Of a stretch of DNA of 38,445 nt, positions 1-38,445 are shown in pieces. The notes beneath the pieces were generated by a model, which had not been told where the DNA came from, ran no database searches, and worked only from the letters and a program-made list of their open reading frames with translations. The stretch spans positions 1-38,445 of the forward strand of contig JAJYMC010000046.1 of assembly GCA_021787335.1 (NCBI GenBank). Direction: 5' to 3'. Source of the stretch: Bacillota bacterium. GTDB lineage: Bacteria; Bacillota; Sulfobacillia; JAJYWN01; JAJZPE01. The translations under genes were made by a program, and so were the position numbers. Each line of letters opens with the position of its first letter. Positions within the stretch are counted from its first letter, which is position 1.

Positions 1-2171
<2,171 letters not shown>

Positions 2172-2670
2172 TGACTCGACCTCCTCCTCTCCCGTTTCCA
2201 GCCTCCGTGGGGCCTTTTAGCCCCTGGACGTCAACGCCCTGTGGTCTCCCGTCGCGGTCTGACGCCACTTTGGGAAGACCTTCTCTTCCGCCGGTGATGG
2301 TTCCTGCCGGTGGGCCAGTTTTTTGGGCGCAGGACCCGCTACTACAATACTCGATGAAGACCGTTCCGGTCTTTAGCGGCCCTCCGCCGGACCTGTCCTT
2401 TTCGCCGGCCATGTCGGCGGTGAAGGAGGACTTCAGCGACCGGAGTTGGGGTTTCCATAACGTTGCGCAAGGCTAATACGGTCCCCTTCATTATACGTCA
2501 TCATTCCAGCTATATGCGCTAGGAATGTCTTGGCAAGGCAGGTCCATACTTGACCATAATGGCGTAAAGACCTCGCTTTCTCGGCGCCTGGCGCGGGACA
2601 ATCGATCGACGAAGCTAATATACTTTACTGCCGCCCGCCAGTTGTCTGAACCGTGCCGGGAGGGATAATC
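2172..2670. other. Intergenic region between divergent lon and small membrane-protein gene
   Basis: About 500 bp without a convincing gene. The lon-proximal part is GC-rich and the middle (about 2480-2630) is AT-rich, which fits divergent promoters. A candidate rightward promoter is listed separately. I see no CIRCE element and no CtsR-type heptad repeat, so classical heat-shock control of lon is not supported here. The open frames crossing the region have non-protein-like composition. Confidence 0.5.
2595..2624 (+). promoter_or_regulatory. Candidate sigma-A promoter for the 55-aa membrane protein
   Basis: The -10 hexamer TATACT (2619-2624) lies 18 bp after a weak -35 GGGACA (2595-2600), about 45 bp upstream of the GTG start at 2671. 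The -10 is good and the -35 poor. Confidence 0.45.
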
Positions 2671-2838
2671 GTGGACGAGCGCCATGAGCAGACCTCCGCC
2701 GACCGCCTCGCCCGCATCAAAAGCCGAATGGAGAGACACGAGTTGGACAATCTCAGTCTTTTCCGCCTGACCCTGGCGGTGGTCAGCATCGCCGTGGCCC
2801 TTATCGGCTTGGCCATCCTGCGTCTGGCCGTGCGATGA
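2671..2838 (+). CDS. Small single-pass membrane protein, hypothetical (55 aa)
   Basis: Function not recognised. The GTG start at 2671 follows GGGAGGG at about 7 nt. The start is preferred over the upstream GTG at 2653 because only it has a ribosome site. Residues 1-31 are charged (Glu/Arg/Lys, helical, coiled-coil-like). Residues about 33-53 form one hydrophobic helix (LFRLTLAVVSIAVALIGLAI), followed by a short basic tail, so the N-terminal part is probably cytosolic. It is divergent from lon and convergent with the GNAT gene. The layout (helix plus one membrane segment) mirrors, in reverse order, the 47-aa protein at 19587-19730. It may be a membrane adaptor or a hypothetical of no known family. 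Confidence 0.6.
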   Translation: MDERHEQTSADRLARIKSRMERHELDNLSLFRLTLAVVSIAVALIGLAILRLAVR

Positions 2839-2887
2839 GGACGGCCGGCTTTGAACCCGGCCCCAGCGACTCGATGAGGTGATAATG

Positions 2888-2911
2888 AAGCCCACTCGCG
2901 CGAGTGGGCTT
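2888..2911. terminator. Perfect palindromic hairpin between convergent genes
   Basis: Two 12-nt arms (AAGCCCACTCGC and its exact complement) with no spacer give a strong hairpin lying 50 nt after the 55-aa gene. There is no long U-tract, but AAG/CTT at the base gives a few T residues. It probably terminates transcription from one or both sides. Confidence 0.6.
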
Positions 2912-2970
2912 ATCTCTTCGGGGCTCATCTCTTCGGGGCTCATCTCTTCGGGGGCTTATCTCTTCGAGGC
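2910..2970. repeat. Four tandem copies of a 15-16 bp unit
   Basis: Units 2910-2924, 2925-2939, 2940-2955 and 2956-2970 match TYATCTCTTCGGGGC. The third has one extra G and the fourth a G-to-A change. The array starts at the end of the hairpin at 2888-2911 and stops 5 nt short of the GNAT stop codon. There are no spacers, so it is a minisatellite-like direct repeat and not a CRISPR array. Confidence 0.85.
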
Positions 2971-2975
2971 TTGCG

Positions 2976-3884
2976 TCATTGGTCGAACCGTTTGACCCAC
3001 GCGGGCCGCGTGAACACCTTTTCGAAGCCGATCCCAAGATAGAACGGCTGCGCCGACTCGACGAAGACGACCGTGGCGCCGAGTTCGCCGCACCGCCTGA
3101 CGCACTCGAGGACGGCCGCCCGACCGAGGCCCATCCGGCGGTAATCGGGGTCGGTCGCCACCGGCTCGACATAGCCGATCCGGTTGGCGGCGACGTACCA
3201 GATCCCCGAGTAAGAGACGAAATCGCCGTTCGGCGCCTCGACCACGATGTTCAGGTCCCTGCGGTAGTGCGGGGTGGATTGCATCAGCCGGCGCCCCTCG
3301 ATGCCATCCGCCGGCGGCTCGCCGGGATGGTCGAAGCCGCGCCAGAGGGCGCGGTCCGTCTTCACGAGGTCGTTGTCATCCGCGAGGCTCTTCAGCCTGT
3401 ATCCGGGCGGAAGGATCGGCTCAGGCACCGGGCGATTCATCTCGTACTGCGAGACCGTCCTGTACTCGAGCATGTGCGTATCCATCTTGTAGCCCTTCCG
3501 CTTGGCGACGGCGATGGACTCGGTGTCGAAGTCGTTGAGGTGGACCCTCAGATACCGCCGCCCGTTGTCCATGGTCCGGGACAGGTTCTGCTCGGCATAG
3601 TCGAACAGCTCCGGCTTCAGACGGCCGTAGTCGGGATGGACCGAGAAATAGGCGTCACCCAGCTTGTGCTCGTAGTTGGCGACGGCGACGATCTTCCCGG
3701 AGTCCTCCCAGATCCCGATCCTGTCGGCGATGGACAGGTCCGTGATCGGATGGTAGTGCATATACTCCCACCTGGGCTGGAGCCAGTTGGGGTAGCGGCC
3801 GCCGGGGCGGTAGGTGGCGATGAGGAAGTCGCTGACCGCGTCAAAGTCTTCGGGCCATCGATAGGGTCTGACCTGCGGTGGCAT
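2976..3884 (-). CDS. Two-domain GNAT-family N-acetyltransferase
   Basis: Predicted acetyl-CoA-dependent acyltransferase of 302 aa with unknown acceptor. The C-terminal half carries the GNAT core: VEPVATDPDYRRMGLGRA, with the acetyl-CoA pyrophosphate-binding R-x-x-G-x-G/A loop at about residues 249-256, and the FYLGIGFEKV beta-strand motif near 281-290. The N-terminal half (1-150) looks like a second, degenerate GNAT fold, so this resembles tandem GNAT proteins. The ATG at 3884 follows GGGAGGTCA. It stands alone between lonB and lon, which are adjacent in many Firmicutes, so it is probably an insertion. The substrate cannot be inferred from sequence. Confidence 0.85.
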   Translation of the reverse strand: MPPQVRPYRWPEDFDAVSDFLIATYRPGGRYPNWLQPRWEYMHYHPITDLSIADRIGIWEDSGKIVAVANYEHKLGDAYFSVHPDYGRLKPELFDYAEQNLSRTMDNGRRYLRVHLNDFDTESIAVAKRKGYKMDTHMLEYRTVSQYEMNRPVPEPILPPGYRLKSLADDNDLVKTDRALWRGFDHPGEPPADGIEGRRLMQSTPHYRRDLNIVVEAPNGDFVSYSGIWYVAANRIGYVEPVATDPDYRRMGLGRAAVLECVRRCGELGATVVFVESAQPFYLGIGFEKVFTRPAWVKRFDQ

Positions 3885-3925
3885 GGGGGGTGACCTCCCT
3901 CGACGGTGAATGTGATGAGAGCGTG

Positions 3926-3968
3926 AAAAAGCCGGCCAGGACGGTGGAATTCGTGCCCTGAGCCGGCT
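3926..3968 (-). terminator. Rho-independent terminator of lonB
   Basis: On the minus strand AGCCGGC (3968-3962) pairs with GCCGGCT (3936-3930). An inner CAGG/CCTG pairing extends the stem, and a run of five T follows. It sits about 55 nt after the lonB stop and before the GNAT gene, so lonB and the GNAT gene are probably separate units. Confidence 0.8.
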
Positions 3969-4022
3969 ATCCCTGCTGATGGAGGGGGCGGAGGAACCGA
4001 TGGACCGCGGGGGCGCGGCCCC

Positions 4023-5843
4023 TCAGGGGGCGGGCGGTGCCTGCCGCGGTGAAGGCGGCGGCGGGCCGGGCAGCCCGGGGGCCGTCGGCGGCGGTGTGAA
4101 GATCGGCGGGGTCTGAGCCGGCTGCATCGGCGCGGGCGGCGCGGCTCCCTGCACCGACGACGTCACCCCCAGCGCCGCGGCCACGGCCGGCGCGGCCGCC
4201 GCGGCGACGCGCGACGGCGCGACATACGGCTCGGCCGCCATCAGGGCCGTCTCGAAGACCTGGTCCAGGGCCTCCACAGGGATTATCTCGATGCCGCCGG
4301 TCTCCCGCATGATCTCCTGCCAGTTGTCCTTGGGGATGATGACCTTGGTCGCCCCGGCCTGCTTGGCGGCCTCGATCTTGGCCGTCACGCCGCCGACTGG
4401 CTTCACGAACCCTCGGATGGACAGCTCGCCGGTGATGGCCACGAGGTTGTCGATGGGCCGGTTGGTCAGGGCCGAGTAGATGGCCACGGCGATGGTCGTC
4501 CCGGCGGACGGCCCGTCGATGGGCACGCCGCCCGGGAAATTGACGTGGATGTCATAGTCACGGGGGTCGACGCCGAGGTAGCGCCGGAGGACGGTGAGGA
4601 CGTTCTCCACCGACCCCTTGGCGACGCCCTTACGGCGCATGGTCCGACCGACGGTGCCGATCTCCTCCTCATCGACCACGCCGGTGACGGTCACCCGCCC
4701 CTGCCCCTTCGGCGCCCGCACCGTCGAGACCTCGATCTCGATGACCATCCCGATGTTGGGGCCATAGACGGCGAGGCCGTTGGCGCAGCCGACGAGGGGC
4801 TGCGACGGGACCTTCTTCTCCGGCCGGGGCGAGTACTGGCCCGAGTTGGCCACCCACTCGATGTCCTCGGAGGCGATCTGCTGGTGGCCGGCCCCAAGGG
4901 CGATGCCCGAAGCGATCTGGATCATGTTGACCGCCTCGCGCCCGTTGGTGGCGTACTTCATGATGACGTCGAGGGCGGCCGGCTCGATGGCCGTGTTGAT
5001 CTTGCGGGCCGCGTTGACGGCGATCTTCTTGACCTCGTCCGGGAGGAGCGGGCGGAAGAAAACCTCGACGCAGCGGGAGCGGATGGCCGGCGGGATGTCC
5101 TGGGGCAGCTTGGTCGTCGCCCCGACGAGGCGGAAGTCGGCCGGCAGGCCGTTATCGAAGACGTCCTGGATGTGCTTGGGGATGTTCGGGTCCTCGGAAC
5201 TGTAATAGGCGCTCTCCAGGAAGACCTTGCGGTCCTCGAGGACCTTCAGGAGCTTGTTCATCTGGACCGGGTGGAGTTCGCCGATCTCGTCGATGAAGAG
5301 CATGCCGCCGTGGGCCTTGGTCACCGCGCCCGGCTTGGGCTGCGGGATGCCGGCCATGCCCAGGGGGCCGGCCCCTTGGTAGATGGGGTCGTGGACCGAG
5401 CCGATGAGCGGGTCGGCGATGCCCCGCTCGTCGAAGCGGGCCGTGGTCGCGTCGATCTCGACGAACTTGGCGTCCTCTTTGAAGGGCGAGACCGGGTTGC
5501 GCTTGGCCTCCTCCAGGACGAGGCGGGCCGCGGCGGTCTTGCCGACGCCCGGTGGCCCATAGATGATGACGTGCTGGGGGTTCGGACCGCAAAGCGCCGC
5601 CCGAAGGGCCTTCAGCCCCTCTTCCTGACCGATGATCTCCTCGAAGGAGGTCGGCCGAGTCTTCTCCGACAGCGGCTCAGTCAGGCGGATCTCCCGCATC
5701 TTGCGGAGCTTCTCCATCTCCTTGACCGACTCACGCTCGACCGCCACCTTGCTCCCCTGTTGGCTGCGGAGCAGGTTCCAGAAGTAGAGGCCGATGATGA
5801 TGGCGAAGAAGACCTGAATGATGGTGAAGACGTTTCCGGGCAT
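4023..5843 (-). CDS. lonB: ATP-dependent protease LonB with proline-rich C-terminal tail
   Basis: Membrane-anchored AAA+ Lon-type protease. In Bacillus subtilis the orthologue is made in the forespore, so this supports a spore-forming host. A hydrophobic N-terminal anchor (residues 6-24, FTIIQVFFAIIIGLYFW) is followed by a charged linker. Next come Walker A GPPGVGKT (96-103), Walker B MLFIDE (181-186), and the S16 protease domain with catalytic Ser446 in PIDGPSAG and Lys489 in GGVTAK. The 43-residue Ser-Lys spacing is as expected. The protein is 606 aa; about 65 residues after the end of the protease domain form an Ala- then Pro-rich tail (about 545-606), not usual for the family (about 550 aa). 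ATG 5843 follows GAGGG. A terminator follows the gene. Confidence 0.96.
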   Translation of the reverse strand: MPGNVFTIIQVFFAIIIGLYFWNLLRSQQGSKVAVERESVKEMEKLRKMREIRLTEPLSEKTRPTSFEEIIGQEEGLKALRAALCGPNPQHVIIYGPPGVGKTAAARLVLEEAKRNPVSPFKEDAKFVEIDATTARFDERGIADPLIGSVHDPIYQGAGPLGMAGIPQPKPGAVTKAHGGMLFIDEIGELHPVQMNKLLKVLEDRKVFLESAYYSSEDPNIPKHIQDVFDNGLPADFRLVGATTKLPQDIPPAIRSRCVEVFFRPLLPDEVKKIAVNAARKINTAIEPAALDVIMKYATNGREAVNMIQIASGIALGAGHQQIASEDIEWVANSGQYSPRPEKKVPSQPLVGCANGLAVYGPNIGMVIEIEVSTVRAPKGQGRVTVTGVVDEEEIGTVGRTMRRKGVAKGSVENVLTVLRRYLGVDPRDYDIHVNFPGGVPIDGPSAGTTIAVAIYSALTNRPIDNLVAITGELSIRGFVKPVGGVTAKIEAAKQAGATKVIIPKDNWQEIMRETGGIEIIPVEALDQVFETALMAAEPYVAPSRVAAAAAPAVAAALGVTSSVQGAAPPAPMQPAQTPPIFTPPPTAPGLPGPPPPSPRQAPPAP

Positions 5844-6030
5844 CGCCGACCCTCGTTTCCGTTCGAGCTCTGCTTTCGCCTATCTAGTATTGGCGGCGAT
5901 GGGCCGGTTGAACCCTGGGGCGGTCTGGAAGACTTGTCTTTTGCCCAGCTATAATGACAGTTCGCGGGCATCGCGTAAGACGCCATGAGCCAAAGACAAA
6001 CCCCTCCCGCCAAAGCGCCTCCCAACGGCC

Positions 6031-7269
6031 TCAGATGGCCGTCCCGTCAACCGCAAGCGACCGCCTGATGACCCACAACGAGTAGATGACGCTGATCACG
6101 CCCGCCACGATGAGGAGGGTCGATGTCCTCAGTAGGTCACCGAGAGCACCAGCCACCGCAAGCATCACGAGGCTTGCGGTGGTGGTGGCCGTTGACAGGA
6201 AACCCGTCGCCTTGGCGAGGATATCGCCAGGTAAAAACGTCTGGATGACGGTCACAGCAAAGATGTTATAGACGCTGTTTCCGGCTCCGATCATTGCCAG
6301 GAGGGCCATACTGGTCAGAATGGAACGCGAGGCCCCTAGGCAAACAGCACCGAAACCTGTCAGCGCAAGTCCACTCATCATCACGGGTGTCAGGTGCCTC
6401 GATGATTTGACCTTCAGCCGCACCCCCGCCATGGCTCCAAACACCGCTCCAGCCGCTATACATGAGTTCATAAGGCCGTATTGAACATCGGAAGCCCCCA
6501 GCTCCTTGGACGCAAACACGTAGAGGAGTGCGTTCAAGAAACCGGCTCCCAACATCATGACCACGTTGGATAAGGCAATCAACCTGTATTGCGGAAGCGA
6601 GAACACCGTCCTGATTCCCGACGCCGCGTCTCGCCAGAAGCCATCCCTAGGCCCATGTTCACCGCCGCCACTCACCCTCAATGACAGGATTAACAGAGCT
6701 GACCACAGGAACGATACGGCGTCGAGGATGAACGCCCATTGGTAATGGAGAGCACCCAGGAGCAGGCCGCCGATAGATGGTCCAATCAGTCCTGCCAATT
6801 GAGTGCCGACACTGAACAACGAGTTGGCATCCTTGAGCGAGTCCTTCCCGACGAGATCTGGAAACAGCGCGTTCGAGGATGGGGTGAACAATGTCTCGAA
6901 CGCGCTGATCAGGAAAACTCCCAAGTACATCTGCCACATGGCGCTCGAAAAAGGTAACAGGGCCAAGATGACCGCCCTGATGAGGTCGCTGACGATCATG
7001 AGGGCCTTTCGGTTCGTCCGGTCCCCTAGAACGCCCGATATCGGAGCGAGGATTAGACCCGGGGCAGCCCTGCAAAGAAGCATTGTCGATACGCTGAGGG
7101 CAGACTGATACCGGCTATAGGTATAGGCAGTGAGGGCAACGTAGTACACCTTGTCCCCGACCACAGAGATGACTCGGGCCAGCAAGAACCGCCTTACATC
7201 GGGCTTGTGAAGCAGCCTGGGCTCACGAGACCTGTTCCGTCCCGGCGGCGCCTTTACCTGACAGCTCAT
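6031..7269 (-). CDS. MFS transporter (12-TM, MFS_3/efflux-like)
   Basis: Major facilitator permease of 412 aa with about 12 hydrophobic segments. The loop 2-3 signature GVLGDRTNRKALM matches MFS motif A (G-x-x-x-D-R-x-x-R). The opening RRFLLARVISVVGDKVYYVAL resembles the MFS_3 group, which includes macrolide-efflux-like and enterobactin-exporter-like proteins. The substrate is unknown. The start is ATG 7269, which overlaps the stop of the upstream glycosidase (ATGA) and has AGAAGGG about 5 nt upstream; the longer frame to 7380 would read through the glycosidase. Translational coupling suggests that exporter and secreted enzyme work together. No terminator is obvious before lonB. Confidence 0.88.
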   Translation of the reverse strand: MSCQVKAPPGRNRSREPRLLHKPDVRRFLLARVISVVGDKVYYVALTAYTYSRYQSALSVSTMLLCRAAPGLILAPISGVLGDRTNRKALMIVSDLIRAVILALLPFSSAMWQMYLGVFLISAFETLFTPSSNALFPDLVGKDSLKDANSLFSVGTQLAGLIGPSIGGLLLGALHYQWAFILDAVSFLWSALLILSLRVSGGGEHGPRDGFWRDAASGIRTVFSLPQYRLIALSNVVMMLGAGFLNALLYVFASKELGASDVQYGLMNSCIAAGAVFGAMAGVRLKVKSSRHLTPVMMSGLALTGFGAVCLGASRSILTSMALLAMIGAGNSVYNIFAVTVIQTFLPGDILAKATGFLSTATTTASLVMLAVAGALGDLLRTSTLLIVAGVISVIYSLWVIRRSLAVDGTAI

Positions 7270-8849
7270 ACGACCCTTCTCTGCGCCGCCGTCGGGACCG
7301 GGGGCGGCGGCCCGGAGGGGCGCGTGGCTGGCCGGACGGCCCCGTCCACGAAGTACGGATCCCGGATGCCCTGGACCCAAGCGCGGAGCGACCCAGGCGA
7401 CGAGTCAACCTGGTAGTCCCACTCCCCGCCGTGGTCCGGGACGTTGAACCAGACGGCGATCCTGATGTCCGGGTACTTCTTGATCGAGCGGAGGGCGTCG
7501 GCGACCCAGGCCCCCTTGTCGCGACCCTCCTCCTCGATGGACGAGAACTCGGTTATCATGAGAGGTTTGGTCGGGTAGAGCGCCCTGTACTCGAGGTACA
7601 TCGGCCCGTAGATCTCGTCGAAAGTCCTCCACCCAGCCGGGTGGAACCGGCCATTGTTGTAGGCGGTCAACCCCACCCAGTCCACGTAGCGGTCGCCGGG
7701 GTAGTAAAGCCTGGGCTCGTTCCACGGCTCCCCCGGGAAGGAGACGTCGGTCGGGTTCCACACCCAGATGACGTCGTCGGCGCCCTCCTCGCGGAAGATC
7801 GACCACGCCCTCCTCCAGGCCCTGACGAATAGCGTCGGGTCCAGGCTGTAGTACCAGGCGCACCACGGCGCCCAGTCCCCGTTCATCTCGTTCCCCAGCC
7901 TGATAAAGACCGGCTGGCCGAACTCCCGGGCCGCCCGCGCCCACTCCCTGATGTGGCCGTCGTATGCGCCGGCCGCTATCTCCGGCACGATGACCGAGGA
8001 CGCGTTGAGCCCCCGGCCGGAGACGAACGGCTGCCACGATATCAGGACGACCCTGTTCCCCGAGGCGGCGCTCCGCAGCTGGTCGAGGGGGAAGGCGGTG
8101 GCGAAGTCGTGATAGGTGTTCACCAGGTCGAAGTGGTGCCCGAGCTGCCCCTCGACCCTCCGGAGCTGGTCGGTATCGGCCCCGGGGCGGCCGCCCGCGA
8201 AAACTCCCCAGACCAGGCCGTCCTCGGGTAGGCGCACCTCGATCCCCCTGCCGCCGGCGTAGCTGGCGGATAGGCGAGCGTTCGGGTCGGGCACCCCGGC
8301 CCTCCCAGGGTCGCCCGACTCCCGTACGGGCGGGGCCGCGACCGCGGAGGCCCTCAGGGCCCCAGCGACAGACCGGGCGGTCTCGGCGTCGGCGCCGGCG
8401 CGCCCCGCCGCCGTCCTCAGGAGGAACGTGTACACGTTTCCCGACTCAAAACGGACAATCTCGAGGTAGTGGTTGAGGTCGCAGCCCGGCAAGGCCGGGC
8501 GTTCCCATGCCAGCTCGGTGGAACCGCCCTCGGCCACCTCGCCGACCGGGCCGGCGGTGACCCACGCGCCGGCGGCCCCCTCGAGGATGTTCCGGTTCAC
8601 GTAGTTGAAGTAGTCCCCCGGGGCCGTGTCGCCCAAGGGGCGCACGTACAAATCAATGGCCTGGCCCCCGGGGCCCGAGAGTTCGTAGGCCATCGGGGCG
8701 GCCTCCAGCGCCCTCCAGCCCGCCGGGACCGCGACGGTGAACCCCGGCCCGGCCAGGGCGCCGCCCGTCGGCGAGGGGGCCGCCCCCGAGACCGCCAGCA
8801 CCGCCAGCGCGAAGATCACGGCCCTCTTCGAGCCCCTCAGTAACTTCAT
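7266..8849 (-). CDS. Secreted GH26-like glycoside hydrolase (mannanase-type)
   Basis: Predicted extracytoplasmic polysaccharide hydrolase, 527 aa. The N-terminus is a signal peptide (KRAVIFALAVLAVSGAA). Residues about 35-170 form an extra domain of unknown type. Residues about 205-500 are a TIM-barrel of clan GH-A resembling GH26. The probable acid/base is Glu321 in RLGNEMNGDW and the nucleophile Glu434 in MITEFSS, with WVGLTAYN between. A low-complexity Pro/Thr tail ends the protein. ATG 8849 follows GGGGGTGA. Family GH26 acts on beta-mannan and related glucans; whether this enzyme trims self-made exopolysaccharide or external polymer cannot be decided. It is translationally coupled to the MFS gene. 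Confidence 0.85.
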   Translation of the reverse strand: MKLLRGSKRAVIFALAVLAVSGAAPSPTGGALAGPGFTVAVPAGWRALEAAPMAYELSGPGGQAIDLYVRPLGDTAPGDYFNYVNRNILEGAAGAWVTAGPVGEVAEGGSTELAWERPALPGCDLNHYLEIVRFESGNVYTFLLRTAAGRAGADAETARSVAGALRASAVAAPPVRESGDPGRAGVPDPNARLSASYAGGRGIEVRLPEDGLVWGVFAGGRPGADTDQLRRVEGQLGHHFDLVNTYHDFATAFPLDQLRSAASGNRVVLISWQPFVSGRGLNASSVIVPEIAAGAYDGHIREWARAAREFGQPVFIRLGNEMNGDWAPWCAWYYSLDPTLFVRAWRRAWSIFREEGADDVIWVWNPTDVSFPGEPWNEPRLYYPGDRYVDWVGLTAYNNGRFHPAGWRTFDEIYGPMYLEYRALYPTKPLMITEFSSIEEEGRDKGAWVADALRSIKKYPDIRIAVWFNVPDHGGEWDYQVDSSPGSLRAWVQGIRDPYFVDGAVRPATRPSGPPPPVPTAAQRRVV

Positions 8850-8954
8850 GTCGGTCTCACCCCCTTCTCCCTATAAACGAAGGTCTTCCGCATCTTCCCG
8901 ATGGTTGTTTGAACCCACCCGCCGCCGGTTTTCCTGCCTAGAACCAGAACAAGA

Positions 8955-8976
8955 GCCCGCCACTCATGAGGCGGGC
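8955..8976 (-). terminator. Terminator after the L,D-transpeptidase gene
   Basis: GCCCGCC (8955-8961) and GGCGGGC (8970-8976) form a 7-bp stem with an 8-nt loop. On the minus strand TCTTGTT follows. It lies about 60 nt past the transpeptidase stop and upstream of the GH26 gene. The stem core GCCCGCCAC is shared with the clpX terminator at 9788-9810. Confidence 0.7.
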
Positions 8977-9037
8977 CCACCTGTCGCCTTATGACGCGAT
9001 TGATGAAAGCCAGCCTACGGGGCCAGAAAAGCCCGGC

Positions 9038-9583
9038 TCAGCGGCTAGTCTCAATGATGACCGGAGTCCCGTCGGAGGCCCAACGATACAGCCCCTCCGC
9101 ATCGGCGGCCGACAGGGCGATGCACCCATGAGTCGGCCCGGGTTCCTCCTGTCCCGTCGCATCGTTGATTTTGTAAGCATGAAAACCGAAGTTCCCTTTG
9201 AACTGCAGAAAGTGTCGAAGCAGAAACTCATGTCCGACCTCTGACCGCCACATTGATGTGTGAACTGTTCCGAGGTGACCGGTGACAGTGAACTGCCCCA
9301 ACGGCGTGGGGGTCGTGGGATCGCCCGAACTGTACGCTTGGAAACGAGAGACCTCCTCCCCATCGACGAATAAGCGCACAACGGCCATGGCTGACTCGGC
9401 ATCCACGAGGACGTGAATGAGCTGTCCCGCCGTCTTTGGCGGGGCAGGAAGCTCCGGTCGGGCAGCCGGCTGGGGCGAGGTTGCCACGGCCTCCTCGCTG
9501 GCCGGCCACCCGGCTCCCAAGAGGAGAACCGCTATCAAAAGGGAAGCTGCTAACAGCTTGGCGTCCTGGCGGCCGGTGAACAA
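9038..9583 (-). CDS. L,D-transpeptidase (YkuD family), exported
   Basis: Predicted cell-wall cross-linking or peptidoglycan-modifying enzyme. The likely product is 181 aa from TTG 9583, with GGAG 8 nt upstream; GTG 9589 or 9592 in the same frame are alternatives. The long open frame to 9949 runs into clpX and is rejected. A signal/anchor segment (LLAASLLIAVLLLGAG) precedes an Ala/Pro linker and a YkuD domain: VVRLFVDGEEV, TPTPLGQFTV, FGFHAYKI and the active-site stretch GPTHGCIALSAADAEGLY with the catalytic Cys. The usual pattern is HGC-(I/V)-R; here Ala replaces the conserved Arg. It stands between two terminators as its own unit. Confidence 0.87.
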   Translation of the reverse strand: MFTGRQDAKLLAASLLIAVLLLGAGWPASEEAVATSPQPAARPELPAPPKTAGQLIHVLVDAESAMAVVRLFVDGEEVSRFQAYSSGDPTTPTPLGQFTVTGHLGTVHTSMWRSEVGHEFLLRHFLQFKGNFGFHAYKINDATGQEEPGPTHGCIALSAADAEGLYRWASDGTPVIIETSR

Positions 9584-9652
9584 GCACACCACTCCGTCGA
9601 TGGACTGTATACGACAGCCTTCGACAAAATGGCGTTGATTTCCTCTCTTTCC

Positions 9653-9680
9653 AATAGGGGGTTTCGTCTGAAACCCTATT
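9653..9680 (-). promoter_or_regulatory. Inverted repeat upstream of the L,D-transpeptidase
   Basis: GGGTTTC/GAAACCC arms around GTCT are extended by AATA/TATT with a two-G bulge. It lies about 70-100 nt upstream of the proposed start. It could be an operator or a 5' UTR hairpin. It has no following U-tract on the minus strand, so a simple terminator is unlikely. Confidence 0.45.
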
Positions 9681-9787
9681 CTATCGCCGTTCGGCCAGCT
9701 AGTGTTGGTATTTAGGCTTTGTTCAACGCCCGACGTTTCTACACCGGCCCAACCTTTCGGACCGTCGTCGTCCGCCCCATACGAGAA

Positions 9788-9810
9788 GCCCGCCACTGTT
9801 CGTGGCGGGC
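9788..9810 (-). terminator. Terminator after clpX
   Basis: GCCCGCCAC (9788-9796) and GTGGCGGGC (9802-9810) form a 9-bp stem with a 5-nt loop. The minus strand continues TTCTCGT. It is about 37 nt past the clpX stop and closes the clpP-clpX unit. Confidence 0.75.
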
Positions 9811-9846
9811 TCTCGTTCGTCCTATGCGTCGGCGGGCGCGGGTGCG

Positions 9847-11121
9847 TCAGGCCGTCTCTTCCTTCTTCTTGGTCTTCGTGGCCCGGTCGGCCGAGGTCAC
9901 CAAGAGGGGTTCCTCTCGCCGCTCGACCGTCTTGTCGGTGATGATGCACTTGGCCACGTCGTTCCGGCTGGGCACGTCGTACATCACGTTGAGCATGATG
10001 TCCTCCATGATCGCCCGGAGCCCGCGCGCGCCGGTGGCGCGGTGCAGGGCCTCCTTGGCGATGGCGTGGAGGGCCTCGTCGGTCACCTCGAGGTCGATCG
10101 AGTCCAGCTCGAAGAACTTCTGATACTGCTTGGTCAGCGCGTTCTTGGGCTCGGTGAGGATGCGGATGAGGGCCTCCTCGTCGAGGGCGTCAAGCCAGGC
10201 GATGACCGGCACGCGGCCGATGAACTCGGGGATCATCCCGTACTTCAGGAGGTCCTGCGGCATGATCTGCGACAGGATGTCGCCGATCTTCCGCTCTTCC
10301 TTGGGCTGAAGCGCGGCCCCGAAACCCATGGACTTCTTGCCCACGCGGTTCATGATGATCTTGTCGATGCCCTCGAAGGCGCCACCGCAGATGAACAGGA
10401 TGTTCGTCGTGTCGATCTGGATGAACTCCTGGTGCGGGTGCTTCCGGCCGCCCTGCGGCGGGACCGAGGCCACGGTCCCCTCGAGGATCTTCAGGAGAGC
10501 CTGCTGCACGCCCTCGCCAGAGACGTCGCGGGTAATCGACGGGTTCTCGGACTTGCGGGCGATCTTGTCGATCTCGTCGATGTAGACGATGCCCTTCTCG
10601 GCCTTCTCGATGTCGTAGTCGGCCGCCTGGATCAGCTTGAGAAGGATGTTCTCGACGTCCTCCCCGACGTAGCCGGCCTCGGTCAGCGAGGTCGCGTCGG
10701 CGATGGCGAAGGGGACGTTGAGGATGCGTGCCAGGGTCTGGGCGAGGAGGGTCTTGCCGACGCCCGTCGGGCCGAGCATTAGGATGTTGGACTTCTGGAG
10801 CTCGACCTCATCCATCTTGCCGCCGAGGTTGACCCGCTTGTAGTGGTTATAGACGGCGACCGACAGGATGCGCTTGGCCTTCTCCTGGCTGATGACGTAC
10901 GAATCCAGCTGGGACTTGATCTCGCGGGGCTTGGGCACGTCCTTGAGTTCGAAGTCCATTTCTTCGTTGAGCTCTTCTTCGATTATCTCGTTGCAGAGCT
11001 CGATGCACTCGTCGCAGATATACACGCCGGGGCCGGCGACGAGCCGCTTGACCTGATCCTGAAGTTTGCCGCAGAAGGAGCACTTCAGTTGCCCGGTCTT
11101 CTCGTCCGTGAATTTGAACAT
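9847..11121 (-). CDS. clpX: ATP-dependent Clp protease ATP-binding subunit ClpX
   Basis: AAA+ unfoldase that feeds substrates to ClpP in the cytosol; 424 aa, the usual length. The N-terminal zinc-binding domain has Cys14, Cys17, Cys36 and Cys39. Walker A is GPTGVGKT (117-124), the pore loop GYVGED (150-155), Walker B IVYIDE (178-183), and the RKH loop RKHPH is present. The ClpP-docking loop reads MGFG where IGFG is common. The tail is Lys/Glu-rich ([10 protein letters not shown]). ATG 11121 lies 12 nt after the clpP stop, so the two are co-transcribed. Confidence 0.98.
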
Positions 11122-11133
11122 GCCTTCACCCCC

Positions 11134-11745
11134 TTACGGGTTCTTTGGCCCTTTGATACTGGCGACCGTGGACAGGATGCTGTCGACGATCCCGTAGTCC
11201 TTGGCCTCTCCGGCCGACATCCAGAAGTTGCGGTCGGTGTCGCGGGCGATCTTGTCGATGGGCTGGCCCGTGTGCCTGGACATGATCTCGTTGATGATCT
11301 CGCGGGCCTTCAGGATCTCTTTGGCGCCGATCTCGATGTCGGCCGCCTGGCCCTGGACTCCGCCCAGAGGCTGGTGGATCATCACCCTGGCGTGCGGGAG
11401 GGCGAACCGCTTGCCCTTCCGACCGGCGGTCAGGAGGACGGCGCCCATGCTGGCGGCCATCCCGACGCAGATGGTGTTGACGTCGGACTTGAGGTACTGC
11501 ATGGTATCGTAGATGGCCAGTCCGGCGTGCACGTCCCCGCCCGGGGAATTGACGTAAATCATGACGTCTTTTCCGGGGTCCTCTCCGTCCAGGAACAGGA
11601 GCTGAGCGATGACGAGGTTGGCCACGTTGTCGTCGATCTCGCTCCCGATGAAGATTATGCGGTCTTTGAGTAGGCGTGAGTAGATGTCGTAGGCCCGTTC
11701 GCCACGGGCCGTCTGCTCGACGACCATCGGTACGAGGTAACCCAT
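11134..11745 (-). CDS. clpP: ATP-dependent Clp protease proteolytic subunit ClpP
   Basis: Serine peptidase forming the tetradecameric chamber used by ClpX; 203 aa. The catalytic triad is Ser99 (GMAASMGA), His124 (VMIHQPLGG) and the Asp in RDTDR (about 171). The glycine-rich oxyanion strand [10 protein letters not shown] is intact. ATG 11745 is chosen because GGGAGG lies 6 nt upstream; the N-terminal propeptide is short ([17 protein letters not shown]). It lies 47 nt after tig and 12 nt before clpX, as in many Gram-positive bacteria. Confidence 0.98.
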
Positions 11746-11792
11746 CTAATCCCTCCCTTGTGGAACCATTCAGGGCCGCGAGGGACCTGCCG

Positions 11793-13124
11793 TCACGCGG
11801 CCGGCGGCGGGGTTGGGGCTGTCTCGGCGGCGCCTTCGGCCTTCGGCTCGGGCTCGACCTTGGTCAGGAAGCGCACCGCCTTCTGCAGGGTGATGCTCTC
11901 CTTGAGGGAGTCGAGCCGCTCGCGGTCGCCGAAGAGCTTGCGGATGTCGTCCGGGGACCGGCCATAGAGCTTGGACAACCGGGCCATCTCCAGGTTCACG
12001 TCGCCGTCGTCGGCGGTCAGGCCCTCGGCCTTGGCGACCGCCTCGAGGACGAGGTCGTTCTTGACCCCGTTCAGCGCGGCGGGACGGAACTGTTCGCGCA
12101 TCGCGTCCACGGTCTGGCTGGTGTAATCGAGGTACTTCTCCATCGTCATCTTCTGGTCTTCCAGCCGGTGCTCGAGGTCGTGGACCATCTCGTCGACCCG
12201 GCGGTTGACCATGGTCTCGGGGACGTCGACGGTGGCGTTCCCAGCGACCTTCTCGATGACCGCCTCGCCGTACTTGCGGCGGGACTCAGACTCGGCCGTG
12301 AGCTGCAGGCGTCGCCGGATGGACGTCTTGAGGTCCTCGAGGTCCTTGGCCCCCAGCCCCTTGGCGAACTCGTCATCCAGGGGCGGCAGCTCGCGCTTCT
12401 TCACCTCGCGGACCTTGACCTTGAACGTGGCGTCCTTGCCGGCCAGTTCAGTGGCTCGGTAGTCGGCCGGGAAGGTCACCTTGACGTCGCGTTCCTCGCC
12501 GGCCTTGGCGCCGACCACACCCTCCTCGAAGCCGGGGATGAAGGTGTGCGAGCCGAGCTCGATCAGCTGGCCCTCGGCCTTGCCGCCGGCGAAGGGCACG
12601 CCGTCGATGAAGCCCTCGAAGTCCATGACCACGAAGCTCCCGTTCTCCGCCGGCTGGTCGACCGCGACCAGTTGCGCCTGGCGGGCCTGTAGGGTCTCGA
12701 GCTCCTTGGCCACCTCTTCTTCCTTTATATCGACTTTTTCGGGCTGGATATCAAGCCCTTTGTACTGGCCTAAGGTGACTTCCGGCTTGACCTCGACGGT
12801 GGCCGTGAAGTGGAGCGGCTTCCCTTCTTCGAACTCGACCACGTCGACCTCGGGGCGGTCGATCGGCTCCACCTTGGCTTCGTCCAGCGCGGCCGGATAC
12901 GATTCCTGCAGGGCGTGGTCGAGGGCCTCTTCTTTCAGGTATTCCCGACCGACTCGAAGCTCAACCAGGTGCCGGGGAGCCTTCCCGCGGCGGAAGCCGG
13001 GAACATTGACCCGACCCGCCACGTGGCGATAGGCCTGCTGATAGGCCTTGGCGACGGCCTCCTCATCCACGGTAACGTCCAGCTTGACCCGGTTCTTGTC
13101 TAGCTTTTCCAGCGCGACCTTCAT
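11793..13124 (-). CDS. tig: Trigger factor (ribosome-associated chaperone and prolyl isomerase)
   Basis: First chaperone met by nascent chains at the ribosome exit; 443 aa. The ribosome-docking signature VPGFRRGKAP is at residues 41-50. An FKBP-type prolyl isomerase domain follows at about 160-245 (FVVMDFEGFIDGVPFAGG, FIPGFEEGVVG), then the helical substrate-cradling C-domain and a Pro/Ala-rich tail. ATG 13124 has GGAGG 12 nt upstream. It heads the tig-clpP-clpX unit and has a clear sigma-A-like promoter upstream. Confidence 0.97.
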   Translation of the reverse strand: MKVALEKLDKNRVKLDVTVDEEAVAKAYQQAYRHVAGRVNVPGFRRGKAPRHLVELRVGREYLKEEALDHALQESYPAALDEAKVEPIDRPEVDVVEFEEGKPLHFTATVEVKPEVTLGQYKGLDIQPEKVDIKEEEVAKELETLQARQAQLVAVDQPAENGSFVVMDFEGFIDGVPFAGGKAEGQLIELGSHTFIPGFEEGVVGAKAGEERDVKVTFPADYRATELAGKDATFKVKVREVKKRELPPLDDEFAKGLGAKDLEDLKTSIRRRLQLTAESESRRKYGEAVIEKVAGNATVDVPETMVNRRVDEMVHDLEHRLEDQKMTMEKYLDYTSQTVDAMREQFRPAALNGVKNDLVLEAVAKAEGLTADDGDVNLEMARLSKLYGRSPDDIRKLFGDRERLDSLKESITLQKAVRFLTKVEPEPKAEGAAETAPTPPPAA

Positions 13125-13217
13125 CTATCCAGGGTTCCTCCGTTCTCGGCGGTAACTGCGTCGATTGGCTTATTGATTGGCTCGAACGACCGCCGTATCG
13201 CAGGGTTAGGCTCTTCC

Positions 13218-13247
13218 ATTATACCACAGCCATCTCTGGCGGCTCAA
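13218..13247 (-). promoter_or_regulatory. Sigma-A-like promoter of tig-clpP-clpX
   Basis: On the minus strand TTGAGC (13247-13242), an 18-bp spacer and a perfect TATAAT (13223-13218) sit about 95 nt upstream of the tig start. The spacing and -10 are near consensus. Confidence 0.8.
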
Positions 13248-13293
13248 CCCAACGCACGGGCGCGTTTACCTGGGTTTTCGAACCGGCGTTCGG

Positions 13294-14376
13294 TCAGAGC
13301 AGGGTCGGCGGCGCCCCTTCAAGGGGGAAGTGGTCGAGGGACATGGCCCGGCGGACGGCGGCCATCGTCTCGTCGCCCAGTCGACGGGCTCTCGCGGTGC
13401 CGGCCATCAGGATGTCGGTGATCAGGCGCGGCTTTGCTTGATAATATGCCCGGCGTTCGCGCGAAGGGGCCAACCGCTCGATGAGGAGTTCGGCCATGGC
13501 GCGCTTGCACTCGACGCAGCCGACACGTCCGCCGCGGCAGGCGCCTTCGGCGTCGTTCAGCGCGTCTGCGGGTTGGAAGGCCCGCCGGTAGGCGAAGACG
13601 GCACAGACCTCCGGGTGGCCGGGGTCGGTGGCCCGAGCCCTGGACGGGTCGGTGACCGCCCGCCCGACCTTCTCCCGGATGACCTCCGGGGGGTCGGCCA
13701 GGTCGATGGAGTTGCCGAGGCTCTTGGACATCTTGGCCCGCCCGTCCAGACCGACCAGGCGCGGGACGGAGCCGAGGAGCCCCCGCGGCTCGATTAGCGC
13801 CGGCCCCTCCGGTCCGGGGTAGAGTTCGTTGAAGCGGCGGATGACCTTGCGGGCCAGTTCGATGTGGGGCAGCTGGTCCTCGCCGACCGGCACCAGCTCG
13901 GCCCGGCAAAAGGCGATGTCCGCGGCCTGGCTGACCGGGTAACCCAGGAAGCCATAGGTCAGGTCGGAGTAGCCGTGCTCCGCCGCCTCGGTCTTGATGG
14001 TCGGGTTGTGGCGAAGGGCGTTGACCGTGACGAGCATCGAGAAAAACACCGTCAACTCGGCGATGGCCGGGACGAGGGACTGGACGACGATGGTCGCGAC
14101 CTCCGGGTCGATCCCGGCCGCCAGGTAGTCCAAGGCCAGGGCACGGACGCCCGCGGCGATCCCCTCCGGCCGCTCGAAATGGGTCGTCAGGGCCTGAACG
14201 TCGGCGATGAGGATGAGCGTGTCGTACTCGTGTTGCAATCGGACGCGGTTGGCCAGGGAGCCGGCCAGGTGCCCGAGGTGCAGTGGGCCCGTGGCCCGGT
14301 CCCCGGTGAGGATGCGGGGGCGGTTCGCGATGGGGCGATTCATGCTGGGGCGGTTCATCATGCTGGGGCGGTTCAT
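13294..14376 (-). CDS. trpS: Tryptophan--tRNA ligase
   Basis: Class I aminoacyl-tRNA synthetase charging tRNA-Trp; 360 aa. The HIGH-type motif is PLHLGH (31-36) and the KMSKS loop is AKMSKSLGNS. TVFFSMLVTVNALRHNPTIKTE is typical of one bacterial TrpRS group. The first 20 residues are a repeat (MNRPS-M-MNRPS-MNRPI-ANRPR) before the usual start of the fold at RILTGDRATG, so several in-frame ATGs are possible; ATG 14376 has the best site (AAGGAGG, 8 nt). It carries C-x2-C-x15-type cysteines late in the protein (CRGGRVGCVECK) that may bind metal. A T-box leader with a UGG specifier lies upstream and confirms amino-acid specificity. Confidence 0.96.
   Translation of the reverse strand: MNRPSMMNRPSMNRPIANRPRILTGDRATGPLHLGHLAGSLANRVRLQHEYDTLILIADVQALTTHFERPEGIAAGVRALALDYLAAGIDPEVATIVVQSLVPAIAELTVFFSMLVTVNALRHNPTIKTEAAEHGYSDLTYGFLGYPVSQAADIAFCRAELVPVGEDQLPHIELARKVIRRFNELYPGPEGPALIEPRGLLGSVPRLVGLDGRAKMSKSLGNSIDLADPPEVIREKVGRAVTDPSRARATDPGHPEVCAVFAYRRAFQPADALNDAEGACRGGRVGCVECKRAMAELLIERLAPSRERRAYYQAKPRLITDILMAGTARARRLGDETMAAVRRAMSLDHFPLEGAPPTLL
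14314..14376 (-). repeat. In-frame 15-bp repeats at the trpS start codon
   Basis: Four copies of a 15-bp unit like ATGAACCGCCCCAGC, with one extra ATG after the first, encode the N-terminal NRP repeats. Copies 1 and 2 are identical; 3 and 4 differ at two to three bases. The repeat supplies several candidate start codons. Confidence 0.85.
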
Positions 14377-14764
14377 GCGGAAGACCTCCTTCTTTCCGTC
14401 GCGAGGATCCCGCGGGAAAACGAAAACCCCGTCCCGCGAGAAACGCAGGACGGGGTATCAGCCCGTGGTGCCACCTGATTTGGCGCCGCGACGGCGGCGC
14501 CCACTCTACAAGCACGGGAGATTCGGCCGCGCTTGGCGCGCCGCCGGCTCCGATGCCGTCCCCGGGTAACGGCGGGGTTCCGTCGGACAACTACTCGGGT
14601 CGGTCCCGGGGCGCCGGTTGAGGCGGCCCTTTCCGACTGACCTTTTCGCTCCGACCTCGCGGGGCCATTCAGACCTGCATCCGGCGCCGGATTCGCACCC
14701 TCCCGGCTCTCTGGGGCCTTCCGCTCCCGGTCCTACTCTTCCCGCTCATCGGTCGATTCTCTTG
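14377..14764 (-). promoter_or_regulatory. T-box riboswitch leader, tryptophan-specific
   Basis: Untranslated leader of trpS that reads the charging state of tRNA-Trp. Stem I features include AGAGAGCCGGGA with a GNUG-like GGGTGCGAA loop, and a specifier loop holding CTGAATGGCC with the Trp codon UGG at 14667-14665. The T-box proper is AGGTGGCACCACGGGC (14476-14461), whose UGGC can pair with the uncharged tRNA end GCCA. That implies discriminator G73, as in bacterial tRNA-Trp. The terminator follows at 14456-14416. Inferred mode: uncharged tRNA-Trp stabilises the antiterminator and trpS is expressed. Confidence 0.93.
14416..14456 (-). terminator. Regulated terminator of the trpS T-box
   Basis: ACCCCGTCC pairs with GGACGGGGT around a GC-rich loop, then TTTTCGTTTT follows on the minus strand. 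It competes with the T-box antiterminator just upstream. The site sits about 40 nt before the trpS start. Confidence 0.92.
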
Positions 14765-14770
14765 AGCCAA

Positions 14771-14799
14771 ATGATATCCGAGGCGAACGGAATCGTCAA
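14771..14799 (-). promoter_or_regulatory. Sigma-A promoter of the trpS T-box transcript
   Basis: TTGACG (14799-14794), a 17-bp spacer and TATCAT (14776-14771). The predicted start near 14764 places the T-box stem I at the very 5' end of the RNA. Confidence 0.88.
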
Positions 14800-14819
14800 G
14801 CCCTGCCCCGCCCGGCCGG

Positions 14820-15020
14820 TCACAACAGCCGGTCCAAGGCGTCGATGCCGTTCTCGTAAAGCACGATCAGCGCGCCGTCCTGAGGGATGGAGTCGTGCAG
14901 GAATCCGCCGGCGTACAACTCCTTCGCCATCACCCTGCGGACGTATCTGAAGAGGTGCATCATCATGTTCTCGGGCGGCACTCCCTGCCGGCCCGCGGTC
15001 GTCGAGGGTTGCAGTCGCAT
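14820..15020 (-). CDS. Small hypothetical protein (66 aa)
   Basis: Not a recognised family. ATG 15020 is preceded by GGGAGGAG at 5 nt, a strong site, and the frame is closed at 14820 just before the trpS promoter. The N-terminal third is polar; residues about 19-35 are basic and amphipathic (MMMHLFRYVRRVMAKEL); the C-terminal part is acidic and hydrophobic (ALIVLYENGIDALDRLL). There is no signal peptide or membrane helix. It lies 47 nt after the rRNA-modification fusion gene, so it is probably co-transcribed. A role near the ribosome is only an association guess. Confidence 0.65.
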   Translation of the reverse strand: MRLQPSTTAGRQGVPPENMMMHLFRYVRRVMAKELYAGGFLHDSIPQDGALIVLYENGIDALDRLL

Positions 15021-15067
15021 GACTTCTCCTCCCGGTCGGGTCTCTCCCGTGCCCCCGTTCCCACCAC

Positions 15068-16681
15068 TCATTCGACCTTGAGCCAGAGGGTCTTCAGGTG
15101 GGCCGGTTCGTCGCTGGTCACCGGGAGATCCGGCGGTTGAGGCGCATAGCGCGAGGCGGTCACGCGCCGTCCGGCGGCGGTCACGGCCCCTTGGACGGTG
15201 GCCACGAAGTCTTCCGGCCGCAGACGGGCGGCGTTGGTCGAGGCGAGCAGGACGCCGCCGGGGGCGAGCAGCGGGAGGACGTCGCCGACCAGGCGCCCAT
15301 AGTCCTTCTCGGCCCGAAAGACGCCTGACCGCTTGGAGGTCGAGAAGGTGGGCGGGTCGAGGACGATGGCCGAGAAGACCCGGCCCTTGCGGGCCAGCCG
15401 GCGGATCCAGTCGAAGACGTCGCCGTAGATGAAGTCGTGGCCGGCCGGGTCGAGGTCGTTGAGGCTCATGTTGCGCCGGCCCCAATCGAGGTATTTGCGC
15501 GAGAGGTCGAGACTGGTGACGCGCATCCCGGCCTTCGCCGCGCAGACGGAGAACCCGCAGGTGTAGGCGAAGGTGTTGAGGACCTCGCCGCTGATCGCTC
15601 CGGCGCCGGTGATCGGCGGGAAGCCCGCGCCCACGTGGTCCACCAGGAAGCGCCGGCGGTTATCCCGTTGGTCGAGGAACAGGCCGACCGAGTAACCTTC
15701 CTTGAAGCTGAGGGCGAAGCGCACCCCGTTCTCGCGGACGATGACTTCCTCCGGGGCCTCGGCGCCGAGAAGATGGCGAGGAGAGGCCTCGGCGGGCGCG
15801 GCCACGCGGACGTCCCGTCGAAGGAAGCGGTGATAGGCACCCCGCAGACCCAGGGTCGCCAGATAGCCTTCGAGGACCTCGAGGCGCGCCGAGTCCAGCT
15901 CTCCTTCAGCCTGTGACAGCAGATAATCGCCCAACCGGTCGACGTACCAACCGGGGAAACCGTCGGCGGCCCCGTGGATGAGACGGTAGGCATCGGTCTC
16001 CGTCTCATCGATGACGGCGCCGCGGAGAGCCAGGCGTGGGTCGGCGGCGAGGTCGGCCGGCGCGCGGAAGACTCGTTCCTCCCCGCTCGTCGGATGGACG
16101 AGGTGCAACTCCTCGGCGTGGAGACAGACCCGAGCCGCCGCCCCCCCACCGTATAGCCGATCACCGAGCACCGGGAAACCGGCCGACGCGGCCTGCGCCC
16201 GGATCTGGTGCGTCCGCCCCGTCTCCGGTTCGGCCTTGATGATGGTCAGTCCCGGATGCGGCCGTTCGCAGACGGTGAAGCGGGTGACCGCCCGCTCCCC
16301 CTCCGGGCCGGCCCCCGTCAATGGTCTGGCGACGTATCTTGCTCCGGCGCGGACGATGCTCGACTCGATCGTCGTCATCTCGAAGTTCACGGGCCGGTCA
16401 GTCAGCAGACGATAGACCTTCCCCACGGTGTGGGCCGCGAACTGTTGGGTCAGGGACCGCCGGGCCGCCGACGACTTGGCGAAGGCGATGACCCCGGAGG
16501 TCTCCTTGTCGAGACGGTGGACGATGGACAGGTCGGACCATCGCGGTTCACGGTCGCGGAGCCACTCGAAGAGCCCCTCGCCCGAATAGGGGTCGGGTGA
16601 GTGCGTGTTCAACCCGGGTGGCTTCGCCACCACGAGAAGATGTTCATCCTCGAATATGATGAAGCCGGTGGGGGATTTCAT
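15068..16681 (-). CDS. Fusion of RluA-family pseudouridine synthase and RlmI-like SAM methyltransferase
   Basis: Predicted bifunctional RNA-modifying protein of 537 aa. Residues 1-215 are a pseudouridine synthase of the RluA/RluD type: HRLDKETSG (55-63) with catalytic Asp58, and GRTHQIRAQ (155-163). Residues about 225-537 resemble the RlmI/RlmK class of 23S rRNA cytosine-5 methyltransferases: GYSVGLFLDQRDNR (329-342), VLNTFAYTCGFS (SAM-binding, 367-378), and LDPPTFSTSK (441-450). ATG 16681 has GGAGG 6 nt upstream; the longer frame to 16846 has no ribosome site. The continuous frame shows a true fusion, not two genes. RNA and positions modified are unknown; 23S rRNA is the likely substrate. 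The 66-aa gene follows. Confidence 0.92.
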   Translation of the reverse strand: MKSPTGFIIFEDEHLLVVAKPPGLNTHSPDPYSGEGLFEWLRDREPRWSDLSIVHRLDKETSGVIAFAKSSAARRSLTQQFAAHTVGKVYRLLTDRPVNFEMTTIESSIVRAGARYVARPLTGAGPEGERAVTRFTVCERPHPGLTIIKAEPETGRTHQIRAQAASAGFPVLGDRLYGGGAAARVCLHAEELHLVHPTSGEERVFRAPADLAADPRLALRGAVIDETETDAYRLIHGAADGFPGWYVDRLGDYLLSQAEGELDSARLEVLEGYLATLGLRGAYHRFLRRDVRVAAPAEASPRHLLGAEAPEEVIVRENGVRFALSFKEGYSVGLFLDQRDNRRRFLVDHVGAGFPPITGAGAISGEVLNTFAYTCGFSVCAAKAGMRVTSLDLSRKYLDWGRRNMSLNDLDPAGHDFIYGDVFDWIRRLARKGRVFSAIVLDPPTFSTSKRSGVFRAEKDYGRLVGDVLPLLAPGGVLLASTNAARLRPEDFVATVQGAVTAAGRRVTASRYAPQPPDLPVTSDEPAHLKTLWLKVE

Positions 16682-17006
16682 GTGCTGCCTCCGGTGGATG
16701 AGTCTACCTTCGGGGCTGACCGGCGTACACTTTTCTCGATGAACGTCCCGGACGCCTCCTGGCCGGTGAGAAATGAGTGGTCCACCCTTTCCCTGACCAA
16801 AGCGGTCCATCCGCAAGGCCCGCGTTCGCGGAGATATTGATTCCATCGGGTTCTACGGAGTTGCCCGCGTGCTTTCGTGAGCTAAAGCAGAGGCTTTCCG
16901 CCGTCGCCGCTCGGGCCCAAAATGTAAATTTTCTTTAAGGAAAGGGCGTCCCAATGCAGGAAAATGTAGGTCGATGTCGAAAACTCGATCCACGGAGGTG
17001 ATAGAC
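16682..17006. other. Intergenic region between divergent rRNA-modification and H1-like genes
   Basis: About 325 bp. The right half (16915-16990) is AT-rich with ATGTAAATTTTCTTTAAGG and likely holds the promoter of the H1-like gene, but I cannot assign clear -35/-10 boxes. Nothing protein-like is seen in either strand. Confidence 0.5.
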
Positions 17007-17123
17007 ATGGCAGTCGCTAAGCCCAAGGCCGCTCCGAAGAAGAAGGTCGCCGCGAAGAAGCCGGCCGCGAAGAAGCCGGCCGCGAAGAAGACCGCTACGA
17101 AGACCGCTACGAAGAAGAAGTAA
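17007..17123 (+). CDS. Histone-H1-like Lys/Ala/Pro peptide (38 aa)
   Basis: Probable nucleic-acid-binding basic peptide. The product is nearly only Lys, Ala, Pro, Thr and Val, with two perfect copies of KKPAA and related AKK steps. This is the composition of histone H1 tails and of bacterial H1-like proteins (chlamydial HctB, the AlgP tail). There are about 17 Lys and no acidic residue. ATG 17007 follows a perfect GGAGGTGA at 6 nt, so expression is probably strong, and a terminator follows within 4 nt of the stop. It is free-standing: no longer frame precedes it. Compaction of DNA, perhaps in stationary or spore stages, is an inference. The alternative is a ribosome- or RNA-associated peptide. 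Confidence 0.8.
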   Translation: MAVAKPKAAPKKKVAAKKPAAKKPAAKKTATKTATKKK

Positions 17124-17126
17124 TGA

Positions 17127-17152
17127 AGTCGGCCTGCAAAGGCCGGCTTTCC
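17127..17152 (+). terminator. Terminator of the H1-like gene
   Basis: AGTCGGCC (17127-17134) pairs with GGCCGGCT (17141-17148), with one G-T wobble and a 6-nt loop, followed by TTTCC. It begins 3 nt after the stop codon. Confidence 0.8.
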
Positions 17153-17160
17153 CTATGTGG

Positions 17161-17225
17161 GACTGACCAAGAACGGTAACCCGGTTCAGTCTCAGATGAC
17201 GGCGCCCTTCGGGCGTCGCTTTTTT
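17161..17225 (+). terminator. Two further tandem hairpins, the second with a U6 tract
   Basis: GACTGA (17161-17166) pairs with TCAGTC (17187-17192). A second stem, CGGCGCCC/GGGCGTCG around TTC (about 17199-17218), is followed by C and TTTTTT. This is a strong rightward terminator some 75 nt after the first one, which suggests either insurance termination or a small structured transcript. Confidence 0.65.
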
Positions 17226-17292
17226 CCGCGGAGACAGCGCTCGAGTCGAAGGCCGTCGCCCGCTTCATCCGCATAAAGCACAGTGAAACAAG

Positions 17293-17326
17293 AAGACCCC
17301 GGTCTCGACAATGAGACCGGGGTCTT
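17293..17326. terminator. Bidirectional terminator, ychF side
   Basis: A perfect 14-bp stem (AAGACCCCGGTCTC and its complement) with a 6-nt loop. AAG/CTT ends give T-rich flanks in both directions. It lies 26 nt past the ychF stop and also backs up rightward transcription from the H1-like gene. Confidence 0.85.
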
Positions 17327-17351
17327 GTTCGTTCATGGACCGTCACCGGGT

Positions 17352-18446
17352 CTAGCCCGAGTGACGGAAGTTGACGATGTCGCCGTCTTTGACGCTGTAC
17401 TCCTTGCCCTCCAGGCGGAGGAGACCGTGCGCCTTGATTTCGTTCATCGAATTGTGCTCCTTCATCGCGTCAAAGGAACAGACCTCGGCCTTGATGAAGC
17501 CGCGCTCGATGTCGGTGTGGATCTTGCCGGCCGCCCGCTTAGCGTCGGTGCCGCGCTTGATGGTCCACGCCCGGACCTCGTCCTCACCGACGGTGAAGAA
17601 TGAGATCAGGTCGAGATGGTGGTAAGCGGCTCGGGCCAGGCGGTCGAGGCCGCCCTCGGTCAGACCATACTCGCCCATGAAGGTCCGGCGGTCCTCGGGA
17701 GGCAGCTCGCTCAGCTCCGCCTCGACCCGGCCGGAGAACTCGACGACCGGCGTCTCGAGGGCGGCGCCGAAGGCGGCCAACCCGTCGCGGGACGGGTAGG
17801 ACTGCTTCCTCAACTGCTCCTCGTCGAGATTGGCGGCGATGATCAACGGCTTTAGCGTGAGAAAGGCGTATCCGCGAAGAATCGCCTTCTCCTCTTCACT
17901 CAGGCCGAGGCTGGCGATGAGCCGTCCTTCTTCGAGGGCGGTGCGGCAGCGTTCCAGGATCGGGATCTCCGCCTCCTGTTCCTTGCTCCGGTTGCGGGTC
18001 TTCCCAAGGACCTCGAGGCGCTTCTCGACCACGCCGAGGTCCGACACGGACAGTTCGAAGATGACGTCCTGGACGTCGCGCAGCGGGTCGATCTTCCCGT
18101 CGGTCGCCGGCACGCTTTCATTGGCAAAAGCGCGGGCGACCAGGATGATGGCATCGACGTTGCGGATCTCGGCGAGGAACTGGTTGGCCCCGCCCCGGCC
18201 CCCCCCACCGACCTCGCGGCTCAGGCCCGGCAGGTCGATGAACTGGATGCGGGCGTGGATGGTCCGCTCCGGTTTGTAGAGCTCGGAAAGGAAGTCGACC
18301 CGCGGGTCGGCCACCTTGGCCACGCCGACGTTCCGCTCGGACTTCCCGGTCCAGCCGGCGGCCGAGGTCACCGCCGAACCCCCGGTGAGGAGATTGAAGA
18401 TGGTCGTCTTGCCGGTGGCCGGCAGGCCGACGAGGCCGATGTCCAT
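17352..18446 (-). CDS. ychF: YchF/Ola1-type P-loop NTPase
   Basis: Obg-like ATPase that binds ribosomes and is linked to translation and stress; 364 aa, the normal length. The P-loop is GLPATGKTT (7-15), where most YchF proteins have a NVGKS-type loop. The G3 segment DLPGLSREVGGGGRG and a NLDE segment replacing NKxD (the feature that makes the family prefer ATP) are present. The C-terminal TGS domain runs from about 280 (AWTIKRGTDAKRAAGKIHTD to FRHSG). ATG 18446 has AAGGAGG 8 nt upstream; the longer frame from 18506 runs into a hairpin and is rejected. It lies downstream of the tRNA cluster on the same strand. Confidence 0.93.
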   Translation of the reverse strand: MDIGLVGLPATGKTTIFNLLTGGSAVTSAAGWTGKSERNVGVAKVADPRVDFLSELYKPERTIHARIQFIDLPGLSREVGGGGRGGANQFLAEIRNVDAIILVARAFANESVPATDGKIDPLRDVQDVIFELSVSDLGVVEKRLEVLGKTRNRSKEQEAEIPILERCRTALEEGRLIASLGLSEEEKAILRGYAFLTLKPLIIAANLDEEQLRKQSYPSRDGLAAFGAALETPVVEFSGRVEAELSELPPEDRRTFMGEYGLTEGGLDRLARAAYHHLDLISFFTVGEDEVRAWTIKRGTDAKRAAGKIHTDIERGFIKAEVCSFDAMKEHNSMNEIKAHGLLRLEGKEYSVKDGDIVNFRHSG

Positions 18447-18469
18447 TGAACGTGCCTCCTTGACACAGC

Positions 18470-18495
18470 AAACGGCAGGACTGGGCCTGCCGTTT
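18470..18495 (-). terminator. Hairpin between tRNA cluster and ychF
   Basis: A 10-bp perfect stem AAACGGCAGG/CCTGCCGTTT with a 6-nt loop. On the minus strand it ends GTTTGCTG, a short T-run. It probably ends or attenuates the tRNA transcript 24 nt before the ychF start. Confidence 0.65.
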
Positions 18496-18512
18496 ACCGT
18501 ACGCACTCATTG

Positions 18513-18584
18513 AGCGGAAGACGGGATTCGGACCCGCGACCCTCGCCTTGGCAAGGCGATGCTCTACCACTGAGCTACTTCCGC
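18513..18584 (-). tRNA. tRNA-Gly (GCC)
   Basis: The acceptor GCGGAAG/CTTCCGC, the D-arm and the T-arm are intact. The anticodon loop is TTGCCAA. Discriminator T, the normal base for glycine. CCA is not encoded. It is the last tRNA of the six-gene unit. Confidence 0.95.
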
Positions 18585-18597
18585 GTGATACCGACGG

Positions 18598-18680
18598 TGC
18601 GGGCGGGGAGACTTGAACTCCCACGGGGATAACCCCAACGGATCCTAAGTCCGTAGCGTCTGCCGTTCCGCCACGCCCGC
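18598..18680 (-). tRNA. tRNA-Leu (UAG)
   Basis: Acceptor GCGGGCG/CGCCCGC, anticodon loop CTTAGGA, and the long class II variable arm (GGGGTTATCCCC) expected of tRNA-Leu. Discriminator A. The 3' end reads CCG, so CCA is not encoded. Confidence 0.95.
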
Positions 18681-18688
18681 GGGACCTG

Positions 18689-18760
18689 TGGGCCATGATG
18701 GGGTCGAACCATCCACACCCCGCTTAAAAGGCGGGTGCTCTACCGCTGAGCTAATGGCCC
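18689..18760 (-). tRNA. tRNA-Lys (UUU)
   Basis: Acceptor GGGCCAT/ATGGCCC, anticodon loop CTTTTAA on a CCCGC/GCGGG stem, discriminator A. CCA is not encoded. Confidence 0.95.
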
Positions 18761-18764
18761 AAGA

Positions 18765-18839
18765 TGGCTGGGGCGGTTGGATTCGAACCAACGAATGCAG
18801 GATCCAAAGTCCCGTGCCTTACCACTTGGCTACGCCCCA
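18765..18839 (-). tRNA. tRNA-Gln (UUG)
   Basis: Acceptor TGGGGCG/CGCCCCA, anticodon loop CTTTGGA, discriminator G. The terminal CCA is encoded, unlike most neighbours. The 5' base U1, paired with A72, is typical of tRNA-Gln. It lies only 4 nt upstream of tRNA-Lys. Confidence 0.95.
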
Positions 18840-18878
18840 GTATGTGACCCGGCCGACGGATGACCGACGGCCGTCCCG

Positions 18879-18952
18879 CGCGCCCGGCAGGACTCGAACC
18901 TGCGACCTGCTGGTTCGAAGCCAGCCACTCTATCCAGCTGAGCTACGAGCGC
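18879..18952 (-). tRNA. tRNA-Arg (UCG)
   Basis: Acceptor GCGCTCG/CGGGCGC with one T-G pair, anticodon loop CTTCGAA, discriminator G. CCA is not encoded. Reads CGN-box arginine codons, mainly CGA/CGG. Confidence 0.94.
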
Positions 18953-19017
18953 GTATGTTATTGAACGCCCCGGCCCCAGCCTTGATGACATCGGACCTGA
19001 GGCATCGTCCGGACTTG

Positions 19018-19092
19018 GGTGAATGACGGGGCTCGAACCCGCGGCCTCCAGGGCCACAACCTGGCGCTCTAACCAGCTGAGCTACATCCACC
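19018..19092 (-). tRNA. tRNA-His (GUG)
   Basis: Acceptor GTGGATG/CATTCAC with the extra 5' G(-1) at 19092 opposite discriminator C, the histidine identity pair. Anticodon loop TTGTGGC. CCA is not encoded. It is the first gene of the six-tRNA unit. Confidence 0.95.
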
Positions 19093-19136
19093 ATGGCTTT
19101 GGCGGGCTCGAAAAAAGCCCACGTTCAGCAAACTTT

Positions 19137-19165
19137 ATCTTAACATAGGCGAACGGTGAATTCAA
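19137..19165 (-). promoter_or_regulatory. Promoter of the six-tRNA unit (His to Gly)
   Basis: TTGAAT (19165-19160), a 17-bp spacer and TAAGAT (19142-19137), about 45 nt upstream of tRNA-His. The region is AT-rich against its surroundings. A short GGGCT/AGCCC stem lies in the leader (19104-19120). Confidence 0.82.
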
Positions 19166-19261
19166 GCCACGCCGCGCCGGCCGTGTCGCCGGCCGTCGGC
19201 GACGCCATAATAAGACCAGCTACACGACGGTGCTCAGCGGCGCCGTGATGGGTTTTCCGAC

Positions 19262-19288
19262 AAAAAAGGCTTGCGGACGAGCCCGCAA
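19262..19288 (-). terminator. Terminator of the Gly-Arg tRNA unit
   Basis: On the minus strand TTGCGG/CCGCAA with a 6-nt loop is followed by GCC and six T. It separates the upstream two-tRNA unit from the six-tRNA unit. Confidence 0.85.
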
Positions 19289-19304
19289 ACCTCTGACGAC
19301 GAAA

Positions 19305-19380
19305 TGGCGCGCCTGGCAGGAATCGAACCTGCGGCCAGCTGCTTAGAAGGCAGCTGCTCTATCCCCTGAGCTACAGGCGC
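19305..19380 (-). tRNA. tRNA-Arg (UCU)
   Basis: Acceptor GCGCCTG/CAGGCGC, anticodon loop CTTCTAA, discriminator G, and encoded CCA. Reads AGA/AGG. Confidence 0.95.
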
Positions 19381-19388
19381 AGCGCTTG

Positions 19389-19459
19389 AGCGGGTGATGG
19401 GAATCGAACCCACGTGTCAAGCTTGGAAGGCTCGCGCTCTACCATTGAGCTACACCCGC
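19389..19459 (-). tRNA. tRNA-Gly (UCC)
   Basis: Acceptor GCGGGTG/CACCCGC, anticodon loop CTTCCAA on a CGAGC/GCTTG stem, discriminator T. CCA is not encoded. First gene of its unit, 8 nt upstream of tRNA-Arg(UCU). Confidence 0.95.
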
Positions 19460-19505
19460 GATTTGACGGCTCGTGAAGGCGAATCACCGGTCGATTCGCT
19501 TACAC

Positions 19506-19535
19506 AGTATAGCATAAACCGAATGACGGCGTCAA
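19506..19535 (-). promoter_or_regulatory. Promoter of the Gly(UCC)-Arg(UCU) tRNA unit
   Basis: TTGACG (19535-19530), an 18-bp spacer and TATACT (19511-19506), about 47 nt upstream of tRNA-Gly. Close to consensus. Confidence 0.85.
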
Positions 19536-19536
19536 A

Positions 19537-19564
19537 ATCGGTAGCACTGAATCGGTAGCACTGA
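19537..19564. repeat. Perfect 14-bp tandem duplication next to a tRNA promoter
   Basis: ATCGGTAGCACTGA occurs twice in direct succession (19537-19550 and 19551-19564), one base beyond the -35 box of the tRNA promoter, in the place where an UP-like element or activator site would be. Confidence 0.9.
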
Positions 19565-19586
19565 AACAAGGCGACGACGGGATTTC

Positions 19587-19730
19587 TTAAGCTTTCGGTG
19601 GTTCAGAAGATCTCTTGGTCAGCGACTTCTCCAGCCTCTCCAGACTCGCCGCCATCTTGTTCGTATTGCTCCAGATGTTCATCAGGGCGAAGCCAATCAT
19701 GAACAGTAGGAAAAGCACCAGGAAGTCCAC
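19587..19730 (-). CDS. Small membrane protein with coiled-coil tail (47 aa)
   Basis: Not a named family. GTG 19730 has GAGGTG about 6 nt upstream. Residues 2-20 are one strongly hydrophobic helix (DFLVLFLLFMIGFALMNIW). Residues 24-40 form an amphipathic, charged helix (KMAASLERLEKSLTKR) with heptad-like Leu spacing, and a Pro-containing tail ends it. The likely topology is an N-terminal anchor with the helix facing the cytosol. It lies 68 nt after the parvulin gene on the same strand with a hairpin between, so it may be a downstream operon member. The same size class and parts occur in the 55-aa gene at 2671. Confidence 0.68.
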   Translation of the reverse strand: MDFLVLFLLFMIGFALMNIWSNTNKMAASLERLEKSLTKRSSEPPKA

Positions 19731-19761
19731 GCGTCACACCTCGCTCGTTCGAAAGGTGAGC

Positions 19762-19787
19762 CGAGGCCGGGGGCATCCCCGGCCTCG
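19762..19787 (-). terminator. Strong hairpin after the parvulin gene
   Basis: An 11-bp perfect stem CGAGGCCGGGG/CCCCGGCCTCG with a GCAT loop, 12 nt past the stop. There is no U-tract on the minus strand, so it may protect the mRNA end or give partial termination before the 47-aa gene. Confidence 0.55.
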
Positions 19788-19798
19788 ACTTCACTCGT

Positions 19799-20719
19799 TC
19801 ACTTGCCCGTGAGGGTGTTGGTGATCTTCGCCGTGGCCTGGAGGGCCTGCATCCAGGTCTGGTATTGGGCGCTGACCCCATCCGAGATGACCGCTTCCTT
19901 GACTTCGGCCTTACTCGCTTCGAACGTCGGGGCCTGACCGGTGACCGAGAGCAGCTGGATGATGTGCCAACCGTACTGCGTCTCGACCGGCTGGGAGATC
20001 TCGTTCGGCTTGAGGGCGAAGGTGGCCGCCTCGAAGGCCGGGTCCATCTGACCGTGGCCGAAGGTGCCCAGGTCGCCGCCCTGAGCCTTGTTGGTGTCGT
20101 CGGTGGACTTGGCCTTGGCCAGGGTGGCGAAGTCGGCGCCCTTGTCCAACTGCGCCTTGATGGCCTTCGCCTCGGCCTCGGTGGCTACGAGGATGTGCCG
20201 GGCGTGGAACTGCCGCTTGTCGAAGTCGTTGGTGTGGTCCTGGAAGTACGTCTGCAGGGTGGCGTCATCGGTCTTGACGTCCTTGCCGAGGATCTTCTCG
20301 ACCTTCAACTGGAACCGGACGTTGTCCTTGAGGTTGTCCATGGTCATCCCGTTGGCCTGGAGGACCTGGTTCAGCTTGTCGTCGCCGCCGACCTTGTTCT
20401 TCAGCTGAGTGATCTTGGCCGTGATGTCGGCGTCGGTGACGGTGCCGCCGGCCTTCTTCAGCTCCAGGTCGAGCAGCTTCTCGGTGATGAGTTGGTCGAG
20501 GCTGCTGGGTCCATAGTCGGTGACCATCCGGTCGTACAGCTGGGCCTTGGTGATGGCCGCGCCGTTCACGCTGGCCACGGCCTGGGACTCAAGCTTGCCG
20601 CTCGAGCGGCCGATGGCATAGCCCCCGCCCCCGCCGATGAGCAAGGCGAGCACGATGATAATGATGGTCGCCGCCCGCGAGAACGGCGCGATGGGCTGAA
20701 CTGGGTTCGATCTGGACAA
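19799..20719 (-). CDS. Membrane-anchored parvulin-type peptidyl-prolyl isomerase (PrsA/SurA-like)
   Basis: Extracytoplasmic foldase of 306 aa. A transmembrane anchor (residues 16-38, AATIIIIVLALLIGGGGGYAIG) without a lipobox is followed by a helical chaperone part (VASVNGAAITKAQLYDRM, SurA_N-like, 48-145). A parvulin domain runs from about 171 to 260 (FHARHILVAT, GGDLGTFGHGQM, ETQYGWHIIQLL). Because PrsA of Bacillus is a lipoprotein, this is a TM-anchored relative. The TTG start at 20719 is chosen for GGAGG 8 nt upstream. It lies 48 nt after the GntR gene on the same strand and may be co-transcribed with it. Confidence 0.9.
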   Translation of the reverse strand: MSRSNPVQPIAPFSRAATIIIIVLALLIGGGGGYAIGRSSGKLESQAVASVNGAAITKAQLYDRMVTDYGPSSLDQLITEKLLDLELKKAGGTVTDADITAKITQLKNKVGGDDKLNQVLQANGMTMDNLKDNVRFQLKVEKILGKDVKTDDATLQTYFQDHTNDFDKRQFHARHILVATEAEAKAIKAQLDKGADFATLAKAKSTDDTNKAQGGDLGTFGHGQMDPAFEAATFALKPNEISQPVETQYGWHIIQLLSVTGQAPTFEASKAEVKEAVISDGVSAQYQTWMQALQATAKITNTLTGK

Positions 20720-20767
20720 TCCGGTCTCCTCCTCTGGGGCCAGCCGGCTGAAACAGCGCCGGGGCTG

Positions 20768-21505
20768 TCACATGTTTGGTTCGATCTTTCCCATGCTGCA
20801 GAGCGGAACGATGGAGGTGTTGAAGTAGATCTCGGCATGGAGCACCGGGCGGTCGGCCAAGTCGTACATGACCTCATCCCAACTGAAGATGGGTTCACCG
20901 ACGGGCAACCGCAGGGCCTTGCTGACTTGCTTGTCGACGATCCGGGCCTTGAACCAGGCGATGCGGTGGGTGACCTCGAGGCCGCAGGCCCGCTTGACGG
21001 TGCTGTAGATGTTGTCCGGGGCCGTCCAGGCGTTGGGGTCCTTGACCAACACCAGCGGAAAGCGGATGACGCAGTAGATGGCGGGTTTGTCGTCGGCGCA
21101 GTAGGTCCGTTCGAGGACGTGCAGCCCATCACCCTTGGCGATCGACAAGGGGGCGGCAAGCTCGGTGGACGCCACTTCGTTGTGGGTCCGGCTGATCAGG
21201 ACAGCCTTGTTGTAGCCGGCGCTGCGAATCATCTGGTTGAAGTCGACGATCGTCTCGATCCGCGCCTTGGCCCCAAGGGCGCTGGGATGGATGAAGGTGC
21301 CGATTCCCTGCCGCTTGGTGACCAGCCCTTCCCGCTCCATGGCCAGAAGCGTCTCGCGGATGGTCGCCCGGCTGACCCCCAGCCTCAAGGCCAGGGCGCT
21401 TTCCGACGGAAGGCGGTTGTCGGCCTGCACCCTCATCTCGCTCAGGTTCTCGGTAAGCAGTTCCCGTACGCGCTCATGAAGCGGTGCGGCCGCTAGCCGT
21501 TTCAT
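20768..21505 (-). CDS. GntR/HutC-family transcriptional regulator with UTRA domain
   Basis: DNA-binding repressor-type protein of 245 aa that senses a small metabolite. The N-terminal winged helix-turn-helix is at residues 10-72 (LPSESALALRLGVSRATIRETL, GLVTKRQGIGTF). Residues about 95-240 are a UTRA ligand-binding domain (LHVLERTYCADDKPAIYCVIRFP). ATG 21505 follows GGGAGGGG. The ligand is unknown. No sugar or amino-acid operon lies adjacent, but sequence words upstream of folB and upstream of the divergent catabolic cluster are shared (see findings), so it may control that cluster. Confidence 0.9.
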   Translation of the reverse strand: MKRLAAAPLHERVRELLTENLSEMRVQADNRLPSESALALRLGVSRATIRETLLAMEREGLVTKRQGIGTFIHPSALGAKARIETIVDFNQMIRSAGYNKAVLISRTHNEVASTELAAPLSIAKGDGLHVLERTYCADDKPAIYCVIRFPLVLVKDPNAWTAPDNIYSTVKRACGLEVTHRIAWFKARIVDKQVSKALRLPVGEPIFSWDEVMYDLADRPVLHAEIYFNTSIVPLCSMGKIEPNM

Positions 21506-21837
21506 CTTGCCCCTCCCTGGTCGCCGCGGTCTGCAGACTGCCCCAACTCGGCCCGGCGGCCGAAGGCTTCAATGCCGCGGTTCTTCAAAGGTGTGTTCGC
21601 CGGGTGCAGCCGTTTCCCTCTTTTGCGGTCGCCCGGTCATTATTGGGTGGCAAGGCAAAACTCGTCATCCATGGGCCACGACCAGGAAGAACAGGATGCA
21701 TTCGTCGCCATCGAATGGCGGCCGGCGGCAGGAAATCGGCAGACCGCGGGCGTAGTCTTACATGCTTGTCAGACGTCTAGCCATTAGTCGGCGGCGGTTG
21801 CTAGACGAGACTATAAGATGAAAGGAGCTGAACGACC
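21506..21837. promoter_or_regulatory. Divergent control region between GntR regulator and folB
   Basis: About 330 bp. Near folB lies an inverted repeat, CGTCTAGC (21774-21781) and GCTAGACG (21800-21807), separated by 18 bp. The palindrome AGACGTCT overlaps its left arm. A possible -10 (TATAAG, 21812-21817) follows at once but has no good -35. This looks like a repressor operator overlapping a promoter. The rest holds no credible gene. Confidence 0.5.
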
Positions 21838-22209
21838 TTGAAGGACACGTTGATCTGCAAGGGCATGGCCTTCTACAGCTATCACGGCGACGCTCAGGAG
21901 GAGACCGTCCTCGGCCAGAAGTTCACCATCGACCTCGAGCTCGAGTACGACATGAGCGAGCTCATCGCCCAGGACAGGCTGAGCGGGTTCGGCTACGTCG
22001 AGGCCTATCAGACGACCAAGCGGGTGGTCACCGAAGAAAGGTACAACCTCATCCAAAAGCTGGCCGAGCGCGTCGTCGAAGAGATCTTCAAGCTGAAGCC
22101 GGACTGCCGGGCGACGATCACCGTGATCAAACCCGGAGCGCCGGCCGGAGGCTACATGGACTACGCCGCCGTCCGGCTGGTCCGCGAAGGCCCCGCTTAC
22201 CGAGGGTAG
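21838..22209 (+). CDS. folB: Dihydroneopterin aldolase
   Basis: Folate pathway enzyme that splits 7,8-dihydroneopterin to 6-hydroxymethyl-dihydropterin and glycolaldehyde; 123 aa. Visible family features are FYSYHG (12-17), EETVLGQ with the pterin-side Glu22, GYVEAYQ with Tyr53, NLIQKLAERV (70-79) and TVIKPGAP with the catalytic Lys98. These agree with Glu22, Tyr54 and Lys100 of the S. aureus enzyme. The TTG start has AAAGGAG about 10 nt upstream. It is alone: folP and folK are not next to it. Upstream lies a candidate operator. Confidence 0.92.
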   Translation: MKDTLICKGMAFYSYHGDAQEETVLGQKFTIDLELEYDMSELIAQDRLSGFGYVEAYQTTKRVVTEERYNLIQKLAERVVEEIFKLKPDCRATITVIKPGAPAGGYMDYAAVRLVREGPAYRG

Positions 22210-22231
22210 ACACAGAAGCGCTCAAAACGAG

Positions 22232-22268
22232 GGGGGGAAGGGCGGCGTAAGGCGCCGCGCTTCCCCCC
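22232..22268. terminator. Bidirectional terminator between folB and the flavoprotein gene
   Basis: GGGGGGAAG/CTTCCCCCC plus an inner GCGGCG/CGCCGC stem. TTTCT lies close by on the plus strand, and CGTTTTG on the minus strand. It sits between two convergent stop codons (22209 and 22277). Confidence 0.85.
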
Positions 22269-22276
22269 CATGCTTT

Positions 22277-22879
22277 CTAGCCGTCCTTCTCCGCGACCAG
22301 TTTCGCCCCCGCGGCTCGGGCTTCGTCCAACGCTTCCTTGAGCGGCGAGGCGCCCGGGTCGGGGGTCATCCAGTCGGTGTACGGCAGGAGGACCGTGCCG
22401 ACCAGTTCGGTGTTGATGTGTCGGAAGCACGACTTGACGATGCGGACCTGCTTCTCAAAGACCTCCGGGCCGTAGCTCCCACTGACCCCGACGAAGATCC
22501 CGCGCTTCGGGCGCTGGACCCTGGTGACGAACCTCATCTTCCGCGCCGCCGGGTCGGCCTCGGTCCGGGTGAACTGGTAGCAGCGGTCGATGAAGGCTTT
22601 GGTCAGGGCGTTGAGCTCGTAGTAGTAGGTCGGCGCGCCGAGGACGAGGCCGTCGACCTCTTCGAAGGCCACGCCCAGGCGGGCCATGTCGTCCTTCTGG
22701 GCGCAGGTCGGGTGGGTGCGGCAGTAGTCGCAGTTCAAACAGAACTTTATCCGCAGGTCACGGAGGTAGAGCTTGTCGCACTCGGCCCCGGCCTCCCGGG
22801 CGCCGTCGAGGACGGCCGTGACCAGTTGATCAGTGTAACGACGCCGGCGTGGGCTCCCGACCAGACCAAGCACCCTCAC
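22277..22879 (-). CDS. Iron-sulfur flavoprotein (NADPH-dependent FMN reductase family)
   Basis: Flavodoxin-fold redox protein of 200 aa. FMN-binding parts are GLVGSPRRRRYTDQL (5-19) and GAPTYYYELNALTKAFIDR (81-99). The compact cysteine motif C47-x2-C50-x2-C53-x5-C59 is that of archaeal and clostridial iron-sulfur flavoproteins, which bind a 4Fe-4S cluster. The GTG start overlaps the kinase stop (GTGA), so it is translationally coupled as the last gene of the leftward catabolic operon. It probably passes electrons for an oxidation or reduction in that pathway. Partner and substrate are unknown. An anaerobic or microaerophilic host is suggested. Confidence 0.88.
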   Translation of the reverse strand: MRVLGLVGSPRRRRYTDQLVTAVLDGAREAGAECDKLYLRDLRIKFCLNCDYCRTHPTCAQKDDMARLGVAFEEVDGLVLGAPTYYYELNALTKAFIDRCYQFTRTEADPAARKMRFVTRVQRPKRGIFVGVSGSYGPEVFEKQVRIVKSCFRHINTELVGTVLLPYTDWMTPDPGASPLKEALDEARAAGAKLVAEKDG

Positions 22880-24402
22880 GTCGTCGCCCCCTTCCCGCGA
22901 TTGCCCTCGGCCTCATCGGTCAGGGCCCGGTGGAGGGGAAGGTAGCAGTCCTCCAAACGGTCCGAGACCTGCCGGTAGACGGAATACATCCGTCGGTAGA
23001 CGGCGTTGGCGGCGGCGTCCGGGACGGTGGTCTCGGTCACCGGCAGCCAATCATGGACCTGCCGGAAGCTCATCAGGTGCCCGGTCGCGTAGGCGGCCAG
23101 GAAGGCCGCGCCCAACGGGCCTTCCGCCTTGGAAACGTATTCGATGGGCCGGCCGAGGGCATCGGACATGATCTGGCGCCACAGACGGCTGGTCGCTCCG
23201 CCACCGGTGGCCACCACTCGGCGGACCAGCGGGTCAAGGTCGGTCATGGAATCCAGGACGCCATAGGCGAAGGACTCGAGGGCCGCCCGGAAGACGTGGC
23301 CCTTGGTGTGGAAGGTGCTCAGACCGAAGACGGTCCCTCGGGCCAGGGCGTTGGCGGTCGGCGTGCGCCGCCCCAACAGGTGGGGGAGGAAGACGAGCCC
23401 GTCGGCTCCCGGCGGCGTGGCCGCCGCCTCCGCGTCGAGCAACGCGTACGGACTGCCCCCGGCGCGGGCCGCCTCGGCCGTCTCGGCCTGCCCGAACTGG
23501 TCGCGGAACCAGCGGACGAGGTCGCCGGTGGTCAGGATGGACGCGCCGAAGCGGACGAGCCCGCGTTTGTCGCTCAGATGAACCGTCCGGACGACACTCT
23601 CCAGGTCGACCAGGCAGATGATGGAGGTTCCGGCCGAGGCGAAGTTGATCATCATGTCACCGGGCTCGACGCAGCCCGACCCGAGAAGAGCGAAGAACGA
23701 GTCGCCCGTGCCGCAGACGACCGGCGTCCCCGGGGCCAGGCCGGTCTCGCTTGCCGCCTCTTCCGTGACCCCGCCGACGATATCGGCCGTCGTATGGATC
23801 GGCGGGAGGAGGCGGGTCGGCACGCCCAGCCGCTCGCACCAGGCTTTGTCCCAGGCGAGGCGGCCTCGGTCGAAGATCCCGCCCCACATGGCGGCGTTGT
23901 CGACGTCGATGGAGTACTCGCCGGTCAAGCGGAAAATGGCGTAGCTGTTGGCGGAGAGGACGACCGCGGATCGGCGGAAGATCTCCGGCTCATGCCGCTT
24001 CACCCAGAGGAGTTTGGGCAGGACCAGCTCCAGGGTGATCGGCTCGGGCAGGACCGCGTTGACCTCAGCCAGCTCGGTCACGGCTCGGTTGTCCGAGTAA
24101 AGGATGCCGTTCCTCAGGACGTGGCCGCTCTCGTCCACGAAGCCCAGACAGGGAGTGAGCCCGCTGACGGCGACGCCGGCCACCCGCCGGGGGTCGACCC
24201 CCGCCGCGCCCAGCACCGCCCGGGTGACGGCGCGGACGTCCTCCCACCAGGCCTGCTCGGCCTGGTGTTCGGCCCACCCCGGACGCGGTCTTATCACCGG
24301 GTGCTCGACGTAGTGACGGGCCAGTACCTGCCCGTCAAGGTCGGCCAGGGTGCCCTTGGTGCCCAGCGTGCCGATATCCAGCCCGAGAAAAAGCGGCTTC
24401 AT
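22876..24402 (-). CDS. FGGY-family carbohydrate kinase (xylulokinase-like)
   Basis: ATP-dependent sugar or polyol kinase of 508 aa. The N-terminal phosphate-1 loop is LGLDIGTLGTKG (6-17). GWAEHQAEQAWW (42-53) is a xylulokinase-type signature, and the catalytic base is Asp234 in CGTGDSFFALLGSG. The adenosine loop ATGGGATSRLWRQIMSDALG lies near the C-terminus. ATG 24402 follows GGGGGAG and is 13 nt after the dehydrogenase stop. The exact sugar is not readable; FGGY members act on xylulose, ribulose, erythritol, glycerol and autoinducer-2, among others. Position beside a polyol-type dehydrogenase and an aldolase suggests oxidise-phosphorylate-split chemistry. Confidence 0.92.
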   Translation of the reverse strand: MKPLFLGLDIGTLGTKGTLADLDGQVLARHYVEHPVIRPRPGWAEHQAEQAWWEDVRAVTRAVLGAAGVDPRRVAGVAVSGLTPCLGFVDESGHVLRNGILYSDNRAVTELAEVNAVLPEPITLELVLPKLLWVKRHEPEIFRRSAVVLSANSYAIFRLTGEYSIDVDNAAMWGGIFDRGRLAWDKAWCERLGVPTRLLPPIHTTADIVGGVTEEAASETGLAPGTPVVCGTGDSFFALLGSGCVEPGDMMINFASAGTSIICLVDLESVVRTVHLSDKRGLVRFGASILTTGDLVRWFRDQFGQAETAEAARAGGSPYALLDAEAAATPPGADGLVFLPHLLGRRTPTANALARGTVFGLSTFHTKGHVFRAALESFAYGVLDSMTDLDPLVRRVVATGGGATSRLWRQIMSDALGRPIEYVSKAEGPLGAAFLAAYATGHLMSFRQVHDWLPVTETTVPDAAANAVYRRMYSVYRQVSDRLEDCYLPLHRALTDEAEGNRGKGATT

Positions 24403-24415
24403 TGGCTCTCCCCCG

Positions 24416-25486
24416 TCATTTCCCCGCGCCCGTTCCCGGGACCACGATGACGCGGTAGTTCTCGGGGTTGGCGGCCAGTTTGAAGCCCCGGTCGACGTCG
24501 CTCAGTGGGACCACGGCGGAAACGAAGGGACGCATGTCCACTTCCCTTAGGGAGATCATCCGGGCGGCCTCCCGGAAACTCTCCCGGTCCTGCCGGTACG
24601 TGCCGGTGATGGTGATCTCGTCGTAGTGGATGCCGTTGGCGTTGAGGCTGACGTTGGGGTCGGGGTGGGTCGACCCGTAGAGGACGACCGTGCCCCCTTT
24701 GACCGTCGCCTTGATGCAGTCCTCGACGGTGCGCGGCCCGCCGGCCGTGTAGAAGACGGCCTCGGCGCCCCGCCCATCGGTCTGGGCCCGGACGAAATCT
24801 ACCATCGAGCCGGCCGTGGGGTCGACGGTCAGGTCGGCCCCGTGCTCCTCCGCCACCCGGCGGCGGGCGGCCGACGGCTCACTGACAATCACCCGCGCCC
24901 CGCGCAGCTTGGCCAGTTTGACATGGAGGAGGCCCATGATCCCGGCGCCGGTGACCACGACCGTGTCACCGAAGCGGATCCCGGCCCGCCCCACACTTCG
25001 GGTGCAGCAGGCGAGCGGCTCGGTCAGGCAGCCCTCTTCGTACGGGACGTCGGGGTTGAGGCGGTAGACCTCATATCCTCGGGCGAGCATGAAATCGGCC
25101 AGGCCGCCGGGCCCCCAAGCGGCCCCGGGCGCCGGCTGGTCGTCGGCATGGACGCACAGATGGTCGAGCCCCCGCCGGCAGAAGTAACATTCACCGCACC
25201 TCGTCAGCTGGGCGACCGTCACCAGGTCGCCCAGCTGGGCCTCGCTCATGACCGCCGACCCGCGCGCCCGGACCACGCCGGCGATCTCGTGACCGCCGAG
25301 GAACGGGTAGGGCCCTGAGCCTTTGTAGAAACGCTGCTCCATGGTGCAAAGCCCGACGGCCTTGACCTCGATGAGCATCTGGTCGGGGGCCGGGACGGGG
25401 ACAGGCACGGTCTCCAGGGTTATCTGGCCGGGGCCGGTGAAGACCGCCCGGCGCATGGTCTTGGGAAGGTCGTTCCTCTGGCTCAA
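24416..25486 (-). CDS. Zinc-dependent alcohol/polyol dehydrogenase (MDR family)
   Basis: NAD(P)-dependent medium-chain dehydrogenase of 356 aa. The catalytic zinc ligands are Cys47 (GLCTMEQ) and His66-Glu67 (GGHE). The structural zinc is held by Cys97, Cys100, Cys103 and Cys111. The Rossmann motif is VVVTGAGIMGLLHVKLAK (from about 173). The usual CxTD after the first Cys is CTMEQ here, which may shape a distinct pocket. TTG 25486 has AAGGAGG 8 nt upstream. It lies 54 nt after the aldolase and 13 nt before the kinase. A sorbitol/threonine-dehydrogenase-like role on a polyol is inferred. Confidence 0.9.
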   Translation of the reverse strand: MSQRNDLPKTMRRAVFTGPGQITLETVPVPVPAPDQMLIEVKAVGLCTMEQRFYKGSGPYPFLGGHEIAGVVRARGSAVMSEAQLGDLVTVAQLTRCGECYFCRRGLDHLCVHADDQPAPGAAWGPGGLADFMLARGYEVYRLNPDVPYEEGCLTEPLACCTRSVGRAGIRFGDTVVVTGAGIMGLLHVKLAKLRGARVIVSEPSAARRRVAEEHGADLTVDPTAGSMVDFVRAQTDGRGAEAVFYTAGGPRTVEDCIKATVKGGTVVLYGSTHPDPNVSLNANGIHYDEITITGTYRQDRESFREAARMISLREVDMRPFVSAVVPLSDVDRGFKLAANPENYRVIVVPGTGAGK

Positions 25487-25540
25487 GTGGGGCGCCTCCT
25501 TGGTTTCCGTGAGGATTGTGGTTGGTTGTGTAGGTTGCGG

Positions 25541-26311
25541 TCAGCCCAGATGGCGGACGGCCTCGTCGGCCCCCCGGCCTTCGTGGATGATGGCCTCGAG
25601 GGCCCGGGTCATGGCCGTCGGGGACCGATGCCCCCAGACGTTCCGACCGATGGCCACGCCGGCCGCCCCGGCCTTGACGGCGTCGCCGATGCTCGCCAGG
25701 AAAGCTTGCGGGTCGTTGGTCTTGACCCCGCCAAGGACGACGACGGGCAGGTAGCTCGCGGCGATGACCTCCTCGTACCCGGGGACGTAGGGGGCCTTGA
25801 CCACGTCGGCCCCCAGCTCGCCGGCGACCCGGACGGCCATTCGCAGATTGGCCACGTTCCTGAGTTCCGGCGGGCCGTCGAAGCCCCCGGGCAGCATCTC
25901 GGCGATGAGCGGCATGCCCCAGCGCTGGCAATCTTGGCCGATCTTCCCGAGGGCGTCGAGGGTGTGCTCCAACCCTTGGCCCAGGCAGCCGGACGCGATG
26001 ACGGCGTCGGCCCCAAGCTCCAGGGCGGTTTCGACATCGAAGATCCAGGTCGTGTCGTGTCCCTCGGCCAGGGTGCTCGGCGACAGGTCAAGGCGGTAGA
26101 TGAGTCCCTTCCCGCGGAGGGCGGACGAGAACCGCAGGGCCGCACCGTGGTTGAGGATGACCGCGTCGGCCCCCCCTTCGACGACCTTGCTGATGGCCTC
26201 GGCGGGCCGCTCCAGCTCGGGCGGGGTCGGGCAGTTCGACGGATGGTCCATGGCCACTATCAGGGTGCGACCGTCGGGCCTGAAGATACGTTCGAGACGA
26301 CGTTTCTGCAT
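25541..26311 (-). CDS. DhnA-type class I aldolase (DeoC/LsrF/FbaB superfamily)
   Basis: Schiff-base aldolase or thiolase of 256 aa. Key features are VAMDHPSN (19-26), the Schiff-base lysine Lys172 in DVVKAPYVPG, LGGVKTND (193-200) and the phosphate-binding GAAGVAIGRNVWGH (215-228). The family includes fructose-bisphosphate aldolase DhnA, LsrF and archaeal ADH synthase. ATG 26311 (GGAGG 8 nt upstream) matches where homologues begin. An in-frame GTG at 26386 also has AGGAGG and would add 25 residues, so the start is uncertain. It is the first gene of the leftward operon, and its substrate is presumably the phosphorylated product of the kinase. Confidence 0.88.
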   Translation of the reverse strand: MQKRRLERIFRPDGRTLIVAMDHPSNCPTPPELERPAEAISKVVEGGADAVILNHGAALRFSSALRGKGLIYRLDLSPSTLAEGHDTTWIFDVETALELGADAVIASGCLGQGLEHTLDALGKIGQDCQRWGMPLIAEMLPGGFDGPPELRNVANLRMAVRVAGELGADVVKAPYVPGYEEVIAASYLPVVVLGGVKTNDPQAFLASIGDAVKAGAAGVAIGRNVWGHRSPTAMTRALEAIIHEGRGADEAVRHLG

Positions 26312-26662
26312 TTCTGCGACCTCCACTCCATGGTGTACGAGCGTCCCAGATTCGACGTAAGCCGGCCGAGTCCTTTTAATATTCACCCGGCTTTGCCTCC
26401 TCTATCTGGATAAACAGCCGGCTGGTGACAAATAGGGCGCCGTTTGACCTTCTTGGAACTATTTTTCGCACCGGAATGAAACATTCCGGCGCAGGATTCC
26501 GGACAACGGTAGGCGAACTATATTATAACCCATCAGACGTCATACAGCTAGGCGTCCGACGTGTCCGGATGAAACCGTGGGGTCAACCCTTTCCCGATGG
26601 GGCGCTTTGCTGAATTCGGCCATGTTTAGCTGCAGATTCGTTCAGCTTGGAGGGTGAGACAG
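26312..26662. promoter_or_regulatory. Divergent control region of the catabolic cluster
   Basis: About 350 AT-richer bases between the aldolase and SDR genes. They contain a perfect 8-bp inverted repeat CCGGAATG-AAA-CATTCCGG (26471-26489). A candidate rightward promoter follows, GGACAA (26501-26506), 17 bp and TATAAC (26524-26529). Just downstream CAGACGTC (26534-26541) and GCTAGGCG (26547-26554) match words near folB. There is no credible gene inside apart from the possible N-terminal extension of the aldolase. Confidence 0.55.
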
Positions 26663-27373
26663 ATGACACTTGACGGTCAGGTAGCCATCGTGACCGGGGC
26701 CGGCCAGGGGGTCGGTCGCAGCATCGGGCTGATGTTCGCCGGGGCGGGCGCGTCCGTGGTCCTGGTCGCCAGGACCCAGTCGGCCATTGACAAGGTGGCC
26801 GAGGAATGCCGCCAGAAGGGCGTCCGAGCGTTGGCCATCGCCGCCGACGTCGCCGACGAGGCGACGGTCAAGGACATCGTCGCGAAGACCGTGGCCGCGT
26901 TCGGCCGCCTCGACATCCTGGTCAACAACGCGGGCGTGATCGTCCCGGCCGCCGTGGTCGACACCGAGCTCAAGGACTGGGAAAGGGTCGTCGCCACCAA
27001 CCTCACCGGCGCCTTCCTGTTCATGAAGTATTGCGGCCGCGAGATGATGGCTCGCCGCCGGGGTCAGATCGTCAACATCTCCTCGGCCGCGGCCAAGGTC
27101 CCGTTCCACGAGTTCGGCACCTACGCCGCCACCAAGGCCGGGATGCTCGGGCTGACCAGGGTCCTGGCCGATGAGATGAAGCCCTATAACGTCAGGGTCA
27201 ACGCGATAAACCTGGGCCTGACCGACACGCCGGCCGTCCGCAACCGCCTCAACGTCGACCCGGCCGACCTGCTCAAACCCGAGCAGATTGCCTCCGTCGC
27301 CCTCTTCCTGGCCTCCGACGCCTCCTCCGGGATGACCGGGACCGACGTCGATGTCTTCGGGAACAGGGCATGA
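26663..27373 (+). CDS. Short-chain dehydrogenase/reductase (SDR)
   Basis: Classical SDR oxidoreductase of 236 aa using NAD(P). The cofactor motif TGAGQGVG is at residues 11-18 and NNAG at 87-90. The catalytic set is Asn112, Ser140 (ISSAAA), Tyr153 and Lys157 (YAATK). Asp61-Val after the third strand is normal. ATG 26663 is preceded by GGAGG at 9 nt and is preferred over the in-frame GTG inside that site. It is the first gene of the rightward operon. By context it oxidises a hydroxyl of the imported substrate or acts as an acetoin/diketone reductase; sequence does not decide. Confidence 0.9.
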   Translation: MTLDGQVAIVTGAGQGVGRSIGLMFAGAGASVVLVARTQSAIDKVAEECRQKGVRALAIAADVADEATVKDIVAKTVAAFGRLDILVNNAGVIVPAAVVDTELKDWERVVATNLTGAFLFMKYCGREMMARRRGQIVNISSAAAKVPFHEFGTYAATKAGMLGLTRVLADEMKPYNVRVNAINLGLTDTPAVRNRLNVDPADLLKPEQIASVALFLASDASSGMTGTDVDVFGNRA

Positions 27374-27476
27374 TCGGGGATTCGCCAGGGGCCTGGCGCG
27401 GAAAACCGGCTCCGAGCCCGCCGGCCGGCCGGTGAGCGGACCCAAGATGTGACCCAGCCGCGCGGAAGGTGAGCCC

Positions 27477-28895
27477 TTGTACGACCTTTTGATCAAGAAC
27501 GCCCATATCGTGACGGTCAACGCCCAGCGCCAGGTGATCTTCCCCGGCGCCGTGGCGATCACCGGAGACACCATCCAGGCCGTCGGCAAGACCGGCGACT
27601 TCGAGGGGGCCGAGGCCCGGCGGGTCATCGACGCCGTCGGCTCAGCGGTCTTTCCCGGGCTCGTCAACACCCACACCCATCTGTTCCAATCTCTGCTGAA
27701 GGGCCTGGGTGATGACCGCCCGCTGTCGGAATGGCTGGTCACGGCGACGCTGCCGAGCGCCGTGCAGTTCCGTGAGACCGAGATCCACACCTCGGCCGTC
27801 CTGGGTTGCCTCGACGCCCTCCACAGCGGGACCACCACGATCCTCGACTACAACTACTGCCATCCCGTCCCCGGACTCGGGGACGCGACGGTCCAAGGCT
27901 TCCGAGACGTCGGCATCCGCGCCATCCTCGGCCGCGGGATGACCGTGGCCGGCGAGCGCTTCGGCGTCCCGCCCGAGATGCGATCGACGCCGGACCGCGT
28001 CTTCGCCGACTTTGAGCGGCTCTACGACGCCTATCACGGGGCCGACAACGGCCGGCTCCGCGTCTGGCTGGCGCCGGGTTCGGTCTGGGGGAACACCCCC
28101 GAGGCCCTGCGCCGAGCGCGGGCGGTGGCCACCGAGGTCAAGACGGGGATCACCATCCACGTCTCGGAGACCCCCTGGGACCGCCAGTCCGCCGGGCTCG
28201 TCCACGAAGGTCGCAGCGACTTCGGGGCCCTGGCCGCTTACGGCGTTCTCGGCCCGGACGTCCTCCTCGTCCACTGTGTCCACCTGACCCCCGAAGAGAT
28301 CCGTCTGGCCGCCGAGTCTGACGTGAAGATCTCGCACAACGCGGTCAGCAACATGTACCTGGCCTCGGGGGTGGCCCCCGTGCCGGCCATGCTCCGCGCC
28401 GGCCTGACCTGCTCCATCGGGACCGACGGGGCGGCCAGCAACAACACGCAGGACATGATTGAAGCCCTGAAGATGACCGTCCTCATGCACAAGGTCGTGA
28501 CCATGGACGCGACGGCCCTGACCGCCGAGAAGGTCCTCGAGATGGCGACCATCGACGGGGCCCGGTCCATCGGCATGGGCGACCTGATCGGTTCGATCGA
28601 GCCCGGCAAGCGGGCCGACCTCTTCATCTTCGACCCATCCACGACCCCGCGCTCCGTGCCCATGCATCACCCCGTCTCGAGCCTGGTCTACTCCGGCGGC
28701 GCCGGCAACGTCGTCACCGTCATCGTGGACGGGCGCGTGCTCATTGACGGCGGCGAGGCCGTGACCATCGACGAACGGGCCTTCCTGGCCCGGGCCCAAC
28801 GGATCTCGGCCGCCCTGGCCGAGCGGGCCGGCACGGCCGAACTGGTCCGGAGCCGTCCCTGGCGGGCCCTCCCTCAAAAAAACGATCGTCCATAA
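27477..28895 (+). CDS. Amidohydrolase/deaminase of the TRZ/ATZ-SsnA group
   Basis: Metal-dependent hydrolase of 472 aa that most likely deaminates a purine-, pterin- or triazine-like ring. Features: N-terminal beta-sandwich (LLIKNAHIVTV), metal-binding His66-x-His68 in PGLVNTHTHLFQSLLKG, His228 in IHVSE with Glu231, LVHCVHLTPEE (His266/269), HNAVSNMYLASG, and catalytic Asp317 in IGTDGAASNN. SsnA, MtaD, guanine and 8-oxoguanine deaminases share this layout. TTG 27477 follows GGAAGGTGA. A GCCAGG/CCTGGC inverted repeat lies in the 103-nt gap after the SDR gene. A deaminase next to a nucleoside-type importer suggests a nitrogen heterocycle substrate. Confidence 0.9.
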   Translation: MYDLLIKNAHIVTVNAQRQVIFPGAVAITGDTIQAVGKTGDFEGAEARRVIDAVGSAVFPGLVNTHTHLFQSLLKGLGDDRPLSEWLVTATLPSAVQFRETEIHTSAVLGCLDALHSGTTTILDYNYCHPVPGLGDATVQGFRDVGIRAILGRGMTVAGERFGVPPEMRSTPDRVFADFERLYDAYHGADNGRLRVWLAPGSVWGNTPEALRRARAVATEVKTGITIHVSETPWDRQSAGLVHEGRSDFGALAAYGVLGPDVLLVHCVHLTPEEIRLAAESDVKISHNAVSNMYLASGVAPVPAMLRAGLTCSIGTDGAASNNTQDMIEALKMTVLMHKVVTMDATALTAEKVLEMATIDGARSIGMGDLIGSIEPGKRADLFIFDPSTTPRSVPMHHPVSSLVYSGGAGNVVTVIVDGRVLIDGGEAVTIDERAFLARAQRISAALAERAGTAELVRSRPWRALPQKNDRP

Positions 28896-28918
28896 GATTG
28901 GAAGGGACGTGCACAGGA

Positions 28919-30370
28919 TTGGCTGCTCAAGTGACCATGCCCAAACTGGGCTTGACCATGATCCAAGGCAAAGTGGTGAAATGGCTGGTTGCCGAAGGAG
29001 CAACCGTAAACAAGGGACAGACCGTCGTCCAGGTCACCACGGAGAAGATCGCCAACGTGGTTGAAGCGCCGGCCGAAGGCGTGCTCCGCAAGATTCTCGT
29101 GGCCGAAGGCAAGACCGTCCCCGTGCTGACGACCCTGGCCATCATCGCCGGCCCTTCCGAGGACATCAGCGCGGCCCTCGAAGCCGCGTCCAAGCCCCCT
29201 TCGATCTCGGGGGTCGTGGCCGGCGCGGCCGTTCCAGCCGCCCCCAAGGCCGCCCCCGTCGTCTCGACCGCGGCCGCGACCGCGCCCCTCGCCGCCCGCC
29301 CGGCGGCCGACAGCGAGTCCATCAAGGTCTCCCCGGTCGCCCGCAAGCTGGCCGAGGAAGCCGGCCTGAACCTGGCGACAGTCAATGGCAGCGGCCCGGG
29401 TGGCCGCATCCTGCGCGAGGACGTCGAGCGGGCTCTCGCCGCCCGCGCGGCCGCCGCCGCTTCACCGGCCGCGATTTCCCCGGCTGCCGCCCCCGCTCCG
29501 ACCGGCGCTGCCGCCGGCGGTCCGGTCAAGGCCTCGCCGGCCGCCAGAAAGCTGGCCGAGCAGAAGGGCCTGGACCTGTCCACGATCAGGGGGTCGGGTC
29601 CGGAGGGCCGCATCCTCACCGAAGACGTCGAGCGGGCCGCCGCGGGCGGTTCTGCCGCGACCGCGTCCGACCAGGTCATCCCGGCCGACGAGATGCGCCT
29701 GACCATCTCCCGCCGGATGATGGACAGCCTGAACGGCGCCGCCCAGACCACCATCAGCCGGACCATCAACGCCGGCGAACTGGTGCGGCTGCGCGAGGCC
29801 CTGCTGCCGCGGATCGAGCGGGAGAGCGGCGTCCGGCTGACCTACACCGACCTCATCGTCCGCGCGGTCGCCCTGGCCCTCAGCCGGTCGCCCGAGATCA
29901 ACGTGACCTTCGACGGCCAGGCCGTCACGCGCCGGGCCGAAGTCAACGTGGGCGTGGCCGTCGACGTCGGCAACGGCCTCATCGTCCCGGTCGTGGGGCA
30001 CGCCGACGCGCTGGGCCTGGCCCAGCTGTCGACCCGCATCAAGGCCTTGGCCGACAAGACTCGGCGGGGCGCGCTCGAGCCTGACGACGTCGCCGGCGGC
30101 ACCTTCACCGTCACCAACCTCGGCATGTACGGCGCCGACGCCTTCACTCCGATCATCAACCCGCCCGAGAGCGCCATCCTCGGCGTGGGACGCATCGTCG
30201 ACCGTCCGGTCGTCGAGAACGGCCGGGTCGTCCCGGGCAAGGAGATGGCCCTCAGCCTGACCCACGACCATCGGGTCATCGACGGGGCGCCGGCCGCCCG
30301 TTTCCTGGGCACCGTCGCCGAGTACCTCGAAGCCCCCTACACCATGCTCGGCCTCGGTGATGCCCTATGA
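28919..30370 (+). CDS. Dihydrolipoamide acyltransferase (E2) with two subunit-binding domains
   Basis: Core of a 2-oxoacid or acetoin dehydrogenase complex, 483 aa, cytosolic. The lipoyl domain (1-78) has lipoyl Lys43 in VTTEKIANVVEAP. Then come Ala/Pro linkers and two peripheral-subunit-binding domains, about 136-173 (SPVARKLAEEAGLNL, GSGPGGRILREDVERAL) and 204-241 (SPAARKLAEQKGLDL, GSGPEGRILTEDVERA); one is normal. The catalytic domain (about 255-483) ends with HDHRVIDG, catalytic His451 and Asp455. TTG 28919 is chosen for the GGAAGGGA site upstream; TTG 28898 lies 2 nt after the previous stop and lacks one. The E3 gene overlaps its stop. The acyl group carried is unknown. Confidence 0.93.
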   Translation: MAAQVTMPKLGLTMIQGKVVKWLVAEGATVNKGQTVVQVTTEKIANVVEAPAEGVLRKILVAEGKTVPVLTTLAIIAGPSEDISAALEAASKPPSISGVVAGAAVPAAPKAAPVVSTAAATAPLAARPAADSESIKVSPVARKLAEEAGLNLATVNGSGPGGRILREDVERALAARAAAAASPAAISPAAAPAPTGAAAGGPVKASPAARKLAEQKGLDLSTIRGSGPEGRILTEDVERAAAGGSAATASDQVIPADEMRLTISRRMMDSLNGAAQTTISRTINAGELVRLREALLPRIERESGVRLTYTDLIVRAVALALSRSPEINVTFDGQAVTRRAEVNVGVAVDVGNGLIVPVVGHADALGLAQLSTRIKALADKTRRGALEPDDVAGGTFTVTNLGMYGADAFTPIINPPESAILGVGRIVDRPVVENGRVVPGKEMALSLTHDHRVIDGAPAARFLGTVAEYLEAPYTMLGLGDAL

Positions 30371-31779
30371 AGCCAACGGACCTGCTCATAATCGGCGGCG
30401 GACCGGCCGGTTACGTCGCCGCCCTGCGGGCGGCGCAGCTCGGCGCGAAGCCGCTCGTCGTCGAGGCGGCCGAGCTCGGCGGCGTCTGCCTGAACCGGGG
30501 CTGCGTCCCGACCAAGAGCCTCATCGAAAGCGCGGGACTGTACCGGACCATCACCGGGGCCGCCCGCGAGCACGGCATCAGCGTCAGCGGAGTCGCCATC
30601 GACCTGGACGCCATGGTCAAACGCAAGGCGGGGGTCAGCCGGACGCTCAGCGACGCCCTTGCCGTCCTCCTCCCCAGCCGCGGCATCGAGATCATCCCCG
30701 GGCGGGCCCGCTTCACCGGCCCACACGAGGTGGCCATCGCGCCGGACGAGCGGGTCTCCTTCGGGAAGGCCATCGTCTGCACCGGCTCGTCCCCCTGGCA
30801 CCCCCCCATCCCCGGCCTCGACCTGCCCGGCGTCATCGGCAGTGACGAGGCCCTCGCCCCCAGCGACATTCCGGCCAGCCTGGCCGTGATCGGGGGCGGG
30901 GCGGTGGGCTGTGAGTTCGCCACCATCTATGCCGTCCTCGGCTGCCAGGTGACCATCATCGAGATGCTGCAGAGCCTGGTTCCGACCGAGGACGCCGAGA
31001 TCAGCCAGGCCCTGCAGTATTACATGGAAGCCCAGGGAATCACGGTCATCACCGGCGCCCGCGTCGAACTCGTGGAGCGCCTCGAACCAGCCACCGACGC
31101 CCAGACCGGCGAGGGAACGGCCCTGCGGATCCGCCTGGCGACACCCGGCGGGTCGCGGACGGTGGACGTCCAGCGCGTCCTGGCGGCCATCGGGCGGCGC
31201 CCGAACACGGCCGGCCTGGACCTTCAGGCCGCCGGCATCACGGTCGGCCGCCGCGGGGAGATCCCCGTTGACGGCGGCATGCGGACAAGCGTCCCCGGGA
31301 TCTTCGCGGCCGGCGACGTCACCGGAGGGATTCTCCTCGCCCACGTGGCCTTCGAACAGGGGATCGTCGCCGCGGAGAACGCCCTCGGTCGGCAGGTGAG
31401 CTTCCGCCAGGGCATCGTGCCCCGCTGCATCTACACCGACCCCGAAGTGGCGGCGGTCGGGATGACCGAGGCGGCCGCGCTGGACGAGGGCTACGACGTC
31501 GCCGTCGGCCGGTTCCCCTTCACCAACAGCGGGCGGGCCATGGCCATGGGCAGGCCCGAGGGATTCGTCAAGGCGGTCACCGAGAAGGCCGGCGGTCAGC
31601 TCCTGGGGGTTCACATCATCGGGCCGCACGCCTCGGAGCTCATCGCCGAAGCCGCCCTGGCCCTCCACCACGGGAGCACCATCGACGACTTCGCCCAGGT
31701 CATCCACGCCCACCCGACCCTGACCGAGGCCGTCAAAGAGGCGGTCCTCGACGCCCGCGGGGAGGCCATCCACAAATGA
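30367..31779 (+). CDS. lpdA: Dihydrolipoamide dehydrogenase (E3)
   Basis: FAD flavoprotein of 470 aa that reoxidises the E2 lipoyl arm with NAD. The FAD motif is [12 protein letters not shown] (9-20). The redox disulfide is Cys41/Cys46 in [13 protein letters not shown]. The NAD motif is [13 protein letters not shown], the second FAD motif [11 protein letters not shown], and the C-terminal active-site base is in HAHPTLTEA. Its ATG overlaps the E2 stop (ATGA), and lipA overlaps its own stop, so the three are translationally coupled. Whether the organism has another E3 is not known from this window. Confidence 0.96.
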
Positions 31780-32684
31780 GCGGCTCGACCCAGGCATGGC
31801 CGGACTGGCTGGTCGTGCGGATCCCCGCCGACGGGCCGGCGGGCTCGGTGGACGGTCTCTTGCGCGACCTCTCACTGCACACCGTCTGCGAGGAAGCCTC
31901 CTGCCCGAACATCTGGGAGTGTTATAACCACCGCACCTCGACCTTTCTCATCATGGGCGACACCTGCACCCGGCACTGCGCCTTTTGCGGCGTCACGCAC
32001 GCCTCGCCGCGGGTAACGGTCCGGCCGGTCGACCCCGATGAGCCCGTCCACGTCGCCGAAGCCGCGCGACGTTTGGGTCTCGAGCACGTCGTCATCACCT
32101 CGGTCACCCGCGACGACCTGCCTGATGGCGGAGCCGGTGTCTTCGCCGCCTGTATCGACGAGATGAGGCGAGTGATGCCCGGCACGACCATCGAGGTGCT
32201 GGTCCCCGACTTTCGGGGCGATCGGGCGGCCCTGGACCGGGTCCTCGCGGCGGCTCCGGATGTCTTCAACCACAACGTCGAGACGGTTCCTCGCCTGTAT
32301 TCGAAGGTGCGGCCGCAGGCCGACTACCGGCGCTCCCTGGATGTCCTGGCCGCGGCGGCCGCCGCCGGTCTCACCGTCAAGTCCGGCCTCATGCTCGGCC
32401 TTGGCGAGACCATGGCCGAGGTCGAGACGGTCCTTCAGGACCTGCGCCGGGCCGGTTGCCACCTGGTCACCATCGGCCAGTACCTGCGGCCCTCCCCGCA
32501 CCAACTGCCGGTGACCCGCTTCGTCGCACCGGAGGAGTTCGCGAAGCTCGAGAAGACAGCCTTGGCCATGGGGTTCGCCGGCGTGGCCGCCGGGCCCCTG
32601 GTCCGCAGTTCATACCGGGCGGCCGAGATGCGCCGGTCGACGGCGCTCAAGGGCCACGAGCCGCCCGCCAATAGGGGGTCTTGA
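31776..32684 (+). CDS. lipA: Lipoyl synthase
   Basis: Radical-SAM enzyme of 302 aa that inserts two sulfurs into octanoyl groups on E2 proteins. The auxiliary cluster ligands are Cys38, Cys43 and Cys49 ([13 protein letters not shown]). The radical-SAM triad is Cys64, Cys68 and Cys71 (CTRHCAFC). The C-terminal RSSY motif supplies the serine ligand. ATGA overlap with E3 couples it to the dehydrogenase complex, so lipoylation of this complex is probably made locally. No octanoyltransferase gene is in the window. Confidence 0.96.
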
Positions 32685-32685
32685 T

Positions 32686-33639
32686 TTGGTCAGCGTCAAC
32701 AAAGAAACGATGAAGCTCGTTCGCCGGGTCATCGATGAGGCCGACCGCTTGGATGCAGCCGTCTCCCGCCTCCCGTCCGGGGCGACGGTCATCGACATGG
32801 GCGTGAACCGCAACGGCGGCTGGGAGGCCGGGCGTCTCTTCAGCGAGATGACCATGGGCACGCTGGGTGCCGCCTCGCTGGACCAGTTCATGCTCGGCGA
32901 CGTCTATCTGCCGTCCATCGACGTCCACATCGACCAGCCGCTGATCGCCACCTTCGGCTGTCAGATCGCCGGTTGGCAGGTCAGTTCAGGGGCCTTCTCG
33001 GTCATCGGTTCGGGCCCGGCCCGGACCCAGGGGAAGCTCAAGAGCGACAGCTACGTCCATTACGTCGATTACCGCGACGACAACGACGAAGTCGTCCTGT
33101 GCCTGCAGATGGACGCCCTCCCCACCGATGACGTGGCCGTCTCGGTGGCCAAGGCCTGCGGTACGACGCCTGACAAGGTCTACCTACCCGTCGCCTCCAA
33201 CACCTCGATCACCACGTCCGTCCAGGTCTCGGCGCGCTCCGTCGAGCAGACCATCCACCGGCTCCAGGAGGAGGGCTTCCCCATCGACTCCATCCTGTGG
33301 GCCTGGGGCACCGCTCCCATCGCCCCGGTCGCCGACGACAAGTTGAAGACGATGGGCCGTATCAACGACGCCATCCTCTATGGCGCCGTGTCCGACTTCT
33401 GGGTCCGGACAACCGACGAGGCCTGCGAGCGCGTCATCGGCCGGATCGTCAGCGAGGCGGTGGGGGCGCGGCCCAAGCCGTTCGCCGACATCTTCATCGA
33501 GCACAACCGGGACTTCTACCAGATCCCGCACAACATCCACTCCCCGGCGCGGGTTCATCTGCACAACCTGGCCACCGGCCGCTCCTTCGCCGCTGGGCAC
33601 GTGGACTATGACCTCCTGAAAGAGAGCTTCCTAAAGTGA
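32686..33639 (+). CDS. Methenyltetrahydromethanopterin cyclohydrolase homologue (Mch-like)
   Basis: Homologue (317 aa) of the enzyme that interconverts N5,N10-methenyl- and N5-formyl-tetrahydromethanopterin in methanogens and methylotrophs. Family marks run the full length: ATVIDMGVNRNGGWEAGRLF (33-52), GSGPART (108-114), VYLPVASNTSITTSVQVSAR (165-184) and APIAPVADDKLKTMGRINDAI (210-230). A C-terminal PARVHLHNLATGRSFAAGHV follows (287-306). Arg184 and Glu187 (R-S-V-E) align with the Arg and Glu I recall as catalytic in archaeal Mch. TTG 32686 lies 1 nt after lipA, with AGGGGG 7 nt upstream. It sits between lipA and E1 of a lipoamide complex, with no other methanopterin gene in the window, so its substrate may not be methanopterin. 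Confidence 0.88.
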   Translation: MVSVNKETMKLVRRVIDEADRLDAAVSRLPSGATVIDMGVNRNGGWEAGRLFSEMTMGTLGAASLDQFMLGDVYLPSIDVHIDQPLIATFGCQIAGWQVSSGAFSVIGSGPARTQGKLKSDSYVHYVDYRDDNDEVVLCLQMDALPTDDVAVSVAKACGTTPDKVYLPVASNTSITTSVQVSARSVEQTIHRLQEEGFPIDSILWAWGTAPIAPVADDKLKTMGRINDAILYGAVSDFWVRTTDEACERVIGRIVSEAVGARPKPFADIFIEHNRDFYQIPHNIHSPARVHLHNLATGRSFAAGHVDYDLLKESFLK

Positions 33640-33683
33640 CCGACCCGGCCGTGGCCAGATCATAGGAAAGCGAGGTTCAGCCA

Positions 33684-34664
33684 GTGTCGACCGACAAGCA
33701 GACGCTTCTCGATTACTACCGCAAGATGGTCCTCATCCGGCGCTTCGAGGAGACCATGGAAGAGCACGCCAGGAAGGGCTACATCCCGGGCTTCCTCCAC
33801 CTCGGCATCGGCCAGGAGGCCGCCCAGGTCGGAACGATGGCCTCCTTCCAACCTGGGGACTACGTCCTACCAGATCACCGGAGCCATGGCGTATGCCTGA
33901 TGGTCGGCACGCCGACGCGCGAAGTCATGGCCGAGATCTTCGGCAAGAAGACCGGCACCAACGGCGGACGCGGCGGCAGCATGCACGTCGCCGACTTCAA
34001 GCGGGGCAACGTGGGCAACAACGCCATCCAGGGTTCGACCATGGCCACGGCCTGCGGCCTGGCCCTGGCGGCCCAGGTCAAGAAGACGAAGTCGGTCACC
34101 TTCGAGTTCATCGGGGACGGCACGGTCGGCCGGGGTGAGTTCCACGAGAGCCTCAACCTGGCCGGCATCTGGAAGCTCCCGATCGTCTATGTCCTCGTCA
34201 ACAACGGCTACGCCATCTCCACCCGGGCGACCGACGCGCATCCCCTGGCCGACCTGGCCAAGATGGGCTGCGCTTACAAAGTCCCCGGGATCACCGTGGA
34301 TGGCAACGACGTCGAGGCCGTCCAGGCCGCCGCCAAAGAGGCGACCGACCGGGCCCGTCGTGGCGATGGGGCGACCATCATCGAGCTGAAGACCTACCGT
34401 TGGCAGGGCCACTTCTCCGGCGACCCGGCCTCCTACCGTCCTGAGGAAGAGGTCAAGGCCTGGAAGGAAAAGTGCCCCATCAAGCGCTTGCGCGAGAAAC
34501 TCCTCAAGCCGAAGATGGCCGACGAGGCCGCCCTCAAGGCCATCGAGGACGATGTCGAGCGGGAGATCCAGGACGCCCTCAAGTTCTCCATCGACAGCCC
34601 CGCTCCGACCATCGCTGACGCCCTGTCCTTCGTCTACGTCGGGAGAGAGGTGACCGGCAAGTGA
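33684..34664 (+). CDS. TPP-dependent dehydrogenase E1 alpha subunit (pyruvate/acetoin type)
   Basis: Alpha half of the thiamine-diphosphate E1, 326 aa. The TPP motif runs from GDG at residues 144-146 to NN at 173-174. HLGIGQEAAQVG (39-50), GGRGGSMH (94-101) and YRWQGHFSGDP are typical of acetoin- or pyruvate-dehydrogenase E1 alpha. It most resembles the AcoA-like group, but branched-chain or other 2-oxo acids remain possible. GTG 33684 has GAGG 8 nt upstream. It follows the Mch-like gene by 44 nt and its stop overlaps the E1 beta start (GTGA). Confidence 0.93.
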   Translation: MSTDKQTLLDYYRKMVLIRRFEETMEEHARKGYIPGFLHLGIGQEAAQVGTMASFQPGDYVLPDHRSHGVCLMVGTPTREVMAEIFGKKTGTNGGRGGSMHVADFKRGNVGNNAIQGSTMATACGLALAAQVKKTKSVTFEFIGDGTVGRGEFHESLNLAGIWKLPIVYVLVNNGYAISTRATDAHPLADLAKMGCAYKVPGITVDGNDVEAVQAAAKEATDRARRGDGATIIELKTYRWQGHFSGDPASYRPEEEVKAWKEKCPIKRLREKLLKPKMADEAALKAIEDDVEREIQDALKFSIDSPAPTIADALSFVYVGREVTGK

Positions 34665-35641
34665 GGACCCTCAACTACAAGGAAGCTCTCAACGAAGCCC
34701 TTCATCAGGAAATGGCCAACGACAGCCGGGTCATCGTCCTCGGCGAGGACGTCGCCCGGATGGGCGGCGACTTCGGGGTGACCATGGGGCTTCTGGACAA
34801 GTTCGGCCCGGACCGCGTCCGCGACACGCCGCTCTCCGAGGCGGCCATCATCGGCGCGGCCAACGGCGCCGCTTTCTGCGGGCTCAGGCCGGTGGCCGAG
34901 ATAATGTTCGCCGACTTCATCACCGAGTGCTACGACCAACTCGTCAACAACAGCGCCAAGGCCCGTTACATGTTCAACGGGCAGGTGATGGCCCCGATCG
35001 TTGTACGGACCGCGTCCGGCGCCGGCTTCCGGGCCGCCTACCACCACTCGCAGAACATCGAGGCCTGGTTCATGAACATCCCCGGCTTGACCGTCGTCGC
35101 CCCGGCGACCCCCCATGACGCCAAGGGGCTCCTCATCGCCTCCATCCGTGACGACAACCCGATCATCTTCCTCGAGCACAAGATGCTCTACGGCACCAGC
35201 GGCGAGGTCCCGGAGGAGCCCTACGCCCTGCCCATCGGCGTGGCCGAGGTCAAGCGTCCGGGCACCGACGTGACCATCGTCTCCAGCATGAAACAGCTCC
35301 ATTACGCCCTGGCCGTGGCCGACCAGCTGGCCGCCGAAGAGGAGATCTCCTGCGAGGTCATCGACCTGCGGACGATCAAGCCCTTCGACAAGGCGACCAT
35401 CCTCTCGTCGGTCAAGAAGACCGGCCGCGTGGTCCTGGTCAACGAGGCCCCGAAGACCGGCAGCATTAACGCGGAGATCTCGGCGGTCATCACGGAGGAG
35501 GCCTTCAGGGACCTGAAGGCTCCGGTCGAACGGGTCAACAGCCTCGACGTCCCGGTCGGCTTCGCCCCCGTCCTCGAGGACTATGTCATCCCGGGTCCGG
35601 CCGAAATCGCCAAGGCCGTCCGCAAGGTGGTCGACTATTAA
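34661..35641 (+). CDS. TPP-dependent dehydrogenase E1 beta subunit
   Basis: Beta half of E1, 326 aa, completing the alpha2beta2 decarboxylase. Visible marks are LGEDVARMGGDFGVT (27-41), DTPLSEAAIIGAANGAA with the TPP-contacting Glu60, and YHHSQNIEAWF with active-site His residues. FLEHKMLYG and the transketolase C-terminal domain follow (EVIDLRTIKPFDKATI). The GTG start overlaps the alpha stop. Length and features fit acetoin or pyruvate dehydrogenase beta subunits; substrate not resolved. Confidence 0.94.
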   Translation: MRTLNYKEALNEALHQEMANDSRVIVLGEDVARMGGDFGVTMGLLDKFGPDRVRDTPLSEAAIIGAANGAAFCGLRPVAEIMFADFITECYDQLVNNSAKARYMFNGQVMAPIVVRTASGAGFRAAYHHSQNIEAWFMNIPGLTVVAPATPHDAKGLLIASIRDDNPIIFLEHKMLYGTSGEVPEEPYALPIGVAEVKRPGTDVTIVSSMKQLHYALAVADQLAAEEEISCEVIDLRTIKPFDKATILSSVKKTGRVVLVNEAPKTGSINAEISAVITEEAFRDLKAPVERVNSLDVPVGFAPVLEDYVIPGPAEIAKAVRKVVDY

Positions 35642-35681
35642 GAGCGACACCCAAGACGGGCACTCCGGAGGAGTGGTTCAG

Positions 35682-37208
35682 TTGGAGCAACCCCTGCTTG
35701 AAATGCACGGTATGACCAAACGGTTTCCCGGCGTGCTGGCCAACGACCGCATCGACCTGACGGTCGGGAAGGGTGAGATCCACGCCCTCCTTGGCGAGAA
35801 CGGCTCGGGCAAGACGACCCTGATGAACATCCTCTACGGCCTGTACCAACCCGACGCCGGAGAGGTCTTGTTCGAAGGCAAGCGCCTCAAGGCCAAGTCC
35901 CCGGGGCAGGCCATCGACGCCGGCATCGGCATGGTCCACCAGCACTTCATGCTGGTCCAAGCCTTCAGCGTCACGGAGAACGTCATCCTGGGGATGAAGT
36001 CCAAGCGCGAACCCCTGCTGGGGCTGGCCCAGGCCGAAGCCGAGGTCAAGGCCCTGAGCGAGAAGTACGGCCTCAAGGTCGACCCCCGGGCCAAGATCTG
36101 GCAACTCTCCGTGGGCGAGCAGCAACGCGTGGAGATCCTGAAAGCCCTCCACCGCCATGCCCGTCTGCTTATCCTGGATGAACCGACCGCTGTCCTGACC
36201 CCGCAGGAAGCGGAGGAGCTGTCCGCCATCCTACGGTCGCTGGCCGCCGAGGGCCGCTCGATCATCTTCATCAGCCACAAGCTGAACGAGGTGATGGGCG
36301 TCTCGAGCAAGGTGACCGTCCTCCGGGCCGGCCGGGCCATCGACACCGTCGAGACGGTCAAGACGAGCGAGGCCGAACTGGCCCGGATGATGGTCGGCCG
36401 CGAGGTGGTCTTCCGGATCGACAAGAAGCCCGCCGAGCCCAAGGAGGTCATCCTCCAGATCGACGGCCTGAAGGCGACCGATCAGAAGGACCTGCCGGCC
36501 GTGCGCTCCCTGTCCCTCAACGTCCGGGCGGGGGAGATTCTCGGGGTGGCCGGCGTCGACGGGAACGGGCAGACCGAGTTGGCCGAATGCATCATCGGCG
36601 TCCGCAAGCCCGACGGCGGGCGAGTGGCCGTCTGCGGCCAAGACATCGTCGGCTTGTCGCCGCGTCAGGTCGCCCAGCAGGGGGTCGGGGTCATCCCCGC
36701 CGACCGCCACCATCAGGGCCTGGTCTTGGGCCTCCCGGTGGCCGAGAACCTCATGTTCGGTAACTTCTACTGCGAGCCGTATTCACGTCGCGGCTTCCTC
36801 CAGCTCGGCAAGATGGAGGAGATCGCCAAGAAGCAGATCCAGGAGTTCGACATCCGCACCCCGTCAAGCACGGTCGAGGCGAGGAACCTCTCCGGCGGCA
36901 ATCAGCAGAAGATCGTCCTGGCCCGCGAGCTGTCCAGGTCGCCGAAGCTGATCATCGCCATGTTGCCCACGCGCGGCCTGGACGTCGGGGCGACCGAGTT
37001 CGTCCACCACCGGATCATCGACGCCCGGGACCGCGGGGCGGCCGTCCTCCTCATCTCCACGGAACTCGAAGAGATCCTGTCGCTCTCGGACCGCATCGCC
37101 GTCATGTACGAAGGCGAGATCATGGGGGTGGTCCCCCGCGATGCCGCCGACGTCAATGAGTTGGGCCTGATGATGGCAGGGGCCAAGCGCCTGCCGGAGG
37201 CGTCCTGA
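35682..37208 (+). CDS. Nucleoside/BMP-type ABC importer ATPase (two NBDs fused)
   Basis: Energising subunit of an ABC importer, 508 aa. First NBD: Walker A GENGSGKT (38-45), signature LSVGEQQRVEIL, Walker B LLILDEPT. Second NBD: degenerate Walker A GVAGVDGNGQTELAE, signature LSGGNQQKIV, and MLPTRGLDVGA in place of a catalytic Asp-Glu. That asymmetry is normal for the NupO/YufO and sugar (RbsA-like) groups. TTG 35682 has GGAGGAG 8 nt upstream; the longer frame from 35583 overlaps E1 beta. The two permease genes are not in the window and are probably farther right. Its partner is the BMP lipoprotein that follows. Confidence 0.94.
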   Translation: MEQPLLEMHGMTKRFPGVLANDRIDLTVGKGEIHALLGENGSGKTTLMNILYGLYQPDAGEVLFEGKRLKAKSPGQAIDAGIGMVHQHFMLVQAFSVTENVILGMKSKREPLLGLAQAEAEVKALSEKYGLKVDPRAKIWQLSVGEQQRVEILKALHRHARLLILDEPTAVLTPQEAEELSAILRSLAAEGRSIIFISHKLNEVMGVSSKVTVLRAGRAIDTVETVKTSEAELARMMVGREVVFRIDKKPAEPKEVILQIDGLKATDQKDLPAVRSLSLNVRAGEILGVAGVDGNGQTELAECIIGVRKPDGGRVAVCGQDIVGLSPRQVAQQGVGVIPADRHHQGLVLGLPVAENLMFGNFYCEPYSRRGFLQLGKMEEIAKKQIQEFDIRTPSSTVEARNLSGGNQQKIVLARELSRSPKLIIAMLPTRGLDVGATEFVHHRIIDARDRGAAVLLISTELEEILSLSDRIAVMYEGEIMGVVPRDAADVNELGLMMAGAKRLPEAS

Positions 37209-37356
37209 TTAAAGTGGCCTCATGCTTCAGGTGAATCGCTGTTTCAGCTCGATTGAAGGGGGGGCTGACCTCCGAATACCGCGTCGGGTACCATTGCCGC
37301 ATGATCCAAGTTCGCTGGAACGTCGGACCCACACGAATTCAGGGGGGATTTAAGTC

Positions 37357-38334
37357 GTGAAGCGCTTCCTGATCATCCTGTTGGTTCTCTTGCTCGCCCT
37401 CACCACGCTCGTGGCGGGCTGCTCGAAGAAGGAGAAGCCTCTGGCCAAGAAGGCCGCGATGATCCTGTCCGGCCCGGTCAACGATGGCGGCTGGAACCAG
37501 AACGCGTATGACGGTCTGACCGCTCTCAAGGAAAAGGACGGCTTCGAAATCGCCGTCTCCGAGAACGTCGCCCAGGCCGACCAGATCAACCTCATGCGGA
37601 ACTACGCGAATCAGGGCTTCAAGTACATCATCGCCAACGGTTTCGAGTACGGTGACGCCATCAAGACGGTCGCCGCCGAGTTCCCGAAGGTCACCTTCAT
37701 CCAGCTCGGTGGGATCCAGCACAACGGCACGAACTCCGACGCCATGCTCTTCACCTCCGGTGAGGCCGGGTACGCCGTCGGCACCCTGGCCGGTCTGATG
37801 ACCAAGACCAACAAGATCGGCTGGGTCGGCGCCATGGACATCCCGAGCATCAAGGCTGACGAGGACAACGCCGTCGCCGCCATCAAGGCCGTCAACCCGA
37901 AGGCCACGGTCGTCTCGGCTTACGTCGGTTCGTGGACGGACGTCGCCAAGGGCAAGGAAGCCGCCCTCGCTCAGATCGCTCAGCATGTCGACGTCATCAT
38001 CGCCAACGGCGACGCCGTCAACCACGGTGTGGCCGAAGCGGTCAAGGGGACCAAGGTGCTCATGGTCGGCTGGTCGCGTGACCAGGCCTCCCTGGCTCCT
38101 GACAACGTCATCACCTCCGTCGTCCAGAGCGGCGCCCCCATCCTTCTCGACCTCGTCGGCAAGGGTGAGGCCGGGCAGCTGAAGGGCGACCTCTACATCA
38201 TGGGCATGGCTGAAGGCGCCCAGGTCCTCGCCCCGTTCAACAAGATCGTTCCCCAGGATGTCCAGGATAAGGTGAACAAGGTCGTCCAGGACCTCAAGGA
38301 CAAGAAGATCACCCTCATCCCGCCGAAGTCATGA
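37357..38334 (+). CDS. BMP-family substrate-binding lipoprotein of ABC importer
   Basis: Membrane-tethered receptor of 325 aa in the PnrA/BMP (Med) family, whose known members bind purine nucleosides and some other cofactors. The signal peptide ends in the lipobox LVAGC with lipidated Cys22. KKAAMILSGPVNDGGWNQNAYDG (about 31-53), NLMRNYANQGFKYIIANGF, DVIIANGDAVNHGV and VGWSRDQASLAPDNVITSVV are family landmarks, including ligand-contact Asp/Trp positions. GTG 37357 follows GGGGGG about 9 nt upstream. The gene order ATPase-then-receptor is reversed from the more usual receptor-first order. Confidence 0.93.
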   Translation: MKRFLIILLVLLLALTTLVAGCSKKEKPLAKKAAMILSGPVNDGGWNQNAYDGLTALKEKDGFEIAVSENVAQADQINLMRNYANQGFKYIIANGFEYGDAIKTVAAEFPKVTFIQLGGIQHNGTNSDAMLFTSGEAGYAVGTLAGLMTKTNKIGWVGAMDIPSIKADEDNAVAAIKAVNPKATVVSAYVGSWTDVAKGKEAALAQIAQHVDVIIANGDAVNHGVAEAVKGTKVLMVGWSRDQASLAPDNVITSVVQSGAPILLDLVGKGEAGQLKGDLYIMGMAEGAQVLAPFNKIVPQDVQDKVNKVVQDLKDKKITLIPPKS

Positions 38335-38395
38335 TCGGCTGAAGACTCGCATCAATGCCTGACGTCTCAGTTTGGATGTGAAGGGTCGGAAAGCG

Positions 38396-38425
38396 CCCCC
38401 GGGGGCCGGAGGGAGGCCCCCGGGG
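38396..38425. terminator. Strong GC hairpin after the BMP gene
   Basis: A perfect 11-bp stem CCCCGGGGGCC/GGCCCCCGGGG with a 7-nt loop, 62 nt past the stop. There is no U-tract, so it may give partial termination or stabilise the abundant receptor mRNA ahead of permease genes outside the window. Confidence 0.6.
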
Positions 38426-38445
38426 TCGAGACCCGGTACAGATCG

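Follow-up and report, generated by a model that had tools for sequence, protein, structure and literature searches.

A methanopterin cyclohydrolase homologue of a separate clade in an amidohydrolase and lipoyl-complex operon of a Bacillota bacterium

The stretch of DNA we describe here (the window) spans 38,445 nucleotides of a Bacillota genome. Towards its end lies a cluster of genes encoding, in order, an SDR-family dehydrogenase, an amidohydrolase, E2, E3, lipoyl synthase (LipA), a homologue of methanopterin cyclohydrolase (Mch), E1 alpha, E1 beta, an ABC transporter ATPase and a BMP-type lipoprotein (Table 1). The genes mostly overlap or stand a few tens of bases apart. A sequence-only reading of the window had placed mch between lipA and E1, 1 nt after lipA, and that is where it sits: lipA ends at 32684 and the E1 alpha gene starts at 33684. 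A Shine-Dalgarno-like AGGGGG lies 7 nt 5' of the TTG start, and the reading frame appears intact and full-length. Upstream are a divergent operon, a gene for an FMN reductase family protein, a FolB-like gene, possibly of the same regulon as the cluster, and a regulator gene. Further away on the reverse strand, a single reading frame (15068-16846) fuses a domain of RNA pseudouridylate synthase type (PF00849) with a SAM methyltransferase domain (PF10672), and another (7266-8849) encodes a protein that looks secreted and has a domain like that of glycoside hydrolase family 26. In a genome of the same genus (G001, locus L017) the contig goes on: two permease genes come next, then another ORF, then genes for a DAO-type oxidase, HcnA/HcnB-like subunits and LipB. 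Between the permeases and the DAO, G046 (L028) encodes a TIM-barrel protein of xylose-isomerase type.

Table 1. Genes and diagnostic codons at the mch locus, in window coordinates.
Feature	Position	Strand	Evidence or remark
GntR/UTRA regulator	20768..21505	-	homologues stand by other Mch genes of the non-canonical type
FolB-like, dihydroneopterin aldolase family	21838..22209	+	TIGR00525 75.3 bits, cut-off 72.15 (barely over)
NADPH-dependent FMN reductase family protein	22277..22879	-	PF03358; homologues recur beside Mch
Divergent operon	22876..26386	-	aldolase, alcohol dehydrogenase, kinase
FGGY kinase (divergent operon)	22876-24402	-	
Zn-alcohol dehydrogenase (divergent operon)	24416-25486	-	
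DhnA-type aldolase (divergent operon)	25541-26386	-	
SDR-family dehydrogenase, first cluster gene	26654..27373	+	PF00106; recurs by E1/E2-linked Mch genes
TRZ/ATZ-type amidohydrolase (AHS)	27477..28895	+	PF01979; nearest PDB AtzA 4v1x
E2 dihydrolipoyl acyltransferase	28898..30370	+	PF00198, PF00364, PF02817
E3 dihydrolipoyl dehydrogenase	30367..31779	+	TIGR01350 501 bits, cut-off 408.8
LipA lipoyl synthase	31776..32684	+	TIGR00510 365 bits, cut-off 310
Mch homologue, non-canonical clade	32686..33639	+	317 aa, TTG start; PF02289, TIGR03120, AF2/Foldseek, tree
Codon of Gln141	33106..33108	+	A. fulgidus 140
Codons of Arg184 ... Glu187	33235..33246	+	A. fulgidus 183/186
Codon of His285	33538..33540	+	A. 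fulgidus 280
E1 alpha, TPP-dependent	33684..34664	+	PF00676
E1 beta	34661..35641	+	PF02779/PF02780; PDB 1um9_B
ABC transporter ATPase, nucleoside/BMP type	35583..37208	+	PF00005; true start probably after 35641
BMP/PnrA-like substrate-binding lipoprotein	37357..38334	+	PF02608; PDB 7x0r, AtzT 6pi5

Mch, familiar from methanogens and methylotrophs, is usually taken as a marker of methanopterin-linked one-carbon (C1) metabolism. That the window encodes a full-length member of the family, as first claimed from the letters alone, is borne out by profile, sequence and predicted structure. The window protein matches PF02289 over positions 1-311 of 311 with 340.5 bits (cut-off 25; E 1.2e-101), passes the TIGR03120 equivalog cut-off (310.8 against 228.8 bits) and matches 1QLM in phmmer at E 5.9e-78. 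Its AF2 model (pLDDT 93.2) predicts the Mch fold, with Foldseek TM scores of 0.94 to 1QLM and 0.93 to 4GVQ (A. fulgidus Mch with tetrahydromethanopterin); six Mch chains were returned, followed by no further significant structure among the matches listed. The Arg-x-x-Glu pair noticed earlier at 184/187 is real. It aligns with Arg183 and Glu186 of A. fulgidus Mch, residues that reportedly have a catalytic role, and it is kept in 66 of 66 full-length Mch proteins. Full-length homology, predicted fold, the Arg/Glu pair and a Q-x-x-G-W segment are therefore what the window protein has in common with Mch as known from 1QLM, 4FIO and 4GVQ. It differs from canonical Mch in two diagnostic residues (Glu140 to Gln, Phe280 to His), in belonging to a separate clade, in its amidohydrolase/lipoyl-complex operon and in coming from a genome without the methanopterin genes tested.

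The clade emerged from an IQ-TREE phylogeny of 55 full-length Mch proteins, which splits 16 from 39 with support of 100/99; the smaller side is made up of reference proteins from archaea, genes of canonical clusters and two Bacillota genes that stand alone. When 11 Mch encoded on plasmids, some in methylotroph-type clusters and one from a haloarchaeon, were added by a quick method (66 in total), the split held at 27 versus 39, the 27 methanopterin-type rows coming from archaea, methylotrophs and formaldehyde-cluster Bacillota. Set against archaeal and methylotroph Mch in this way, the window protein falls in the 39-row group, apart from the methanogen and methylotroph proteins and inside a sub-clade of 21 rows (support 99/96). 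At A. fulgidus position 140 all 27 methanopterin-type proteins have Glu and all 39 non-canonical ones have Gln; at position 280 the former have Phe throughout (27/27), the latter His (33) or Asp (6). Because this residue pair divides all 66 proteins without exception, it makes a simple filter for Mch type; the window protein has Gln141 and His285 in place of the Glu/Phe pair. Four short tandem partners of 240-270 aa, which lack the Arg/Glu pair, were excluded from the tree (L067:14668-15390, L083:9721-10536, L084:10464-11222 and L087:10397-11203, each paired in tandem with a full-length copy). Two of the four were checked and are PF02289 proteins; all four are possibly inactive partner subunits.

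The window's genome (G000), 97% complete, carries a single Mch. Neither Fae nor Ftr had been visible in the window, and a genome-wide search for Fae, Ftr, MtdB and beta-RFAP synthase was likewise negative, so that a complete methanopterin pathway elsewhere in this genome is unsupported. The same holds more widely: beta-RFAP synthase went undetected in 19 of 19 genomes, mostly draft assemblies, with non-canonical Mch alone, as did MtdB in those of them tested, and the synthase is present in the canonical-cluster genomes G031, G041, G291 and G359. The beta-RFAP synthase profile is broad rather than narrow, matching Haloferax and Sulfolobus as well, which makes its absence more telling. Solitary canonical-side Mch genes also occur without beta-RFAP synthase (genomes G181 and G212; loci L064 and L080), that of L080 adjoining a BMP-type transporter. 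A canonical methanopterin role for the window protein is unlikely. One could still picture an ordinary Mch at work on methanopterin imported from methanogen neighbours, given the retained Arg/Glu pair and fold and an uptake system in the operon; a clade-wide change at two otherwise invariant positions and the failure to find Fae, Ftr and MtdB, the enzymes it would work with, in this genome make us think it very improbable.

How widespread is the non-canonical type? In a phylum sample of 398 genomes Mch occurs in 26, with up to five matches each. Fifteen of the 26 have non-canonical Mch, often in 2-5 copies per genome and nearly always without beta-RFAP synthase; G118, extra to the 15, has broken Mch fragments only. 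Eleven loci are canonical Fhc/methanofuran-type clusters. The non-canonical rows come from Bacillota and from Atribacterota, the latter represented by one genome. A literature search, covering few subscription papers, found no paper on the clade.

Neighbourhoods were taken from the 26 genomes and from Mch-bearing relatives of the same class, using our own simple gene finder (starts outside the window are approximate) followed by clustering. Neighbours within 10 kb were counted by tblastn for the 39 non-canonical and 13 other Bacillota Mch rows; the counts describe related genomes, not phylogenetically independent events. FhcA/B/C and Ftr lie near 0/39 of the former and 10-11/13 of the latter (FhcA 10, Ftr 11). 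The reverse is seen for E1 alpha (22/39), E2 (21/39), the SDR (19/39) and the FMN reductase (16/39), each of which is near 0/13 of the other rows, and for the amidohydrolase (16/39 versus 1/13) and BMP protein (15/39 versus 1/13). FolB is found near 7/39 and 3/13, respectively. The co-occurrence with E1 and E2 extends to all 21 rows of the window's sub-clade, which lie by E1 and/or E2, L070 counting on a contig-edge E1 fragment and L022 on E2/E3/LipA alone.

Gene order differs among lineages, Mch standing before E1 alpha or after E2, as might be the case had a horizontally acquired mch come to sit, functionally unconnected, in an operon for a pyruvate-type dehydrogenase. The association turns up again under seven family codes (f1, f37, f40, f54, f74, f87, f117) and across all 21 rows of the supported sub-clade, which, together with a second E1 elsewhere in the window's genome, renders this hardly credible. 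That second E1 alpha is full-length and separate, on contig C11, and led us to reject the idea that the window complex is the cell's sole pyruvate-type dehydrogenase. The window has the same enzyme set (E1 alpha, E1 beta, E2, E3 and lipA) as acetoin/pyruvate-type dehydrogenase operons, but its E1 alpha and E2 fall under the PDH equivalog cut-offs, and it adds Mch, the SDR, the amidohydrolase and the BMP transporter.

The sequence-only reading had offered that an acyl or C1 product of E1-E2-E3 might be passed to a pterin carrier. Such a direct transfer is conjectural. Amidohydrolases and transporters accompany several kinds of non-canonical Mch (sub-clades other than the window's adjoin TRZ/ATZ amidohydrolases and nucleobase-type or ECF transporters), whereas E1/E2 keep mainly to one sub-clade, and a chemical link between E1/E2 and Mch is therefore only putative. 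This distribution points to an E1-E2 complex that acts in one branch of a catabolic pathway rather than as the partner of the Mch chemistry.

Pterin-binding families are found in the non-canonical modules: FolB, MeTr (PRK07535, 337.7 bits, cut-off 259) and Ftr paralogues. Among genomes of this type Ftr homologues occur in G055, G134, G190, G106 and G210, the last four in similar modules with an amidohydrolase and mostly also transporter genes. Aldolase, Zn-alcohol dehydrogenase and FGGY kinase, which make up the divergent operon in the window, have family members in Ftr-paralogue modules of other genomes too, the FGGY kinases at about 24% identity. At L097, L098, L099 and L100 the Ftr homologues are divergent, with about 30% identity to canonical Ftr, and their modules have an amidohydrolase and an alcohol dehydrogenase, mostly an ECF transporter and, in three, an FGGY kinase and an aldolase. 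A residue switch in Ftr parallel to that in Mch was not seen in two near-canonical module Ftrs, and the four divergent ones have changed too far to be read in this respect. A separate observation concerns L089, where an 8-oxoguanine deaminase gene (2639-4000; 597.8 bits, cut-off 532) lies some 6 kb from a canonical Mch.

Since Mch here forms a separate, multi-copy branch tied to uptake and breakdown operons, it probably has another job than methanopterin. Action on another pterin, a suggestion made at the outset, is our leading idea because of the two class-specific residue changes and the pterin-binding families FolB, MeTr and Ftr in the modules. Stated more fully, and with somewhat less than even confidence, we propose that the window protein is an Mch-fold cyclohydrolase recruited from methanopterin C1 metabolism into a catabolic or salvage operon for an N-heterocycle, likely of pterin type. 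In favour are the family and its retained residues, the separate clade, the missing methanopterin genes among those tested and the recurrent neighbourhood. Against it, the amidohydrolase superfamily takes purines and triazines as readily as pterins. Moreover, the amidohydrolases beside non-canonical Mch match TRZ/ATZ profiles, none above a curated equivalog cut-off (that of the window is under every NCBIfam one), and FolB only just clears its own.

The operon might then work as follows. The BMP-type ABC transporter would import an N-heterocycle with amino or oxo substituents, in all likelihood of pterin type (a derivative of folate or methanopterin, for example), and the amidohydrolase would next remove the ring amino group. 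The Mch homologue, via Arg184 and Glu187, would hydrolyse an N-CH=N unit (methenyl/imidazolinium or a similar cyclic amidine). Conversion of a keto-type carbon fragment to acyl-CoA would fall to the SDR and to E1-E2-E3, the TPP-lipoyl complex for which the operon's LipA supplies the lipoyl groups. We infer the pterin substrate, the order of the steps and a role for the Glu to Gln change in reading a deaminated (2-oxo) ring.

The same gene families can be read as purine degradation: the amidohydrolase would deaminate a base, the Mch- and Ftr-like proteins would act on the imidazole C8 or a formimino group arising from it, and E1-E2-E3 would oxidise pyruvate formed downstream. The BMP transporter is of nucleobase type, its nearest structures including AtzT, and the amidohydrolases are related to guanine/8-oxoguanine deaminases. 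Some operons adjoin carbamoyltransferase, hydantoinase-like, amino-acid-kinase-family (carbamate-kinase-like) and, by eye, SHMT-like genes, and several genes of clostridial purine fermentation are still to be found (PMC3519856). Yet Mch and Ftr bind tetrahydropterins, the reacting carbon is placed differently in a purine, FolB and MeTr indicate pterins, and no Ftr was found in the window's genome; we regard purine degradation as improbable.

Two readings fit best, the pterin-type one and another in which Mch would do folate C1 chemistry for its module, as a methenyl-H4folate cyclohydrolase or an N5-formyl-H4folate/methenyl interconverter for the C1 units that each module's substrate releases. 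The precedent is haloarchaeal Mch (HVO_2573), found, like the window protein, in organisms without methanopterin and assigned to H4folate (PMC8305020). The modules include C1-type enzymes (DAO/HcnABC oxidases and a methyl-H4folate:corrinoid methyltransferase), and folate enzymes are in use, FolD being present in 20 of 20 genomes examined, the window's included. FolK (HPPK, PF01288) gave no match in eight genomes, that of the window among them, which makes folate salvage possible; another eight have it, and salvage alone cannot account for the whole clade. FolD also cuts the other way: its family already covers methenyl-H4folate cyclohydrolase activity, and with FolD in every genome we rejected Mch as its replacement. 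The haloarchaeal protein, solitary and with no amidohydrolase or E1/E2 neighbours, groups with archaeal Mch and (in Natronorubrum) keeps Glu140 and Phe280, which the 39 do not. Since a Mch assigned to H4folate keeps Glu/Phe, the switch is not simply one from methanopterin to folate, and its occurrence in a clade whose gene neighbours include amidohydrolase families that deaminate rings would point to an altered ring. The amidohydrolases and the 2-5 distinct Mch paralogues per genome are also left unaccounted for, and on balance a folate C1 role seems to us unlikely.

A wider proposal follows from the pterin-type reading, and we hold it as possible though doubtful: that several Bacillota lineages and Atribacterota have a so far undescribed anaerobic route for breaking down pterin-type cofactors (the folates or methanopterin of other microbes), Mch and Ftr homologues acting on a deaminated pterin and a dedicated TPP-lipoyl complex making acyl-CoA from part of the side chain. 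Ring deamination by an amidohydrolase, proposed here too, would be shared with bacterial pterin/folate degradation by pterin deaminase, for example in Variovorax sp. F1 (PMC9513972); unlike the window's operon, such systems are not known to involve Mch, E1/E2 or a BMP transporter.

With 15 of 26 Mch genomes non-canonical and nearly all of these without beta-RFAP synthase, annotation pipelines and marker-gene surveys would misread them; the window protein itself passes the TIGR03120 equivalog cut-off despite its non-canonical clade. If the pterin reading is true, these genes would offer a route to anaerobic pterin-cofactor recycling, a process with few known genes.
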